Origin: Blautia sp.
GTDB lineage: Bacteria > Bacillota > Clostridia > Lachnospirales > Lachnospiraceae
Assembly (NCBI GenBank): GCA_017475035.1
Contig: JAFVGK010000156.1
Coordinates: 1 to 64,000 of the forward strand
Length of the DNA stretch: 64,000 nucleotides
Direction of reading: 5' to 3'
Positions 1-64,000 of the stretch are shown piece by piece. The notes under the pieces are model-generated. The model had not been told where the DNA came from. It did no database searches and worked only from the letters and a program-made list of their open reading frames with translations. Position 1 is the stretch's first letter. Each line of letters opens with the position of its first letter. The position numbers and the translations under genes were made by a program.

Positions 1-465
1 CTAAACCATGTGTTAAAAGAGGCAGGGAACAACCATAAAGGAAAGAATCTGCTCACATCCTACACAGTCAGAGTCCTGCTGGAACTGATGCAGTCTGTGA
101 CAGCCAAAGCAGCCAAAAACTATCCGACCGTACAAATGGAGGCGATAAAAGTGGTGACAAGAGGGATTTTTATAACTGAAACAATGAAAGAGATGATGGC
201 GGCGGAAGCGAGAGGAGAAGCGAGAGGAGAAGCAAGAGGAGAGGCGAGAGGAGAAACCAAAGGCGAAAATAAAAAAATATTATCCTTGGTTTGTAAAAAG
301 CTCCGTAAGCACCAGTCTGTCGAGATGATCGCGGATGCGCTGGAAGAGGACGTGACCGTTATCCAGAAGATCTGTAATATGATAGCTCCGCTGGCTCCGG
401 ATTATGATGAAAAGAAAGCCTATGAACTCCTGCACCCTTCAGATGATGAGGCGATCAATGCCTGA
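1..465 (+). pseudogene. C-terminal part of an Rpn-like (PD-(D/E)XK transposase/nuclease type) protein, cut by window edge
   Basis: The frame is open from base 1, so the gene begins upstream. The visible part has a low-complexity run of EARG repeats (codons near 205-260), then a charged C-terminal segment containing KLRKHQSVEMIADALEED. Such EARGEARG linkers followed by a short helical tail are typical of the Rpn family of recombination-promoting nucleases that are abundant in gut Clostridia; the catalytic domain would lie outside the window. A near-identical partial copy lies at 1030-1317, so the segment was duplicated locally. I cannot tell whether the whole gene is intact. The family call rests on the tail only. 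Confidence 0.45.
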
Positions 466-468
466 AGC

Positions 469-855
469 AGATGAGGACCTTTAGATTTGATCCAGAGGGA
501 AATGCATTCTGACGATATGAGGAAAGCCGTTCAGGAAACGATACGAATCTGCCGGGAAAAGGATGTTTTGAGAGATTACCTTAAGGGAGAGGAGGCGGCT
601 GCGGTTATGTTTGCATTTGCAGATCAGGAAAAGGAATTTAACAAAGCACTGAGGACTGAGAGGAGAGAAGGTATCTCTATCGGAGAAGCCAGAGGAGAAG
701 CCAGAGGTGCAATCAAAGAAGCAATCCGCATGTATACGGAAGAGCTGGAATTGATGCCTTCTGAGATTGTCAAACGGATTATGACTCGTTTTAGCCTGAA
801 GAAAGATGAGGCTGAGAATTATCTCAAAGAAGTGACCGGACTTTCGCCGAAGTGA
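469..855 (+). pseudogene. frameshifted remnant of a second Rpn-like gene
   Basis: An ATG at 469 opens a 13-codon frame (MRTFRFDPEGNAF then stop). The continuation is in another frame from about 487 (SDDMRKAVQETIRICREKD onward) to the stop at 855, which suggests a frameshift near 508. The long part holds the IRICREKDVLRDYL segment, an EARGEARG linker and a helical tail, again the architecture of Rpn-family C-termini. It has no good ribosome binding site of its own. A second, more damaged copy follows at 1335-1710. It is probably not functional, although a short protein from a TTG at 487 cannot be excluded. Confidence 0.4.
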
Positions 856-1029
856 AAACTATATATCACATTTGATAGAATGTCATTTAAAAGAATTGTT
901 ATATAATAATCGTTTCACTCCTTTTAGAATCGGTAAACAACTACATTGCAGCTGATCGCCTGTTCCACTATGATCACGTGATAGCCATTTACCAGAACAC
1001 GTTTATGGAGAAGAATATCCTCCACATAA

Positions 1030-1317
1030 AACAAGAGGGGTTTTTTTATAACTGAAACAATGAAAGAGATGATGGCGGCAGGAGCGAGAGGAAAAGAGAT
1101 AGGAGAAGTGATAGGCGAAAATAGAAAACTGTTGTCGCAGATATGTAAAAAGCTTCGTAAGCACCAGTCTGTCGAGATGATCGCGGATGCACTGGAAGAG
1201 GACGTGACTGTCATCCAGAAGATCTGTAATATGATAGATCCTCTGGCTCCTGATTATGATGAAGAAAAAGTCTATGAAATCCTGCATCTTTCGGATGAAA
1301 AGGCGATCAGTGCCTGA
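1030..1317 (+). pseudogene. duplicate of the first Rpn-like C-terminal fragment
   Basis: From about 1030 the DNA closely matches 157-465: the same TTTTTATAACTGAAACAATG stretch, a shortened EARG-type linker and the same KLRKHQSVEMIADALEED tail. The frame from 1060 is open to a stop at 1317, but the 5' part of the gene is missing. The preceding 924-1029 reads as an unrelated short coding-like scrap (NNYIAADRLFHYDHV) that I cannot place. This is best read as a truncated tandem duplicate. Confidence 0.5.
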
Positions 1318-1448
1318 ACCCGATAAGAGCCTTTAGTTTTGATCCCAGAGGAAAATCTATTCTGACGATATGAGGAAAGCCGTTCAGGGAACGTTACGAA
1401 TCTGCCGGGAAAAGGATGTTTTGAAGGATTACCTCAAGGAGCAGGAGA

Positions 1449-1535
1449 CAGATTTTGCTGCTTCGGCAGCCCAACTGCCGAAGCAGCAAAATCGTCATCC
1501 GAAGATATTAAGCCGATCTACAAAACTGTGTTTTG
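1449..1535 (+). repeat. dispersed repeat family B, copy 1
   Basis: It holds an inverted repeat TTTTGCTGCTTCGGCAG / CTGCCGAAGCAGCAAAA, followed by a conserved tail (CGTCATCCGAAGATATT, then a block ending in ACAAAACTGTGTTTT). Related copies are at 18198-18279, 48701-48760 (minus), 48796-48879 (minus), 53489-53535, 60201-60243 and, degenerate, 48967-49020 (minus). It sits inside a duplicated gene remnant whose other copy lacks it. Confidence 0.8.
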
Positions 1536-1582
1536 AGAGGCGGCTGCAGCAGTTATGTTCGCATTTGCAGATCAGGAGAAGG

Positions 1583-1687
1583 GTTTTTATACTCGTGAAC
1601 GCATTTAACTGCCGCTTTCGGATTGAAAAGGGAGCGCGTTCACTCGTTATACGTTGGGCAGATCGGCAGACATTTCCGTTACCGGGT
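1583..1687 (+). repeat. dispersed repeat family C, copy 1
   Basis: This stretch contains CTTTCGGATTG followed by AAAAGGGAGCGCGTTCACTCG and an ACGTTGGGCAGATCGGCA block. It matches 4004-4092, and the flanking arms GTGAACGC/GCGTTCAC form a hairpin. It interrupts the second copy of the Rpn-like remnant. Confidence 0.7.
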
Positions 1688-1812
1688 ATAACAAAGCGCT
1701 GAGGACAGAGAAATATATTATGGAAGTTGAAACAATGAGTTCCTTTAAAAGCTGTAATCAGTCGAAGTGTGAACAGACAATTATGTCTAACTGTGAATAA
1801 ATGATATTGCTG

Positions 1813-1841
1813 TTGACGAACAAGATCAATACGGTTATAAT
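1813..1841 (+). promoter_or_regulatory. sigma-A-type promoter for the pRiA4b ORF-3 gene
   Basis: TTGACG (1813-1818) and a perfect TATAAT (1836-1841) are separated by 17 bp, and lie 44 bp before the ATG at 1885. Confidence 0.7.
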
Positions 1842-1884
1842 CGTACCATGACATGTCTAATTGCGAAAAGAAAGGAGCTTCCAT

Positions 1885-3942
1885 ATGCCCATTTCTCAGA
1901 AAGATAAGGAATTCATGGAACAGGTAGCCATGTATTTTCGAAATACGAAGACTTCAAAAGACCCAAACGGGTCTATCCGCGATACAGCTATGAAGTTTCA
2001 TATCAACCGCAATAAGGTCAGGAAGATCCTGGTCACAGTGGGAGAGATAAAATCGTCAATCACGGAAACGGTGCTTTTGATGCGGCGTCAGGGAATGAGT
2101 GTGAAAGAGATTGCAGATAACCTGGGATTGTCTGTCGCGACAATATCGACTGCGATACCTTATGAAGATAAAATAGACAATACACTGGAACCGACAAAAC
2201 ATGCTTCCGACGTAAGAGAATACCGTGCATATGAGAAGAAACAGTTAAAACGGCAGGTTGGCCGCACTTTAAAAATGCAGGCTGAGCCCTCTGTCCGGAA
2301 AGGAGATAGGATGACCGATCAGGAAACAAAAGAGAAGGAATGGCAGAAGGATATCAAAATGTCCTACACAGAAACCTCTTACAGACCGCACAGGAATACA
2401 TGGGAGGATTTGGATAAAATACGTGAAATTCTGGCAGGGAAGATGACAGAGGATGCTCCGGAGGAATTGAAAGAATTATTCGCAGCCCTGGAATCCATGA
2501 AAGAGAGTCATGAAGACGAAGACAAGGAATTTGAGATCCTTTTAAAGAAGAAAAAGCTTTCTGAGAAAGAAAAAGACAGGCTTCAGGTCCTTATGTTCTT
2601 GACGGGACAATTTCCGGGAGCGCTGAATGACAGAAACAGGAAAGCGCTGGAGCAGATTTCGGGGAATCGCCTTCCTCCGGAACCGATGGAAGTTCTCCGC
2701 CTTCACCTGGAACTATACGATGAGTATTCGGATGGCGTGATAGAGAATGAAGATGCGAAGGTTTTCAGAACCTACGGGAAAGTGGAATTTGGAAACAGTA
2801 TCAGCAGGGATATCATAGTCCCCGCCGACATACCGCTTTATGCCCTGCATTATGTGATCCAGAGGGTGTTCGGATGGCAGAATTCCCACCTGCGGAAATT
2901 TGAGCTTCCTGAGGACAGATTCCAGATAGTCACAAATGGGAAAACTTCCATGTGGAGCCGTATGGTTGGCGTGCTGTTTCGTTCGCCTTTTATGGGAGAG
3001 GATGATGAATTCTGGGCAGATGACTATAACGGCGGCAGCTTTAAGAACTGGATGCGTAAGAAGTATACCGGTCCTTATCAATCCCAGTGTCAAGGGGAAG
3101 GCATTTTCTCATGCCGGCAGGATATGATGAAATTAGATATGAATGCGGATTATTATGTCATGTATTCCAGAGCTTATAATCGGAGAACGCAGAAGTATGA
3201 CGGGGAAGAGTACGTTCTAGCTGTTTCACCTGTCCATGGTACAAATGGGGAAAAAAGACCGGAGCCCAGACCATGGCAGGGTGATGATATTCCCTACAGG
3301 ATAGAGATTGTCAGATTTTCCGAGGTTCCTTCAGAAGGTCTTCGGCGTTTCTTTGAACGAAACCCTGAGACATTGCTTGAGAGGCTCCCGATAAACACCG
3401 TTTTAGCAGCAGGTAAATTCAGTTTGCCAGAAAACTGTACAGAGGAAGAACGAAAGTATATTGATGAACAGATGGCAGAATCCGGAGACGAAGTATATCA
3501 GCAGTCGGAAGAATATATTACGAGAATTATAAGTGAACAGATCGACTCGCCGGATATGCAGGTGCTGCCGATTCCCGTGACAGATGTACTGCTGTATACT
3601 TACGACTTTGGAGATAACTGGAAGATCAGGATCACAGCCAGCGAGAACTGTACAGATCTCGTAGAGTCCGGCAGGATCACGCAGACCGGACTCGACCGGG
3701 CGAATGTAAAGTGCAGAGAAGTGTATCGCCCTGTACTGATTGCCAGGGATGGAGAAATGCTGGTAGATGATGTCGGAGGGATACACGGCTTTGCCGACTT
3801 TTTGGAAAAGATAAATCCGGAACTGAAAGGTATGGATCCGGAAGAGAAAGAAGATGCAAGGAGGGAAAAGAAGGAATACCTCGAATGGGCGAAAAGCCTC
3901 GGGTGGCATAGAGAAAAAATATCAGATTTCAGCTTACTGTAA
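1885..3942 (+). CDS. HTH protein with plasmid pRiA4b ORF-3-like domain
   Basis: This is a 685-residue soluble protein. The start at 1885 is chosen because AAAGGAG lies at 1871-1877; an upstream in-frame TTG at 1861 has no such site. Residues about 30-50 and 66-92 look like two helix-turn-helix segments (the second is LMRRQGMSVKEIADNLGLS), followed by a charged linker. From about residue 300 to 665 there is a pRiA4b ORF-3-type domain, recognised by YTYDFGDNW near 571 and DDVGGIHGFADF near 628. The domain is widespread in bacteria and plasmids, and its biochemical role is unknown. The N-terminal HTH suggests DNA binding. The gene is monocistronic with its own promoter and sits between decayed mobile-type sequences and non-coding repeats, so it may be accessory. 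Confidence 0.75.
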   Translation: MPISQKDKEFMEQVAMYFRNTKTSKDPNGSIRDTAMKFHINRNKVRKILVTVGEIKSSITETVLLMRRQGMSVKEIADNLGLSVATISTAIPYEDKIDNTLEPTKHASDVREYRAYEKKQLKRQVGRTLKMQAEPSVRKGDRMTDQETKEKEWQKDIKMSYTETSYRPHRNTWEDLDKIREILAGKMTEDAPEELKELFAALESMKESHEDEDKEFEILLKKKKLSEKEKDRLQVLMFLTGQFPGALNDRNRKALEQISGNRLPPEPMEVLRLHLELYDEYSDGVIENEDAKVFRTYGKVEFGNSISRDIIVPADIPLYALHYVIQRVFGWQNSHLRKFELPEDRFQIVTNGKTSMWSRMVGVLFRSPFMGEDDEFWADDYNGGSFKNWMRKKYTGPYQSQCQGEGIFSCRQDMMKLDMNADYYVMYSRAYNRRTQKYDGEEYVLAVSPVHGTNGEKRPEPRPWQGDDIPYRIEIVRFSEVPSEGLRRFFERNPETLLERLPINTVLAAGKFSLPENCTEEERKYIDEQMAESGDEVYQQSEEYITRIISEQIDSPDMQVLPIPVTDVLLYTYDFGDNWKIRITASENCTDLVESGRITQTGLDRANVKCREVYRPVLIARDGEMLVDDVGGIHGFADFLEKINPELKGMDPEEKEDARREKKEYLEWAKSLGWHREKISDFSLL

Positions 3943-4003
3943 CATACTTCAGGATACGCATTAACAGGAATCGATAGATTCTATTTTGATTTGTTCTATT
4001 CTT

Positions 4004-4092
4004 TAGTGTGCTGATTTCCCTTTCGGATTGGAAAGGGAGCGCACTCATTCGTTACACGTTGAGTAGATTGGCAAACATCTATGTTACCGAAT
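4004..4092 (+). repeat. dispersed repeat family C, copy 2
   Basis: The sequence CCCTTTCGGATTGGAAAGGG forms a hairpin and is followed by AGCGCACTCATTCGTTACACG and a block closely matching 1640-1685. It is free-standing here, unlike copy 1, which is inserted in a gene remnant. Confidence 0.7.
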
Positions 4093-4207
4093 ATATAGAT
4101 TGTATACGTTTATGTCACTGAGTATAAATTGGTCAAGAACGTAAGATAAGATAAGATATTTTTCTTCAACACTACAGAGCTTCGGGTTACATATCAACTT
4201 TCATTAT

Positions 4208-4448
4208 ACAGCTCGGTTCATATATTATGAGAGGCGGACAGGTCGATGTCACAATGAGCGACGCATTAGAAAAATAATTGACGAGACTGAAACCGATGGG
4301 AGACTTGAGGTCTGAGGTGGCTCCGGCTCTTCCGGAGACACCTCAGACCTTTAGTCTCCCACGGGAGATGGCTCGGCTGTTATTTTTCTGCTGAGCGAAT
4401 GTGACATCGGCCTGGGAGCCATTGTAAACCCTGAAGCCGAGCGTCAAG
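4208..4448 (+). repeat. palindromic repeat family A, long form (copy A1)
   Basis: The element begins ACAGCTCGGTTCATA and ends GAAGCCGAGCGTCAAG. The arms pair across the whole length: GTCGATGTCACA with TGTGACATCG, AGAAAAATAA with TTATTTTTCT, and GGGAGACT with AGTCTCCC. The core AGGTCTGAGGTG / CACCTCAGACCT closes on CTCCGG / CCGGAG. It could form one long hairpin in DNA or RNA. It matches 50314-50556 almost base for base. Confidence 0.85.
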
Positions 4449-4496
4449 ATGTCACATAAAACTCTATTCCACCATATCCTGACGTCAAAGACTTAC

Positions 4497-4540
4497 CTCA
4501 ACCTTTAGTTTCCCGCTGGAAATGGCTCGGCTGTTGCTAT
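4497..4540 (+). repeat. partial copy of repeat family A
   Basis: ACCTTTAGTTTCCCGCTGGA and ATGGCTCGGCTGTT match the middle and right arm of family A with several mismatches; the rest of the element is missing. Confidence 0.6.
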
Positions 4541-4611
4541 ACAGTAAGCAGGGTAACATAAAAGGTAACATAAAATCTGACAAAGGTTTTGTAGATAAAC
4601 GCCTCATGTTA

Positions 4612-4620
4612 TGGTATACT
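4612..4620 (+). promoter_or_regulatory. extended -10 promoter upstream of the giant repeat gene
   Basis: TGGTATACT has the TG-n-TATACT form of an extended -10. There is only a weak -35 (TTGTAG at 4589-4594, 20 bp upstream). It would leave a 5' leader of about 140 nt before the ATG at 4768. Confidence 0.45.
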
Positions 4621-4720
4621 TAGTCGGTAACTGCTTCGTTTTTTTGAACGCAGGAAAAAGCCTGAAAGAAATGCGCAGAGCCCAAAGAAGCCTCTCGCTT
4701 AAATATATAAAGAACTGAAA

Positions 4721-4770
4721 GAAAGGAGGAGCCGCTCATAATATTAGAGCGGCGTTGAGCGATTAGGATG
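4721..4770 (+). promoter_or_regulatory. ribosome binding site separated from the start codon by a hairpin
   Basis: A strong GAAAGGAGGA (4721-4730) lies about 40 nt before the ATG at 4768, which is too far for normal initiation. Between them GCCGCTC (4731-4737) pairs with GAGCGGC (4747-4753). If folded, the hairpin brings the Shine-Dalgarno to about 15 nt from the ATG. No in-frame start lies between, since TGA precedes. The only local alternative, TTAGG, abuts the ATG. This could be a translation switch. Confidence 0.5.
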
Positions 4771-7700
4771 AAGAAACAACTGTTCAGACCACTTCTCTTA
4801 GCTGTATGCGCCTGTATCTGCATCCAGGCAAGAAGCGCCCCTGCTTATGCGGGTCAGACGATCGTGGTGGAGAAAAATGACGCCGATCTGCCTACCCTTG
4901 AAAACATCGTCAATGAAGAAAACGAATTAATTCTTGGAGACGACGGGTATGCGGTGATCCGTAAAGAATACAATGCGCAAAATCAGATCATAAAAGAATC
5001 CTATTACGATCTGGAGGACGCGCCTGTCATCTCCCCGACAAAGGGTTATGCTTCTATAGAAAAGGAGTACGACGATTCCGGGAGAGTGACTTACGAAGCC
5101 TATTATGACGCTGACGGCAGCCTGCTGTCTCTGCCTGAAAAAAACTATGCTGCAGTTGCGAGGGAGTATGATGACTCCGGAAGAGTGATTTACGAAGCCT
5201 GGTATGGCACCGACGGCAAACCGCTGCTCCTGTCCGGAAAAGACTATGCCGCAGTTGCGAGGGAGTATGATGAAGCCGGTAAAGTGAGCTATGAAGCATA
5301 TTTTGACACGGAAGGAAAGCCCCTCTTTCTTCCGGGAAAAGGCTACGCCGCACTCTCAAGGAAATATGACGAGAATGACCGTGTTTCCTATGAATGTTAT
5401 TACGACGGAGAAAGAAACCGTATCATAGCCATGGCAGGTTATTCCGGGATCCGCCGTGAATACGAAGACCATGGCTGGGTGACCCTGGAAGCCTACTTCG
5501 ATACCGAAGACCAACCCATGCTTCTGGCGTCAAAGAAATATGCTTCTGTCAAGAAAGAATACAACGAAGCCGGTAAGGTGACGAAAGAATTCTACTTCGG
5601 CGTTACAGGTGAACCGGTAAAATCCAGCTCGAACTATGCCTCCGTAGAAAGAGAATATAACGAAGCCGGGCTGGCGATTCAGGAAGCCTATTTTGACGAG
5701 GAGGGGAATCCCCAGTACCTGTCTTCCGGTTACTGTGCACTTTCCCGGGAATATAACGAGGCAGGAAAGACCAGCCGGGAAGCCTACTTTGACGCGGAGG
5801 GACAGCCCGTCCTGCTGACAGATGGCTATCATGCCTGGACGAGAGAATATGACGAAGCCGGGCAGATCATCAGGGAAGCCTATTATGGACTGGACGGGGA
5901 ACCGATTCTCAGAAACGGCAATTATGCTTCCTTAACCAGAGATTACAACGATGAAGGCAAGGTGTCACGGGAAGCTTACTATGGCCTCGATGAAAAGCCG
6001 ATTATGCGGACGGGAGACTATGCTTCCCTGACCAGAGAATACAACGAGGCAGGCCAGATTATTCAGGAATCGTATTACGGGCTCGACGGAGAGCCGATCC
6101 TCCGAAGCGGAGCTTATGCTTCCCTGACGAGGGAGTACAACGAAGCAGGCCAGGTAAGTAAGGAAGCTTATTATGACCAGGAAGGCAAGCCGGTTATCAA
6201 CGCCAGCGGCTACGCAGCGATTGAAAAGGAATATAACAAAGCCGGGAAAGTCACCCGCGAAGCGTATTTCGATGTCACAGATTCCCCGCTCCTGGTTGAA
6301 GCACTCGGGTATGCCATAGTAGAGCGGGAATATGACGACAGACAGCTGATCACCCGTGAGGCTTACTTTGATACTGCCGGAGCCCCGCTCCTGGTCGAGT
6401 CCAAGGGCTATGCCATTGTAGAACGGGAATATAATGAGAATCAACTGGTAAGCCGCGAGGCGTACTTTGACATTAACGGAGCTCCGCTCCTGGTCGCGTC
6501 CAAAGGTTATGCCAGCGTGGAACGAGATTATAACGAAAACCAGCTGATAAAAAAAGAAGCCTATTTCGATGAAGAGGGCAGTCCGGTCCGCATTGCGGCA
6601 GGCTATGCCAGCGTGGAACGGGAATATAACGACAATAAGCTGATCATAAAGGAAGCCTATTTCGACGAAGAAGGCAATCCTGTCCGCATCCCCGCAGGCT
6701 ACGCTTCCGTTGCCCGTGACTACAATGAAGCATCGAAGCTCATTCGTGAAGCTTATTTCGATGAAGCCGGAGATCCCGTCCTGCTTCCGGGAAAAGATTA
6801 CGCCGCCCTGTCAAGAGAGTATGACGACAACGGCTATATAACCTATGAATGCTATGATGACGGGGAAGGAAACCCTGTTCTGGCACAGATGGGGTATTCA
6901 GGCATCCGGAAGGAATACGAGGACCATGGCTGGGTCATTCTGGAAGCCTACTACGATACCGAAGACCAGCCCATGATTCTGGCGTCCAGGAAATGTGCTT
7001 CCATCACAAGAGAATACAACGAAGCCGGTAAGGTGACGAAAGAATCCTACTTCGGCATTACAGGTGAGCCGGTAAAATCCAGCTCGAATTATGCCTCCGT
7101 AGAAAGAGAGTACAACGAAGCCGGGCTGGCGATTCATGAAGCCTACTTTGACGAGGAGGGGAATCCCCAGTACATGTCTTCCGGTTACTGTGCACTTGCC
7201 CGGGAATATAATGAGGCAGGAAAAACCAGCCGGGAAGCTTACTTTGACGCGGAGGGACAGCCCGTTCTTCTGACGGACGGCTATCATGCCCTGACGAGAG
7301 AATATGACGAAGCCGGGCAGATCATCGAGGAAGAGTATTACGGCCCGGACGGGGAGCCGATCCTCAGAAGCGGCGGCTATGCCTCCATAACCAGAGAATA
7401 TAATGTAGCGGGCAAGGTGTCACGGGAAGCTTACTATGGCCTCAACGAAGAGCCGATCCTGCGGACGGGAGACTATGCTTCCCTGACCAGAGAATACAAC
7501 GAGGCAGGCCAGATTATTCAGGAAGCATATTACGATCTCGATGGAGAGCCGACCCTTCGGAGTGGAGCTTACGCTTCCCTGACGAGGGAGTACAACGAAG
7601 CGGGCCAGGTGAGCAAAGAAGCTTACTATGACGAGGAAGGCCAGCCGGTTATCACTGCCAACGGCTACGCAGCGATTGAAAAGGAATATAACAAAGCCGG

Positions 7701-10700
7701 AAAAGTCACCCGCGAAGCCTATTTTGATGTCACAGGTTCACCGCTTCTGGTTGAGGCACTCGGGTATGCCATTGTAGAGAGGGAATATGACGACAGACAG
7801 CTGATCACCCGTGAGGCTTACTTTAATACTGCCGGAGCCCCTCTCCTGGCTGCGACGAAAGGGTACGCCATTGTAGAACGGGAATATAACGAGAATCAGC
7901 TGATGAACCGCGAAGCCTACTTTGATGTAACAGGAGCCCCGCTTATGGTTGCGTCGAAAGGCTATGCCATTCTTGAAAGGGAATATACCGAAAACCAGCT
8001 GATAAAAAAGGAAGCCTACTTTGATGAAGAAGGCAATCCGGTCCGCATTTCGGCAGGCTATGCCATCGTGGAACGGGAATACAACGATAAAAAACTGATT
8101 GCAAAAGAGTATTATTTCGATGAAAAAGGCAGTCCGGTCCGCATTCCCGCAGGCTATGCTTCCGTTACCCGCGACTATAATGAAGCATCGAAGCTCATTC
8201 GCGAGGCGTATTTCGATGAAGCCGGGGATCCCGTCCTGCTTCCGGGAAAAGACTATGCCGCCCTGTCAAGGGAGTATGACGAAAACGGCTTTGTCTCCGG
8301 GGAATACTATTATGACGGGGAAGGAAACCGTGTTCTGACCAAAATGGGATATTCCGGAGTCCGGAAGGAAAATGAAGAGCATGGCTGGCCAGTCAAGGAA
8401 GCTTACTATGACGCGAAGGATCAGCTCATGATTGTCGATTCCAGGAAGTATGCCAGAGTAGAGAAAGAATACAACGAAGCCGGCAAGGTGACCAGGGAAG
8501 CCTATTTCGGGCTCTCCGGGGAGCCTGTGAAATCCTCTTCAAATTTTGCTTCCGTGGAGAGGGAGTATGACGAAGCGGGCCAGATGATCCATGAAGCCTA
8601 CTTTGACGAGGAAGGAGAGCCTTTGGCCCTTCCAGCCGGTTACGCGGCTCTGACCAGGGAGTATAACGAGGAAGGAAAAATATCCCGCGAGTCTTATTTC
8701 GACGGAGAAGGGAATCCCGCCTATACGACTGCCGGCTATACGTCCCTGACCAGGGAGTACAATGAGGCCGGACTGGTTTCCCGTGAGTACTACTTTGATG
8801 AGGAAGGGAATCCGATCCTGAATGCCACTGGCTATGCTTCCGTTTCCAGGAAGTACGATGACAAGGGAAGAGTCAGCTATGAGGGTTACTATGACAGCTT
8901 CGGAACGCCGCTCTACCTGCCTGGAAAAGGCTATTCCGCGGTTGCCAGAGAGTATGATGAAGACGGGAATGTCACGCTGGAGTCTTATTATGGAACAGGC
9001 GGAGAGCTGACGATGCTTCCTGCCGGATATGCCGCGATCGGAAAAGAGTATAATGAAAACGGCAAGGTGACGCAGGAGCGGTATTACAATGCAAATCTGG
9101 ATCCTGTCATGCTGTTCAATAAAGGCTATGCTTCTTTACAGAGGGTATATGATGAGCATGGATATCTGATCCGGGAATCCTATTACAACCGGAACGGTGA
9201 GCTGACCATCAATACAGGCCGCTATGCCTATCTGGAACGAAAGAATGACAAAGACGGCCGGGTTCTTCGGGAAACCTATTATGACCTGACCGGAACCATT
9301 ACGCTGAACGCAACCGGTTACGCCGGTCTCGTGCGCGAGTATTATGAAGACGGAAAGATGCGGAAGGAGGATTATCTGGATGAAGACGGGAACAAGATGA
9401 TTGTCCCGATCTTTGGCTATGCCTCCCTCACCCGCGAATATGACGGGGATTTTGTTGTCAAAGAAAACTATTTTGACATAGAGGGCAACGCCTGCATCAA
9501 CAGAAGAGGTTTTGCATCCCTTACGAGGGAGTATGACGACCATGGCTGGATGGTGAAGGAAGCGTATTTAGATCTTGCGGGAGAGCCCGTCATGAATGCC
9601 CAGGATTACGCAGCCTTTATCAATACCTTCGATGAGTACGGAAGGGTCCTGTACCAGACGTTCCTTGATACGGAAGGAAACGTTCATCTGGCTGCATCCG
9701 ATGATTATGGCTATGCCATCATGAAACGGGATTACAACGAAAACGGACAGATCAGTCTGGAAACCTATCTGGACGAGAAGGAGCAGCCGGTACTGCGTCC
9801 GGTTGGCTATGCAGCCGTAGCCCGCGGCTATGATTATAACGGGCGCATGACGGAGGAAACCTACCTGGATACAGAGGGGAATCCTATCCTGATTTCCTTA
9901 AAGAACTATGCTTCTCTGAAGAGGGTTTACGATCAGGCCGGACGTCTGATGGAGGAGAGCTATTTCGATGAAAAGGGAAATCCCATCTGTTCCGTATCCG
10001 GCTACGCGAAGATTGAGAGGCAATATGATGACAACGGCTGTGTCATAAGGGAAAGCTATTTTGATGAGACCGGGAAATACCTCGTGGTTCCGGAAAAAGG
10101 CTATGCGATTGTCCACAGGGAGTACGATGATGATGGGAAGGTCGCGTATGAATATTATGATGACGAAAAGGAAAACCGGATCCTCTCGACACCAGGGTAT
10201 TCAGGGATAGCCAGAGACTATGATGTCTACGGCCAGATCACCAGGGAAGTGTATTATGACACCGATGATACGGTAATGCTTCTTACCACGAAAAATTACG
10301 CGATCATTGAGAAGGAGTATAATAAAGAAGGAAAGATCACCAAAGAAGCCTATTTCGGAATTGACGGCGAGCCGGTACGCTCTGTCTCCGATTATGCCTC
10401 TATCGAGCGGGAGTACAATGATGAAGGCCTGGTATGCTATGAAGCTTATTTTGATGAGGATGGCGCTCCTCTTGCCAACGCTTCCGGCTATGCCGCCGTT
10501 TCAAAGGAGTATACGGAAGCGGGAAAGGTGGATCATGAGGTCTACTTTGGTGAGGACGGCAGGGCGGTCCTGACGGTAAACGGTTATGCTTCTCTCACAA
10601 GAGAATATAATGACATTAACCTGGCGACCGCGGAAGCCTACTTTGACGAGGCCGGTCATCCTGTTCTGTCAGCCAAGGGCTATGCATCCCTGACGAGGGA

Positions 10701-13176
10701 ATATAATGAGACAGGCCAGGTGACAGGCGAAGCTTATTTTGATACCAAAGGACAGCCGGTGCTTTCCACGGGCGGTTATGCTTCTGTGACCAGGGAATAT
10801 CATGAAGGCGGAGGGATTACCCATGAAGCCTACTTTGATGAGGCCGGCAAGCCGGTGATCATTCCAGCCGGCTATGCTTCCCTGGAAAGAGAGTATGATG
10901 AAAACAACTATATGGTGCGGGAAGCCTATTATGGGACGGAGGGAGAACCCATCTTCCTTGCTGCCAAGGGCTATGCTTCTCTTAGAAGAGCGTATGACGA
11001 GGAAGGCCATATGGTTCATGAGTCTTATTATGACCTGGAAGAGATGCCCTCTGAGGTTCCCGCGGGCTATTGCGCTTTGTATCGGGAGTACGACGGAGGC
11101 AGCCAGTTCAGCGCGGAAGGGTATGAGGATGCCCAGGGGTATCCGGTGCTGAATACTTCCGGCTATGCACGGATAGAACGAAAATACAACATATCCGGAA
11201 GAGTCACCTGGGAAGCTTACTACGGAACGGACGGTTCTCCGGTTCTGCTTCCCGGAAAAGGCTATTCCGCCCTGACCAGGCAGTATGATGAGAGAGATCT
11301 GCCGATCCATGAGGATTATTTTGACGTTGAGACCCCGGTCATGACAAAAATGGGTTATGCGGCGGTCGCGAGACGCTACGACGAATCGAAACGGATCTCC
11401 TGGGAAGGCTATTATGATACTGCCGGGAATCGGATCATGGTCGAAGGAAAAGGCTATTCCGCTCTGTCCAGGCTCTATGATGAAGGCGGCAGGGTGGCGA
11501 AGGAAAGCTATTATGATACCAAAGACAAGCCTGTGATCGCGACGGCAGGCTATGCCGTGGTGACGAAGCTTTACGATGAGAACGGCAAGGTTACCCTGGA
11601 GTCTTATTACGACACGGAGGGCAATCCCATGATAGCCGTTGGCAGAACCTATGCGGCGGTCGCCAGAACCTATGATGAGAACGGTTATGTTGCCACAGAA
11701 ACCTATCTGGGCATCGACGGTGTACCCGCTCCGAATGCCAATGGCTACGCAGGGATCAAATATGCGCGGGATGCGGAAGGCCATATCCTGGATACCTGGT
11801 ATACCAACGGGAAGGATCAGCCGGTAGCCGTCAGCGGCAAGGCGCATATTACGAAAACCTACGACGCCTACGGCCAGGTTACCCGGGAGATCGCCTATGA
11901 TGGGGATGGCCAGGTGGTTCCGGGAAGCGGCGGCTATGCGTATGTTGACAGACAGTATGACGAGAATGGAAAATCCATTCTGGAGACCTACAAAAACGCC
12001 AAGGGTGAGCCGATGACGATCAACGGTTATGCCCAGACGCGCAAAGCCTACAATGAAAAAGGCAATGTCATCTGGCAGGGCTATTATGACGCAGAAGGCG
12101 GGATTGCGGTACAGGCAAAGGGCTATGCCTTTGTCCGCAAGGAGTATAATGACAACGGAAATGTCGTGAAAACCGCGTACTATGATGCGGAAGGAGCGCC
12201 GGTTATCATCACGGACGGTTATCATGCGCTGGTAAACGCCTATGATCAGGACGGAAACAATATCCTGGAAGCCAGATATGATACGGCCGGCAGCGTGATG
12301 GTGCAGACCAGGGGTTATGCCTATATCCAAAAAGCCTACAGCCTGGATAAGAAGGTTGTGCGCACGGATTATCTGGATGCGCAGGGACTTCCGGTTATGA
12401 CGACGGATGGATACGCGTCCATTGTCTATGCCCAGGACGCGGACGGGAATAATATTCTGGAGAAATATTATGACACGTCCGGGAATCCGGTTTCGCTCAA
12501 GGCCGGATATGCCGCGATCCGTAAGACGTACAATGATAATAAAAAGGTGATTCTGACGGAATACTTTAACGCGGACGGCGGCCGTGTTGCTTCGACATCC
12601 GGGTATGCGGTGCTGGCAAACGGGTACGATATGTATGGCAATAAGGTTTATGACGCGTATTATTCGACGGCTCTGGAACGTGTGGCAGTGAAACAGGGAT
12701 ACTCCGTGATCCGCTACATCTACAACGACCAGAACAAGGTGCAGCGTACAACGTATTACAACAGTTCCGGTCAGATCATCGCCAGCACCGACGGGTACGC
12801 GATGTTCGTCAATGAGTATAATGATGACGGCAAGGTTGTCTACACCGCGTGGTATGACACCGGGGGCAGCCGGATCACAAAAAAGGATTATTCTTCCTTC
12901 CTGACGAAGGAGTATCTGCCTGACGGGACTGTCCGCACCAGGTATTACGACAGCAGCGGCAATCCGGTTTCGATTTCCTCCGGTTACGCTGTCCTGGAGG
13001 AAACCTTTAACGCTGCAAACCAGAAGACGGGCGAAGCCTATTTCAATTCGAGCCTTACACCGGTTAACAAAAGCAAACAAAGCTACAATCGCTATACGAT
13101 CACGTATGAAGCAAACGGTGACAAGACATACAATTATTATTCCGGGAACATCCTGGTAAAAACGGAGGTAAAATGA
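4768..13176 (+). CDS. giant secreted protein of about 85 tandem 32-residue repeats
   Basis: This 2802-residue protein has a signal peptide (hydrophobic residues about 8-20, cleavage near AYAG). From about residue 60 to the C-terminus it consists of about 85 imperfect repeats of 31-33 residues. Each opens with GYAxxxREY, continues with an N/D-E-x-G turn, then EAYFD or EAYYD, and closes with GxPV. The YD and G-x-P turns recall RHS/YD and WG-type beta repeats, but the 32-residue period and the absence of an RHS core or toxin end argue against a classical Rhs protein. It has no LPXTG motif, transmembrane tail, SLH or catalytic domain. Repeats 1-64 are uniform, and those after about 70 are more divergent. 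The stop overlaps the next gene by 4 bp, so the secreted peptidoglycan-binding protein there may anchor or assist it. Likely a fibrous surface or adhesin protein; this is inference. Confidence 0.8.
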   Translation: MKKQLFRPLLLAVCACICIQARSAPAYAGQTIVVEKNDADLPTLENIVNEENELILGDDGYAVIRKEYNAQNQIIKESYYDLEDAPVISPTKGYASIEKEYDDSGRVTYEAYYDADGSLLSLPEKNYAAVAREYDDSGRVIYEAWYGTDGKPLLLSGKDYAAVAREYDEAGKVSYEAYFDTEGKPLFLPGKGYAALSRKYDENDRVSYECYYDGERNRIIAMAGYSGIRREYEDHGWVTLEAYFDTEDQPMLLASKKYASVKKEYNEAGKVTKEFYFGVTGEPVKSSSNYASVEREYNEAGLAIQEAYFDEEGNPQYLSSGYCALSREYNEAGKTSREAYFDAEGQPVLLTDGYHAWTREYDEAGQIIREAYYGLDGEPILRNGNYASLTRDYNDEGKVSREAYYGLDEKPIMRTGDYASLTREYNEAGQIIQESYYGLDGEPILRSGAYASLTREYNEAGQVSKEAYYDQEGKPVINASGYAAIEKEYNKAGKVTREAYFDVTDSPLLVEALGYAIVEREYDDRQLITREAYFDTAGAPLLVESKGYAIVEREYNENQLVSREAYFDINGAPLLVASKGYASVERDYNENQLIKKEAYFDEEGSPVRIAAGYASVEREYNDNKLIIKEAYFDEEGNPVRIPAGYASVARDYNEASKLIREAYFDEAGDPVLLPGKDYAALSREYDDNGYITYECYDDGEGNPVLAQMGYSGIRKEYEDHGWVILEAYYDTEDQPMILASRKCASITREYNEAGKVTKESYFGITGEPVKSSSNYASVEREYNEAGLAIHEAYFDEEGNPQYMSSGYCALAREYNEAGKTSREAYFDAEGQPVLLTDGYHALTREYDEAGQIIEEEYYGPDGEPILRSGGYASITREYNVAGKVSREAYYGLNEEPILRTGDYASLTREYNEAGQIIQEAYYDLDGEPTLRSGAYASLTREYNEAGQVSKEAYYDEEGQPVITANGYAAIEKEYNKAGKVTREAYFDVTGSPLLVEALGYAIVEREYDDRQLITREAYFNTAGAPLLAATKGYAIVEREYNENQLMNREAYFDVTGAPLMVASKGYAILEREYTENQLIKKEAYFDEEGNPVRISAGYAIVEREYNDKKLIAKEYYFDEKGSPVRIPAGYASVTRDYNEASKLIREAYFDEAGDPVLLPGKDYAALSREYDENGFVSGEYYYDGEGNRVLTKMGYSGVRKENEEHGWPVKEAYYDAKDQLMIVDSRKYARVEKEYNEAGKVTREAYFGLSGEPVKSSSNFASVEREYDEAGQMIHEAYFDEEGEPLALPAGYAALTREYNEEGKISRESYFDGEGNPAYTTAGYTSLTREYNEAGLVSREYYFDEEGNPILNATGYASVSRKYDDKGRVSYEGYYDSFGTPLYLPGKGYSAVAREYDEDGNVTLESYYGTGGELTMLPAGYAAIGKEYNENGKVTQERYYNANLDPVMLFNKGYASLQRVYDEHGYLIRESYYNRNGELTINTGRYAYLERKNDKDGRVLRETYYDLTGTITLNATGYAGLVREYYEDGKMRKEDYLDEDGNKMIVPIFGYASLTREYDGDFVVKENYFDIEGNACINRRGFASLTREYDDHGWMVKEAYLDLAGEPVMNAQDYAAFINTFDEYGRVLYQTFLDTEGNVHLAASDDYGYAIMKRDYNENGQISLETYLDEKEQPVLRPVGYAAVARGYDYNGRMTEETYLDTEGNPILISLKNYASLKRVYDQAGRLMEESYFDEKGNPICSVSGYAKIERQYDDNGCVIRESYFDETGKYLVVPEKGYAIVHREYDDDGKVAYEYYDDEKENRILSTPGYSGIARDYDVYGQITREVYYDTDDTVMLLTTKNYAIIEKEYNKEGKITKEAYFGIDGEPVRSVSDYASIEREYNDEGLVCYEAYFDEDGAPLANASGYAAVSKEYTEAGKVDHEVYFGEDGRAVLTVNGYASLTREYNDINLATAEAYFDEAGHPVLSAKGYASLTREYNETGQVTGEAYFDTKGQPVLSTGGYASVTREYHEGGGITHEAYFDEAGKPVIIPAGYASLEREYDENNYMVREAYYGTEGEPIFLAAKGYASLRRAYDEEGHMVHESYYDLEEMPSEVPAGYCALYREYDGGSQFSAEGYEDAQGYPVLNTSGYARIERKYNISGRVTWEAYYGTDGSPVLLPGKGYSALTRQYDERDLPIHEDYFDVETPVMTKMGYAAVARRYDESKRISWEGYYDTAGNRIMVEGKGYSALSRLYDEGGRVAKESYYDTKDKPVIATAGYAVVTKLYDENGKVTLESYYDTEGNPMIAVGRTYAAVARTYDENGYVATETYLGIDGVPAPNANGYAGIKYARDAEGHILDTWYTNGKDQPVAVSGKAHITKTYDAYGQVTREIAYDGDGQVVPGSGGYAYVDRQYDENGKSILETYKNAKGEPMTINGYAQTRKAYNEKGNVIWQGYYDAEGGIAVQAKGYAFVRKEYNDNGNVVKTAYYDAEGAPVIITDGYHALVNAYDQDGNNILEARYDTAGSVMVQTRGYAYIQKAYSLDKKVVRTDYLDAQGLPVMTTDGYASIVYAQDADGNNILEKYYDTSGNPVSLKAGYAAIRKTYNDNKKVILTEYFNADGGRVASTSGYAVLANGYDMYGNKVYDAYYSTALERVAVKQGYSVIRYIYNDQNKVQRTTYYNSSGQIIASTDGYAMFVNEYNDDGKVVYTAWYDTGGSRITKKDYSSFLTKEYLPDGTVRTRYYDSSGNPVSISSGYAVLEETFNAANQKTGEAYFNSSLTPVNKSKQSYNRYTITYEANGDKTYNYYSGNILVKTEVK
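5437..8346 (+). repeat. two recent 1455-bp tandem copies inside the giant gene
   Basis: The repeat beginning GYSGIRREYEDHGW starts at 5437 and recurs at 6892 and 8347, exactly 1455 bp (485 codons, 15 repeat units) apart each time. Units 6-20 and 21-35 match one by one at high identity. The third cycle from 8347 keeps register for only about three units before diverging. This shows growth by duplication of 15-unit blocks, not of single units. Confidence 0.85.
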
Positions 13177-14312
13177 TGCGCAGATCAGCATGGATGAAGT
13201 TTGCAACAGCAGCAGCAGTAGTGTGTGGTTTGTTTCTGTGCCAGACAGGAGTTCTGGCTGCGCAGGTCACGGTGTCCGGTAAGGCAGTGCCGCTTCCGGT
13301 AAGGCCTGCTTTTACAGAAACGGCTCCTGCGGCAGAAGGGGAGACCGGTGAGACAGGAACTACGGTAGTCAAACTGAAAAAATTCACGCTTTACGGCCTG
13401 GCCGGCCCGGATCTGGTGGCTGTGGGCTATGACGGAAATAACTACGGGTTTGTGGATCGGACAGAGTTCCAGATGCTGCTGCCTAAGATTCAGCTGGCAG
13501 ATCTGCCGGCTCTTACATCGGATGCAGCGCTGGCGGTCGGCAGCGGGGGAACAGATGTGGTTTCCATGCAGCAGCAGCTGATTAACCTTGGCATCCTTGC
13601 CGGCATTGCGGACGGCGCCTACGGGAACGGTACAGCCAGCGCGGTACGTGCCTTCCAGGAAGCCAACGGTCTTGCTGCCACCGGCACCGCAGACGTGATT
13701 ACCCGTCTGTCGATCGCCGCGTCGGCAGATGGCTCACTGGATCAGAAAATCAGGACAGAATATCCGGCCGTGTTTTCGGTCGAGGATAAATTTGCCTTGA
13801 TCATGGATGACGCTTCGGCCAGTCTGGATCCCTTTGTGAATCCGGAGTGGAACTTCACCTATGATAAAATGGAGGGAATCGGAAGCATTGACAATGGGGT
13901 TTCTGCCGGTACACCGGCTGTGGACAGCCCGGCGATTGATCAGATCGTCCTGAATACCGCTTTTAAGGTTGTCGTCAAAAGAAATGACACCGAAGGCACC
14001 GTTGACATCATCCCCGCGATGACCATTGATTCCACAGGCGCCTGCCGTCCTTATGTACAGTCTGTGATCTTTTCCTCAGGCAATGATATCTGTGAGATCG
14101 AAGATGCGGTGAACACAGGCGGCGTGGACGGGATCACTTTATATGAACATGCGTATGTGCCGCTGACCAAGGAAGCCGTTTCCTTCCTGACGGAACATGA
14201 TGCGGTTACGGTACGGATCAAAGGCCGCAATAATTCCTATGATTATGGTATGGGCGTCAACCGCGACAGCCTGATCGCATTCCTGACAGCAGTGGATACA
14301 ATTCTTCCGTGA
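13173..14312 (+). CDS. secreted protein with a PG_binding_1 peptidoglycan-binding domain
   Basis: This 379-residue protein has a signal peptide (hydrophobic core about residues 10-29, ending VLAAQ). Residues about 125-180 match a PG_binding_1 domain: a QQQLINLGILAG helix, DGAYGNGTASAVRAFQ, then NGLAATGTAD. The C-terminal 180 residues, with several acidic stretches, are not recognised. Translation is coupled to the giant repeat gene: its ATG overlaps the upstream TGA (ATGA at 13173-13176), with GGAGG at 13164-13168. A second ATG at 13176 is equally possible. The expected place of action is the cell wall, and it could tether the repeat protein, which lacks any wall anchor. A strong terminator follows. 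Confidence 0.75.
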   Translation: MMRRSAWMKFATAAAVVCGLFLCQTGVLAAQVTVSGKAVPLPVRPAFTETAPAAEGETGETGTTVVKLKKFTLYGLAGPDLVAVGYDGNNYGFVDRTEFQMLLPKIQLADLPALTSDAALAVGSGGTDVVSMQQQLINLGILAGIADGAYGNGTASAVRAFQEANGLAATGTADVITRLSIAASADGSLDQKIRTEYPAVFSVEDKFALIMDDASASLDPFVNPEWNFTYDKMEGIGSIDNGVSAGTPAVDSPAIDQIVLNTAFKVVVKRNDTEGTVDIIPAMTIDSTGACRPYVQSVIFSSGNDICEIEDAVNTGGVDGITLYEHAYVPLTKEAVSFLTEHDAVTVRIKGRNNSYDYGMGVNRDSLIAFLTAVDTILP

Positions 14313-14333
14313 GAAAGAAACTGCCGTTTTACT

Positions 14334-14372
14334 GGAAGCACTGATTATCCGGAACGGATATTCAGTGCTTCC
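14334..14372 (+). other. strong hairpin without T-tract
   Basis: GGAAGCACTGA pairs with TCAGTGCTTCC around an inner ATCCG/CGGAT stem. It lies 22 bp after the stop of the peptidoglycan-binding gene. It lacks a U-run, so it may stabilise the mRNA 3' end instead of terminating. Confidence 0.5.
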
Positions 14373-14437
14373 GCATATACCGCGGCACAAAAGTGGAAAA
14401 TTCCATTTAATTGTTCCCGCGAGTATAAAAACTGTTG

Positions 14438-14520
14438 AAAAAGGGTTCTCCTGTATTTCCGGAGGACAGAAGGATTTACCCCCTTCTGTCCTCATAAAGG
14501 GTGGCAGGAGAGCCCTTTTT
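14438..14520 (+). terminator. compound rho-independent terminator of the surface operon
   Basis: The outer stem AAAAAGGGTTCTCCTG pairs with CAGGAGAGCCCTTTTT and encloses an inner hairpin GAGGACAGAAGG / CCTTCTGTCCTC. It ends in TTTTT. The rest of the 517-bp gap to 14830 shows nothing I can identify. Confidence 0.8.
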
Positions 14521-14829
14521 GTGGTATGATAGACAAGCATAAAACATTTCTTCTGGTATTCATGGTAAAAGATACAGAGTCTCTGCCGTTCTGGTTATCC
14601 AACAGGATCATAATTATTTAAGATTTGCTCATCTATGAAAGGTGGTTTTCTGCCTGTAATTATTTGACTTACAGGCGCCTGTCTGATTGACTTTAAAGAA
14701 AAAGGTATTTTCGCATGCTGCAGATAAGCATGATTCTTGCGGCAGAAGGTTATCGCAAGAATGAATCCGTTCTAATAAAGCTAAAGCGTTTTTCGATGCA
14801 TTCGTGACAATAGAAAGAAAGGTTTAGTT

Positions 14830-15900
14830 ATGTCAAAACAAAAGATCGATTTGAATGGAAAGAATATCCTCGTCACCGGGTCCCCGGGCTTCATCGGCGC
14901 GAACCTGGTGCTGCGGCTTCTTAAGGAGCTTAGTTCCGGCACAGTTGTCTCCCTTGACAACATGAACGATTACTATGATGTCAGCCTGAAGGAATGGAGG
15001 CTTGAGCAGATCAACCATGCAGCGGCTGCTTCGGAGGTAAAACATATATTTATGAAGGGTTCCATCGCAGACCCGGTTTTCCTGGACGAAGTATTCGGAA
15101 CCTGGCACTTTGATATTGTCGTGAACCTGGCCGCCCAGGCCGGGGTTCGGTACAGTATTGACCATCCGGATACCTATATTCAATCCAACCTGATCGGTTT
15201 TTATAATATTCTGGAAGCCTGCCGCAAATATACGGTGGAGCACCTGGTATACGCCTCCAGTTCCTCCGTCTATGGGGGTAATAAAAAAGTGCCTTTCAGT
15301 ACGGAGGATAAGGTGGACAATCCGGTTTCCCTGTATGCGGCGACGAAAAAATCAAACGAGCTGCTGGCCCATGCGTACAGTAAGCTCTACAATATTCCGT
15401 CCACAGGCCTGCGGTTCTTCACGGTCTATGGACCTGCCGGCCGTCCGGATATGTTTTATTATAGCGCGACCAGACGCCTTGCTGCCGGGCAGAAGATACA
15501 GATCTTTAACTACGGCGATATGAAACGGGATTTTACCTATATTGATGACATTGTGGAGGGTGTGTTCCGTGTCATGCAGGGAGCCCCGGAAAAAGCCGAT
15601 GGCCCGGACGGCCTTCCGATCCCTCCCTATGCGGTTTATAACATCGGCGGAGGACAACCGGAGAATCTTCTGGATTATATCAGCACACTGCAGGAGGAGC
15701 TGGTCCGGGCAGGCGTTCTCCCACCGGACTATGATTTCGAAGGTCACAGAGAGCTGACAGGCATGCAGCCGGGAGACGTCCCGGTCACCTATGCGGATGC
15801 CCGGGCACTTGAGCTTGACTATGGCTTTACGCCGAAGATTGGCATCCGGGAAGGGCTTCGGGCCTTTGCGCAGTGGTATAAAGAGTATTATGAATGCTGA
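14830..15900 (+). CDS. NAD-dependent epimerase, UDP-glucuronate 4-epimerase type
   Basis: This 356-residue cytoplasmic enzyme belongs to the extended short-chain dehydrogenase family. The N-terminal NAD loop reads GSPGFIGANL (residues 17-26, with a Pro in place of the usual Ala). The catalytic YAATKK lies near residue 168, after the conserved SSSSVYG. The N-terminal DNMNDYYDVSLKEWRL and the AAQAGVRYSIDHPD segment are characteristic of the CapI/UDP-GlcA 4-epimerase group, which interconverts UDP-glucuronate and UDP-galacturonate. It starts the uronic-acid gene group, with a galacturonokinase-like gene and UDP-glucose dehydrogenase downstream. The start at 14830 follows a GAAAGAAAGG site. Substrate specificity is inferred from the family and neighbours. 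Confidence 0.8.
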   Translation: MSKQKIDLNGKNILVTGSPGFIGANLVLRLLKELSSGTVVSLDNMNDYYDVSLKEWRLEQINHAAAASEVKHIFMKGSIADPVFLDEVFGTWHFDIVVNLAAQAGVRYSIDHPDTYIQSNLIGFYNILEACRKYTVEHLVYASSSSVYGGNKKVPFSTEDKVDNPVSLYAATKKSNELLAHAYSKLYNIPSTGLRFFTVYGPAGRPDMFYYSATRRLAAGQKIQIFNYGDMKRDFTYIDDIVEGVFRVMQGAPEKADGPDGLPIPPYAVYNIGGGQPENLLDYISTLQEELVRAGVLPPDYDFEGHRELTGMQPGDVPVTYADARALELDYGFTPKIGIREGLRAFAQWYKEYYEC

Positions 15901-16167
15901 TGATCCATGTATAGCTTGTACTGAGATTTACACGGCAATGAACCATGTGGTGTAATAATATAGGTGCTTGTATTTGATTATGTTTACAGCTCCGGACTTA
16001 CACCGCGTAAGAGGCATCTGCAGTAAATTCGTGCGTATACTATTCATTCGTATTAAAGAGCGCGGTGAAGGCTTCATTTACTTACAAAACGCAATCTGGT
16101 TTCTGTATTCGGTGAAATAGGCAACGTTCCGGATGCTGAAATTATTTATAGTAGAAAAGAGCAAAAT

Positions 16168-17340
16168 ATGAAATGTGAAGAAGTATATTTAAATACCTAT
16201 GGAAGGCTGCCTCAGGCGGTGGCTTTCTGTCCTTACCGGATCTCGCCGCTGGGCGCCCATATTGACCATCAATATGGAAAAATCAATGGTCTTGCGATCG
16301 ACAAGGGGATTCATATTGCCTACAGCCGTAAAGAGAACGGCGTTGTGGAGCTGCAGAGTCTGAATTTCCCAAAGAGGGCGCAGTTCCATATTCATGGGAT
16401 TCCGGATGAAAAGGTGGGAGACTGGGCGGATCACATGAGGGGCGCCGCGAGGCAGCTTCTGGAAAAATATCCTCTGCGGTACGGTATCTCCGCAGTGATC
16501 GAAGGAACCCTCCCGATCGGCGGCTTAAGCAGCAGCGCAGCCGTGATCATTGCTTTTATGACAGCCCTGGCGGCAGTCAACAATATCGAACTGGAACCGT
16601 GGGATACCATCATGATGGCGAAAGCTGCGGAAAACAAATATGTCGGCGTCAACTGCGGAAAGCTGGATCAGTCCTGTGAGATTCTGTGCCGGAAAGACCA
16701 GCTGCTGTATCTTGACTGTGCGGATGATTCGTATTCCCTGATTCCGAAAAATCCTGCGATGAAGCCTTTCAGGATCGCGGTTTTCTTCAGCGGCCTGGAA
16801 AGATCCCTCGCGTCTTCCGCATACAATCTCAGACAGGATGAGTGTAAGGCGGCTGCTTACAGCCTTCTGGCTTACGCCGGTCTGGAGTATGGGAAGTTCG
16901 CGGATACCCGCCTTCGCGATGTTCCGATTCCGGTGTTTGAAGAGTACAAAGAACGTTTGCCGGAAAACTTCCGCCGCCGGGCAACACATTACTTCGGAGA
17001 ATTCCGGCGGGCAGAGGAAGGCGCGAAAGCCTGGGAAAACGGAGATCTGGATACCTATGGCCGCCTGATTTTCGAGAGCGGAAAGAGCAGCATCGAGAAT
17101 TATGAATGCGGCTGTCCGGAGCTGATTACCCTCTATCATATCATGACCCAGACCGACGGGATCTATGGCGGCCGCTTCAGCGGAGCGGGCTTCAAGGGCT
17201 GCTGTATGTCACTGATTGATCCGGAAAAAGCAGACAAAGTGCTGGCTGAGGTGGAGGAGAAGTATTTGTCCGTTTATCCTCATCTGAAAGGAAAATATCT
17301 CGGCGCCCTTTGCGATTCTGCGGATGGGGTGAAACTATGA
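16168..17340 (+). CDS. GHMP sugar kinase, galacturonokinase-like
   Basis: This is a 390-residue kinase of the galactokinase superfamily. It has the substrate-site motif PYRISPLGAHIDHQ (residues 22-35), the ATP loop PIGGLSSSAA (about 115-124) and a C-terminal GRFSGAGFKGCC (about 334). The first motif departs from the galactokinase form (GRxNLIGEHxDY) and resembles what I recall of plant galacturonokinase (PYRICPLGAHIDHQ). The likely reaction is therefore ATP-dependent C1 phosphorylation of galacturonate or glucuronate. It overlaps the next gene, a nucleotidyltransferase, by 4 bp. That is the expected pairing for salvage of a free sugar to an NDP-sugar. The nearby GH28 pectinase supports a galacturonate substrate; plain galactokinase activity remains possible. 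Confidence 0.7.
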   Translation: MKCEEVYLNTYGRLPQAVAFCPYRISPLGAHIDHQYGKINGLAIDKGIHIAYSRKENGVVELQSLNFPKRAQFHIHGIPDEKVGDWADHMRGAARQLLEKYPLRYGISAVIEGTLPIGGLSSSAAVIIAFMTALAAVNNIELEPWDTIMMAKAAENKYVGVNCGKLDQSCEILCRKDQLLYLDCADDSYSLIPKNPAMKPFRIAVFFSGLERSLASSAYNLRQDECKAAAYSLLAYAGLEYGKFADTRLRDVPIPVFEEYKERLPENFRRRATHYFGEFRRAEEGAKAWENGDLDTYGRLIFESGKSSIENYECGCPELITLYHIMTQTDGIYGGRFSGAGFKGCCMSLIDPEKADKVLAEVEEKYLSVYPHLKGKYLGALCDSADGVKL

Positions 17341-18071
17341 AGTGCATCATATTGGCAGCGGGATACGCGACACGCTTGTATCCGCTGACGGAAAATTTCC
17401 CGAAACCCTTGTTGATGGTAGGGGAGAAGACAATCCTGGACTGGCTGGTGGATGATCTTTCGCCTCTGATTGATGAATTTGTTGTCATTTCGAACCATAA
17501 ATTTGCCGGACAGTTTCAGTCATGGGCGAAAGAAAAACCGCAAAAGATAACGGTTCTGGATGACGGCACGACCTCAAATGAAACCCGCCTTGGCGCGGTC
17601 AAGGATATCTGGTTTGCGGCGGATACTCTCGGAATCCATGACGATTGCGTGGTCATGGCGGGAGATAACGTGCTTGATTTCTCTTTGAAAGGGTTTGTGG
17701 AGTACAGCCGGAAAAGGAAGACCTCCTGTATCATGTGTCATGAGGAAAACCGCCTGGAAGCCTTGCAAAAAACCGCCGTGATTGAATTTGACGCGGATGG
17801 CCTGATCACAAGCTATGAAGAAAAGCCAAAGGTCCCAAAAGGGAACCATGCGGTTCCGCCCTTTTACTTTTATCTGGCGGAAGACCTGCTGAAAATCCCC
17901 ACGGCATTGGAAGCCGGCTGCGGATATGATGCTCCCGGAAGCTTTGCCGCATGGCTCTCCTCACAGACAGCCATGCATGCGTACCTGATGCCGGGAAAAA
18001 GATATGATATTGGCGACAGGAAAAGCTATGACTTTATCAGGGAGAATTATCATGGCATAGTGGAACGATAA
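17337..18071 (+). CDS. sugar-1-phosphate nucleotidyltransferase
   Basis: This 244-residue enzyme has the NTP_transferase signature ILAAGYATRLYPLT followed by FPKPLL at residues 5-26, with a conserved GDN (AGDNVLDF) near residue 106. It transfers a nucleotide from NTP to a sugar-1-phosphate. The ATG at 17337 overlaps the kinase stop (ATGA), so the two are translationally coupled and probably act in sequence. An upstream in-frame GTG at 17310 lies inside the kinase gene and is less likely. It is shorter than RmlA or GalU and lacks their C-terminal extension. Sugar specificity is unknown; galacturonate-1-phosphate is suggested by its partner. Confidence 0.75.
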   Translation: MKCIILAAGYATRLYPLTENFPKPLLMVGEKTILDWLVDDLSPLIDEFVVISNHKFAGQFQSWAKEKPQKITVLDDGTTSNETRLGAVKDIWFAADTLGIHDDCVVMAGDNVLDFSLKGFVEYSRKRKTSCIMCHEENRLEALQKTAVIEFDADGLITSYEEKPKVPKGNHAVPPFYFYLAEDLLKIPTALEAGCGYDAPGSFAAWLSSQTAMHAYLMPGKRYDIGDRKSYDFIRENYHGIVER

Positions 18072-18197
18072 GTGTTCAAAGGATTGCTGGAGCTGCTCCA
18101 CTGTGAATCGATCCTTGGAAGCAGGCTTTTTGTCGATGCATCATAGTATGATTCGGCAGACAAAAGAGCATATAGAGCATATAATGTAGGAAGACTT

Positions 18198-18279
18198 ATT
18201 TTGTAACTTCGGCAGTTCAACCGTCGAAGCTGCAAAATCGTCATCCGAAGACATCGAGTCAACGCATAATACTGCGTTT
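18198..18279 (+). repeat. dispersed repeat family B, copy 2
   Basis: An imperfect hairpin (ACTTCGGCAGTT / AACCGTCGAAGCT) is followed by GCAAAATCGTCATCCGAAGA and the AGTCAACGCATAATACTGCG tail. It lies just before the ribosome binding site of UDP-glucose dehydrogenase, so its hairpin would be in that gene's leader. Confidence 0.8.
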
Positions 18280-18300
18280 AATAGAGGGGGAGTAATTGAT

Positions 18301-19533
18301 ATGAATATCGCAGTGGCGGGAACAGGATATGTAGGCTTATCGCTGGCTGTCCTGCTGTCGCAGCATCATCATGTTGTTGCAGTAGATATTGTCCCGGAAA
18401 AAGTAAAGAAAATTAATCAGTGGGAAAGTCCGATCCAGGATGAATATATCGAGAAATTTCTCAAGGAACACGAAGAACGCCATCTGGATTTAAGCGCGAC
18501 CATGGATGGTGAAACAGCGTACGCTGCCGCGGATTATGTTATTATTGCCGCGCCGACCAACTATGATCCGCAAAAAAACTTTTTCGATACTTCTGCTGTA
18601 GAAGCGGTGATCGATCTGGTATTAAAGAGTTCGGATTCCGCCATTATGGTTATTAAATCCACGATTCCGGTAGGTTATACTCGAAAAATAAGGGAAAAAT
18701 TCCATACAGACCGGATTCTATTCAGCCCTGAGTTCCTGCGTGAAAGCAAAGCGCTGTATGATAATCTCTATCCTTCCCGTATAATTGTGGGATGTGATGA
18801 GGCAAGCAAAGAGAAAGCTGAGATATTCGCCCATTTGCTTCAGGAAGGAGCCGAAAAACCGGATATCGACACCCTGCTGATGGACTTTACGGAAGCAGAG
18901 GCAGTCAAACTGTTTGCAAACACGTTTCTTGCCCTCCGTGTATCTTATTTCAATGAGCTTGACACCTATGCGGAGGTAAAGGGGCTGAATACGCAGAATA
19001 TCATAAACGGCGTATGCCTGGATCCCAGGATCGGCAGTCATTACAATAATCCATCCTTTGGATATGGCGGTTACTGCCTTCCAAAGGATACGAAGCAGCT
19101 GCTGGCAAATTACGAAGATGTTCCGGAAAATCTGATAGAGGCAATTGTACAAAGCAACAGAACCAGAAAGGATTTCATAGCGGACCGTGTTTTGGAAAAG
19201 GCGGGTTATTATACAGCTAATTCCATGTGGAACGCTGAAAAAGAACGCCCTATCACAATAGGTGTGTATCGCCTGACAATGAAGGCAAACAGTGACAACT
19301 TCCGGCAAAGCTCCATACAAGGCGTCATGAAACGGATCAAAGCCAAAGGTGCCACGGTCATCATTTATGAGCCCACACTCCAGGACGGCTCCACCTTCTT
19401 CGGTTCCCTGGTCATCAACGATATTGAACGCTTTAAAAAATGCTGCGATGCCATCATCGCAAACAGATATGATAAGGTGCTGGATGATGTCGAAGAGAAG
19501 GTGTATACGAGAGACTTGTTCAGGCGGGATTAA
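18301..19533 (+). CDS. ugd: UDP-glucose 6-dehydrogenase
   Basis: This 410-residue enzyme oxidises UDP-glucose twice with NAD to give UDP-glucuronate, the substrate for the epimerase at 14830. Visible features are the N-terminal NAD loop [10 protein letters not shown] (residues 7-16), a [11 protein letters not shown] strand near 120 and the catalytic thiol at Cys259 in [24 protein letters not shown] is also typical. The start at 18301 follows GGGGGAG at 18284-18290. It forms its own unit with a repeat B element in the leader. The short group with HHVVAVDI and [10 protein letters not shown] resembles UGDs of capsule clusters of Firmicutes. Confidence 0.92.
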
Positions 19534-20231
19534 TGAATGCTTCGACAAAAGCCTGATTCTAAGGATCGCTTCGCAGTGGTGCTTCTCCCCCTGTCTCGCC
19601 TCTTGGGCTTCGCTTTCCGGTTCGCTCGTTTCTAAACGATGCCCACTGAGCACCAGAAATGCTCACGGCTATACGCAGGCTTTCACTGTACGTTGTTCTC
19701 ACTGTAAGCATGTTTGGAGTCGGAACATAGCTTTTTTACTGTATCTCATTATAATTATGTAGTAAAGTGGGAATCCGATGGGATGCTCATATAGAAAAGG
19801 ATTGTGAGAGCGGATCGCACGAAACAAACCGGAGGGTTTTAGTTTTGGTATTGGTATGGGTATTGGTATTCCGGCCACTTTTTTGTAGAGACTGTTCCAT
19901 TACACCGTATATATTTATGAAGAATAAAAGGAGACACTAGCGCTTATCTTGTGATTTAGATATTGTTAACATAGGCGAATGGGCAATGCATAACATCACT
20001 CATTGCCCGTATAACAATATGCAAAATATTCGAAAATTAAAAAAATATGAGTAAACGAAAAACCCTCTAAAAATTTGATAAATGTTGCTACAAATATGAC
20101 AGTGAAATTAAGGTAAAGGAGTGGTAAATTGCGCCTCAAATATCCTTATGAAATAATGGAAATCAGTGTCCAACATTATTTTTGGAAGGCTGTAGTGCAT
20201 ATACATTATAATAAATCGGAGGATTTTATTC
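19534..20231. other. 698-bp stretch with no convincing gene
   Basis: It contains a short TTGGTA-type microsatellite (GGTATTGGTATGGGTATTGG at 19845-19864) and an AT-rich segment before the small peptide gene. Short frames here overlap poorly with codon usage and have no ribosome binding sites, so I call none. Confidence 0.5.
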
Positions 20232-20468
20232 ATGGCAGATAGAAAAGTAATTGATGAAGAGAATCTGGAACATGTAGTCGGGGGTTTTTTTAATTTTAAT
20301 GGAACAAATAACACAATGACATATTATCATCCAGACGGTACCGTTACCGTTCATAAGGTTTTAGATTTTAAACTTGCCTGGAAGATGAGCAATGATCTTC
20401 ATGGTCAGAATGTTCCAGAGGATAATATTCTTTCACAAATGGTAAGCGCTGGGTATATTATTGACTGA
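20232..20468 (+). CDS. small peptide with double-glycine-type leader (candidate secreted peptide)
   Basis: This 78-residue peptide is preceded by a good ribosome binding site (CGGAGG at 20218-20223). The N-terminus reads EENLEHVVGG at residues 9-18, the pattern of double-glycine leaders cut by C39 peptidase transporters, as in bacteriocins and other exported peptides. The putative 60-residue core is neutral and has no cysteine, with NFNGTNNTMTYYHPDG and a C-terminal amphipathic stretch. A strong terminator follows at 20627. No LanM, radical SAM enzyme or C39 transporter lies in the window, but a Sec11-like peptidase gene and its dead copy are downstream. A bacteriocin-like or signalling role is a guess. 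Confidence 0.6.
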   Translation: MADRKVIDEENLEHVVGGFFNFNGTNNTMTYYHPDGTVTVHKVLDFKLAWKMSNDLHGQNVPEDNILSQMVSAGYIID

Positions 20469-20626
20469 TTTTTTATTGAGGAGGTTGTCTTGAGGAAATC
20501 CCAAGAGTTCAGGCAGTGACAACGAACGTTTGGTATCTTTCTCATATGCGTGGTGTACTTGGCGGATCCAAACGTGAAATGCAGGATGAAATGAGTGCAT
20601 CATCCTTTCATTTGATTAACATCGGA

Positions 20627-20660
20627 AAGAACCGTTCAGTTACCCTGAACGGTTCTTTTT
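20627..20660 (+). terminator. rho-independent terminator after the small peptide gene
   Basis: AAGAACCGTTCAG pairs perfectly with CTGAACGGTTCTT over a 5-nt loop, followed by a T-run. The 158 bp between the peptide stop and the hairpin hold a decoy site (GAGGAGG) and only a ten-codon frame. Confidence 0.85.
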
Positions 20661-21151
20661 GCATTTATTCTGATATATCACTTCATGCATATTATTCTTC
20701 TGAAGGACATAAAGAGTATCTGAATTATTTCGTACTGAGCGGTGAGAATGTACAGGTATGTGAAATAATGGATTCGCTAAGGTTATCTCGCAGCCCAGGC
20801 TTATGTGGTGTAAGAAACGGTAAAAATTCAGAATATATTGGCCTGTTCCAAATTCGCCTTGAATATCTTATCTTTATGATATAGAATTATTCTTAATCAG
20901 TGATAAAAGGTTACATTTGGATGATAGGCTAAAGCGGGCTGTTCTCGAGCAAGCTATGGCTCTCCCTCGGAAAGCGAGGAAGCTATTGTCATGATTCATG
21001 GCTAATTTTCAGGTTTTTACCTCGAGAATGACCAGGCCGTTGCAATCTGCCATAATGATCAGATAAACGATATGCGGAATGAGTTCGGCTTTCAGAAGCC
21101 GTTTCCAAAGATGTACATAGAAGAGTAAATCTGCATATTGGGAAATGAAAT
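20661..21151. other. non-coding stretch with a gene tail remnant
   Basis: The stretch ends with an orphan coding-like tail (FGFQKPFPKMYIEE, stop at 21126-21128). Its DNA, TTTCCAAAGATGTACAT followed by GAAGAGTAAAT, recurs in altered form at 23219-23246, just before the second AAA-ATPase gene. The sequence from ATCTGCATATTGGGAAATGA is shared with the leader of the intact peptidase at 24999. It is therefore part of the duplicated peptidase/AAA module. Confidence 0.5.
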
Positions 21152-21610
21152 AGGAGCACATTTGAAGAAATCCTTTCCAAGGAGGGAAGGATCATTTATA
21201 AAACCAAAGGTGTCAGCATGCTCCCGCTGCTGCACCAGAATCAGGATATCGTCGTGATAGAACCTCCTCAGGGCAGGCTGAATAATTATGATGTAGCTTT
21301 ATATAAACGCGGCGTTTCCTATGTGCTGCATCGTGTCAGTGAGGTAAAGGATCATTATTATCTGATCCGTGGGGATAATACCTTTGCCTTGGAATATGTT
21401 CCGGATAAAGCTGCGATCGGTGTCCTTAAAAGCTTTATTCGAAAAGGAAAAACCTGGAATACCGATGACCGCCGATACATACTCTATTCCCGGTTTTGGA
21501 ATGCGATTTATCCGATCCGGAAATTGTGGGTTCTGGGATGGAGACTCATATACCGGGCGGCAAAAAAGCTGGGATTGAGAAGACCGGACTGGATGAGACG
21601 GAGAAGTTAA
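21152..21610 (+). pseudogene. Sec11-like signal peptidase, start codon lost (copy 1)
   Basis: Over about 460 bp this is nearly identical to the intact gene at 24999-25460. The position equivalent to its ATG reads AGG (21152-21154), a single T-to-G change. The next in-frame ATG (21218) begins within the catalytic GVSMLPLL motif, so it would remove the residues before the serine. The rest of the frame, including VLHRV and IRGDNT, is undamaged, which suggests the loss is recent. It could still be translated at low level from 21218, but then probably without activity. Confidence 0.75.
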
Positions 21611-21821
21611 AAGCTTATGAGCTCTGAATCATATTCTATATCTTAGGATCTGTATAAAAATGAACTTTACATCTGGCGCGTCTAAATCCGCCCAGGCTGC
21701 CTCGCTGCGGCGACTGACAACAATGCGGCCTGGACGAATTTATCCAGCACTGTCTGTAGGGGTTATTTTTGCACAGCTCCTGAGGGGGGACATTGTGGAA
21801 ACAAGAAAGAGGGTTGAAATA

Positions 21822-23042
21822 ATGAACAGAAGAAAACTTCCGATCGGAATTCAGGGCTTTGAAAAACTGAGAACAGAAAATTTCCTCTATGTGGATAAAA
21901 CGGAATATATCTACCAGCTTGTGCATAACAATGTCCCTTATTTCCTCAGCAGACCGAGAAGATTTGGGAAGAGCCTTCTTCTGTCGACAATGAAAGTATA
22001 CTGGGAAGGCAAACGGGAATTATTTTCTGGTTTAGCTATCGAAAATCTGGAGAAAGGCAATGAAAATGCCTGGGAGAAATATCCGATCTTTTATTTTGAC
22101 TTTAACGGAGAGAATTATATAGAAACTTCAATCGAAGCGGTTCTGGATGGCATGCTTTCTGACTGGGAAGATGTCTATGGCGATCAATATAAAAACCGTA
22201 CACTGGGCGATCGTTTTCAGAAAATTATGGAGACGGCTGTACAAAAAACAGGAAGAAGATGTGTTGTTTTAATTGATGAATATGATAAGCCCTTATTAGA
22301 CACAATAGATAACCCGGAATTGCAGAATCACATCAGAGAAGTGTTCAAAGGCTTCTTCAGCACGTTAAAGAAAGCAGACGAGTCGATACAATTCATTTTT
22401 ATTACAGGCGTTTCCAAGTTCCATAAAATCAGCATATTCAGTGATCTGAATCAATTAAAAGATATTTCGCTTACAAAGCAATATGCATCCATATGTGGAA
22501 TAACAGAAGATGAAATGAGACAGTATTTTGATCAGGAAATCAAACAACTGGCGAAATCACAGGATTTATCTTATGAAGAATGTCTGACCGGGCTGAGACA
22601 GATGTATGATGGCTATCATTTTCATCCGGCCGGAGGGGGAGTATATAATCCGTATAGTCTGCTCAGTGCTTTTGCAGATGGAGAATTAGGAGCCTATTGG
22701 TTTGAAACCGGGACACCGACAATGCTGATAAAGAAATTCCGGGATAACCACTTCGATGTTCAGAAAATCATTGATCAGAAGATATATACGGGGGAGTCTG
22801 TTTTGAAAGACTATGCTGGTGAAAGTCTGGATCCGGTTCCTCTGCTATATCAGACAGGATATCTTACCATTCAGGATTATGACACAAAACGAAAAAGATA
22901 TTCGCTGGGTTTTCCAAATGAAGAAGTAAAGTACGGATTTCTTGAGAGCCTGATACCTTCTTATGTACCAAAAGCATCGGCCGGAAATGGAGCGGGGCGA
23001 AAACCTGATACAGGAGATCTCTTTAGGAAAAGCCTTCCCTAA
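21822..23042 (+). pseudogene. AAA-ATPase/PD-(D/E)XK family gene, 3' truncated (copy 1)
   Basis: The frame matches the intact gene at 29162 (KLPIGIQGF at the N-terminus, P-loop RPRRFGKSLL, Walker B VLIDEYDKPLLD). Homology stops abruptly at about 22991 (GGAAATGGA). Beyond that the DNA is unrelated, and a stop follows at 23042. The roughly 150 C-terminal residues that carry the nuclease-like domain are missing. The unrelated 22992-23205 encodes a coding-like tail in another frame (KLDFFRFRSEAAPEAIHM), perhaps from a different gene. The start is placed at ATG 21822 by comparison with 29162. An upstream GTG at 21795 has a GGGGGGAC context also seen before the 27320 gene. Confidence 0.7.
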
Positions 23043-23274
23043 GCTTCTGCGCCAGACGTATCTTCCGACTGAAAACACTGCAAAACAAAAAAGCCTTTAT
23101 CTTTTGAAGACTATGTCCGGTAAACTGGATTTTTTTCGTTTTAGAAGTGAAGCTGCGCCGGAAGCGATTCATATGGCGTGGGAGAGGGTCAGACCCATTA
23201 TATAAATTTTGCAAGTTGTTTCCAAAGATGGACATGGAAGAGTAAATAGCGTTGAATATAGAGAGTATTGTAAA

Positions 23275-24954
23275 ATGTCAATCAAGATAGGTGTAGGCGA
23301 AGAGATTTTTGACAGGCTCAGAGAAGAGGGCTGCTACTATGTTGATAAAACGGAATTACTGTATGAACTGGTGAATTCATCAGATCATGTGGTTACGCTC
23401 TTTACCCGTCCGAGACGATTCGGGAAGACGCTGATGATGAGCATGATAGAAAGCTTCTTTGATATAAACAGAGACAGCAGATCCATATTTGCCGGACTTT
23501 CTGTCATGAAGCATGAAGAGTTCTGCAATAAGTGGATGAATCGATATCCGGTTTTATCTGTAAGCCTGAAGGATGTGGAAGGACTTCATTTTGGCAGTGC
23601 ATATGAAATGCTTAAGGTGGTGTTGGCAGATCTTTGTAAAAAACATGTGAATCTGAGGGAAAGTCATAAAATTCTTGAAGAGGACAGGGATATTTTTAAC
23701 AGATTGGCAGCCAGAGAACCAAATGAAGGAGATATTAAAGATTCTCTGAAAACCATGATGCGGATGATGTACATGGTTTATAACAAGCCCGTAATCCTGC
23801 TGATCGATGAGTACGATGTTCCCCTGGCGAAGGCCAACGAGAAGAAAGCAGGTGGGGAATGGTATTATCCACAGATGCTTGAAATGATCCGCGGCATCAT
23901 GAGTACAGCTTTAAAGTACAATGATTACCTGAAGTTCGGAGTTGTTACGGGATGTCTTAAGATTGCGAAAGAAAGTATTTTTACCGGTGTGAATAATTTT
24001 ACTTCCTATTCTGTTCTGGATGACAGGTTCGGCGGGTATTTCGGATTTACGCAGGAGGAGCTGGACACTCTGCTGAAAGCCGCTTGCCTGGAAGACAAAC
24101 AAAAGATTTTTGAGGAATGGTATGATGGGTATGTATTCGGCTGTCATTCTATGTACTGTCCCTGGGATGTTATGAATTATGTTTCTGACCTTCTGTACCG
24201 AAAAACAGCAAAGCCGAAAAATTACTGGAAGAATACCAGTGGGAATGGAATCATCCGGGATTTTGTGGAACGAACGGATTTTCAGGTGAAGCGGAAATTT
24301 GAAACCTTGATGAACGGAGAGAGTATTATCCAGACGATCTCGGATGAATTGACATATGATTCTCTTCACGAGACCGAGGACAATCTGTGGAGTGTCCTGA
24401 TGATGACGGGATATCTGACAAAGGCTGACCCGAATGAAGAGGGAAACACAATTGCCCTTGCAATTCCGAACAGGGAAATCTCCGGCATTTTCCGGGATAC
24501 AGTCGTAAAATATTTTTCTGATCATGTGGACATGGCTGAACTGAAGGTCATGATGGAGGCTCTGTGGACCGGAGATGAGGCTGCCGCAAGTAAAGCAATT
24601 TTAAAGCTGCTTTGGCAGACCATCAGTTTCATGGATTACCATGAAGACTATTACCACGCATTTTTGGCCGGGATTTTTGTGGGCAGAGGCTATGAAGTTG
24701 AGAGCAATAAGGAACGCGGTCTTGGGAGACCGGATATCTTACTGATCGATGATGCACACCGTCGTGCTCTGGTTATCGAAGCAAAGAAATCTGACAGCAG
24801 GGATAAGATGGAGCATGACTGTCTTGAAGTATTGAATCAGATTGTGGATCAGGAATATGCAAAAGATCTGGATGCATATGATTTGACCTGTTACGGAGTC
24901 GCGTTTTATCAGAAAAGCGCATTGGTAAAAAAATATGATGCGGCAGGCATATGA
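23275..24954 (+). CDS. AAA-ATPase-like protein with C-terminal PD-(D/E)XK nuclease domain (copy 2)
   Basis: This 559-residue cytoplasmic protein belongs to the AAA-ATPase_like (PF09820) plus PDDEXK_9/DUF1703 family. The N-terminal GCYYVDKTELLYEL leads into the P-loop TRPRRFGKTLMMS, with Walker B VILLIDEYDVPLA in the middle. The C-terminal nuclease-like site reads GRPDILLIDD then VIEAKKSD. Family biochemistry is not established; expansion in gut anaerobes suggests defence, toxin or genome-maintenance roles. The start at 23275 is chosen because homology to paralogues begins there (MSIKIGVGEEIFDRL). It is a different subfamily from the neighbours at 25512 and 29162. The next gene, a signal peptidase, starts 44 bp downstream. 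Confidence 0.8.
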   Translation: MSIKIGVGEEIFDRLREEGCYYVDKTELLYELVNSSDHVVTLFTRPRRFGKTLMMSMIESFFDINRDSRSIFAGLSVMKHEEFCNKWMNRYPVLSVSLKDVEGLHFGSAYEMLKVVLADLCKKHVNLRESHKILEEDRDIFNRLAAREPNEGDIKDSLKTMMRMMYMVYNKPVILLIDEYDVPLAKANEKKAGGEWYYPQMLEMIRGIMSTALKYNDYLKFGVVTGCLKIAKESIFTGVNNFTSYSVLDDRFGGYFGFTQEELDTLLKAACLEDKQKIFEEWYDGYVFGCHSMYCPWDVMNYVSDLLYRKTAKPKNYWKNTSGNGIIRDFVERTDFQVKRKFETLMNGESIIQTISDELTYDSLHETEDNLWSVLMMTGYLTKADPNEEGNTIALAIPNREISGIFRDTVVKYFSDHVDMAELKVMMEALWTGDEAAASKAILKLLWQTISFMDYHEDYYHAFLAGIFVGRGYEVESNKERGLGRPDILLIDDAHRRALVIEAKKSDSRDKMEHDCLEVLNQIVDQEYAKDLDAYDLTCYGVAFYQKSALVKKYDAAGI

Positions 24955-24998
24955 GGGCTGGAAAAGCTTGAAAATATCTGCATATTGGGAAATGAAAT

Positions 24999-25460
24999 AT
25001 GAGCACATTTGAAGAAATCCTTTCCAGGGACGGAAGGATCGTTTATAAGACAAAAGGCGTCAGCATGCTCCCGCTGCTGCACCAGAATCAGGATATCGTC
25101 GTGATAGAACCTCCTCAGGGGAGACTGAATAAATATGATGTAGCTTTATATAAACGCGGCGTTTCCTATGTGCTGCATCGTGTCATTCAGGTGAAGGATC
25201 ATTATTATCTGATCCGCGGGGATAATACCTATGCCTTGGAATATGTTCCGGATGAAGCTGTGATCGGCGTGCTTCGAAGCTTTATTCGAAATGGGAAAGC
25301 CTGGAATACTGATGACCGCTGTTACATACTCTATTCCCGGTTTTGGAATGCGATTTACCCGGTCCGTAAATTGTGGGTTCTGGGATGGAGACTCATATAT
25401 CGTGTGGCAAAAAAGCTGGGATTGAGAAGACCGGACTGGATGAGACGGAGAAAGCTTTGA
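24999..25460 (+). CDS. small Sec11/SipW-like signal peptidase (S24/S26 family), intact copy
   Basis: This 153-residue protein has the serine motif KGVSMLPLL (residues 19-27) and VLHRV near 60, then YLIRGDNTYALE. That His-containing pattern is the Ser/His arrangement of archaeal and eukaryotic Sec11 and SipW, not the Ser/Lys arrangement of LepB. A hydrophobic-basic stretch near the C-terminus (LWVLGWRLIYRVAKK) may sit at the membrane; there is no N-terminal TM. Such short S24/S26 proteins often lie near peptide maturation genes in Clostridia. A start-less copy is at 21152 and a shorter dead copy at 27161. Each is followed by an AAA-ATPase/nuclease gene. Confidence 0.75.
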   Translation: MSTFEEILSRDGRIVYKTKGVSMLPLLHQNQDIVVIEPPQGRLNKYDVALYKRGVSYVLHRVIQVKDHYYLIRGDNTYALEYVPDEAVIGVLRSFIRNGKAWNTDDRCYILYSRFWNAIYPVRKLWVLGWRLIYRVAKKLGLRRPDWMRRRKL

Positions 25461-25511
25461 GGTCTGACAGGCTGCAGGTTACGAGGAGGGCGTGAATGGG
25501 AGGAATGGAAC

Positions 25512-27131
25512 ATGGGAGTTTATCTGAATCCGGGAAATGATGGCTTTGCCAGAATCATCAGTGACAATTATGTTGACAAGACCGGATTGATCAGCCTGAT
25601 CAACAAGGCGATAGGCACCACAAAGAACCTGATCTGTATCAGCAGACCCCGCCGGTTCGGAAAGTCTTATGCCGCGCAGATGCTTTGTGCGTATTACGAT
25701 AAGTCCTGTGACTCCCATGACTTGTTTGGGCAGTTTAACATAAGCAGGGATGCCGGATATGAAACACATTTAAACAGGTATCATGTCATTGATCTTGATC
25801 TGTCGGGCTTTGCTGCCGGTGCCAGAAAGAATGCCATTCCCCTGCAGAATATTCCGATGCTCATCGATGCCGCGATCATGGAAGAGGTCAAAAGCTATTA
25901 TCCGGAGCTGTCATCACAGAAGGAACTTAACGATTGTCTCCTGGAGCTGGTGCGGATTACAGGGACAAAGATCGTTTTTGTGATTGATGAGTGGGATGCC
26001 GTGATTCGGGAAGCGAAGGATGACGAGGAGGCACAGGCGCGTTATCTGTATCTGCTCCGGGGATGGTTTAAAAATAATAACTTCACGCCGAAGGCAGTAG
26101 CCGCTGCATATCTGACGGGCATCCTTCCTATCAAAAAGGACAGATCACAGTCGGCGATTTCTGATTTTCAGGAATACTCCATGTTGGATCCGCTGGATTT
26201 TGCGGAATACGTAGGCTTTACGGAAGAGGAAGTAAAGAAGGTCTGTGAAACATCAGGCCGCGATTTTGCATACATGAAAATGTGGTATGACGGATATACT
26301 GTGGGAGACTGTCGCTCGATCTATAATCCTTATTCCGTGATGCAGGCCATCGAAAACGGAAAGTTTAAGTCTTATTGGAAAAAGACATCCGCTGCGGAAG
26401 CACTGATGACCTATATTGACATGGATCAGGACGGACTTCAGGAGGACATTGCAAGGTTAATCGCCGGAGAGAGTATTGAAGTGGATCCGGATTCATTCAA
26501 TAATGATGTGGAGACTTTTACCTGTAAGGACGATGTATTGACGTTGCTGATTCATCTTGGATATCTGACTTATGAGGAAATAAAGGATTCTTATGGCGAG
26601 GATGAGGTGTTTACCGGGCTGGCCAGGATACCGAACGAGGAGATCAGGACCGGGTTCGAAAAACTCCTGCGGAAGGCAAGGCATAAAGATCTGATAAACC
26701 TGGTGCGCAGTTCAGACAGGCTGCTCGAAGATACACTTTCCGGAAATGAAGAAGCGGTAGCAGCGGCTATCCGGAAAGTGCATGATTCAGAATATGCGCC
26801 GACCTTTTACAATAATGAACAGAGCCTGCGCTATGTAGTAAAGATGGCTTACATTTCCTGTGTGGATCAGTATGCAAAAGTGGAGGAAGTGCCTTCCGGT
26901 CATGGTGTGGCGGATGTTATATTCCTGCCAAAGAGAAATTCACCGCTTCCGGCTATGGTCATAGAACTGAAGTGGGACAGGAGCGCGGAAGGAGCGATCC
27001 GACAGATTAAGGAAAAAGGTTACGGAAAGCTTCTGGAACAATATGGCGGGGAAGTGATTCTGGCAGGCATCAGTTATGATTCCAGATCAAAAGAGCATAC
27101 CTGTGTGATTGAATTCATGAACAAAGGATGA
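25512..27131 (+). CDS. AAA-ATPase-like protein with C-terminal PD-(D/E)XK nuclease domain (copy 3)
   Basis: This 539-residue protein starts MGVYLNPGNDGF, with GGGAGG upstream of the ATG. The P-loop SRPRRFGKSYAAQ lies near residue 50, Walker B is VFVIDEWDAVIRE, and the C-terminal nuclease-like pair is VADVIFLP and MVIELKWD, with a following conserved Gln/Lys helix (AIRQIKEKGYG). It belongs to the same subfamily as the gene at 27320 (MGxYLNPG start, DEWDA Walker B). It follows the intact peptidase gene by 51 bp, so the two probably share a transcript. No membrane segment or signal peptide is visible. The function is unknown. Confidence 0.8.
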   Translation: MGVYLNPGNDGFARIISDNYVDKTGLISLINKAIGTTKNLICISRPRRFGKSYAAQMLCAYYDKSCDSHDLFGQFNISRDAGYETHLNRYHVIDLDLSGFAAGARKNAIPLQNIPMLIDAAIMEEVKSYYPELSSQKELNDCLLELVRITGTKIVFVIDEWDAVIREAKDDEEAQARYLYLLRGWFKNNNFTPKAVAAAYLTGILPIKKDRSQSAISDFQEYSMLDPLDFAEYVGFTEEEVKKVCETSGRDFAYMKMWYDGYTVGDCRSIYNPYSVMQAIENGKFKSYWKKTSAAEALMTYIDMDQDGLQEDIARLIAGESIEVDPDSFNNDVETFTCKDDVLTLLIHLGYLTYEEIKDSYGEDEVFTGLARIPNEEIRTGFEKLLRKARHKDLINLVRSSDRLLEDTLSGNEEAVAAAIRKVHDSEYAPTFYNNEQSLRYVVKMAYISCVDQYAKVEEVPSGHGVADVIFLPKRNSPLPAMVIELKWDRSAEGAIRQIKEKGYGKLLEQYGGEVILAGISYDSRSKEHTCVIEFMNKG

Positions 27132-27160
27132 ATGCGATGTAGAACTTGCCGGGAAATATC

Positions 27161-27305
27161 TGGAATGAGATCTATCCGGTCTGCAGACTGTGGGTTCTGG
27201 GATAGAGATTCATATACCGTGTGGCAAATAACTGAGGTATGAAGATCGGACTGGATGAGATGGAAAAGGCCAGACGCTTATGATATCTGAATCATATTCT
27301 ATTTC
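27161..27305 (+). pseudogene. 3' remnant of a third Sec11-like peptidase copy
   Basis: This stretch reads W-N-E-I-Y-P-V, then LWVLG, then a stop, then RFIYRVAN, another stop and a GLDEM-like end. It matches the last 45 codons of the peptidase at 24999 and its downstream TCTGAATCATATTCTAT flank, also found after copy 1. Point stops and missing 5' sequence show it is dead. It fills the gap between AAA copies 3 and 4 at the place a peptidase gene occupies elsewhere in the array. Confidence 0.7.
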
Positions 27306-27319
27306 TATGGGGGGACATT

Positions 27320-29014
27320 GTGGGAACATATTTAAATCCGGGCAAAACCGCTTTCGAGGAAGTGATTCATTCAGAGATATATGTGGATAAAACAGAAATG
27401 ATTCAGTTTATAAATTCTGTCGTGAAAACGGAGCAGAAATATATCTGTGTATCCCGGCCTCGGCGATTTGGGAAAACCGTAGCCGCAAAAATGCTTTGCG
27501 CATATTATGACAGGAAGGCTGACAGCCGTGAATTGTTTGAAACGCGGAAACTGGCAGGATGCCCGGAAGTGCATATTGGAGATAAGGTAATTTCCTGGGA
27601 TACGTATCTCGGTCAGTTTGATGTGATCCGTCTTGTTATGACAGATTTCCTGGAAGACAGCGCAAATGTTGAAGAGATGCTGTCCTACCTTACCGAAGAA
27701 GTAACAGAAGAACTCATGAATGATTATCCTGAAATCAATTTTGGGAAGCGGATTAACCTGCGTACCGTTATGAATAAAATATATGGAACAACGGGTCGTC
27801 AGTTTGTCGTTATCATCGATGAATGGGACGCCGTGTTCCGGGTATGGAAGAATGACAGCAAAGGACAGACAAAATATCTTGACTTTTTACGGGATTGGCT
27901 GAAAAACAAAGATTATTTGTCACTCACATATATGACAGGAATTCTTCCCATAAAAAAATATGGAGAACATTCTGCTCTGAATATGTTTGACGAGTACTCT
28001 ATGAATGCCCCCATGCAGTTGGCGGCATTTACCGGTTTTACAGAAAAAGAGGTAGAGGAGTTATGCCATGTTTACGAAATGGATTTTGAATCCGTTTCAA
28101 ACTGGTATGACGGATACCGTTTGAGCGATATGATTCCGGTTGACATGCGTAGATTATTTCGCCAGGGAGACTATGAAGGACGTAAAATCTCAATTTATAA
28201 CCCACTGTCAGTTGTCAAAGCTATGCGCAGTGGATCTGTGGATAATTATTGGAATAAAACAGAAACCTACGAAGCATTAGCAGACTATATCCGTCTGGAT
28301 TATGACGGCTTGAAAGAAACCATTGCCTTATTGATGGACGGAGGACGCGTAAAGGTAAATTTAAAGGCTTATCAGAATGATATGATGACTTTTCACAGCA
28401 AGGATGACATCCTGGCCTTGCTGATTCATCTTGGATATCTTGGGTATGAAGGCAGACAAACGCAAAGAGGGATCGATTCCGAACACGGTGAAGTCTTTAT
28501 TCCTAATAAAGAGATTTTGGATGAATTCAAAACCTCCACAAATTCACAAGAGTGGGTTTCCGCTTTCCAGGCATTTGATCTGTCTATGGAACTTTTAAAA
28601 GCAACCTGGGCAATGAAGGAAGATAAAGTGGCTGAACTGGTTGAGAATGCTCATAACCAGGTAGAGAGCAAAACATATAATGATGAAAAAGCGTTAAGCT
28701 TTTGTGTCCAGCTGGCATATTATGCGGCTCAAAAGTATTATACAACCATTCTTGAATTGGCTACGGGAAAAGGATACGCTGATATTGCGTATCTGCCATC
28801 ACCGAAGTATCCGAATTTTCCGGCTTTGCTGTTAGAGCTTAAATATGATAAGGATGAAACCGAAGGGCTGGAGCAAATTTACCGCCAGAAGTACATGGAT
28901 CGGCTTAAGCATTATAAAGGAAACTTACTTCTTATTGCAATTACGTATAGTAAAGATAGAAAGAATGATAGTCCGGAATTCAAGCATCATAGGTGCAGAA
29001 TCGTTAAGGCATGA
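27320..29014 (+). CDS. AAA-ATPase-like protein with C-terminal PD-(D/E)XK nuclease domain (copy 4)
   Basis: This 564-residue protein begins with GTG at 27320 after a strong GGGGGG site. It reads MGTYLNPGKTAF, then P-loop SRPRRFGKTVAAK, Walker B VVIIDEWDAVFR, and C-terminal YADIAYLP and LLLELKYDKD. It is the closest relative of the 25512 gene but about 25 residues longer, with extra residues in the region after the P-loop (RKLAGCPEVHIGDK) and before the nuclease domain. A 5' remnant of another member of this subfamily lies right behind it (29080). The protein appears intact. Confidence 0.8.
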   Translation: MGTYLNPGKTAFEEVIHSEIYVDKTEMIQFINSVVKTEQKYICVSRPRRFGKTVAAKMLCAYYDRKADSRELFETRKLAGCPEVHIGDKVISWDTYLGQFDVIRLVMTDFLEDSANVEEMLSYLTEEVTEELMNDYPEINFGKRINLRTVMNKIYGTTGRQFVVIIDEWDAVFRVWKNDSKGQTKYLDFLRDWLKNKDYLSLTYMTGILPIKKYGEHSALNMFDEYSMNAPMQLAAFTGFTEKEVEELCHVYEMDFESVSNWYDGYRLSDMIPVDMRRLFRQGDYEGRKISIYNPLSVVKAMRSGSVDNYWNKTETYEALADYIRLDYDGLKETIALLMDGGRVKVNLKAYQNDMMTFHSKDDILALLIHLGYLGYEGRQTQRGIDSEHGEVFIPNKEILDEFKTSTNSQEWVSAFQAFDLSMELLKATWAMKEDKVAELVENAHNQVESKTYNDEKALSFCVQLAYYAAQKYYTTILELATGKGYADIAYLPSPKYPNFPALLLELKYDKDETEGLEQIYRQKYMDRLKHYKGNLLLIAITYSKDRKNDSPEFKHHRCRIVKA

Positions 29015-29079
29015 TAGTTCAGCGCCTGACGGGAAGCAATAATGAGAAGAATTTTGCGGTACAGATGGAGGGCTGGAAT

Positions 29080-29133
29080 ATGGGAACTTATCTGAATTCA
29101 TAGAATCAGACTTTTGCCGATGAAATTATTTGA
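29080..29133 (+). pseudogene. 5' remnant of a sixth AAA-ATPase gene
   Basis: An ATG at 29080 opens MGTYLNS followed by a stop, then NQTFADEII and another stop. It aligns with the first 18 residues of the genes at 27320 and 25512 (MGTYLNPGKTAFEEVI). Nothing else of the gene remains before the next family member at 29162. Confidence 0.65.
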
Positions 29134-29161
29134 TGACTTTTCTTACCGGAGGCAGGGATAG

Positions 29162-30787
29162 ATGTTGAACGATGTTAACTCTGACAGACAGGTTGAGCTA
29201 AGAAAACTGCCCTTAGGGATTCAGGGATTTGAGGGGCTTCGAAGGGATGGATATATTTATGTGGATAAAACATCATATATATACCGATTGATACATGAAG
29301 GAAAGCCTTATTTCCTCAGCCGCCCCAGAAGATTCGGAAAAAGTCTCCTGCTTTCTGCTATGAAAACATACTGGGAAGGGAAGCGGGAATTGTTTGCGGA
29401 TCTGGCGATAGAAAAACTGGAGGAAAATAATCCTGAAGCATGGAAACCGCATCCTGTGTTTTATTTCGACTTTAACGGCGTAAACTATATGGAAACAGGG
29501 GCGTTGGAAGAATCGCTGAACATTCATTTAAAAAGATGGGAAAAGCAGTATTCATGCGGCACGCAAGGCACGTTAAGCGAACGCTTTCAGAATTTGCTGA
29601 TAACTGCAAAAGAACAAACCGGCTTACGGTGTGTGGTTTTGGTGGATGAGTATGATAAGCCGCTATTGGACGTCATTGATAGTAAAGAACTGCAGGATCA
29701 CAATAAGGGAGTAATCAAGGGCTTTTTCAGCACATTGAAAAGCTTTGACGAATATATCGGGTTTGTTTTCATCACAGGTGTTACAAAGTTTCATAAAGTA
29801 AGTATTTTCAGTGATCTGAACCAATTAAGGGACATCTCAATGACAGAGGACTATGCCGGCATTTGCGGGATTACAGAAGAGGAGATCAGGAGTTATTTCA
29901 TGAACGAGGTTATTCTTCTTGCCGGCAAACAGAAAATGACAGTAGAAGAATGTCTGACTGCCCTGAAAAACCAGTATGATGGCTATCACTTTCATCCCGA
30001 TGGAGCTGCCGTTTATAACCCGTACAGCTTATTTGGAGCTTTTCTTGATAAAGAATTCGGCTCTTATTGGTTCGAAACCGGAACACCGACTTTTTTAATC
30101 CATCAATTGAGAGATAATCATTTTGATGTTCGTAAATTTTCTGATCATACGATATATGCTGCGGAAGCTATGCTAAAGGATTATACAGGTGATTCGCCCG
30201 ACCCGGTACCGCTTCTGTATCAGACGGGATATCTTACGATCTATGATTATGACAGAAAAAGAAAACGCTATACCCTTTGTTTTCCAAATGACGAAGTGAA
30301 GTACGGATTTCTTGAAAGCCTGATGCCTGCCTATGTGCCGAATGCTACGGTTGGAAATGGACTGGATATATTCAGTTTAGATGAATACATTGAAACAGGA
30401 AATCTGAATAAAGTAAGAGATGTTCTGACTGCATTATTTGCAGGAATTACGTATACCAGAGAAGCGGATCCTTTCGAGCACTATTTTCAATCCGTTATCT
30501 ATGTTGTCTTTACTTTGTTGGGGAAGTTCGTCTTGTGTGAAATGCATACTTATTCGGGGAGGATCGACTGCAGGATACAGACAAAAGATTATATATACCT
30601 GTTTGAATTTAAACGTGACGAATCGGCAAAAGCGGCGCTGGCCCAGATTGACAGTAAAGACTATACCCTTCCTTTTATAGCGGATTCCAGGAGGTTATTT
30701 AAGATAGGGGTTTCCTTTGATACAGTGACAAGAAAGCTTACAGACTGGGAAGCCGCAGAAGTTGATGGCAATGGCATATCGGGATGA
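29162..30787 (+). CDS. AAA-ATPase-like protein with C-terminal PD-(D/E)XK nuclease domain (copy 5)
   Basis: This 541-residue protein starts MLNDVNSDRQVELRKLP after GGAGG. The sequence KLPLGIQGFEGLRRDGYI leads to P-loop SRPRRFGKSLLLS (about residue 60), Walker B VVLVDEYDKPLLD, sensor-like VFITGVTKFHKVSIFSDLN, and C-terminal RIDCRIQT and LFEFKRDES with AALAQIDSK. It is the intact counterpart of the truncated gene at 21822. The KVSIFSDLNQL element is shared by copies 1 and 5 but not 2-4, which defines a separate subfamily. It closes the array; the next gene has its own promoter. Confidence 0.82.
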   Translation: MLNDVNSDRQVELRKLPLGIQGFEGLRRDGYIYVDKTSYIYRLIHEGKPYFLSRPRRFGKSLLLSAMKTYWEGKRELFADLAIEKLEENNPEAWKPHPVFYFDFNGVNYMETGALEESLNIHLKRWEKQYSCGTQGTLSERFQNLLITAKEQTGLRCVVLVDEYDKPLLDVIDSKELQDHNKGVIKGFFSTLKSFDEYIGFVFITGVTKFHKVSIFSDLNQLRDISMTEDYAGICGITEEEIRSYFMNEVILLAGKQKMTVEECLTALKNQYDGYHFHPDGAAVYNPYSLFGAFLDKEFGSYWFETGTPTFLIHQLRDNHFDVRKFSDHTIYAAEAMLKDYTGDSPDPVPLLYQTGYLTIYDYDRKRKRYTLCFPNDEVKYGFLESLMPAYVPNATVGNGLDIFSLDEYIETGNLNKVRDVLTALFAGITYTREADPFEHYFQSVIYVVFTLLGKFVLCEMHTYSGRIDCRIQTKDYIYLFEFKRDESAKAALAQIDSKDYTLPFIADSRRLFKIGVSFDTVTRKLTDWEAAEVDGNGISG

Positions 30788-30868
30788 CCCGCACTTTTCC
30801 CGTCCGGTGCAGGCAGGAGATGAATTCTGCATGATGCCGAAACAACCCTGTGAAATAAGCGTTATCTC

Positions 30869-30897
30869 TTGTAAATGCAACGACAGTATGGTAAAAT
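30869..30897 (+). promoter_or_regulatory. sigma-A-type promoter for the serine uptake/deamination genes
   Basis: TTGTAA (30869-30874), a 17-bp spacer and TAAAAT (30892-30897) lie 71 bp before the sstT start. Confidence 0.55.
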
Positions 30898-30968
30898 CGA
30901 CAACAGAAACATAATTGGCACCATGCGGTAACGTTATTGTACACGAATATGAAACGGAGGAGATCAAT

Positions 30969-32192
30969 ATGCTGTTGAAAAAATGGAATTCGCTGAGCCT
31001 GATCGTCAGAATCTGTATCGGACTTGTGATCGGAGCAATACTGGGACTGACGGTTCCCGGGTGGACATGGATCAGCGTCCTTGGAACCATGTTTGTCGGA
31101 GCCCTCAAAGCCATTGCGCCGATTCTGGTTTTCGTCCTTGTATCATCCTCTCTTGCCAATGCAAAGGGCGGAAATGCGTCAAAATTCAGGACAGTTATCT
31201 TTTTGTATCTGTTCAGCACCTTGTGCGCGGCAATTGTAGCCGTTGCGGTGAATTTTATTCATCCGGTTACCATATCCCTTGGCGGTCTGGAGGCTGCGGA
31301 AGGATATACGGCTCCGGACAGCATGGGAGTCATTATTCTCAACCTTCTGACTAGCGTCATCGCAAACCCTGTGGACGCCCTGGCGAAAGCAAACTATATC
31401 GGCATTCTTTTCTGGGCAGTGATCCTTGGAGTTGCCTTAAAAAGATCCGGCGATCAGACGAAAAAAGTTATGGGAGATCTGGCAGACGGCGTATCGGAGG
31501 TGGTTCGCTGGGTGATCAGCTGTGCTCCCTTTGGTATTCTCGGCCTTGTTTTTGACGCTGTATCCTCCAGCGGCCTTGAGATTTTCACGACCTATGGAGA
31601 ACTGGTTATGGTGCTGGTAGTTTCCATGCTGCTGGTGGCGCTGGTTGTGAATCCGATTATTGTAGGAATCTCGCTGCGGCATAATCCGTATCCCCTGATC
31701 TTTAAGTGTATCCGGCAGAGCGGTGTGACAGCCTTCTTTACCAGAAGCTCTGCCGCGAATATTCCTGTGAATATGGAGCTTTGCAAAGAGCTGGGCCTGG
31801 ATGAAGACATGTATTCTGTTTCTATTCCGTTGGGCTCCACCATCAATATGGACGGAGCCGCTGCGGTCATCACGACTTTCGCCCTTACAGCCGCTTTTTC
31901 GGTAGGCGCAAAGGTTACCTTCCCGATGGCAGTGCTTCTCAGCATCGTTTCTACTTTTTCCGCCTGCGGAACCTCCGGTGTGGCTGGCGGCTCCCTCCTG
32001 TTGGTTCCTCTCGGATGCTCTCTGTTTGGAATTTCAAATGATATCGCCATGCAGATCGTAGGAGTCGGCTTTATTGTCAGCGTAATCCAGGATTCACTGG
32101 AAACGGCACTGAATTCCTCCGGTGATGTGATCTTCACGGCAACGGCTGAATTCATGACCTGGAAAAAAGAGGGAAGAAAGCTTCCGATCTGA
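30969..32192 (+). CDS. sstT: sodium-coupled serine/threonine transporter SstT
   Basis: This 407-residue membrane protein of the dicarboxylate/amino acid:cation symporter family has eight or more hydrophobic segments. The conserved hairpin and substrate region reads FFTRSSAANIPVNMELC, followed by LGSTINMDGAAAVI, as in SstT. It brings L-serine or L-threonine into the cell with sodium. The start at 30969 follows CGGAGGAG. L-serine dehydratase starts 36 bp downstream, so the pair forms an operon for serine uptake and breakdown to pyruvate and ammonia. Confidence 0.9.
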   Translation: MLLKKWNSLSLIVRICIGLVIGAILGLTVPGWTWISVLGTMFVGALKAIAPILVFVLVSSSLANAKGGNASKFRTVIFLYLFSTLCAAIVAVAVNFIHPVTISLGGLEAAEGYTAPDSMGVIILNLLTSVIANPVDALAKANYIGILFWAVILGVALKRSGDQTKKVMGDLADGVSEVVRWVISCAPFGILGLVFDAVSSSGLEIFTTYGELVMVLVVSMLLVALVVNPIIVGISLRHNPYPLIFKCIRQSGVTAFFTRSSAANIPVNMELCKELGLDEDMYSVSIPLGSTINMDGAAAVITTFALTAAFSVGAKVTFPMAVLLSIVSTFSACGTSGVAGGSLLLVPLGCSLFGISNDIAMQIVGVGFIVSVIQDSLETALNSSGDVIFTATAEFMTWKKEGRKLPI

Positions 32193-32228
32193 TTGTAGCT
32201 TTGTCTTGTAAGCAGAAAGGAATCCGAC

Positions 32229-33458
32229 ATGAAAAGTATCACCAGTGTATATAAAATCGGAAATGGTCCTTCCAGTTCTCATACGGTTGGTCCTTTCCAT
32301 GCGGCTCAGACCTTTGGCAATCGTTACCCGGACGCGGATGCCTATCAGGTGACTCTTTTTGGATCTCTGGCCTTTACAGGGGAAGGACATGGTACGGCAA
32401 AGGCGATCCGGGAGGGCCTTCCGGGTTCTCAGATCATCTTCAATACAGAAGAGACGGATCTTCCGCATCCGAATACCATGCTTTTCAAAGCCTTCAAGAA
32501 AGAGAAGGAGATAGCGTCCGTCCGGATTTTCAGTATCGGAGGAGGTTCCATCCGGATTGAAAACGAAGCCTCGGAGGAGGATAAGGAAGTATATCCGCAG
32601 AAGAATTTTACGGAGATTCTTTCTTTATGCAATCAGGAAAAAATAAATCTCCTGCAGCTGATCTATATTCTGGAGGGGGCGTCCCTTCGGGAATATCTGA
32701 AAAAGGTATGGAAGGCCATGCAGGATTCCGTGGAGCGTGGGTTATCGACGGAGGGAATCCTGCCCGGCGGTCTGGGACTCCTTCGGAAGGCGAAATTTCT
32801 CTATGAAAAGCGCTGTTATAATGAGAGCGCGGATGTGACCATGAACCGGCTGATTGCGGCCTACGCATATGCCGTGAGCGAGGAAAACGCGGCGGAAAAC
32901 GTTGTAGTAACGGCTCCGACCTGCGGAAGCTGCGGCGTGCTTCCTTCCATCCTGTATTATATGTATCACGATAGAGGCTTTCCGGAAGAAGAGATCCTCA
33001 ATGCCCTGGCTGTAGCCGGGATGATCGGCAATGTCATCCGCACCAACGCCAGTATTTCCGGGGCGGAATGCGGCTGTCAGGCAGAGATCGGAAGTGCCTG
33101 TTCCATGGCCGCAGCGGCTGTCGCTACACTGTACGGCCTGAATATCGATCAGATCGAATATGCTTCTGAGATTGCTATGGAGCATAATCTGGGATTAACC
33201 TGCGACCCGGTCAACGGACTTGTCCAGATCCCTTGTATCGAGCGGAATGCGGTAGCTGCCATGCGTGCGCTCAGCGCAGTCAATCTCTCCCGTTTTCTTT
33301 ATACCACCCGGAAAATTTCCTTCGACGAAGTGGTCGCAACGATGTACCGTACCGGGCTGGATTTAAATGAGAAATATCGTGAAACTTCCCATGGCGGTTT
33401 GGCTCAGATCTACAGGGAATTTGAAAAGGAGAAGGCCGCGACTGGAGTTCTTGCGTAA
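32229..33458 (+). CDS. sdaA: L-serine ammonia-lyase, iron-sulfur type, single chain
   Basis: This 409-residue enzyme deaminates L-serine to pyruvate using an oxygen-labile [4Fe-4S] cluster. The beta-type N-terminal part begins SVYKIGNGPSSSHTVGP. The alpha-type part carries the cluster cysteines in APTCGSCG, GAECGCQAEIGSACSM and TCDPVNGLVQIPCIERN, and ends TSHGGLAQIYREF. Both domains are fused in one chain as in E. coli SdaA, in contrast to the two-subunit form common in Clostridia, although the length is somewhat below the 454 residues of SdaA. It is co-transcribed with sstT and followed by a strong terminator. Confidence 0.92.
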   Translation: MKSITSVYKIGNGPSSSHTVGPFHAAQTFGNRYPDADAYQVTLFGSLAFTGEGHGTAKAIREGLPGSQIIFNTEETDLPHPNTMLFKAFKKEKEIASVRIFSIGGGSIRIENEASEEDKEVYPQKNFTEILSLCNQEKINLLQLIYILEGASLREYLKKVWKAMQDSVERGLSTEGILPGGLGLLRKAKFLYEKRCYNESADVTMNRLIAAYAYAVSEENAAENVVVTAPTCGSCGVLPSILYYMYHDRGFPEEEILNALAVAGMIGNVIRTNASISGAECGCQAEIGSACSMAAAAVATLYGLNIDQIEYASEIAMEHNLGLTCDPVNGLVQIPCIERNAVAAMRALSAVNLSRFLYTTRKISFDEVVATMYRTGLDLNEKYRETSHGGLAQIYREFEKEKAATGVLA

Positions 33459-33489
33459 CACAGATATGCGTCTATCTTTGTAAAACAAA

Positions 33490-33537
33490 AAAACCGAGGT
33501 AAAACGGCCTGTTTAAGCTGTTTTACCTCGGTTTTTA
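33490..33537 (+). terminator. rho-independent terminator after the serine operon
   Basis: AAAACCGAGGTAAAAC pairs perfectly with GTTTTACCTCGGTTTT across a 14-nt loop. The A and T runs at both ends would let it work in both directions, but the convergent gene's stop is 220 bp away. The remaining 33538-33754 shows no feature. Confidence 0.9.
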
Positions 33538-33754
33538 TCCTGAAAGCAAGATCTTCTTTATTCAATTTTATTTATAGTGAACGTCAAAGATATCTTTACT
33601 TTGATGTTTTACTTTACCGGAAAATCTATCATCATAATGGATCAAAATAAGAACTTCAATGTCGTTTACTATAATTCAGATTTATCCAAAGCTTAAGAAT
33701 CGTGCGGAACAAGATGAAAAACAGAGCCTCGTCAGAGCGATAGGATAGCTTTGG

Positions 33755-34879
33755 TCAATTCTGATCCAGTATCCCTGCGGCTTCTTTCATCAGCTCAATA
33801 ATCGGGAGGTGCTGCGGGCATACACTTTCGCATTGGCCGCAGGCAATGCAGTCGGATGCCTTGCCGCTTCTCTGGATCAGCCCGGAATAGAAATTCTTTG
33901 ACCGCCAGTCGTCGGGATAGCGGCGCAGGGTATTGATTGTCCGGAAAACGTCAGGGATGCTGATCTGTGAAGGACATCCGTCACAGCAATACCGGCAGGC
34001 TGTACAGCCGATCTGCGGCATGCTCATCAGTTCGTCAGTTATCTCATTGACAATCGCGAACTCATCTTCCGCCAGAGGCTCAAAATGGGTAAAGGTATGA
34101 AGGTTGTCCTCCATCTGCTCATCATTGGACATGCCGGACAGAATCGTCATGATTCCGGGCATGGAGCCTACGAATCGAAGCGCCCAGGAGGCGATGGATT
34201 TTTCAGGCTGTCTTACCTTAAATCTCGCTTCGATTTCCGGGGGCATGCTGGAGAGCATACCACCTCGCACAGGTTCCATAACGATGATGGGGATATTTCT
34301 TTCATGAAGGATCTCATAAAGCATCTGGGAACGTACCACCGGATTGGTTCTGTCAAGATAATTGTACTGAATCTGGACAAATTCAACTTCCGGATGCGCA
34401 TCAAGGATCGTTTCCAGCAGCTCCGGACTGCCGTGGAATGAGAAGCCAAAGTGCCTGATTTTGCCTTCTGCCTTACGCTGCATGCACCAGTCAAAGCAGT
34501 CATACTTCACATACGTCTCATAATTGGCTCCGTCCTCGACAGAATGGAGCAGATAAAAATCAAAATAATCCACACCGGCTCTTTCCAGCTGCTCCTGAAA
34601 GATCCTCTCTACATCCGACTGCTCTTTGATTTCCCATGCCGGCAGTTTTGTGGCCAGCATAAAGCTGTCCCGCGGATATCGTTTTACAAGCGCTTCTCTC
34701 GCGGCGATCTCAGAGGTTCCCTGATGATATACATAGGCGGTATCAAAGTAATTCAGGCCCGCTTCCATATACCGGTCTACCATGCTGCAGACCTGTTCCA
34801 GGTCAATCTTCTGATCAGTCTGGGGCAAGCGCATCATTCCAAAGCCGAGTTTTGGCATCTTACTTAAATCAATACTCAT
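33755..34879 (-). CDS. aldo/keto reductase with C-terminal 4Fe-4S ferredoxin domain
   Basis: This 374-residue cytoplasmic oxidoreductase has an AKR barrel (KLGFGMMRLPQTD, then NYFDTAYVYHQGTSE with the catalytic Asp and Tyr, IMEPVRGGML). A C-terminal domain of about 100 residues has clustered cysteines, CTACRYCCDGCP and CIACGQCESVCPQHLP, that would bind two Fe-S clusters. This fusion is common in anaerobes, and its physiological substrate is generally unknown. The ATG giving MSIDLSKMPK is chosen (AAAGGA 9 nt upstream); a TTG at 34900 overlapping the upstream gene's stop and an ATG at 34885 are alternatives. It forms an operon with the Gfo/Idh/MocA gene upstream. Confidence 0.87.
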   Translation of the reverse strand: MSIDLSKMPKLGFGMMRLPQTDQKIDLEQVCSMVDRYMEAGLNYFDTAYVYHQGTSEIAAREALVKRYPRDSFMLATKLPAWEIKEQSDVERIFQEQLERAGVDYFDFYLLHSVEDGANYETYVKYDCFDWCMQRKAEGKIRHFGFSFHGSPELLETILDAHPEVEFVQIQYNYLDRTNPVVRSQMLYEILHERNIPIIVMEPVRGGMLSSMPPEIEARFKVRQPEKSIASWALRFVGSMPGIMTILSGMSNDEQMEDNLHTFTHFEPLAEDEFAIVNEITDELMSMPQIGCTACRYCCDGCPSQISIPDVFRTINTLRRYPDDWRSKNFYSGLIQRSGKASDCIACGQCESVCPQHLPIIELMKEAAGILDQN

Positions 34880-34896
34880 TTTCATCTTTCCTTTCT

Positions 34897-35871
34897 TCAA
34901 TAGCCGATCCGGTCAAGGATGAGATCCATCAATGCAGCGTTTCTGACGGAAAACTCCGGAGTAATGTGCGGCTTTTCCCCATTTTCAATACATCTTCCAA
35001 GCTGTTCGATTTCCAGTGCGTAATTCTGTCCGGCCTGAACGGTTTTTACTGTTTCTTCTCCTTCCGTCGTTATCAATCGATAGCTTAGTTCGCCTGCCTG
35101 ATTATATTCCACATCTGAGCGAATCATCCCCTTTGATCCGTGAACATATAATCTGTCCTGCCTTCCGTAAGAACCTGTCTGGAAAAGCATACCCACATTA
35201 AAAGCGGCTCTCGCTCCGTTTTGAAACCTGATCAGAGCAGCTGTAAAGACATCTACGCCAAAGCTGTTGAATTCGGCGCTGCCCATCACCAGCTCCGGTT
35301 CCGAATCCACCAGGGACAGGATCATCGTCGTACAATAGCAGCCCAGATCATACATGGCTCCGCCGCCGGTTTCCTTGTGAATTCGGATATCCTCTTCATA
35401 ACCGGAGGTCAGAAAGGCGGTTTCGATATAATCGATCTCTCCGAGCGCCCCGCATGCAATCTCTTCTTTCAGTGAAGCGATATACGGACTGTGCAGATAA
35501 GCATAGGCCTCCATAAGAAGAACCTTGTTTTCTTCTGCGGCCCGGAACATCTCCCTGGCATCCTCTGCATTCAGGGCAAGCGGCTTTTCGCAAAGGACAT
35601 GCTTCCCGGCCCGGAGCGCTTTGATCACCCATTCCTTATGCAGAGAATTCGGCAGAGGAATATAAACTGCCTGCACTTCCGGATCCTGAAGGAGCTTGTC
35701 ATATCCGATATAGGATCTGGCAAATCCGAACTTCTCCTGAAAATCTTTGACCTTTTCTTCATTCCTTCCGGCAATCGCGTACAGTTCACAATTTGCCGCC
35801 TGCTTCATACCCGGAATCGTACAGCCCATTGCTATGTTCGCAGTACCCAAAACACCCCATTTAACCGCCAT
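34897..35871 (-). CDS. Gfo/Idh/MocA family oxidoreductase
   Basis: This 324-residue NAD(P)-dependent dehydrogenase has an N-terminal Rossmann fold (KWGVLGTANIAMG), the signature GKHVLCEKPLALNA near residue 90 and a C-terminal beta-sheet domain (GGGAMYDLGCYCTTM). These enzymes act on sugars, inositols or related cyclic compounds; the substrate here is not evident. The stop lies 17 bp before the aldo/keto reductase start, so the two are co-transcribed and may act in sequence on one substrate. Confidence 0.85.
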   Translation of the reverse strand: MAVKWGVLGTANIAMGCTIPGMKQAANCELYAIAGRNEEKVKDFQEKFGFARSYIGYDKLLQDPEVQAVYIPLPNSLHKEWVIKALRAGKHVLCEKPLALNAEDAREMFRAAEENKVLLMEAYAYLHSPYIASLKEEIACGALGEIDYIETAFLTSGYEEDIRIHKETGGGAMYDLGCYCTTMILSLVDSEPELVMGSAEFNSFGVDVFTAALIRFQNGARAAFNVGMLFQTGSYGRQDRLYVHGSKGMIRSDVEYNQAGELSYRLITTEGEETVKTVQAGQNYALEIEQLGRCIENGEKPHITPEFSVRNAALMDLILDRIGY

Positions 35872-36106
35872 TTGCGTCTCCTTTCGTTTGAACTGTCATC
35901 GGCAGAATCTGGTTTTTGTCTATGCAGTCATAATCAATCGTGATAGTTCTTTTATACTATAACTTCTTTTTTTGTTTTTGACTTCTCATATTTTGCTCTG
36001 ATGAAGGTACATTATTGTTGAGACCTGGGTTTTTTACCGGGATCTTTGAACTTGCTAATTTGAGTTATATCTCATATAATATAAATGAACACAGGAGGAT
36101 AACGAC

Positions 36107-36463
36107 GTGTTTCAGCTTGAATTTTACGAAACAAAAGACGGAAAACAACCGGTATCCGATTTCTTGGATTCGCTTGATGGAAAGATGGCTGCCAAGCTGA
36201 TTGCATTGATGGAAATATTGGAAGAAAAAGGTACGAAGCTTCGTTTACCTTATTCCGGATCGTTAGGTGACGGAATATTCGAACTACGCTGTAAGCAGGG
36301 AAGTAATATTACAAGAGTTTTGTATTTCTTTTTCCACGGGGGAAGGATAATTGTCACGAACGGATTTACCAAAAAAACACAGAAGACACCACCGGGCGAG
36401 ATCAAGCTTGCGAGAGACAGACGGGCTGATTGGATAAAACGCCACGAAGAATCAGACAAATAG
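36107..36463 (+). CDS. HigB/Gp49-like toxin of a type II toxin-antitoxin system
   Basis: This 118-residue basic protein matches the phage-derived Gp49-like/HigB group of the RelE/ParE superfamily, likely ribosome-dependent mRNA interferases. Recognisable features are the N-terminal FQLEFYETKDGKQPVSDFL, the middle LGDGIFELRCKQG and the basic RVLYFFFHGGRIIVTNGFTK, ending with a Lys/Arg-rich helix. It starts with GTG at 36107, with AGGAGG 9 bp upstream. The antitoxin gene follows after 18 bp. In HigBA pairs the toxin is often first, as here. Confidence 0.85.
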   Translation: MFQLEFYETKDGKQPVSDFLDSLDGKMAAKLIALMEILEEKGTKLRLPYSGSLGDGIFELRCKQGSNITRVLYFFFHGGRIIVTNGFTKKTQKTPPGEIKLARDRRADWIKRHEESDK

Positions 36464-36481
36464 GATTGAGAGGTGATTAAT

Positions 36482-36784
36482 ATGACATTGAAAGAGTATA
36501 AAGAAAAGAGAATGCAGGATCCTGAGTTTGCTGAGGCATATATTGAAATGCAGCCTGAGATGAATGTGATCCGTGCTATGATCGATGCCAGGATATCTCA
36601 GAACATGAGCCAGAAGGAATTGTCTGAGAGAACCGGCATCGCACAGACAGAGATCAGCAAGCTCGAAAACGGTACACGTAATCCATCCATCAGGCTGCTC
36701 CAACGTCTTGCTGACGGTATGGGGATGGTCCTAAATGTGACCTTTACTCCGAAGGAGCCTGCGATGATGGCTAAGAAGAAATGA
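36482..36784 (+). CDS. HigA-like XRE-family antitoxin
   Basis: This 100-residue protein has an HTH_3/XRE domain in the middle (SQKELSERTGIAQTEISKLE, then NGTRNPSIRLLQRLADGMG) and a Lys-rich tail. It should neutralise the toxin encoded just upstream and bind the operon's operator. The ATG at 36482 is chosen over an in-frame GTG at 36473 because the GTG lies within the GAGAGGTG Shine-Dalgarno. Co-transcription and autoregulation are expected for the family. No operator is obvious. Confidence 0.87.
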   Translation: MTLKEYKEKRMQDPEFAEAYIEMQPEMNVIRAMIDARISQNMSQKELSERTGIAQTEISKLENGTRNPSIRLLQRLADGMGMVLNVTFTPKEPAMMAKKK

Positions 36785-36801
36785 TAATCGACGATGAAAA
36801 C

Positions 36802-36834
36802 GATACGGCTTCCGGTGAAATCCGGTTGCCGTAT
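36802..36834 (+). terminator. probable terminator after the toxin-antitoxin pair
   Basis: GATACGGC..CCGG pairs with CCGG..GCCGTAT, followed by a T-rich TTTCATTTT. The tract is not a perfect T-run. The rest of 36835-37228 has the second direct repeat, a promoter and no gene. Confidence 0.5.
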
Positions 36835-37092
36835 TTCATTTTGGAAATACCCGGAACATATACGAGGTTTTTCATCTTTGACTGCTCATATTTTGCTCTG
36901 ATGAAGGTACAAAATTGTCGGGTTCTGAGTTATTGTCGGGTTCCGGGTTTCGTGAAGCCCAGGCAGGACAGGTTCCCTGTTTGTGTGGAATGAAGTGGGG
37001 CAGACTTACATTTACAGGAGAGGATCCATCTTTTGCTTCGCGATGGATTAGTTGAAAATAGACAAAAGAATCCATAAAAAGCATGGAGTAAC

Positions 37093-37122
37093 TTGATATA
37101 AATATCCAAGATGTGATATAGT
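37093..37122 (+). promoter_or_regulatory. sigma-A-type promoter upstream of the DUF308 gene
   Basis: TTGATA (37093-37098), an 18-bp spacer and TATAGT (37117-37122) lie about 107 bp before the ATG at 37229. Confidence 0.5.
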
Positions 37123-37228
37123 AAAGCGGTAAAGCATTCGAGTTTTACTGCTGTGTCCCTCTTCCACGACTTTTTTACGGATACTCACTTGGAAAAGAAG
37201 AGGAAAAAAATAAAAAGGAGGGAACGAT

Positions 37229-37777
37229 ATGCTTTTTCAGGCTTTAGACAAACTAAGGCAGCAAACGGTTATCTCAACGGTAGTGATGATGGTGCTTGGG
37301 CTCCTTATGCTCACCATACCAGCTCAATATGACATGACCCTGGTCAGCATCCTGGGCTATGTCATCATCCTGCTTGGAGCAGTCATGATCTGGGATTTTA
37401 TCGCCGGAGACAAAAAGCTTTCCGACTGTATCCTGTTCACAGCCGCCATGCTCCTGATTCTTCTGGGCATTTTTATTCTGGTGTCCGGTGACAACATTCT
37501 CAGGATTCTCAGTGTTCTTTTCGGAATCCTGCTGATGGTTGACGGTCTGCACAGCGGTCTTCATGCATGGATGTATGCCCGCCGCTCCGGAAAGAAATGG
37601 TGGTGGATCCTGATGATCCTGAGCATTCTCCTGTTTGCGGCAGGCATCATCATTTTTAACAATCCCTGGTGGGATACGGCCCATTCCTTTGTAAAGGTGA
37701 TCGGAGGAGTAATTCTGTGTGCGGCAGGCATCGGAATTGTCCGATTGATTCTTGTCTGGCCGATCAGAAAAGCATAA
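37229..37777 (+). CDS. DUF308/HdeD-like membrane protein
   Basis: This 182-residue protein has about six hydrophobic segments in pairs, the pattern of the HdeD/DUF308 family (GLLMLTIPAQYDMTLVSILG, LLMVDGLHSGLHAWMYAR). In E. coli, HdeD is linked to acid resistance; the role here is not known. The start is preceded by AAAAGGAGGGAA. The UbiB-like kinase gene begins 14 bp downstream, so both are one transcription unit. Confidence 0.8.
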   Translation: MLFQALDKLRQQTVISTVVMMVLGLLMLTIPAQYDMTLVSILGYVIILLGAVMIWDFIAGDKKLSDCILFTAAMLLILLGIFILVSGDNILRILSVLFGILLMVDGLHSGLHAWMYARRSGKKWWWILMILSILLFAAGIIIFNNPWWDTAHSFVKVIGGVILCAAGIGIVRLILVWPIRKA

Positions 37778-37791
37778 AGGAGGGCACTAAG

Positions 37792-39750
37792 ATGAGTAAA
37801 AAATCGAAAAATAATAATCGGACAAAAAACACAAGGCCGATGACAAAAAGCAGGCAGGCAGATATCGTTGAAGAAACAACAGAGATAACCGCGATAGAAG
37901 AGGAAACAGAGCTTTCAGAAAATTATTCCTTTGAAAAAAAGGTGAATAACTGGATGGAGGAATTCCAGAAAAAACTGGAAAGTCTTGTAGAAAAAGCTAA
38001 AAAAGAAACAGGTGACGAGGACGGAGAGGAACCGGAGGCTGCGGTCTTTAACAAAGACGAACTGCAGCGCGCCCTCAAAAGCGTAAAAGAGCAGTTTGAG
38101 CACACTCCTATGGAAATGACTCCGAAGCTGAAAGAACTGTTGACCACTGACATCCAGTCCAAAGATAAGAAAAGCAAAACACGCGGGGCGCAGATGCTTG
38201 CAGTACTTGCGAAGCATAATTTTTACGCGAACGGGCTGACCCCTGAGGAGCTCCGGACGACGCTGGAGGATCTTGGACCTACATATGTCAAGATCGGCCA
38301 GATCATGTCCAGCCGTGTTGACCTTCTGCCGGAATCCTACTGCAGGGAACTGGAGAAGCTGAGACAGAACGTAAAGGAACTCGATCCTGCCGTAGTCCGC
38401 GCGATCATTGAAGCGGAAACAGGAAAGAAAATCAGTGAGATCTATTCGGAATTCAGGGACAGACCGATCGGTTCCGCTTCCATCGGACAGGTTCATTACG
38501 GCGTTCTGCGTGATGGAACGAAGGTCGTCACAAAGGTGCAGCGTCCGCTGATCGCGGAAATGATGGAGAAGGACTTCGAGCTGCTGAAAAAACTCGCCCC
38601 TCTGGTAGGCGGCGTGGCTCCCGCAGAAGACGGTGAGGATGCCATGGATCTGCTGACCATCGTCAAAGAGTTTGAAAAAGTCACGAAAGAAGAGCTGGAC
38701 TTCCGGATTGAAGCGGCAAATACAAAGTTTTTCAAAGAAGTCATTCTTGCAGACGGAACGGTTACCTGCCCAACCGTGATAGAAGAGCTGACGACAGAGC
38801 GCATCTTCACGATGACCTTTGTGGATGGCTGCTCTGTATCCAAAGTGGATAAGCTCGCGGAGCAGGGGACAGATGCCTTGCAGGTCGGCAGGGATATTCT
38901 GGAAAGCTATCTGCATCAGGTGTTTGACACCGGCATTTTCCATGCGGATCCGCACCAGGGCAATATCATGGTCAGCAAAGGAAAGGTTCATTGGATCGAT
39001 TTCGGTATGATCGGTGAGATCACGGAAACAGATATGAACGCTCTCCAGGATCTGATCGTAGGACTTCTGACCGGTGATATAGACGGGATGGCAAATGGCG
39101 TCATGGCCATCGGAACAAGCTCATCCGGCACAGACCGGAATAAGCTGAAGGAAGACCTGGAAGCCATGTCTTCAAAATACATGAATGTCAGCAGCCTGAA
39201 CGATATTGATTTTTCGGCGCTGCTGGGCGAGGTATGCGATCTTGCAGATAAACATCATATTGTGCTTCCGGGGCGGTATACGATGCTGGTACGGTCCTTC
39301 CTGACGATTGAAGGCGTGATGGAGCAGCTTTGCCCGGAACTGGATCTGTTTGAACTGATTTCAGACAAGCTGATGGATCGGGTGAAAAGATCCTTCAGTC
39401 TGGAACAAGAGATTCTTTCCCTGGGCAAAGGCGCTTTGGACGTCGGAAAGAAAGTTTCCAGAATCCCGCAGATGGCTGCGGATACACTGTCCGACATCAT
39501 GAAAGGAAGGCTGAAGGTCAATCTGGAGCTGACAGGATATGACGGACTGATCCGGGAACTGAAGGAACTGATCAATAACGTGATCCTGGTGATTGTCGGA
39601 TGTGTCCTGTTTTCAGGCGGCTGTAAGCTCTGCCAGACCCAGATCAGGCCGTTAACGCCAAACGGAATGCCCCTTGTGGCGGTCATAGTGCTGATAATCG
39701 GTCTTTCCATGCTGATCTTTGCCTTGAAACGGATCTTTCAGAAGAAATAA
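37792..39750 (+). CDS. UbiB/ABC1-family atypical kinase-like protein
   Basis: This 652-residue protein has a charged N-terminal extension of about 130 residues (possible coiled coil), then the ABC1 domain. The KxGQ motif is YVKIGQIMSSR, the Ala-rich loop is PIGSASIGQVHYG, the catalytic segment is HADPHQGNIMV and the metal site is WIDFGMIGE. It ends with two hydrophobic segments that would anchor it in the membrane (about 600-625 and 630-650). Relatives are atypical ATPases linked to isoprenoid lipid metabolism. The bacterium need not make ubiquinone, since family members occur in anaerobic Firmicutes. The start at 37792 follows AAAGGAGGG. An earlier in-frame start would lie inside the DUF308 gene. 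Confidence 0.88.
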   Translation: MSKKSKNNNRTKNTRPMTKSRQADIVEETTEITAIEEETELSENYSFEKKVNNWMEEFQKKLESLVEKAKKETGDEDGEEPEAAVFNKDELQRALKSVKEQFEHTPMEMTPKLKELLTTDIQSKDKKSKTRGAQMLAVLAKHNFYANGLTPEELRTTLEDLGPTYVKIGQIMSSRVDLLPESYCRELEKLRQNVKELDPAVVRAIIEAETGKKISEIYSEFRDRPIGSASIGQVHYGVLRDGTKVVTKVQRPLIAEMMEKDFELLKKLAPLVGGVAPAEDGEDAMDLLTIVKEFEKVTKEELDFRIEAANTKFFKEVILADGTVTCPTVIEELTTERIFTMTFVDGCSVSKVDKLAEQGTDALQVGRDILESYLHQVFDTGIFHADPHQGNIMVSKGKVHWIDFGMIGEITETDMNALQDLIVGLLTGDIDGMANGVMAIGTSSSGTDRNKLKEDLEAMSSKYMNVSSLNDIDFSALLGEVCDLADKHHIVLPGRYTMLVRSFLTIEGVMEQLCPELDLFELISDKLMDRVKRSFSLEQEILSLGKGALDVGKKVSRIPQMAADTLSDIMKGRLKVNLELTGYDGLIRELKELINNVILVIVGCVLFSGGCKLCQTQIRPLTPNGMPLVAVIVLIIGLSMLIFALKRIFQKK

Positions 39751-39899
39751 CAAACAGTCGAGGTCTGATTTTGCTTTCGACATCGAAGTTGCCGGGACTT
39801 CAGGATTTTCTTCGAAAACAATAATTCCTGTAAAGCCGTAAGCAAAGGCTATAGAACATATATACACGAGTTATTTAAGGGTGAGGAGGTTGAAAAAGA

Positions 39900-41261
39900 A
39901 TGAGCAATATCGTACAGCTTGTACTGACGTTGTTGTTTGACTCCTACAAGATTTTTTTTATTGCCATGAGATCACTGTATATTCTCGGAGCCTGGTTGCT
40001 TCTGAGAAAATCCGGTCTGAAAGGCGCCTGGGCACTGGCTCCGTGGGTGAGGGATTATCAGCTTTCCCGCTGTGCTTCCCGTGAACCGGAAGGCCGTGTT
40101 TTCTGCCTGACCAGTATCGCAATCACTGCGTTGAAGGTATTGGATATTGTTTTTCGCTGGAATAAGGACAATGAAAAGCTCATTTCTTTTGCCCCGCTGA
40201 TCATGGCAGTTCTCGTATCTGTAATGCTCATGCATTTTGTCTATAATATCCGTATTTTCAGGGGCTTCATCCATGTATACGGCGTCAGTAAATGGTGGCT
40301 TGTCCTGTGCGTGATTGACGAGCTGCGCTTTATTCCGATGCTGATCTGGGGAGGTGCGCAGAAGTATCAGCCTCGGTGGAAGGTTGAAGACCTGAAAGCA
40401 GAGATGAAACGTCTTGCGACCCATGGAAGCGTCTCTGTCATGGATCAGGGACTCACGATCAACCTGAAAGACCGCCATGTGAGGGAGCTCTTCCACAAAA
40501 CCTACCTGCTGAAAGACATCCACATGGCAATTCCCCAGGGACACATGGTACTGCTGCTGGGCGGTTCCGGAGCAGGAAAATCCACCTTTTTAAATGCCGT
40601 TAACGGTTATGAGAAGGCAGACGCCACAGTCATGCTCAACGGCAGCGATGTCTATAAGCAATATAAAAAAATGCAGTATGAGGTCGGCTTTGTTCCGCAG
40701 CAGGAGATGATGCGGGGGAAAGATACCGTGGAGAGCACCCTTATGGACGCTTCCAAGCTTCGGCTCTCCCTCGATATTTCCGATGAAGACCGGAAGGCAC
40801 GGGTCAAAGAGGTAATGGAAATCTTCGGGCTTACAGCGGTCGCCGGTCATCTGGTAGAGAAGCTCTCCGGCGGTCAGAAAAAGCGTCTGTCCATTTCCAT
40901 GGAATATCTTTCGAATCCGTCCCTGTTTATCCTTGACGAGCCGGACTCCGGCCTGGACGGCGTGATGGCGAGAAAGCTGTTTGAGCGGCTTCGCGAGGTC
41001 GCGGACAGCGGTAAGATCGTAATTGTCATTACCCATACCCCGGACCGCGTGATCGACCTTTTTGACGATGTAATCGTACTGGCCAAGGACAGCTCCCGTA
41101 CAGGACGGCTGGCATTCTATGGCAGTATTGCAGAAGCCAGGGAATTCTTCGGCAAAGAAAAGATGGAGGATATCGTGAAGTCCGTCAACCAGAAGGAAGA
41201 AGGCGGGGAAGGACGGGCAGATGAATTTGTTATGAAATATGCGGAGGTGAAGTATGTCTGA
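39900..41261 (+). CDS. ABC transporter ATPase with N-terminal membrane domain
   Basis: This 453-residue protein has three or four hydrophobic segments in its first 150 residues (GAWLLLRKSGLKGAWALAPW between them resembles a DUF5684-type region), then a full ABC ATPase. Walker A is GGSGAGKST near 221, the signature is LSGGQKKRLSIS near 322 and Walker B is LFILDEPDSGLDG. The order (fused N-terminal membrane part and ABCG-like LSGGQKKR) recalls ABCG/White-type exporters, although the TM part precedes the ATPase. It overlaps the permease gene by 8 bp, so the two form one transporter. Its substrate is not evident. Confidence 0.82.
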   Translation: MSNIVQLVLTLLFDSYKIFFIAMRSLYILGAWLLLRKSGLKGAWALAPWVRDYQLSRCASREPEGRVFCLTSIAITALKVLDIVFRWNKDNEKLISFAPLIMAVLVSVMLMHFVYNIRIFRGFIHVYGVSKWWLVLCVIDELRFIPMLIWGGAQKYQPRWKVEDLKAEMKRLATHGSVSVMDQGLTINLKDRHVRELFHKTYLLKDIHMAIPQGHMVLLLGGSGAGKSTFLNAVNGYEKADATVMLNGSDVYKQYKKMQYEVGFVPQQEMMRGKDTVESTLMDASKLRLSLDISDEDRKARVKEVMEIFGLTAVAGHLVEKLSGGQKKRLSISMEYLSNPSLFILDEPDSGLDGVMARKLFERLREVADSGKIVIVITHTPDRVIDLFDDVIVLAKDSSRTGRLAFYGSIAEAREFFGKEKMEDIVKSVNQKEEGGEGRADEFVMKYAEVKYV

Positions 41262-42555
41262 GATGATCGGAAATAGTTCTGAAGTACAATTAATGGTACG
41301 ACATCGCGGCCGCATAAAGCAGATCGGCATTTTCTTCAGAAAATTTCTGCGTATGTTTGTGTACCAGAACGACTGGAAGGTTCTTCCTATGGCGGCTCTG
41401 ATTGCCGGTCTTGTGGGCTTTGCGCTTGGCTCGGATTTTGGAAAAACCATGGAAGGAACCTTGATGGGCACCATCGCCATCGTGTGTGTATGTATCTGGA
41501 ACGGATCCTTCAATTCCATCCAGGTAGTCTGTCGGGAGCGGGACGTTGTCAAGCGGGAACACCGTTCCGGTATGCATATCAGTTCGTATATCTTTGCCCA
41601 TATGATGTATCAGCTTCTCTTATGCACGCTGCAGGTAATCGTGACATTGATCGTGCTGCATCTGGTGGGAATGGACTTTACCGGTAAGGGCCTGATCACA
41701 CCCTGGCTGATTGCGGATGTCGGAATTACCATGCTTTTGGTAACGTATGCCGCGGATCTTCTGTCCCTGTGGATCTCAACCCTTGTGCATACAACCACAA
41801 CGGCCATGACCATCATGCCCTTTGTGCTGATTTTTCAGCTCATCTTCTCTGGTGGTCTGTTTTCGCTTCCGTCCTCGGTGGATCCTATTGTGATGCTCAC
41901 GATTTCCAGCCCCGGCATGAAAGCCATGGCCTCCCAGATGCAGATCAACTCTCTGCCCTATGACATGGTTTCGTCTATGCTGAATCTGGTAGACAACGTG
42001 GAAATAGGAGGAAGAGTAACGATAGGACAGGTGCTGGATGCGCTTGGCAGCACAGAGAATAAAACCATTGAGACGCTTCGCTCCACAAGCATAGGAAATA
42101 TCATGACCATCCGGGAGATCGGCGAGGATCTGCTCGAGGAAGATGCCTACGAGGATCTGCGGAACCAGACCCTGATCGAAAACCTGACAGTGGGTACGGT
42201 TCTGAAAGCCCTCATGGATTTCGAACCGCTGAATGAGATCCTCGCGACGGAAGTAGGATATGTCACAACCTTTGGCGATGTCGTTGACTTCCTTGCTCAG
42301 GACGCAACAGTCCGGAGATTCCGGGATGAAGGACTTACCGTCTCAACGACCCTGGGAGACGTGCTCGATCTGGTCGGACGGGATCAGACCAAAGAAGTCA
42401 TTCTCAACACCGTCTCGGAATCCATGTATGAACCGGACTATGAGTATTCAGCCGACAACGTCGTAAAAAACTGGATCCATATCCTGATCTTTGTCGTCGT
42501 ATTTGCCGTCCTGTCGACGATCACCCTGGAGTTTATCGACAAAGACAAGAGATGA
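41254..42555 (+). CDS. ABC-2-type transporter permease with a repeat-containing extracytoplasmic insert
   Basis: This 433-residue membrane protein has an N-terminal TM pair, three to four more hydrophobic segments to about residue 220, and one C-terminal TM (HILIFVVVFAVLSTITLEF). Between residues about 240 and 400 there is a soluble insert with four imperfect repeats: TIGQVLDALG, TVGTVLKALM, TFGDVVDFLAQD and TLGDVLDLVGRD. The ATG at 41254 lies within the ATPase gene's end, with GGAGGTGA upstream. The repeat insert is not a feature of ordinary ABC-2 permeases. It may bind substrate or a partner outside the membrane. Confidence 0.8.
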   Translation: MSEMIGNSSEVQLMVRHRGRIKQIGIFFRKFLRMFVYQNDWKVLPMAALIAGLVGFALGSDFGKTMEGTLMGTIAIVCVCIWNGSFNSIQVVCRERDVVKREHRSGMHISSYIFAHMMYQLLLCTLQVIVTLIVLHLVGMDFTGKGLITPWLIADVGITMLLVTYAADLLSLWISTLVHTTTTAMTIMPFVLIFQLIFSGGLFSLPSSVDPIVMLTISSPGMKAMASQMQINSLPYDMVSSMLNLVDNVEIGGRVTIGQVLDALGSTENKTIETLRSTSIGNIMTIREIGEDLLEEDAYEDLRNQTLIENLTVGTVLKALMDFEPLNEILATEVGYVTTFGDVVDFLAQDATVRRFRDEGLTVSTTLGDVLDLVGRDQTKEVILNTVSESMYEPDYEYSADNVVKNWIHILIFVVVFAVLSTITLEFIDKDKR

Positions 42556-42570
42556 GGTAACTTATTGGCC

Positions 42571-42727
42571 GGCTCGGCTCATACCCTGAGAGGCGGACGG
42601 ATCGATGTCACCATGAGCGACGTATCAGAAAAATAATTGACGGAAGATGGTTCGCCTGTTATTTCTCGGCAGAGTAAATGTGACATTGATCCGGGAGCCA
42701 TCGTAAGCCCTGAAGCCGAGCGTCAAG
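42571..42727 (+). repeat. palindromic repeat family A, short form (copy A2)
   Basis: This copy has the same outer arms as A1 (GGCTCGGCTCATA to GAAGCCGAGCGTCAAG, GGATCGATGTCAC against GTGACATTGATCC) but lacks the about 85-bp inner hairpin. It lies 15 bp after the ABC permease stop and ends 25 bp before the pectinase start. Confidence 0.85.
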
Positions 42728-42751
42728 TATTTAACACAGAAGGTGAAAGAC

Positions 42752-44062
42752 ATGCAAAATATTTTATTCCCTGATGGTACCCCGATTTCACCCTGGTTTT
42801 TTGATACCCCTTCCGTCACCCTGGATTTATTCGAGAGGCACTACCGTCTGGACGAGTACGGTATTTTCCCCGATTCTGCCGTACAGACCGAAAAAATACA
42901 GGCCCTGATCGACCGCGCTGCCGGGGAGGGCGGAGGCGTTCTGATCATACCAGCAGGATGCTATGTTTCCGGAGCCCTGACCTTCCGGCAGGGCGTACAC
43001 CTCTATGTTTCCAAAGAAGGAATGCTGAAGGGAAGTGAGGATATCCGGGATTTCCCCTTATGCGATACCCGGATCGAAGGTCAAAGCTGCCGGTATTTTC
43101 CGGCATTGATCAACGCCGAAGGCCTGGACGGATTTTACATGTTCGGAGAAGGAATTATAGACGGGAACGGACAGAAGTACTGGGAAGAATTCTGGTTTCG
43201 AAGGGAGTGGAATCCCAACTGCACCAATAAGGATGAGCAGAGACCGAGGCTTGTCTTTCTTTCCCGCTGCAAAAATGTGCTGGTTCATGGGCTGACCTTT
43301 CAGAACGCGGCATTCTGGACCAACCACCTGTACAAATGTCAGTATGTGAAATATCTGAACTGTCGGATGCTTTCGCCTGTCTCTCCCGTAAAAGCGCCAA
43401 GCACGGACGCCATCGATATCGACGCCTGCCGGGATGTTCTCGTTAAAAACTGCTATATGGCAGTGAATGATGACGCTGTGGCTTTAAAAGGAGGAAAAGG
43501 TCCCTGGGCAGATGAAGCGCCGGAGAATGGTTCAAACGAAAGGATTATCATAGAAGACTGCGAATACGGCTTCTGCCATGGCTGTCTGACCTTTGGCTCA
43601 GAAGCTGTCCATTGCCGTAATATCATTCTCCGGAACATCAAGGTTGGTACCGGCTACAATCTGCTTTGGATGAAGCTGCGTCCTGACACGCCTCAGCATT
43701 ATGAGTATGTCCTGATGGAAAATGTAAGCGGGAAAGCCGCAAATTTCCTGAACATCAATCCATGGTCTCAATTCTTTGATCTGCAGGGGCGGACAGACCT
43801 GCCCCGTTCCCGCTGTGATCATGTGACCATCCGTAACTGCCGGTTTGAATGTGATACCTTCTTTAACGTCCGTCCGGATGAAGAACACTATCATCTGTCG
43901 GATTTTACCATGCAGTCCGTCATGGTACGGGCGGCGGATCTGTCATTTCAGAAAGAAATCATAGAAAACATGAAAGCGGAAGATATACAGCTGACAAAAA
44001 AAGAAGGCATAGAATACGCCGACAGCGTGACGACCATCCTGGAACCGTCCATCCGTAAATAA
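42752..44062 (+). CDS. glycoside hydrolase family 28 (polygalacturonase-like)
   Basis: This 436-residue protein with no signal peptide is probably cytoplasmic. A right-handed beta-helix hydrolase is indicated by GEGIIDGNGQKYWEEFW, DAIDIDACRDVLV, the acidic pair in YMAVNDDAVALKGGKG (near 238) and HGCLTFGSE (near 275), corresponding to the GH28 catalytic Asp pair and His-Gly segment. It would cleave galacturonate linkages in pectin fragments or rhamnogalacturonides. The start at 42752 has AGGTGA 5 bp upstream; an in-frame GTG at 42743 lies within that site. The protein kinase gene follows after 15 bp. It pairs with the galacturonokinase-like gene 26 kb away as evidence of pectin use. Confidence 0.82.
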   Translation: MQNILFPDGTPISPWFFDTPSVTLDLFERHYRLDEYGIFPDSAVQTEKIQALIDRAAGEGGGVLIIPAGCYVSGALTFRQGVHLYVSKEGMLKGSEDIRDFPLCDTRIEGQSCRYFPALINAEGLDGFYMFGEGIIDGNGQKYWEEFWFRREWNPNCTNKDEQRPRLVFLSRCKNVLVHGLTFQNAAFWTNHLYKCQYVKYLNCRMLSPVSPVKAPSTDAIDIDACRDVLVKNCYMAVNDDAVALKGGKGPWADEAPENGSNERIIIEDCEYGFCHGCLTFGSEAVHCRNIILRNIKVGTGYNLLWMKLRPDTPQHYEYVLMENVSGKAANFLNINPWSQFFDLQGRTDLPRSRCDHVTIRNCRFECDTFFNVRPDEEHYHLSDFTMQSVMVRAADLSFQKEIIENMKAEDIQLTKKEGIEYADSVTTILEPSIRK

Positions 44063-44077
44063 GCGAAAGGAAGAAGA

Positions 44078-45067
44078 ATGATGACCTATAACAGCGAATC
44101 TGTACCGTTTGAGCAGGAAGAGAAAACGTTTGCGGCAGCAGACACTCGTATCCCGGAGATTCCGGCATTTCCGGGGCATTACTGGCCGGGTGATCGTCCT
44201 GAGCTGCCGGATGAACTGGAAGACTGTGTGGTCGAGGCCATCCTGGGAAAAGGGGGCGTGGGAGATGTCTATCAACTGTCAAGAACCATCCGGTACGCCA
44301 TAAAAGTGATTGAATGGAATGACAAAAGTTCCCGGCCCATGGCGCAGCATGAATATGAAACTGCTGCGATGTTTTCGGAATGCGATTATGTAATCAGGTA
44401 TCATAAATATTATGAGAAAGGGAACAAGTCTTTTCTTCTGCAGGAATTAGGCCAGCCCTGGTATAACTGCAGAGGATTTCATAAGGTTCAGACAGGTGAT
44501 GTTCTGAACATGATACTGGATGCATGCAGGGCTTTATCATTTATACACGCAAAAGGGTATCAGCATTTTGACGTGAAGCCTCAGAATATTCTGTTTGCCG
44601 GCAAGAATGCCAAACTCGGAGATTTTTCCCATACATACCCTTTTGAAAAAGGGAAACAGTTCATGCACCGTATGGGAACCTATCAGTTTATGGCCCCGGA
44701 GATGGCGTTGGAGAAGCTGTGCTCCGGCACTGAGGATATTTATTCACTTGGAATCACGATGTTTTTCATGCTGCGCGGCGGCCGGCTGCCTTATGATTAC
44801 AGTAAACGGTTTCCTCATGTGAGACATGAGGAAGATGAGATATCCACATTATTTCTTCATGAGGATCTTCTGGAAATCGTAAAAAAGGCCACGGCTTTTG
44901 ATCCGGATCAGCGTTATCAGGCCGTTGAAGAGATGCAGGAAGCGATTGAGCTGGTTATGAAGACCCATGAAGACGCTATGGAAGAAATGATTCTGGTAGA
45001 TCCGAATTGCATCGAAACAACATATCCCTGGGCAACCTGTAATTATCATTCAAATATTATGCTATGA
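44078..45067 (+). CDS. Ser/Thr protein kinase-like protein with variant catalytic motifs
   Basis: This 329-residue protein has a Hanks-type kinase fold: glycine loop LGKGGVGDVY, ATP-binding Lys in YAIKVIEW, catalytic loop HFDVKPQNILF, APE-type MAPEMALE and IYSLGITMFFML. The HRD motif is HFD and the DFG motif is DFS (LGDFSHTYPF), with the key Asp and Asn residues kept. It may therefore be active, though not a typical RD kinase. There is no membrane segment or PASTA domain, so it is cytoplasmic. It is located just after the pectinase and may share its transcript. No substrate is evident, although the next minus-strand gene at 46449 is a PPP-type phosphatase. Confidence 0.78.
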   Translation: MMTYNSESVPFEQEEKTFAAADTRIPEIPAFPGHYWPGDRPELPDELEDCVVEAILGKGGVGDVYQLSRTIRYAIKVIEWNDKSSRPMAQHEYETAAMFSECDYVIRYHKYYEKGNKSFLLQELGQPWYNCRGFHKVQTGDVLNMILDACRALSFIHAKGYQHFDVKPQNILFAGKNAKLGDFSHTYPFEKGKQFMHRMGTYQFMAPEMALEKLCSGTEDIYSLGITMFFMLRGGRLPYDYSKRFPHVRHEEDEISTLFLHEDLLEIVKKATAFDPDQRYQAVEEMQEAIELVMKTHEDAMEEMILVDPNCIETTYPWATCNYHSNIML

Positions 45068-45224
45068 TTCAGGCGGAAGAATATGACGTTAAAGGTGAAC
45101 TGCATGCCTGTTTGTGGAACCGTATGATTTTGACAGCCTCGAAAGTAAGCTGTATGAGCCCTGCGGGATAGAACGTTTATGAGAACCGGCAGCGGGAGAC
45201 ACACAAGAGGGACGGAGGGAAGAC

Positions 45225-46328
45225 ATGAAGCCTGTAAAAACAGCTGTGATTGGCTGCGGCGCGATCAGCGATATTTACTTGAGCAATATGATGAAGAAAT
45301 TTAAGAATCTGGATGTGGTAAGCTGTAGTGCCAGCCATCGGGAACATGCGGAGAACAAAGCTGCTCAATATGGAATCCGTGCGGCAGCTACGGAAGAAAT
45401 ATTTATGGATCCCGCGATCGAGCTGGTTGTTGTACTGACGCCGGCGCCCAGTCATTATGAGCTGGTGAAAAACGCATTGCTGGCAGGCAAGCATGTTTAC
45501 ACGGAAAAGACCATTGCCGTTTCGCTTTCTCAGGCGCAGGAGCTGGTTGCCCTGGCTGATGAAAAAGGATTGCGGCTGGGAGCGGCTCCTGAAACCTTTA
45601 TGGGATCCGCCTTTCAGACCGCGCGCAAGGCGCTGGATGAAGGGATGCTGGGAGATCTGACAAGCTTTCACATTACGGCGAACCGGGATTTAACGTTTCT
45701 TGCAAGCCTTTTCAAGTTTCTCCGGCTGCCGGGCGGGGGCATCTGCTATGATTACGGGGTGTATTATCTCACGGCGCTTGTTTCTCTCCTCGGACCGGTG
45801 GATCAGGTTTTTGCCAGGGTGGGCAATTACGCGAAGCATCGTACCAATATGATACCCTACAGCCCGGAATACGGGGTGGAATATATTTATGATAATGAAG
45901 CCCAGGTCAATGCTCTGCTGACCCTCAAAAACGGCGTCACGGGAACCTTTTCCCTCAACGGAGACAGCGCGATTGAGGATCTGGCCTACTTTACATTGCA
46001 GGGTACCAAAGGAATCCTGACACTGGGAGACGCAAACCAATTCGGCGGGGAGATCCGTTTTCTTCATAATGATCCGCAGAAATGTAAGTGGCAGAAGCTG
46101 AAACCGGTTTCAACGCTTTCCGATAACTGCCGCGGGGTGGGCGTCGCCGATCTGGCGCGCAGTATCCGCGAAGGCGGTACACACCAGGTGGATGCGAAAA
46201 TGGGGTGTCATGTGCTGGACGTCATTGAAAAAATCATTCAGAGCGGAAAAACAGGGCAGCTTGCAGACACCGAGACTGTTTGTGAACGTCCTGCTCCGTT
46301 CACGAATTGGAAGGATCTGCTGCAGTAA
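45225..46328 (+). CDS. Gfo/Idh/MocA family oxidoreductase
   Basis: This 367-residue NAD(P)-dependent enzyme has a Rossmann fold (KTAVIGCGAISDIYLSNM), the conserved AGKHVYTEKTIAVSL near residue 90 (EKP is EKT here) and a C-terminal domain with GGGICYDYGVYYLTAL. It is likely to oxidise or reduce a sugar or sugar acid. It follows the kinase by 157 bp, with its own GGACGGAGGG site, and ends at a terminator. Being near the GH28 gene, it may serve uronate or pectin-sugar metabolism, but this is inference. Confidence 0.85.
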   Translation: MKPVKTAVIGCGAISDIYLSNMMKKFKNLDVVSCSASHREHAENKAAQYGIRAAATEEIFMDPAIELVVVLTPAPSHYELVKNALLAGKHVYTEKTIAVSLSQAQELVALADEKGLRLGAAPETFMGSAFQTARKALDEGMLGDLTSFHITANRDLTFLASLFKFLRLPGGGICYDYGVYYLTALVSLLGPVDQVFARVGNYAKHRTNMIPYSPEYGVEYIYDNEAQVNALLTLKNGVTGTFSLNGDSAIEDLAYFTLQGTKGILTLGDANQFGGEIRFLHNDPQKCKWQKLKPVSTLSDNCRGVGVADLARSIREGGTHQVDAKMGCHVLDVIEKIIQSGKTGQLADTETVCERPAPFTNWKDLLQ

Positions 46329-46342
46329 GAGATGAATAACAG

Positions 46343-46396
46343 AAAAAAGCTCCGTTTCCATGAAGCCTTGCTGAGCGCGGAAACGGAGCTTTTTTG
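46343..46396. terminator. bidirectional rho-independent terminator
   Basis: AAAAAAGCTCCGTTTCC pairs with GGAAACGGAGCTTTTTT over a 19-nt loop. It lies between the convergent oxidoreductase and phosphatase genes and has A and T runs on both sides, so it can serve both. Confidence 0.9.
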
Positions 46397-46448
46397 AACC
46401 CTCCGGCCGGAGTTTTACCGGGAATTGCCTGAAAAAGAGCAGAGAATA

Positions 46449-47156
46449 TCAGGAGTCTATGTAGAAAGGCTGCAGGTCATCCAGCCGCAAAAGCATAGGC
46501 GCGCCGCCTCCCGCCGCGCCTGTATCGATATCGATCCATGTCGGTGTCTGCAGCATCCTGTTCGGCATGTTGTAATATTTTGTAGGCGTATGCCCCAGAA
46601 TCGTGATGACATCATCATAAAAACGTTCTTCCGGTTTCGGGCGGTACCAGAGAAGGTCATCGGGATCATAGGAGGAGAGAGGTTTATCCTTATCAAATCC
46701 GCCCAGCCCCGCATGAACAAGGAGGAAATCCTTATCTCCGGCGGAAACCGTATCATACAGAGGAGCCTCCTGCAGATATTCTATCAGGGAGTTCAATGCT
46801 TCCGGATCCTTTTTTCTGAGCGCCTGCATGTTCAGAATCGTAGGCTTCGCCCCATTGTAGAGCCAATTCTCCAAAGAACCGATTTTGTCAATGCTCAGAT
46901 GCCTTACGTATTCCTCTGTTACCTCTTCTAAGATAAAACGACAGGCCAGAAGCATAGCCTCATGGTTGCCTAAAATCAGCTCCACATTTGGCTGCATGGT
47001 CATCCACTGCAGCATCTCGATGCCCCCGTCCCCGTTACGGTCGATCACGTCTCCGAGCACAAAAAGAAAATCATCATCGCAAAAATGTGCACGGTTCAGT
47101 AATTGCTGAAAATCCTTCAGAGGATAACCATGCAAATCAGCTGTTACATAAACCAT
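46449..47156 (-). CDS. PPP-family metallophosphatase (protein or nucleotide phosphatase)
   Basis: This 235-residue cytoplasmic phosphoesterase has the full metal-site set: YVTADLHG, LGDVIDRNGDG, LGNHEAML, LVHAGLGG and ILGHTPTKY, and ends with DIDTGAA. This is the lambda-phosphatase/ApaH branch of the PPP family. The ATG at 47156 is chosen because AAGGAG lies 9 nt upstream, while the GTG at 47165 overlaps that site. It could reverse the action of the kinase at 44078, its neighbour in the opposite orientation, but no experiment supports it. Confidence 0.85.
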   Translation of the reverse strand: MVYVTADLHGYPLKDFQQLLNRAHFCDDDFLFVLGDVIDRNGDGGIEMLQWMTMQPNVELILGNHEAMLLACRFILEEVTEEYVRHLSIDKIGSLENWLYNGAKPTILNMQALRKKDPEALNSLIEYLQEAPLYDTVSAGDKDFLLVHAGLGGFDKDKPLSSYDPDDLLWYRPKPEERFYDDVITILGHTPTKYYNMPNRMLQTPTWIDIDTGAAGGGAPMLLRLDDLQPFYIDS

Positions 47157-47231
47157 AGAAATCACTCCTTCTCAACTACTTTATGTATTTGCCTTTGGTA
47201 CAGGCGGAGAGTAAGCTGCGGGTTGGCCTTC

Positions 47232-47840
47232 TTACAGAATCGTGCACAAAAGAATTGCGATTCCTATGATCACAAACCACATGGCAATGGACCGAAACGG
47301 TGAAGTGTCAGTCTGGTAAGAAACTGTAAGCTGTGATTTCCGGGGATCACGGGTATTCACAAAGACCGGAATCTGTTTGCCAACGTCATAATCGGGGGAA
47401 TCCGGAAGAAAAGACCCCAGGGTATAATTAAAACCATTGTAGTAAAATTCTATCAGGCCATAGCGTTTCCGCTGCCTGCCCTGGGACCGATACATGATAT
47501 TGGTGATGGTTCCTGTTTCAGGTGTTGACGCAAGAGAAAGATGATCGTCCGGTTTATCTGTCTTTCTCTGCAATTTTGCAATCAGCAGCAGGATGATTCC
47601 GAAGACGATGAGAAGAATAGCTGAGAAAAAGAAAATCCGGGCAACCCGGGGATCCTGAAAAAAGTGAGCAATTCTCTCCCCAAAGGAACGCGAGGATTCT
47701 GAATGGGAAGCCTGGTTGCGCTGCTGCCACAGATTAAAAAGCTCGGATTCTTTCATCCTTCCTATTTCGCTTTCAAATTCAGCGAAAGGAGAATCAGCGT
47801 AGATACGATCATATATTTCATTTAATTTATCAGTTGCCAT
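47232..47840 (-). CDS. DUF3592-like membrane protein
   Basis: This 202-residue protein has an N-terminal cytoplasmic part of about 70 residues and one TM segment (IFFFSAILLIVFGIILLLIA). A soluble domain with GTITNIMYRSQGRQRKRYG and YDVGKQIPVFVNTRDPRKS is the DUF3592 pattern, and a second TM sits at the C-terminus. The function is unknown. It lies upstream of the phosphatase with a 75-bp gap, and a strong AAGGAAGGTGATG-type site precedes its start, so co-transcription is plausible. Confidence 0.7.
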   Translation of the reverse strand: MATDKLNEIYDRIYADSPFAEFESEIGRMKESELFNLWQQRNQASHSESSRSFGERIAHFFQDPRVARIFFFSAILLIVFGIILLLIAKLQRKTDKPDDHLSLASTPETGTITNIMYRSQGRQRKRYGLIEFYYNGFNYTLGSFLPDSPDYDVGKQIPVFVNTRDPRKSQLTVSYQTDTSPFRSIAMWFVIIGIAILLCTIL

Positions 47841-48015
47841 GTTTCATCACCTTCCTTTATTGATCACAGGGTGATTACGAAGCAGTAACTGATCGCAGAG
47901 CCGTCGAAGGGAAGCTGTCGTCTGCCGGTGAGGGGCAGCAGGCCTAACGGGAAGGGAACAGGAAAAAACTGCCTTTAATATATGCGCCATGTCAGTTTCA
48001 GAAGCCGCGTTGAAG

Positions 48016-48675
48016 TCAGTCACCAAAGACAGTCAGAAACTGTGTCAGTTCCTCAACTGTCTCTGCGATCTTCAACGGAGCTGCCGCTTCGATTTCTTCA
48101 CGGGTTCCGTATCCGTACAGAACCGCAATGCAGTCCAGTCCGGAAGTTCTGGCTCCGAAGACATCATGTTCTTTATCCCCTACCATCAGAACCTGTGATC
48201 TCATCTCCTTCATTCCAAGCCTGTCGAGGGTTTCTTCGATCACCTCATGTTTGTCGGTGCGCTTCTCATCCAGGGTGCTGCCGGTAATTACGTCAAAAAA
48301 GTCAGCGATCTCGAAATAATCCATGATCCGGCACACATAAGGCTCCGGCTTCGAGGAAGCTACGGCAAGCAGGTATCCCGAATGCTTCAGCTCTTCCAGC
48401 ATTTCTCTCACGCCCGGATACAATTCATTCTCGAAAATTCCTTTCGGGACGAAATATTCCCTGTAATATTCCACTGCTTTTTTAGCGCTTCCCTCATCCA
48501 ACCCGTAAAATCTTTGAAAAGAATCGATCAGCGGCGGCCCTACAAAAGCTCTGAGTTTTGTGAAATCATTTTCCCGGATTCCGAATTTCTCCAGTGCATA
48601 CTTCACGGAATTCATGATCCCCGGGCCGGATTCCGTCAATGTCCCGTCCAGATCAAACAAGATTGCTTTGTACAT
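48016..48675 (-). CDS. HAD-superfamily hydrolase, phosphoglycolate phosphatase-like
   Basis: This 219-residue phosphatase has motif I LFDLDGTLTESG, motif II VASSKPE, motif III Lys near HEVIEETLDRLGM and motif IV MVGDKEHDVFGA, with a small helical cap (GPPLIDSFQRFYGLD) typical of the Gph/PGMB group. The substrate is unknown: phosphoglycolate, sugar phosphate or pyrophosphate are possible. Translation probably starts at MYKAILFD (48675), with GAGG upstream; an earlier in-frame ATG nine codons upstream is unlikely. Upstream of it on this strand are copies of repeat B. Confidence 0.85.
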   Translation of the reverse strand: MYKAILFDLDGTLTESGPGIMNSVKYALEKFGIRENDFTKLRAFVGPPLIDSFQRFYGLDEGSAKKAVEYYREYFVPKGIFENELYPGVREMLEELKHSGYLLAVASSKPEPYVCRIMDYFEIADFFDVITGSTLDEKRTDKHEVIEETLDRLGMKEMRSQVLMVGDKEHDVFGARTSGLDCIAVLYGYGTREEIEAAAPLKIAETVEELTQFLTVFGD

Positions 48676-48700
48676 TCCTTTTCTTCCTCTTCTTCCTCCC

Positions 48701-48760
48701 AAAACGCAGTTTTGTACGTTGACTCAAAGATCACGGATAACTATTTTGCAGCCACGCTGG
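48701..48760 (-). repeat. dispersed repeat family B, copy 3 (partial)
   Basis: Read on the minus strand, it ends AGTCAACGTACAAAACTGCG and TTTT and carries the GCAAAATAGTTATCCGTGAT part. The hairpin half is degraded. It sits in the leader of the HAD phosphatase gene. Confidence 0.7.
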
Positions 48761-48795
48761 CAAAAAAGCATCTGCAGGCAAAAAAGTCTTCTCCC

Positions 48796-48879
48796 AGAAC
48801 GCAGTTTTGTATGTTGACTCACTGTCTTCAGATAACGGTTTTGTTGCTGCGGCATTTGGACTGCCGAAGCAGCAAAATT
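48796..48879 (-). repeat. dispersed repeat family B, copy 4
   Basis: On the minus strand it reads TTTTGCTGCTTCGGCAGTCC, an inverted repeat, then the AGTCAACATACAAAACTGCG tail. A more degraded copy is at 48967-49020. The 48676-49052 stretch therefore consists of three family B copies in a row and no gene. Confidence 0.8.
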
Positions 48880-48966
48880 ATTCTTCCCTGGAGAGCGAGG
48901 ATGCATCCTGAGATGAATCAGCTGATTATCCATGGAGCGGATCTGCTCTGCGCCTGGACATCCCTT

Positions 48967-49020
48967 CCCGTAACGAAGTTTCACGTTGATTCATTGCTTT
49001 CGCAGGACGATATGCAGTTT
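48967..49020 (-). repeat. degenerate copy of repeat family B
   Basis: Minus-strand GTCCTGCGAAAGCAATGAAT and CAACGTGAAACTTCGTTA align with the tail of family B with about a quarter of positions changed. This is a weak call. Confidence 0.4.
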
Positions 49021-49052
49021 CTGCACCATCGACGCAAAGAACGAAATCAATT

Positions 49053-49931
49053 TCAGTTCAGGCCGATATTGATATCCTGAATCTCCAGAATGGAGGCATT
49101 TCCGGACAGATCGACATAAAGATATACATTTACATAAGCAGGCTTTGCATCCGGAAGCACAGGTACCATCTTACAGAGCACACAGTAGTTTGTTCCGGAA
49201 ACGATCTGCGTGGCCAGCAATGCGACAGGTTCAAAAACAGCATCTGTCTGATACCTGGTCGCTTCGGACAGGATCATTTTCAGGTCATCTGACACTGTCG
49301 GATCCGCCGCCGCTTCCCAGCCGCCTAAAAGCGGCATGGGGTTCTTGTCGGGAACCATGTCATTGCCGCTGTCCTGAAGGGTATTCTCGCCGGGAACCAT
49401 GTCATTGCCGCTGTCCGCAAGAGTATTGCCGCCGGAAACACTATCGTTTTTAGTATCCGATAGTATTTCAATCCCTGCGATCACATCCCTTACCGTCGCC
49501 CATAAAGCATCATATTCCGCCTTAACGGCCGGATCTTTGGGATACGCCTGGTAATCTGTCGGAAGCTCGGCATAATAATTCATGGCTGTCTCTTCATCAA
49601 AACCGATATACACAAAGCTCGGAAGCTGCTCAAAGCTGGTATTAACAGATGCTCCGATGGTAAAAAGCCTGCCTGCTTTAAAACCTTCCTCTGCATATCT
49701 GTCGTAGCTGTCTTTATGATAAAAAACCGCTCCATAATCCTCAGCGCTGACAAAAGTATTCTGATACCATTCTTCATTCAGAGTGACTTTAAGTCCCTGG
49801 GTAAAATAATAACTGTAGGTTCCGTCATCATTCATGTAATCATAGTAGTCGGAAAAAGCCCCTGCAAAAACATTCACAGAAGCAGCAAATGCCAGTAAAA
49901 CAACGAATAACAAAGCTCTCACCTTATTCAT
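49053..49931 (-). CDS. secreted protein of unknown function
   Basis: This 292-residue protein has a signal peptide (LLFVVLLAFAASVNVFAGA). The N-terminal half has alternating aromatic and acidic residues (YYDYMNDDGTYSYYFTQG), and a central segment carries a duplicated 13-residue unit (NTLADSGNDMVPG, NTLQDSGNDMVPD). The C-terminal half has a conserved-looking CVLCKMVPVLP and LYVDLSGNASILEIQD. I recognise no domain. The second half has the look of the small secreted DUF proteins found in Lachnospiraceae. It is monocistronic with GGAGGAG upstream. Confidence 0.75.
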   Translation of the reverse strand: MNKVRALLFVVLLAFAASVNVFAGAFSDYYDYMNDDGTYSYYFTQGLKVTLNEEWYQNTFVSAEDYGAVFYHKDSYDRYAEEGFKAGRLFTIGASVNTSFEQLPSFVYIGFDEETAMNYYAELPTDYQAYPKDPAVKAEYDALWATVRDVIAGIEILSDTKNDSVSGGNTLADSGNDMVPGENTLQDSGNDMVPDKNPMPLLGGWEAAADPTVSDDLKMILSEATRYQTDAVFEPVALLATQIVSGTNYCVLCKMVPVLPDAKPAYVNVYLYVDLSGNASILEIQDINIGLN

Positions 49932-50081
49932 TTTATTCTCCTCCTTTTTTCATTCATGACAACTTTTGTTTTGATTACAACTGTAATTGCTCTCATACAG
50001 CAGGCGGCATGATTGACCTCTGCCTGTTTAAGATATTTTACATGTTGCCGGAAAATGAGTCAAGAGTCTGTAGGTAATCCT

Positions 50082-50190
50082 CCTGTGAACCTTTATACTC
50101 CCACGGGAGATGGCTCGGCTGTTATTATTCTGCAGAGCGAATGTGACATCGATCCGGGAGCCTTTGTAAGCCTGGAAGCCGAGCGTCAAG
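50082..50190 (+). repeat. palindromic repeat family A, right half only (copy A3)
   Basis: ACTCCCACGGGAGATGGCTC through GAAGCCGAGCGTCAAG is present, but the left arm is missing. The flank after it (ATTCTTACTTGCG and CTTACGGATTC) is also found after copy A4 at 50557-50610, so element plus flank were duplicated together. The rest of 49932-50313 holds no gene. Confidence 0.75.
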
Positions 50191-50313
50191 ATATCACTAA
50201 GATAAGGAATTCTTACTTGCGCATTTTACTACTTACGGATTCTCTGATGAGCCGAAATCAGTCTTTCTAAAAAGATGAATAAAAACCAGGAAAATCAGAT
50301 CAGATATTACTGC

Positions 50314-50556
50314 ACAGCTCGGCTCATAACTTTGAAGAAAGGCTCCCGGGTCGATGTCACAATGAGCGACGCATTAGAAAAATAATAGACGAGACTGAAA
50401 CCGATGGGAGACTTGAGGTGTGAGGTGGCTCCGGCTCTTCCGGAGACACCTCAGACCTTTAGTCTCCCACGGGAGATGGCTCGGCTGTTATTTTTCTGCA
50501 GAGCGAATGTGACATTGATCCGGGAGCCTTTGTAAGCCTCGAAGCCGAGCGTCAAG
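50314..50556 (+). repeat. palindromic repeat family A, long form (copy A4)
   Basis: This copy has the same start, inner hairpin (AGGTGTGAGGTGG / CACCTCAGACCT) and end as A1, and is nearly identical along the about 240 bp. One mismatch each in the left arm (GTGTGAGG) and right arm (ATTGATCC) weakens pairing slightly. Confidence 0.85.
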
Positions 50557-50655
50557 ATATCGCAAAGAGATTCTTACTTGCGTATTTTTACCACTTGCGG
50601 GATTCCCTGTCCCGTTTTATAATATAAATTAGGAGATTTTTACGCATATCAGCCC

Positions 50656-50683
50656 TTGACATTGTGCATAAATTGTCTAAATA
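50656..50683 (+). promoter_or_regulatory. sigma-A-type promoter for the DUF1349/cytidylate-kinase-like/MATE genes
   Basis: TTGACA (50656-50661) and TAAATA (50678-50683), with a 16-bp spacer, lie 123 bp before the ATG at 50807. Confidence 0.5.
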
Positions 50684-50806
50684 CTCTCGGATTGTATCAA
50701 CTTTAAAAACAATTTGTGCACTGTGCCCTACAACAAGAAAATACAGACAAAAAAGTATATAACGAATGAATCCCCACAGCTAAAAAAAAGGAAAGAGGCA
50801 AATAAA

Positions 50807-51409
50807 ATGACAGATCAATTCAAATGGATCAGGGAACCTGAAAAATACTCCATTCAATCAGACAGGATAGAAATCACGACGATGCCCCACACAGATCTGT
50901 GGCAGCGGACCTATTATCATTTCCGCAATGACAACGCTCCTGTACTCCAGATGGAAACAGAGGAAAAGTTTTTTTCATTTATCGTAAAAACGGATTTCAC
51001 CCAAAGCCATCATCGCTTTGACCAATGTGGAATCGTAATGTACCTTGACAGCGAAAACTGGCTGAAAGGATCCGTGGAATACGAAAATGAAACCTTCCAG
51101 CACCTTGGCTCCGTGGTGACAAACCATGGTTATTCCGATTGGGCCACAACGGCAATTCCCGCTGATGTCAAGGTGATGTGGTACCGGTTCAGCCGCAGAG
51201 AAGACGACTATTGCATCGAATGCTCTGCCGACGGTGAGAGCTTTTCCCAGATGAGAGTCTGCCATATGTGGGAAGGGGCAGGAAAAATCAGCTTTGGAAT
51301 TTATGCCTGCAGCCCGGAGGAGTCCAGCTTTACGGCAGTGTTTACTGATATGAAGCTTACCGAATGCGCATGGAAAGCTCATGACGGACAGAAGCCGGAT
51401 GAGGATTGA
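50807..51409 (+). CDS. DUF1349 domain protein (concanavalin-like fold)
   Basis: This 200-residue cytoplasmic protein is of the DUF1349 family, a beta-sandwich also seen in regulators such as yeast YbeU/Ree1. It has DLWQRTYYHFRNDNAPVLQM, QCGIVMYLDSENWLKGSVEY and YCIECSADGESFSQMRVCHM. The exact role is unknown, but sugar-related binding is often inferred. The start at 50807 follows GAAAGAGG; the upstream frame has no site. It is the first gene of a cluster with a 20-bp gap to the next. Confidence 0.8.
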   Translation: MTDQFKWIREPEKYSIQSDRIEITTMPHTDLWQRTYYHFRNDNAPVLQMETEEKFFSFIVKTDFTQSHHRFDQCGIVMYLDSENWLKGSVEYENETFQHLGSVVTNHGYSDWATTAIPADVKVMWYRFSRREDDYCIECSADGESFSQMRVCHMWEGAGKISFGIYACSPEESSFTAVFTDMKLTECAWKAHDGQKPDED

Positions 51410-51429
51410 GCACAGGGAAAGGAGACTCT

Positions 51430-52086
51430 ATGCGGATTATAACCATCAGCAGGCAATTCGGAAGCGGAGGCCGTGAGCTTGGCAAAAGGCTTTCCGATCA
51501 ATTGGGCTGGGATTACTATGATAAGGAAATCATCGAGACGTTGGCAGCCGAACAGGGGATGGATCCGGAGCATGTCCTGTACACGCTGTCTCATCATGGC
51601 TGGCACAATGTTCAGCTGACCTACCGGAACAGCTTTTCGCATCTGGGCTTTGACCACAGTGCCCGTATCCGGCTGATGATGCGCCAGAAAGATCTGATCC
51701 TCAAAATAGCCGAAGCGGGCAATGACTGCGTGATTGTCGGCAGAGACGCGGATGTTATTCTGCATGAAGAAAACCCGTTCCGTATCTATGTGTGCGCGGA
51801 TCTGTCTTCCAGACTGGAACGCTGCCTTGCATATGAAAAAAAGAAACCGGAGGAATCCCGCCTTTCGGAAAAAGAGATCCTGAAGAACATCAAAAGAATT
51901 GATAAAAACCGGATCCATATCAGAGAAATTCTGACCGGAAAATCACGGGGAGACAGCAGTATGTTTGACCTTACCATCAATGCGGGCAGCTGGGACATCA
52001 AGGAGCTTGCAGAAGCGACGGCGGATTTCGCGATGCGGTGGTTTGGAGAGCAAAAAACAGAAGAAACACAGAAGGTGAGGCAATAG
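51430..52086 (+). CDS. cytidylate kinase-like family protein
   Basis: This 218-residue P-loop protein begins MRIITISRQFGSGGRELGKR, the variant P-loop of the cytidylate kinase-like family (Cytidylate_kin2), followed by WDYYDKEIIETLA and VGRDADVILHE. It is not the usual CMP kinase; members are often fused to or near transporters, and their substrate is unclear. The start at 51430 follows AAAGGAGA. The MATE transporter gene starts 4 bp after its stop, so they are tightly linked. Confidence 0.82.
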   Translation: MRIITISRQFGSGGRELGKRLSDQLGWDYYDKEIIETLAAEQGMDPEHVLYTLSHHGWHNVQLTYRNSFSHLGFDHSARIRLMMRQKDLILKIAEAGNDCVIVGRDADVILHEENPFRIYVCADLSSRLERCLAYEKKKPEESRLSEKEILKNIKRIDKNRIHIREILTGKSRGDSSMFDLTINAGSWDIKELAEATADFAMRWFGEQKTEETQKVRQ

Positions 52087-52089
52087 CAG

Positions 52090-53454
52090 ATGGAACGAAA
52101 AACAGCCAATAAGGATCTGACTACAGGTATCGTATGGAAGAGGCTGATTCTGTTTTTTCTGCCGATTGCTGCCGGAACCTGTATCCAACAGCTTTACAAT
52201 GCCGTGGACGGGCTGATTGTCGGCCGTTTTGTCGGGACCGCTGCGCTGGCAAGCGTGGGCGGAAGCTCCGCCCAGATCATTAATCTTCTGATCGGCTTTT
52301 TTGTAGCCACCACAGCCGGGGCGTCGGTTGTCATCGCCCAGATATACGGAGCCGGACGTGCCGAAGACGTGAGAAACGCAGCGGGAAACGCGCTGGCGGT
52401 TTTTGCCGTTCTTGGGTTTATCCTGATGGGGATCGGTCTGATCGCGTCGCCGGCGATGCTTCATCTGTTAAAAACGCCGGAAGACACCATTGCGGGTTCC
52501 ACGCTGTATCTGCGGATTTATTTCCTTGGGGTTCCCGCTATCCTGCTTTTAAATATGGAATCGAATATGCTCCGTTCCGTAGGGGATTCCTTCAGTCCCT
52601 TCCTGTATATGATTATAGGGTGCGGAGTGAACATTCTGCTGGATGTGGTTTTTGTAGTTGTTTTCCACTGGGGAATAGCCGGAGTGGCGGCGGCGACGGT
52701 GGCAGCCCAGCTGATCAACATGGGACTGTTGACCTATAAGCTGACTCACACAAAAGAAGCCTATCAGCTGAGCTTTAGGGAACTAAAGCTGCGGGGCGTT
52801 TATCTTTCCAACATGTTCCGCTTAGGATTCCCGGCAGGATTGCAGAACTCCATGTATGCGGTTTCCAATCTGATCATCCAGGTCGGCGTCAATTCCCTGG
52901 GTACGGTGGTGGTCGCTTCCTGGGCAATGACATCTAAAACAGACGGTATCTTCTGGGCCGTAAGCAATGCTCTGGGGACCGCGATCACCAGCTTTGTAGG
53001 CCAGAATCTGGGAGCAGGAAAACAGGACCGCATGAAAGACTGCGTAAAACAGGGAATGATCCTGGCATTGAGTATTACGATAGGAATCAGCATCCTGATT
53101 ATGCTTGCCGCAAAAACACTGCTGTCTGTTCTGACCAGGGATCCCGACGTCATCCGCACCACCTACGAGATGATGACGTATTTTGTGCCGTTTTATTTTA
53201 CCTGGGCCGTGATCGAGGTTCTTTCTGCCGTCCTGCGCGGGGCTGGGGACGCCGTTCGTCCGGTCGTGATTATCGGCTTCGGTATCTGTCTGCTTCGTAT
53301 TGTCTGGATCTTTACGGTCTTCGCAAGATTCCATACGCTTCCTGTCCTGTGTTACAGCTATGCTGTTTCGTGGTTTACTACGGCAGTGGCGATGGCAGTA
53401 TACTTCCGGAAAGGAACATGGCTGGATCATGGACGGAGGATTCTTGATAAGTAG
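52090..53454 (+). CDS. MATE-family multidrug/metabolite exporter
   Basis: This 454-residue protein has about 12 hydrophobic segments and no signal peptide, matching the MATE fold: LILFFLPIAAGTCIQQLYNA, then VDGLIVGRFVGTAALASVGG at the N-terminus, and GLQNSMYAVSNLIIQVGVN and FVGQNLGAGKQDRMK in the second half. It exports cationic drugs or metabolites with Na+ or H+. It is translated just after the cytidylate-kinase-like gene (AGGTGAGG upstream). A degenerate repeat B lies after its end. Confidence 0.9.
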   Translation: MERKTANKDLTTGIVWKRLILFFLPIAAGTCIQQLYNAVDGLIVGRFVGTAALASVGGSSAQIINLLIGFFVATTAGASVVIAQIYGAGRAEDVRNAAGNALAVFAVLGFILMGIGLIASPAMLHLLKTPEDTIAGSTLYLRIYFLGVPAILLLNMESNMLRSVGDSFSPFLYMIIGCGVNILLDVVFVVVFHWGIAGVAAATVAAQLINMGLLTYKLTHTKEAYQLSFRELKLRGVYLSNMFRLGFPAGLQNSMYAVSNLIIQVGVNSLGTVVVASWAMTSKTDGIFWAVSNALGTAITSFVGQNLGAGKQDRMKDCVKQGMILALSITIGISILIMLAAKTLLSVLTRDPDVIRTTYEMMTYFVPFYFTWAVIEVLSAVLRGAGDAVRPVVIIGFGICLLRIVWIFTVFARFHTLPVLCYSYAVSWFTTAVAMAVYFRKGTWLDHGRRILDK

Positions 53455-53488
53455 GGCAGAAGAAAAGCGTGAAGAAGTATTGTTATAA

Positions 53489-53535
53489 ACAAAATTGTCA
53501 ACATAAGACATTGCGTAAACGAACAAAATTGCTTT
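53489..53535 (+). repeat. dispersed repeat family B, copy 7 (degenerate)
   Basis: The sequence CAAAATTGTCAACATAAGAC and the following GTAAACGAACAAAATTGC align with the tail of family B. The hairpin half is lost. It lies just before the ribosome binding site of the YgjV-like gene. Confidence 0.5.
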
Positions 53536-53559
53536 ATGGGAGGAGGCTGAAGCGGCTGT

Positions 53560-54174
53560 ATGAACACACAATTTTTCGTAGAAGCTTTTGGTTATCTTGG
53601 ATCGCTCCTGGTGGTTGTTTCCATGTTGATGAGCTCGGTGATCCGGCTGAGGATCATCAACATGATTGGAAGCGTGATTTTCGCAATCTATGCGCTGATC
53701 ATCAAATCGTACCCGACAGCTTTGATGAATTTCTTTCTGGTAGGAATCAATATTTATCATCTGATGCGTCTGAGAAACACGGAAAAACATTATGATCTGA
53801 TTGAAGACTCCGCTGACGGAGGATATTTCAATTACCTGCTGCGGTTTTACAGGGAAGACATCGCGAACTTTTTCCCTGATTTTTCCGCAAAGAATTTAAA
53901 CGCCGGAAACAATCGTGTCTTTGTGGTTTGCTGTGACCAGGAGGCAGCCGGCGTTCTGGCTGGTACGCAGGACAAAGAGAAGCTGGAAGTCCTGCTGGAT
54001 TATTCCACCCCTGTGTACCGGGACTGCTCCGTAGGCGCTTATCTGTATGGAAGACTGCCTGAATATGGAATCAGAGACCTCACGTACAGGGGGAATAATG
54101 CTGAACATATGGCATATCTTACGAAGATGGGGTTCGAAAAAACGGAGGATGGTACTTTCCATAAAGCATTGTGA
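53560..54174 (+). CDS. YgjV-family inner membrane protein
   Basis: This 204-residue protein has three hydrophobic segments in its first 75 residues (FVEAFGYLGSLLVVVSMLM, IRLRIINMIGSVIFAIYALI, FFLVGINIYHLMRL), then a soluble C-terminal domain of about 130 residues. The N-terminal part matches the YgjV family; the C-terminal part (VFVVCCDQEAAGVLAG, VYRDCSVGAYLYG) resembles an acyltransferase-like fold, but I cannot confirm it. GGGAGGAGG lies 13 bp before the ATG. Confidence 0.75.
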   Translation: MNTQFFVEAFGYLGSLLVVVSMLMSSVIRLRIINMIGSVIFAIYALIIKSYPTALMNFFLVGINIYHLMRLRNTEKHYDLIEDSADGGYFNYLLRFYREDIANFFPDFSAKNLNAGNNRVFVVCCDQEAAGVLAGTQDKEKLEVLLDYSTPVYRDCSVGAYLYGRLPEYGIRDLTYRGNNAEHMAYLTKMGFEKTEDGTFHKAL

Positions 54175-54331
54175 TGATTCACAATGGAGCCCACGTGTTT
54201 TTCCCTTCATGAGCTGTAAACAGAATCATGTCTGGCGGATCAGCTTATGGTTGAAGGTAAAATGGGGTTCAGGAGTATCGGGTAAAGGATCAGTGGGATA
54301 ATAGGAAACGGATTTTCATTTGGAGTTTTCT

Positions 54332-57300
54332 ATGTTAGAGAAATTAAGTGTAACGAAACCATATACGATTTTAGTGGCGGTAATTGCGGCAATTGCATTG
54401 GGCGTTGTTTCTTTAATGAATATGTCTCTTGATCTTTTGCCGAATCTGAGCCTTCCCTATCTGGTTGTGGTCACAGCCTATCCGGGAGCCAGTCCGGAAA
54501 AAGTTGAATCGGAAATCTGCATTCCTATGGAGCAAAGCCTTGGGACAATTTCCGGCGTCAAGGAGGTGCAGTCAACCTGTTCGGAAAATTTCGGGATGAT
54601 TCAGCTGGAATTTGAAGAGGGAACCAATATCGACAGCGCGATGGTAAAGGTTTCCGGAGCCTTAGGCAATCTGGAGGGAAGCCTGCCTGATGAATGCCAG
54701 ACTCCGAATATCATGGAAATCAGTATGGATATGCTGGCTTCCATGTATGTTGCTGTGAGCAAGGAGAACGCAGATGTCTATGAGCTGACAGATTATGTAA
54801 AGAACGACCTGATTCCTTATCTGGAAAGAAAAGGGCAGGTTGCTACCATCAATTCGACAGGACTGGTGGAAAAAACGATCCAGGTTGATCTTAATAAGGA
54901 GAAAATAGATGAATTAAATGGACGGATTCTGGAAAAAACGAACAAAGCCTTGTCAGATGCCGCGGCTGAGCTGGAAAAAGCAAGAAGGCAGGTCAAAGAT
55001 GCGCAGGATTTGCTGGACAGTCAGGAGAAGCAGTTTGGCTCTTTGGTTTCCTCCGGGATCTTTGGGCAGGCGTCGGAAGCTTTAGTGAAAGAAATTCCTA
55101 ATGTACAGGCAATGATTCAGGTGATGTCAGACCGCCTCTGGGAGATTCAGAACGGAATCTATCAGGCTGCCGGCCAGGCTGCCAATATGCAGAACGATCT
55201 CAGCCAGTCTGCTCAGAGGCAGAATATCGCCATTGACAATGTGAATAAGGCTGCTTTTGCCGTTGATGAAGCCAGGCAGTCCTACACAATCGCGCGGGAG
55301 GATTATTTAGCGGCGCTTGCTTCCTCGGCACAGAACTGGAACAATCCGGAATCCTGGGCAGTTTCTCCGGGTGAGGAAGCGGATTTATTTACCAGTGACG
55401 ATGTGCCGGCGGAACTGTATTTCGGTTCGGAGGTGTCTGAGAATGAAATACCGGAACCAGATTACACAGAAGGTACGGGTTTTGCTTCGACATTTACTTC
55501 CGAAGAAATTGACATAAAAAGACAGATTATGGAGGAAGCGGAGGCCGTCCTGGCGGATGCGCAGAGGATGCTTGAGATGGCAAACGCAGAGCTGGCACAG
55601 GTAATGGGGAACGCAAATATCTCTGCGCCTGACAGCACAGCAGGTTTATCTTCCGGAACGGGTGATTTTACTTCGGATCGTACGGCAAGACTGGAGGAGC
55701 TGATCGAAGAACTGGGAGAAATCCAGAATCTTTTCAATTCCGTCACCGTGACAGATATCGTCTCCGGCATTACGCGGCTTGCTTCCCTGCGGCCCAGGAT
55801 TGAAGCGGTTCTGGCATCTGTGAAGACATGGGATGTCGCCGGCGCGCTCTCTGGCGCTGTAGCGAATGCAGATGCGAGTCTGATCTCTCTGTCCCAAAGC
55901 GTAAATCAACTGCCGGAATTGCTGGGAGGGCTGGAAACCGCGTATGCGGCTCTGACCCAGGGGCAGCTGGATGCAGCGATGCAGTTTACGCTTGCTTCCA
56001 TAGCCCTGTCTACCGCAGACACACAGCTGGTGCAGGCTCAGTCGCAGTATGACAGTACCAGGGATCAGGTGCTTAAGAGCGCGAACATGGACGCCCTTCT
56101 CAGCGCTTCCACGCTTTCCCAGATGATTTATGCCCAGAACTTTTCGATGCCTGCCGGTTATGTAGATGATGAAGAGGACAATTCCTGGCTTTTAAAGGTT
56201 GGCGATGAATATGAAAGCACAGAAGAATTAGCCCAGACATTGCTGGCAGAGATCGACGGGATCGGATCCATCCGCCTGAGCGACATAGCGGACGTTACGA
56301 TGATTGACAACGCGGGAGACAGTTTTTGCCGCCTCAATGGCGAGCATGCGATATTGCTCAGTATTTTTAAAAGCCCGGCGGCAGGCACAAACCAGGTGGG
56401 TCATGAGATGGAGGCCGCTTTTAAAGAGCTGGAGGCCAGAGACCCGGGTGTCCACATCGTGAGTCTGATGAATCAGGGCAGCTATATTGACCTGATCATA
56501 AGTGATATTGCAAAAAGCATGCTCAGCGGGGCGGCGCTTGCATTTCTGGTTCTGATTCTTTTTCTCAGGAATGTCCGGCCGACCCTGCTGGTAGCCCTGA
56601 GCATCCCCTTGTCTTTGATGATAGCCCTGGTTATGATGTATTTTTCGGGACTGTCGTTGAATATCATGACCCTTGCAGGACTTGCTTTGGGCATCGGCAT
56701 GCTTGTGGACAATTCGATTGTCGTCATGGAAAATATGTTCCGCCTCAGATCTGTCGGAGTGGACGCTCCACGGGCCGCGGTGCAGGGAGCCAGGCAGGTT
56801 TCCGGATCTATCATCGCTTCTACTCTGACCACGATCTGCGTATTTCTGCCTCTGGTTTTTACAGAAGGTATGGTACACGAACTGCTGGTGCCGATGGGAC
56901 TGTCGATCGGCTTCTGCCTCCTTGCTTCCCTGATCACGGCTATGACGGTCGTTCCGGCTGCGGGAAGTACGATCCTGAAAAAACAGAAACAGCGAAAACA
57001 AAAAGGAAAATCCCGGATCCTGAAAATATATGAGCGGACATTGAGCTTTTGTCTGAAACGGAAATTTCTGATTCTTGCTCTTGCGATCGGTCTTTTGCTC
57101 TTTTGCTTTGCAAAAGTCCTTCAGATGGGAATCGTAATCCTTCCTTCCATGCAAAGCAACCAGCTTCAGGTGTCTGTCGTGACCTCTGAGGAGGACACAA
57201 AGGCGCAGTCTCATGAAAAGGCTTCCCGGGTTCTGGAAGCAATCCTGGAAGTGGAAGGAATTGTTGATATCGGGGTGATGGACAGTTCAGGACTGAATTC

Positions 57301-58837
57301 CGCTTTAGGCGGAGCCTCAAACGGACAGGACAGGACAGGTCGTTATACCTGCCTTATAACCCTGGAGGAGAGCGCCGGTTCAGAGGAAATCGAAAGGATC
57401 AGTCGGGAGATCGAGGAGAAAACATCTGATTCAGACTGTGAAATATCTGTATCCGGAGGCGGCATGTCCGATCTTTCCGTAATGACATCAGGAAATTTAG
57501 CGATCAATATTTATGGGCAGGATCTGGATGTCCTTCGCAAAATCGGGAAAAAAGTCGCCAAAGTGATCGGAAAAGTGAAGGGTTTTGTAGATATTGATAA
57601 TGGTTCCCAGGAACTGGCCCCTACGATTCATCTTGTGATCAATCGGGATCAGGCGATGGCGCTGGGAATCACCACGGCTCAGATTTACATGAAGATTATG
57701 GAAGGGCTTACGACCTCCGTGACGTCTACAAAGATCCGGTATCAGGGGAACACGCTGGATGTGGTCATACGGGATGAGACAGATCCGCTGACGGTGGAAA
57801 ATATCCTGAATACGGAATTTGATACTTCGCAGGGGTTTGGTATGTCATCAGGCTCAGCAGCAATGCCGGGTTCCGGCGGTTCTGCCGCAATGGGTATGTC
57901 AGGCTTGTCCATGAGCTCAGGAAGCATGTCTTCTTTCGGGAGCCTGTCATCCATGCTTGGGATGGGAGACGATGCCGGGGAAGGTGTACCGGAAGATCAG
58001 GTTGAAAACGAAAAAGAACCGGAGACGACGGTTCATAAATTAAGTGAATTTGCTGTTCTGGAGGAAACGGATTCTCTTGCCGGGATCAGGCGGAAGGACT
58101 CGGTCCGGTACCTGACGGTGACGGCTGCAGCGGCAGAAGGGTACAATATTACCCTCTTGGCCAGAAAGCTGACAGGAAGGCTCGCTGACATCAAGCTTCC
58201 GGACGGTTACTCGCTGGAAATTGCCGGGGAGAGCAGTGAAGTGTCCGACATGCTCAATAAAATGGCGCAGCTTGCGATTCTGTCCTTGCTTTTTATTTAT
58301 CTGATCATGGTCGCACAGTTTCAGGGCATGCTTTCACCGATGATTGTTTTGTTTACGATTCTGCTGGCCTTTACCGGAGGCCTGCTTGGTTTGCTGGCTG
58401 CCGAAAGACAGCTGGATATGCTGGCTTTGATGGGTTTTGTCATTTTAATGGGAACGGTGGTAAACAACGGAATCGTCTTTGTCGATTATACCAATCAGCT
58501 TCGCCTTGGCGGCCTCGACAGAAGGACAGCCTTAATTGCCGCCGGTTCAACCCGTATGCGCCCGATCCTGATGACAGCGATGACTACCATCCTGGCAATG
58601 ATTCAGCTGATCATCGGCGATGATATGGGAAACCAGCTGATGAGCAGCATGGCTCTCGTCATAGCGTCAGGCCTGCTTTATTCTACAATTATGACCCTCT
58701 ACATTGTGCCTGTCATGTATGACATTTTCTTTAAGAAACAGCCGCTGCTGGTTGAAGTCGGGGAAAATCTGGATGATATTCCTGACGACGCGGCACAGTA
58801 CCTTGCGATGCTGGAAGAAGAGAGCAAGACGGAATAA
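54332..58837 (+). CDS. giant RND-family efflux transporter with coiled-coil insertion
   Basis: This 1501-residue inner-membrane protein is a relative of AcrB/HAE1 efflux pumps (normally about 1040 residues). The N-terminal TM (KPYTILVAVIAAIALGVVSL) and porter domain (YPGASPEKVESEICIPMEQ) are normal. A first TM group begins near 730 (LALGIGMLVDNSIVVMENMF) and a second near 1310 (GLLGLLAAERQLDMLALMGF). Residues about 192-645 contain an extra, mostly helical stretch rich in Ala/Gln/Glu (ALSDAAAELEKARRQVKDA), a probable coiled coil in the first extracytoplasmic loop. A Gly/Ser/Met-rich linker lies at 1167-1214. No separate MFP or TolC gene lies nearby. Start: ATG 54332 with GGAG 6 nt upstream; TTG 54320 overlaps it. 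Confidence 0.87.
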   Translation: MLEKLSVTKPYTILVAVIAAIALGVVSLMNMSLDLLPNLSLPYLVVVTAYPGASPEKVESEICIPMEQSLGTISGVKEVQSTCSENFGMIQLEFEEGTNIDSAMVKVSGALGNLEGSLPDECQTPNIMEISMDMLASMYVAVSKENADVYELTDYVKNDLIPYLERKGQVATINSTGLVEKTIQVDLNKEKIDELNGRILEKTNKALSDAAAELEKARRQVKDAQDLLDSQEKQFGSLVSSGIFGQASEALVKEIPNVQAMIQVMSDRLWEIQNGIYQAAGQAANMQNDLSQSAQRQNIAIDNVNKAAFAVDEARQSYTIAREDYLAALASSAQNWNNPESWAVSPGEEADLFTSDDVPAELYFGSEVSENEIPEPDYTEGTGFASTFTSEEIDIKRQIMEEAEAVLADAQRMLEMANAELAQVMGNANISAPDSTAGLSSGTGDFTSDRTARLEELIEELGEIQNLFNSVTVTDIVSGITRLASLRPRIEAVLASVKTWDVAGALSGAVANADASLISLSQSVNQLPELLGGLETAYAALTQGQLDAAMQFTLASIALSTADTQLVQAQSQYDSTRDQVLKSANMDALLSASTLSQMIYAQNFSMPAGYVDDEEDNSWLLKVGDEYESTEELAQTLLAEIDGIGSIRLSDIADVTMIDNAGDSFCRLNGEHAILLSIFKSPAAGTNQVGHEMEAAFKELEARDPGVHIVSLMNQGSYIDLIISDIAKSMLSGAALAFLVLILFLRNVRPTLLVALSIPLSLMIALVMMYFSGLSLNIMTLAGLALGIGMLVDNSIVVMENMFRLRSVGVDAPRAAVQGARQVSGSIIASTLTTICVFLPLVFTEGMVHELLVPMGLSIGFCLLASLITAMTVVPAAGSTILKKQKQRKQKGKSRILKIYERTLSFCLKRKFLILALAIGLLLFCFAKVLQMGIVILPSMQSNQLQVSVVTSEEDTKAQSHEKASRVLEAILEVEGIVDIGVMDSSGLNSALGGASNGQDRTGRYTCLITLEESAGSEEIERISREIEEKTSDSDCEISVSGGGMSDLSVMTSGNLAINIYGQDLDVLRKIGKKVAKVIGKVKGFVDIDNGSQELAPTIHLVINRDQAMALGITTAQIYMKIMEGLTTSVTSTKIRYQGNTLDVVIRDETDPLTVENILNTEFDTSQGFGMSSGSAAMPGSGGSAAMGMSGLSMSSGSMSSFGSLSSMLGMGDDAGEGVPEDQVENEKEPETTVHKLSEFAVLEETDSLAGIRRKDSVRYLTVTAAAAEGYNITLLARKLTGRLADIKLPDGYSLEIAGESSEVSDMLNKMAQLAILSLLFIYLIMVAQFQGMLSPMIVLFTILLAFTGGLLGLLAAERQLDMLALMGFVILMGTVVNNGIVFVDYTNQLRLGGLDRRTALIAAGSTRMRPILMTAMTTILAMIQLIIGDDMGNQLMSSMALVIASGLLYSTIMTLYIVPVMYDIFFKKQPLLVEVGENLDDIPDDAAQYLAMLEEESKTE

Positions 58838-58867
58838 CTTTGCAGCAGGACAGAAAGGGAATCGCGC

Positions 58868-60193
58868 ATGGGGACAATTGTTGCGAAATTCGGAGGAACC
58901 TCTTTGGCTGCTCCGGAACAGTTTCGGAAAATCAAAGATATCATAGTTCAGAACCCGAACCGGAGAATTCTGGTTGCCTCGGCTCCGGGCAAGCGGTATC
59001 CGGATGATGTAAAGGTTACGGATCTGCTGCTTGCCGCCTGTGAACTGGCAAAAGAAGGGCAGGATTTTGAAGATGTTTTACTGAAAATACGGGAACGCTA
59101 TAATGCGATCATTTCAGCGCTGGAAGTGAATTTAGCCCTTGATGAGGAGATCGGGAAAATCCGCAGTCATCTCCAGGGGGAAGTTTCCGAGGAGTATATA
59201 GCCAGCAGGGGAGAATACTTAAACGCCAGGATTCTGGCGGCATATCTTGGGTTTACCTTTGTGGATCCGGAATGGTGCGTCTGTTTTCACGAAAACGGAA
59301 GCCTGGATCTTATGATGACGCAGAGAGCCATGAAGGCGGCTCTTCTGCCCCTTTCAAAGGCTGTCATCGCGGGCTTTTACGGAGCCGACATGAAGGGAGT
59401 GATTCATACCTTCAGCCGCGGCGGCTCTGACGTGACAGGCAGCCTGGCCGCGGCAGCCGTCCATGCGGATCTGTATGAGAACTGGACGGATGTTTCCGGA
59501 CTGCTTGCCGCGGATCCCAGGATCATAGACAAGCCTCATACCGTAAAATATATCAGTTTTCGCGAACTGCGGACCCTATCCTATATGGGAGCTTCTGTTC
59601 TTCATACAGACGCGGTTCTTCCGGTATCTGACCTGGGAATCCCGATCAATATCCGGAATACCTTTCAGCCGCAGAATCCGGGAACCATGATTGTCCGGAA
59701 GCTTCCGAAAGGAGAGAAGAAAGATCCTATCGTTGCTGTGGCAGGACGAACCGGGATGTCGGTCCTGCAGATCGAGAAGGTCATGGTCAGTGATGAATCC
59801 GGGTTCACCGCGATCATTCTGGATATCCTGAAAAACAGACAGCTGCCCTTCGAACAGTGCCTTACGGGAATCGATACGGTTACTCTTGTAATCAGAAGTG
59901 ACCTTCTGAATCCCTGTAAAGAGGATCTTTGCGCGGAAATACGACAGATGCTGAACCCGGATTATCTGGGACTGAAGGAAAACCTGTCGATGATCGCCAT
60001 CATCGGAGAACAGGGGACAGAAGCCTCCGACGCCAACGTACGGGTTCTTTACGCCCTGATCCGCTCAGATATCCAGATCAGCACGATAAACCAGGGCGCG
60101 GGCAAGCTGAACCTGCTGATCGGCGTCCCGGAGGAAAAGTATCAGGATGCCATACGGGTCATCTATGAAACGATCAAAGACTGCGCGGATTAA
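58868..60193 (+). CDS. lysC: aspartate kinase
   Basis: This 441-residue enzyme catalyses the first step to lysine, threonine and methionine, phosphorylating aspartate. It has the catalytic lobe motif VAKFGGTSLAAPEQF, GFYGADMKGVIHTFSRGGSD and NWTDVSGLLAADPRI, with C-terminal ACT domains (VAGRTGMSVLQIEK, ALIRSDIQISTINQGAG) that would confer amino acid feedback. The symbol indicates the reaction, not a particular isozyme. The start at 58868 has GAAAGGGAA upstream. It lies 30 bp after the RND gene, perhaps in one transcript. Confidence 0.9.
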   Translation: MGTIVAKFGGTSLAAPEQFRKIKDIIVQNPNRRILVASAPGKRYPDDVKVTDLLLAACELAKEGQDFEDVLLKIRERYNAIISALEVNLALDEEIGKIRSHLQGEVSEEYIASRGEYLNARILAAYLGFTFVDPEWCVCFHENGSLDLMMTQRAMKAALLPLSKAVIAGFYGADMKGVIHTFSRGGSDVTGSLAAAAVHADLYENWTDVSGLLAADPRIIDKPHTVKYISFRELRTLSYMGASVLHTDAVLPVSDLGIPINIRNTFQPQNPGTMIVRKLPKGEKKDPIVAVAGRTGMSVLQIEKVMVSDESGFTAIILDILKNRQLPFEQCLTGIDTVTLVIRSDLLNPCKEDLCAEIRQMLNPDYLGLKENLSMIAIIGEQGTEASDANVRVLYALIRSDIQISTINQGAGKLNLLIGVPEEKYQDAIRVIYETIKDCAD

Positions 60194-60200
60194 GATCTTT

Positions 60201-60243
60201 TTCGTCATCCGAAAACATTGAGTCAACGCGCAAAGCTTTGTTA
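60201..60243 (+). repeat. dispersed repeat family B, copy 5 (partial)
   Basis: TTCGTCATCCGAAAACATTG, then AGTCAACGCGCAAAGCTTTG matches the tail of family B; the hairpin is missing. It sits in the leader of the LRR protein gene and directly abuts its ribosome binding site. Confidence 0.65.
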
Positions 60244-60262
60244 TGACTTGGAGGTGACGTAT

Positions 60263-61612
60263 ATGAACAGACAAAGAACAGGTAAAGATGCAAAAGGCGC
60301 AATTCGTACTGCATTGTTTATCTCCATGATCTTTTCCATCTTTTTATTGCCAATGAAACATGTGCTGGCAGACGCCCCGTCTGCCAGAGGCGAGGTCGGG
60401 GAGGTTTCCTGGTATTATAACAGCGCCACGAACGAACTTCGTATTTACGGATCCGGAAAAACGCCTGATTACGCGATCATTGACGGCGATTCGCCGCCCT
60501 GGTATCCCAAGGATTCGGATCAGATTCCTTATGAAGATCTTATGATCCATTCAATCAAAAAAATAACTGTGGAGGAGGGTGTCACTTATATCGGTTCGAA
60601 CCTTTTTAACTGCTGCAGTGACGCGGCCGAGATAACCTTGCCGGACAGCGTAACAGGGATCGGACCAGGTGCTTTCCTTGCGTGTGTGGAGTTAAAGAGC
60701 ATCAGGATTCCTCCTAAGGTTTCAATCCTGAGGAACAGTATTTTTGCTTATTGCGATGGTATAACGAAAATCGTGATCCCGAAAGGGGTTAAAAAAATAG
60801 AATCCGGGGCTTTCAGAAGCTGCTACGGAATTAAAAAGATGGTGTTTGAAAAAGGCAGTATGCTGACCACGGTGGGTGAAGGAGTATTTCACATGTTTCC
60901 GCCGTATACAAAAGGCCGTGTTTTTATGTATTACCGGTCAGACACTGCTGCTTATCCCGCATTTCGCGCTTTGCAGGCAGAGATCACTAAGATGGCGGAG
61001 GATGCATATCCTAAGACCTGTGACTGGAAATGGATTGGCCTGGATGACAGCGGAAACGCCGTAACAGAAACTGGTGCAGGCGAAACGATTCAAAATCCCG
61101 TGTCCATCAAAAAAGCATCGGTCACAGGAATCAAAAATATGACCTGGACCGGAAAAGCCCTGCGTCCCCAGCCGGTTGTGAAAATAAACGGAAAAACTCT
61201 TATCAAAGGAACGGACTATACCCTCAGCTATAAAAACAACATAAATGTGGGAGAAGCGTCTGTCATCATCACAGGCAAAGGCATTTATACAAACAAAATC
61301 GTAAAGACTTTCCGCATTCTTCCGAAAGGAACCACAATCGTAAGTCTCGTACCTAAAACAAAGGCGATCAGCGTCAAATGGAATCTGCAGAAAAAACAGA
61401 CAAACGGTTATCAGCTTCAGGCTTCCCTTGATCCCGGGTTCACAAAAGGTAAAAGAAGCAAACTGATTATCAGTAATGCTGTAAGCTCTGCTGTGATCAA
61501 AAATCTGGAAGCCGGAAAAGTATATTATGTACGCATTCGCACTTATAAAAATGTCGGAGCCGGAAAATATTATTCTGCCTGGAGCAAACCCGGCAGAATT
61601 CGAACAAAGTAG
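60263..61612 (+). CDS. secreted BspA-type LRR protein with Ig-like and Fn3-like C-terminus
   Basis: This 449-residue protein has an N-terminal hydrophobic segment (AIRTALFISMIFSIFLLPMK, ending VLADA) that acts as a signal peptide. Residues about 95-220 form BspA/LRR_5 repeats (ITLPDSVTGIGPGAFLAC, KIVIPKGVKKIESGAF). The C-terminus has an Ig-like segment (LIKGTDYTLSYKNNINVG) and an Fn3-like segment (AGKVYYVRIRTYKNVG). Such proteins are surface adhesins or binders in gut Firmicutes. The start at 60263 follows GGAGGTGAC. It is monocistronic and may use a promoter upstream of, or in, the repeat B element. Confidence 0.85.
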   Translation: MNRQRTGKDAKGAIRTALFISMIFSIFLLPMKHVLADAPSARGEVGEVSWYYNSATNELRIYGSGKTPDYAIIDGDSPPWYPKDSDQIPYEDLMIHSIKKITVEEGVTYIGSNLFNCCSDAAEITLPDSVTGIGPGAFLACVELKSIRIPPKVSILRNSIFAYCDGITKIVIPKGVKKIESGAFRSCYGIKKMVFEKGSMLTTVGEGVFHMFPPYTKGRVFMYYRSDTAAYPAFRALQAEITKMAEDAYPKTCDWKWIGLDDSGNAVTETGAGETIQNPVSIKKASVTGIKNMTWTGKALRPQPVVKINGKTLIKGTDYTLSYKNNINVGEASVIITGKGIYTNKIVKTFRILPKGTTIVSLVPKTKAISVKWNLQKKQTNGYQLQASLDPGFTKGKRSKLIISNAVSSAVIKNLEAGKVYYVRIRTYKNVGAGKYYSAWSKPGRIRTK

Positions 61613-61752
61613 TCTCTTATCGGGCTTATATCGATGCGATCATGATATGCGAGTGAATTTGCTCCAGAAGGATACCGCTTACGCGAAGTTAATCCGTACC
61701 GTAAACAAATCAAAATGTAAGCGTTTTGTTTGCTTTCTATAAATTCTCATAT

Positions 61753-61911
61753 ACAGCTCGGTTCATAGCGTAAAAGGCGGACGGATCGATGTCACAATGA
61801 GCGATGCATCAGAAAAATAATTGACGGGAGATGGCTCGGCTGTTATTTTTCGGCTGAGCGGATGTGACATCGATCCGGGAGCCGGCGCAACCCTTGAAGC
61901 CGAGCGTTAAG
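61753..61911 (+). repeat. palindromic repeat family A, short form (copy A5)
   Basis: This copy is about 159 bp and has arms as in A2: ACGGATCGATGTCACA against TGTGACATCGATCCG and AGAAAAATAA against TTATTTTTCG. The arms pair perfectly around the GATCGATGTCACA core. It lacks the inner hairpin. Confidence 0.88.
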
Positions 61912-61975
61912 TCTTCGTGAAATCCTGAACTGGTATGAAAGCAGGCCTTTTATCACTTAATCATAGAATCTCGTA

Positions 61976-62004
61976 TTGACAAATATGTGAATAAGGATTA
62001 TCAT
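61976..62004 (+). promoter_or_regulatory. sigma-A-type promoter for the sugar ABC importer
   Basis: TTGACA (61976-61981), an exact 17-bp spacer and TATCAT (61999-62004). It leaves a leader of about 260 nt. Confidence 0.75.
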
Positions 62005-62270
62005 AAGCCTATGGAAAGAAGATAATATCACCAATATTTTTCCTGTATTGCCAGATATTATGCTTATTATTAAACAATAATATCTTATGAATCAAAATGT
62101 GCGTGGCACATTTTGTACGCTTTGGGTTTTTCGGACAGAAAGTATTACCTGAACCTGTTCGAAAACTCCGGCGGCCATAAGGAACCGTTCTGAAAGGCGG
62201 ATCCGACATACAGGATCATCTGCGTAAGGCAGACGATCCAAAACTGCTTTTTTCAAAAGGAGGGCAACAG

Positions 62271-63575
62271 ATGAAAAAGTTATTAAGCTTATTGCTGGTC
62301 AGTACGATGCTGATGGTCAGCGCTGCCGGTGTCATGGCAGACGAACTGGATGTAAACGAAGACGGTACCATCAATAATCCGGAGGCTGTTCAGGTCGCGG
62401 AAGGTGATCTTTCCTTCTGGTCACTGTTCACCGGTGGAGACGGCGAGTGGTTTGGTGAAATCGTTGATGCTTACAATGCTACCTCTCCGACCAATCCGAT
62501 GGAGTGCATTACCCTTGTCTGGGACGACTATTATACAAAGCTGCAGACAGCCGTAGCTACCGGCAACGGTCCGGATACCGGTGTATCCCATGTATCCAAG
62601 CTGTATGAACTGGTAGAGACAGGCGTAGCCCTTCCGATTACGGAATATCTGGAGGAGCTGGGCGTGGATCTTGGCGAACTGTACGAACAGGAATCCATCG
62701 ACTCCGTTACCTTTGACGGAGACGTCTATGCGATTCCGCTGGATACCCACTGCGAAGTCATGTACTACAATATTGACCTGCTGGAACAGGCCGGCGTGAC
62801 AGAAGACGATGTAAAAGCCATCGCTTCCGCGGATGATTTCAATGCGATCCTTCAGAAATGCAAGGACGCCCTTCCTGAGGATGTCACTCCTCTTGCTCTG
62901 ACGAACAGCGGAGATGATCCTTTCCGTATCTGGTATGCCGCTTACTTCCAGATGGGCGGGGCTGATTTTGTCAATGACGACGCAACAGAGACGACTCTGG
63001 ACGAAGAAGCTGCCAAGGCAGCTATGGAATGGGTAAAGAGCCTGTATACCAACGGCTACATTCTTCCCGGTATTGATGATCACTCCGCGATCTTCCAGTC
63101 CGGCAAGGCTGCGTTCGAGTTCGGCGGCACATGGGTAACCGGTACCTTCAACAATACCGAAGGCCTGAATTTCAATGTGGCCGAATTCCCGCGTCTGTTT
63201 GGCGATCCGGCATACTGCTGGGCGGATTCCCATACCCTGATTCTTCCGGCAAATGACAAACGTACGGAAGAAGAAGCTCTCGAAGCTGTCCGCTTCCTGG
63301 TATATGCTTCCAACGACGGCGGCATCATCTGGTCCGGTTCCGGACAGATTCCGTCAGCAAAGGCAGCGAACCAGAGCGACGAATACAAGGAAAAGAAGGG
63401 CTTCAACATCGTCGGTGAGCTGGGTCTTGCAAAATACGCTCCGAGAGCGACCAGCTACTATGGCGGTATGAAGGCGGATATCATCAATGCTCTGAATGGC
63501 TATTGGCAGGATGTCACTGATTTCGACGCTTCCTATGAAGCTCTGTATGCAGCAATTGAGGATAACCTTGACTGA
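62271..63575 (+). CDS. extracellular solute-binding protein of a carbohydrate ABC importer
   Basis: This 434-residue family 1 binding protein is exported by a signal peptide (SLLLVSTMLMVSAAGVMADE). No lipobox cysteine is present: the cleavage region reads AGVMADE where Gram-positive binding proteins usually have a Cys after the signal. The mature part has YAIPLDTHCEVMYYNIDLLE, KAAFEFGGTWVTG and GQIPSAKAA, typical of sugar-binding relatives. How it stays at the surface is unclear; a membrane-retained signal peptide is one option. A hairpin terminator follows, then a permease gene. It starts after AAAAGGAGGG. Confidence 0.87.
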   Translation: MKKLLSLLLVSTMLMVSAAGVMADELDVNEDGTINNPEAVQVAEGDLSFWSLFTGGDGEWFGEIVDAYNATSPTNPMECITLVWDDYYTKLQTAVATGNGPDTGVSHVSKLYELVETGVALPITEYLEELGVDLGELYEQESIDSVTFDGDVYAIPLDTHCEVMYYNIDLLEQAGVTEDDVKAIASADDFNAILQKCKDALPEDVTPLALTNSGDDPFRIWYAAYFQMGGADFVNDDATETTLDEEAAKAAMEWVKSLYTNGYILPGIDDHSAIFQSGKAAFEFGGTWVTGTFNNTEGLNFNVAEFPRLFGDPAYCWADSHTLILPANDKRTEEEALEAVRFLVYASNDGGIIWSGSGQIPSAKAANQSDEYKEKKGFNIVGELGLAKYAPRATSYYGGMKADIINALNGYWQDVTDFDASYEALYAAIEDNLD

Positions 63576-63609
63576 TCGATCCGGTTTAGGAACCTTTGCC
63601 TGAACATCC

Positions 63610-63660
63610 GGCGGCTGCCATACCCTGGTCTTCGGATCAGGGTTATGGCAGCCGCCTTTT
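63610..63660 (+). terminator. leaky terminator between binding protein and permease
   Basis: GGCGGCTGCCA pairs with TGGCAGCCGCC, with an inner imperfect stem, and is followed by TTTT. In importer operons such a site lowers expression of the downstream permease relative to the binding protein. Confidence 0.75.
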
Positions 63661-63759
63661 ACTATCGCTTTAGCCGCGCAAAGAAAGATACAGTGTGCGG
63701 CCCGCGTGGAGGGCGGAGGCCGGACAGGTCTCCCTCTGCCTTGTTTTGGAGGACATGTG

Positions 63760-64000
63760 ATGCACAGTATGAAACAAAGGAAAAGGCGGCAGACAGCCAC
63801 CGCTTTGCTGTTTATCCTGCCTTTCTTTATCCTGTTTACCGTTTTTACCGTATATCCGATCATCCAGGGGGTTTGGGTCAGCCTGAACAAATGGTCAATG
63901 ATGGGCAGGCAGAAATATATCGGACTTGAAAATTTCGAGAAGCTTTTCTCCGATTCAAAATTCTGGGCTTCTCTCAGAAATACATGTTTTTTTGTGGTTG
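63760..64000 (+). CDS. sugar ABC transporter permease, MalF-type (cut by window end)
   Basis: The first 80 residues are visible: MHSMKQRKRRQTATALLFIL, a TM (ATALLFILPFFILFTVFTVY), then VYPIIQGVWVSLNKW and YIGLENFEKLFSDSKFWAS. This N-terminus (P-x-Y-P-x-x-x-x-x-x-S-L and the GLxNF segment) is characteristic of MalF/UgpA-type permeases. The ATG at 63760 has GGAGG 7 bp upstream. The gene is partial at the 3' end, and a second permease gene is expected downstream. Confidence 0.85.
   Translation, partial: MHSMKQRKRRQTATALLFILPFFILFTVFTVYPIIQGVWVSLNKWSMMGRQKYIGLENFEKLFSDSKFWASLRNTCFFVV

Follow-up and report, generated by a model that had tools for sequence, protein, structure and literature searches.

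Within the window (the whole stretch of Blautia sp. DNA analysed, 64,000 nucleotides), positions 21152..30787 hold five PF09820 ATPase genes, the stub of a sixth and three copies of a peptidase gene; a sequence-only reading had listed the same content, and its coordinates are correct. Four ATPase genes are intact (A2-A5, each with PF09820 and PF08011) and one (A1, without PF08011) is truncated; one peptidase copy is intact (P2), one lacks a start codon (P1) and one is a remnant (P3). The decay that the reading saw in the array is evident in the truncated A1, the 5' stub at 29080, P1 without its start and P3 with its stops. The features listed below include three that it did not mention: the precursor-like ORF at 20232, the element of about 140 bp that separates P1 from A1 and, between A1 and A2, what is left of an HprK-like gene.

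20232..20468, + strand: precursor-like ORF, 78 aa (identity to L054:2844-3083)
21096..21130, + strand: left flank of P1, 35 bp, apparent 'empty site' counterpart of the probable A2 insertion (match to 23213-23247)
21152..21610, + strand: peptidase copy P1, open frame, start codon not in place (89% amino acid identity to P2)
21644..21783, no strand assigned: interspersed repeat element in the P1-A1 gap, about 140 bp (identity to L076:200-331)
21822..23042, + strand: A1, PF09820 ATPase gene that lacks its 3' end and a PDDEXK_9 domain (profile match)
23011..23205, + strand: C-terminal remnant of an HprK-related kinase gene (aligned part 23044-23187, remainder by eye along the open frame)
23213..23247, + strand: left flank at the probable A2 insertion, 35 bp (match to 21096-21130)
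23248..24975, + strand: A2 unit, a single PF09820-PDDEXK_9 gene, probable ATG 23277, stop at 24954 (domains, flank matches)
24999..25460, + strand: peptidase P2, intact, Sec11-like S26 type (TIGR02228, E 5.1e-5, below cut-off)
25512..27131, + strand: A3, PF09820-PDDEXK_9, MGVYLNPG start (domain match)
27149..27306, + strand: P3, peptidase copy reduced to its 3' end, with the adjoining 3' flank (sequence match to P1 and P2)
27320..29014, + strand: A4, PF09820-PDDEXK_9, GTG start (domain match)
29080..29103, + strand: 5' stub of an A3/A4-type gene, MGTYLNS and then a stop (83.9% match to the A3 start region over 31 bp)
29162..30787, + strand: A5, PF09820-PDDEXK_9, subfamily shared with A1 (domain match, tree)

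P1 and P2 share 91.8% DNA identity over 499 bp, and P3 matches their 3' ends at 80.4% and 81.3%, respectively; the matched part of P3 (27149-27244) contains two stops. The first in-frame ATG of P1 lies 3' of the presumed nucleophile serine. In P2 the serine of GVSM and the histidine of LHRV form what we take to be Sec11-like S26-type motifs; the match to TIGR02228, the model of archaeal/Sec11-type signal peptidase I, falls short of its cut-off (23.2 versus 51.85 bits). The dN/dS between P1 and P2 is 0.30, so the peptidase was under selection after copying and is more than mere debris. The element beside P1 has a counterpart on another contig, L076:200-331, with 73.6% identity across 144 columns, and is absent from the corresponding flank of P3.

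PF09820 is found in A1-A5 at E 3.8e-26 to 3.5e-68 (92.6-229.8 bits; cut-off 26.1) and PF08011 (PDDEXK_9) in A2-A5 at 29.8-62.4 bits (cut-off 25.5). The Walker A motif RPRRFGK[ST] and Walker B motif DE[YW]D are invariant columns in an alignment of six sequences, Walker motifs being present in all five window genes, and the D and ExK residues of a PD/ExK-type nuclease can be picked out by eye from the alignment in A2-A5; the proteins are putative nucleases. A search by sequence for relatives of solved structure gave none that was convincing.

The ancestry of the five ATPases is mixed. They require five changes on the tree and so do not group by location, in agreement with the earlier view that the array combines several subfamilies and is not a simple recent tandem duplication. 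The nearest relative of A3 by path is a copy on contig C54 (66%); A4 falls in a starred clade of five with copies from other contigs and from genome G335; and A5 has its nearest relative in G335 (70%), with A1 next. Given their common subfamily, A1 and A5 are possibly an older local duplication. This genome holds 28 PF09820-PDDEXK_9 copies, and some relatives hold 40 or more; the peptidase occupies just three places in this genome, all inside this locus. Across 41 genomes of the genus PF09820 places number from 0 to 40, with none in eight genomes, and the rapid turnover proposed for the locus holds good for copy number. Against a null model of random placement, in which contig ends were ignored, PF09820 starts in this genome cluster beyond chance: nine lie within 3 kb of a neighbour, where 0.45 were expected and the maximum in 10,000 draws was four.

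RiPP-type genes around the peptidase

At 49% identity across 77 aa (E 2.6e-22), the precursor-like ORF resembles L054:2844-3083, which is followed by genes for a radical SAM protein, an HprK-like protein and a peptidase. The VVGG of the window ORF is presumably a double-glycine-type leader end. The ORF has no match at E 0.001 in 298 other family genomes, nor any in a Pfam search. The HprK remnant, through which the end of the A1 ORF reads in a different frame, is 48% identical over 48 aa (E 1.3e-10) to ORF 4220-5281 of the same L054 locus, and 34% identical to ORFs of L103 (E 4.4e-4) and L098 (E 0.002). PqqD and radical SAM have no match in the window, and its ABC matches are generic only (40.4-41.1 kb).

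Relatives of the peptidase belong to RiPP-type clusters. Genes for PqqD, HprK-like, NTP_transf_5, radical-SAM or NHLP-exporter proteins are present at 43 of 51 peptidase loci and at none of 76 ATPase control loci, the marker proteins having been drawn from seven of the same 51 loci; generic ABC markers did appear in the control loci (11 and 7 loci). The specific markers are missing from eight of the 51, including L096 (60%), whose peptidase relative stands alone. Taken together with the remnants in the window, this suggests that the peptidase is the orphan of a RiPP-like cluster.

Sites occupied by the ATPase-nuclease genes

A2 is a unit of about 1.73 kb with the HprK tail on one side and P2 on the other. 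Its left flank (23213-23247) matches 21096-21130 at 31 of 35 bases, the next best place in the window reaching 22 of 35; its right flank matches 21129 onward. At P1 the two flanks are joined, which suggests that P1 keeps the empty site of A2. The same arrangement could reflect precise loss of an A2-like gene from P1; we infer insertion, not deletion. The junctions overlap by 2 bp (AT), possibly by chance. No inverted or terminal repeats of at least 30 bp were found in 19.5-31.5 kb, and the flanks of the other PF09820 copies in this genome gave no match in the stretches compared. As for an empty site of the whole array, the downstream sstT-sdaA pair is kept in relatives, whereas their sequence upstream is different.

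PF09820-PDDEXK_9 members appear to split at least one further operon. On contig C143 two ATPase genes lie between pilin-like genes that adjoin each other in all seven of the closest relatives; the extra stretch, about 4 kb, comprises the two genes plus about 460 bp and is not gene-precise. Sharper ends are seen in genome G318, where five of the six pairs among four copies are 98.4-99.5% identical over about 1.7 kb and the common part runs from about 20 bp before the ATG to the stop or just beyond; three of the copies also have a little upstream sequence in common, and two have still more flank in common. Dispersal at such high identity is not a general rule: in a search that covered part of each genome's copies, it was clear in one of seven genomes (G318). 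Five others (G130, G051, G311, G335 and G000) gave no ATPase pairs at 85% identity or above, and in G029 the pairs are tandem (three of them), apart from a dispersed partial match of 385 bp.

Origin of the array and comparison with known systems

We propose, with a probability of about 0.75, that PF09820-PDDEXK_9 genes arrived singly and broke up a RiPP cluster, of which the peptidase is the orphan. The original state would have been a RiPP-like cluster of precursor, modifying enzymes, HprK-like kinase and Sec11-like S26 peptidase; the peptidase and the precursor-like ORF are left of it, along with the kinase tail. Multicopy ATPase-nuclease genes of different subfamilies would have lodged there, A2 at least arriving as a unit the size of one gene, splitting and truncating the cluster, and some would later have been truncated themselves. 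Local copying of the peptidase would have preceded the arrival of A2, which is why P1 still shows the empty site. As to mechanism, the ATPase may gate DNA cutting by the PD-(D/E)XK domain, and repair of the cut may copy the ATPase gene into the break or join the gene in through short homology; such repair would yield gene-sized insertions, tandem arrays and remnants. A benefit to the host, for example attack on incoming DNA, is unproven.

The most serious alternative, to which we give an appreciable but minority chance, is that the ATPase-nuclease genes benefit the host by acting against phage and gather at permissive spots by ordinary recombination, without mobility of their own, the RiPP cluster being one such spot. 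The range of copy number within one genus and the building of arrays from unlike members would suit this, and PF09820 is tabulated for RADAR RdrA, PARIS1 and Old-tin in the relevant part of PMC10952713. However, PADLOC-DB 2.0.0 gave only partial matches to six array proteins (best E 0.0016), and the neighbours at 16 other PF09820 stretches are mixed (49 scanned of 69 listed, with three PIN and two TIR proteins), eight PADLOC families being represented among the 49 by one member each; by these two comparisons there is no consistent system of the kind a defence island would hold. The near-identical dispersed single genes of G318 are, moreover, unexpected for ordinary cargo. We judged the support for phage or plasmid cargo weak, viral and plasmid relatives being few or distant. 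Among viral contigs A3 has one relative (51%) and A5 and the peptidase none; A3 matched 50 of 72,556 plasmid records, the best at 52% and the others among the best 20 of the 50 below 28%; and A5 matched 34 of 50,697 phage records, the best 20 of the 34 being unannotated faecal contigs.

It is highly improbable that peptidase and ATPase form a functional conflict system that duplicates pair by pair and in which some partner of the ATPase-nuclease depends on the peptidase for its release or activation. Three peptidase copies do alternate with ATPases in the window, P2 is intact and P1 and P2 are constrained; yet the peptidase-then-ATPase module of the sequence-only reading fails in the neighbourhood survey set beforehand as its refuting test, which found the two genes normally separate. 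In the stretch examined, an intact PF09820 gene lies near a related peptidase in 0 of 51 loci (L114 has the sole trace, a fragment at a distance of 6.6 kb), and the peptidase is absent from all 16 stretches surrounding this genome's other 23 PF09820 places; on this survey we reject pairing and any general link to the peptidase. The peptidase occurs in 56 other genomes of the family, and a PF09820 search at E 0.001 finds nothing in 31 of these. Co-duplication is rejected on identity, since P1 and P2 are 92% identical in DNA as against 36.5% of residues for A3 and A4, so that the pairs were not duplicated together. Pointing the other way, in genome G135 (C88 and C87) a distant peptidase relative and PF09820 genes share a contig, about 5.3 and 11 kb apart, such pairs numbering at least those among the matches listed. 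Faulty assembly or binning is very unlikely to have produced the array: the assembly is in 200 contigs with an estimated contamination of 5.03%, but the array is internal to a 113-kb contig, the peptidase copies and the neighbouring ATPases (36.5% or less in residues) are too unlike for identical-repeat mis-joins, and the conserved sstT-sdaA pair lies downstream.

That PF09820-PDDEXK_9 genes are one-gene mobile elements, with an AAA-type ATPase and a nuclease in one protein that drives the copying of its own gene into new sites without other transposition genes, is a tentative and rather unlikely extension; it would account for copy numbers of 40 or more in some genomes and for operon splitting. 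The filled and empty pair, the sharp-ended copies of G318 and the split operon of C143 together make self-movement of the ATPase-nuclease a testable question. They also call for caution: a gene found beside such ATPases, like the peptidase here, can be left over from the target instead of being a partner.

Several known systems invite comparison. The peptidase resembles TIGR02228 signal peptidase I in the two motifs and in its weak match to the model; it differs in that the match begins only at model position 37 and no N-terminal membrane helix is seen by eye. Rpn/YhgA-like PD-(D/E)XK nucleases are likewise multicopy PD-(D/E)XK genes and have been termed putative transposases, but they are a separate family and are not known to carry an ATPase module. 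As in the NHLP export clusters (TIGR03796) and in the lasso-peptide RiPP clusters of rumen bacteria, relatives of the peptidase lie beside PqqD, HprK-like, NTP_transf_5 and peptide-export ABC genes; the lasso protease in the relevant part of PMC7533575 is transglutaminase-like, whereas the one here is of Sec11-like S26 type. Compared with complete RiPP clusters, the window retains only the precursor-like ORF, the kinase tail and the peptidase.

The ATPase-nucleases fall within the DUF1703 family (PF09820 and PF08011), defined in PMC1913061, which also discusses YhgA-like proteins. In Cardinium cCpun this family has undergone paralog expansion, with partial copies and recombination among paralogs reported (PMC6387759); the relevant passages of these two papers give no tested function for PF09820-PDDEXK_9 genes. 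Common to both are the two domains, RPRRFGK[ST], DE[YW]D and tens of divergent paralogs per genome. What appears to be new relative to those passages is that DUF1703-type genes lie within other operons, RiPP-like and pilin-like, one of them with an empty site.

Clustered ATPase genes and their peptidase neighbours

A domain and frame check of the window bore out the coordinates and gene list of the sequence-only reading. Five genes (A1–A5, 21822–30787) carry PF09820; A2–A5 additionally carry PF08011 (PDDEXK_9), ahead of which A1 is truncated. Conserved motifs suggest nuclease and ATPase activity for the PF09820–PDDEXK_9 proteins. Three copies of a Sec11-like S26 peptidase (P1–P3) belong to the same locus.

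Features of the array locus (window positions)
20232–20468: precursor-like ORF, 78 aa, leader end VVGG
21152–21610: peptidase P1, lacking an in-place start codon
23248–24975: A2 unit (the A2 gene plus 29 bases ahead of its probable ATG and 21 past its stop codon)
24999–25460: peptidase P2, intact
27149–27306: peptidase P3, 3' remnant
29080: stub of an A3/A4-type gene start

The assembly (5.08 Mb, 200 contigs) holds 28 PF09820 places. Neighbouring starts less than 3 kb apart occur nine times, against a random expectation of 0.45, and adjacent ATPase pairs, 31 across the sampled stretches, are present in other sampled genomes too. Clustering of the ATPase genes is therefore genuine.

The same reading saw in the array a repeating module of peptidase and ATPase, a view that a survey of neighbourhoods does not uphold. 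Peptidase matches in the genome are confined to the three places of the array locus, and a broader peptidase profile gave no match in the 16 stretches covering the other 23 PF09820 places. Related peptidase loci in other genomes numbered 51 (15 named, 20 top-scoring outside this genome, and 16 of 17 from a further search, G321 being omitted); in stretches of 3.7–20.4 kb, some with short flanks, none contains an intact PF09820 gene, and a single locus, L114, carries a fragment, at a distance of 6.6 kb. PF09820 matches are absent from 31 of 56 other family genomes bearing a peptidase match. A contrary hint comes from one genome (G135) in which, among the matches listed, distant peptidase relatives and PF09820 genes share contigs, approximately 5.3 and 11 kb apart. 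In general, the ATPases do not have this peptidase as a partner.

Probable remnants of a RiPP-like cluster

Genes of PqqD-like, HprK-related, NTP_transf_5, radical-SAM or second NHLP-exporter type lie within 6 kb in 43 of the 51 peptidase loci, compared to 0 of 76 control loci around ATPase genes, the controls being shorter (median 7.5 kb) and the marker proteins drawn from seven of the same 51 loci. Generic ABC markers also matched in 11 and 7 of the controls. The markers correspond to PF05402 (PqqD, E 2.2e-14), PF14907 (NTP_transf_5, E 1.2e-40), PF04055 (radical SAM, E 1.2e-15) and TIGR03796 (NHLP exporter, score over cut-off); the HprK assignment is weakly supported (TIGR04249, E 0.0005; TIGR04352, E 0.009), and that marker protein had no match in Pfam. 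Of the eight loci in which no specific marker matched, one (L097) carries an NTP_transf_5 gene by Pfam. L096, among the nearest peptidase relatives (60%), has no RiPP-type marker genes, and thus orphan peptidases exist.

In L054, a locus of another genome, a precursor-like ORF is followed by radical SAM, HprK-like and peptidase genes, the peptidase start adjoining the end of the kinase gene. The window's precursor-like ORF is 49% identical to the L054 ORF over 77 aa and had no match among 298 other family genomes. Between A1 and A2, 23044–23187 resembles the C-terminus of the L054 HprK-like protein (48% identity across 48 aa, E 1.3e-10), also matches ORFs of L103 and L098 (34%), and by eye extends to 23011–23205. 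Directly ahead of P1, 21024–21128 is the open end of a protein with no clear relative among the loci compared.

Elsewhere in the window, a palindromic repeat with nested inverted arms (~160–260 bp, up to 90% identical) is interspersed at 4192–4456, 42550–42731, 50089–50609 and 61738–61911, and on contig C94; a second short family lies at 1446–1540, 18192–18280 and 48690–48879, and recurs on several further contigs. A 2802-aa repeat protein (4768–13176; unit type EYNEAGKVTREAYFD; a single uninformative Pfam match) includes a 2-kb stretch repeated at 82.5% DNA identity. Small ORFs at 10–855, with no Pfam match, have EARGEARG-type tails that resemble those of Rpn/YhgA nucleases; the stretch holding them is duplicated at 82% (157–594 and 1031–1447).

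An apparent empty site and mixed ancestry

The 35 bases ahead of the A2 unit (23213–23247) match 21096–21130 at 31 positions (no other place in the window exceeds 22), and the sequence past the unit (24976 onward) is ~92% identical to that from 21129 onward. These flanks are directly joined at P1 and kept apart at P2 by 23248–24975, the junctions overlapping by two bases (AT). The joined flanks at P1 would thus be the empty site of A2. Given that the kinase and peptidase genes lie next to each other in L054, insertion appears likelier than loss. P1 and P2 are separated by 16 synonymous and 18 non-synonymous substitutions; the dN/dS of 0.30 (Fisher p 0.001) indicates that the peptidase remained constrained after copying, which a view of the peptidases as pure debris leaves unexplained.

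On a tree of 36 proteins (own-genome copies, four stretches of genome G335 and one viral-contig relative), which drew a tool warning for long branches meeting deep, the five window ATPases require five changes. A2 pairs with a copy on contig C132 (68%), the C54 copy is nearest to A3 by path (66%), and A4 groups with copies of C126, C4, C132 and G335. A5 forms a pair with a copy of G335 (70%), followed by A1, which leaves room for an old local duplication behind A1 and A5. A3-type and A4-type genes adjoin, in varying order, in four loci (the window, C126, C132 and G335_C40), and are possibly a lasting pair.

Adjoining A3-type and A4-type genes
Window: 25512–29014
L087: 1653–4937
L079: 8595–10991
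L158: 2868–5355

Spread of the ATPase family

PF09820 copy number in a genus sample of 41 ranges from 0 (8/41) to 40 (2/41). On contig C143 (L085 7955–12787) pilin-like operon genes are held apart by two PF09820-family ATPase genes; the flanking genes adjoin, with no ATPase between, in all seven relatives with strong matches (L248–L254; other relatives listed matched weakly). There the gap between aligned ends is 14 bp in five, 61 in one and 348 in one; G328, among the seven, has an ATPase-like match (E 2.3e-5) ~1.4 kb past the neighbours.

Near-identical dispersed PF09820–PDDEXK_9 genes of genome G318
L151: 5504–7279
L152: 6001–7929
L153: 6477–8186
L154: 5679–7403

Five of the six pairs among these are 98.4–99.5% identical over ~1.7 kb, and the sixth 96.8% over 1.9 kb including flank; a fifth copy (91%) sits at a contig end. 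The segment shared by all four has sharp, gene-sized ends, beginning ~20 bases upstream of the ATG and finishing at the stop codon or a few bases past it; three copies have a short upstream stretch in common, and two a further 160 bp. Among the stretches examined, no ATPase pair of at least 85% identity was found in G130 (17), G051 (20), G311 (4), G335 (4) or G000 (16), and G029 (20) has three such tandem pairs and one dispersed 385-bp match; these counts speak against general high-identity dispersal.

The mechanism we favour is that ATPase–nuclease genes would be copied into breaks, stimulated by the nuclease. The analysis shows the composition of the array, the remnants, a filled and an empty counterpart around A2, the mixed ancestry of the ATPases and operons that are split. 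The direction of insertion and the self-mobility of the ATPase genes are inferred, and self-mobility in the true sense seems rather unlikely. According to the main rival, the genes are defence cargo shifted by ordinary recombination. The neighbours of other own-genome copies are mixed genes: 49 of the 69 listed were scanned (the other 20 being mostly short ORFs; 25 of 76 Pfam families listed), and they include three PIN and two TIR proteins.

A search for closer precedents of the ATPases returned nothing nearer among the matches listed. In the portions consulted, PMC6387759, PMC10952713 and PMC1913061 do not describe insertion of family genes into operons; the topics they cover for the DUF1703-type family are expansion, recombination between paralogs, predicted folds and a route that may involve plasmids.
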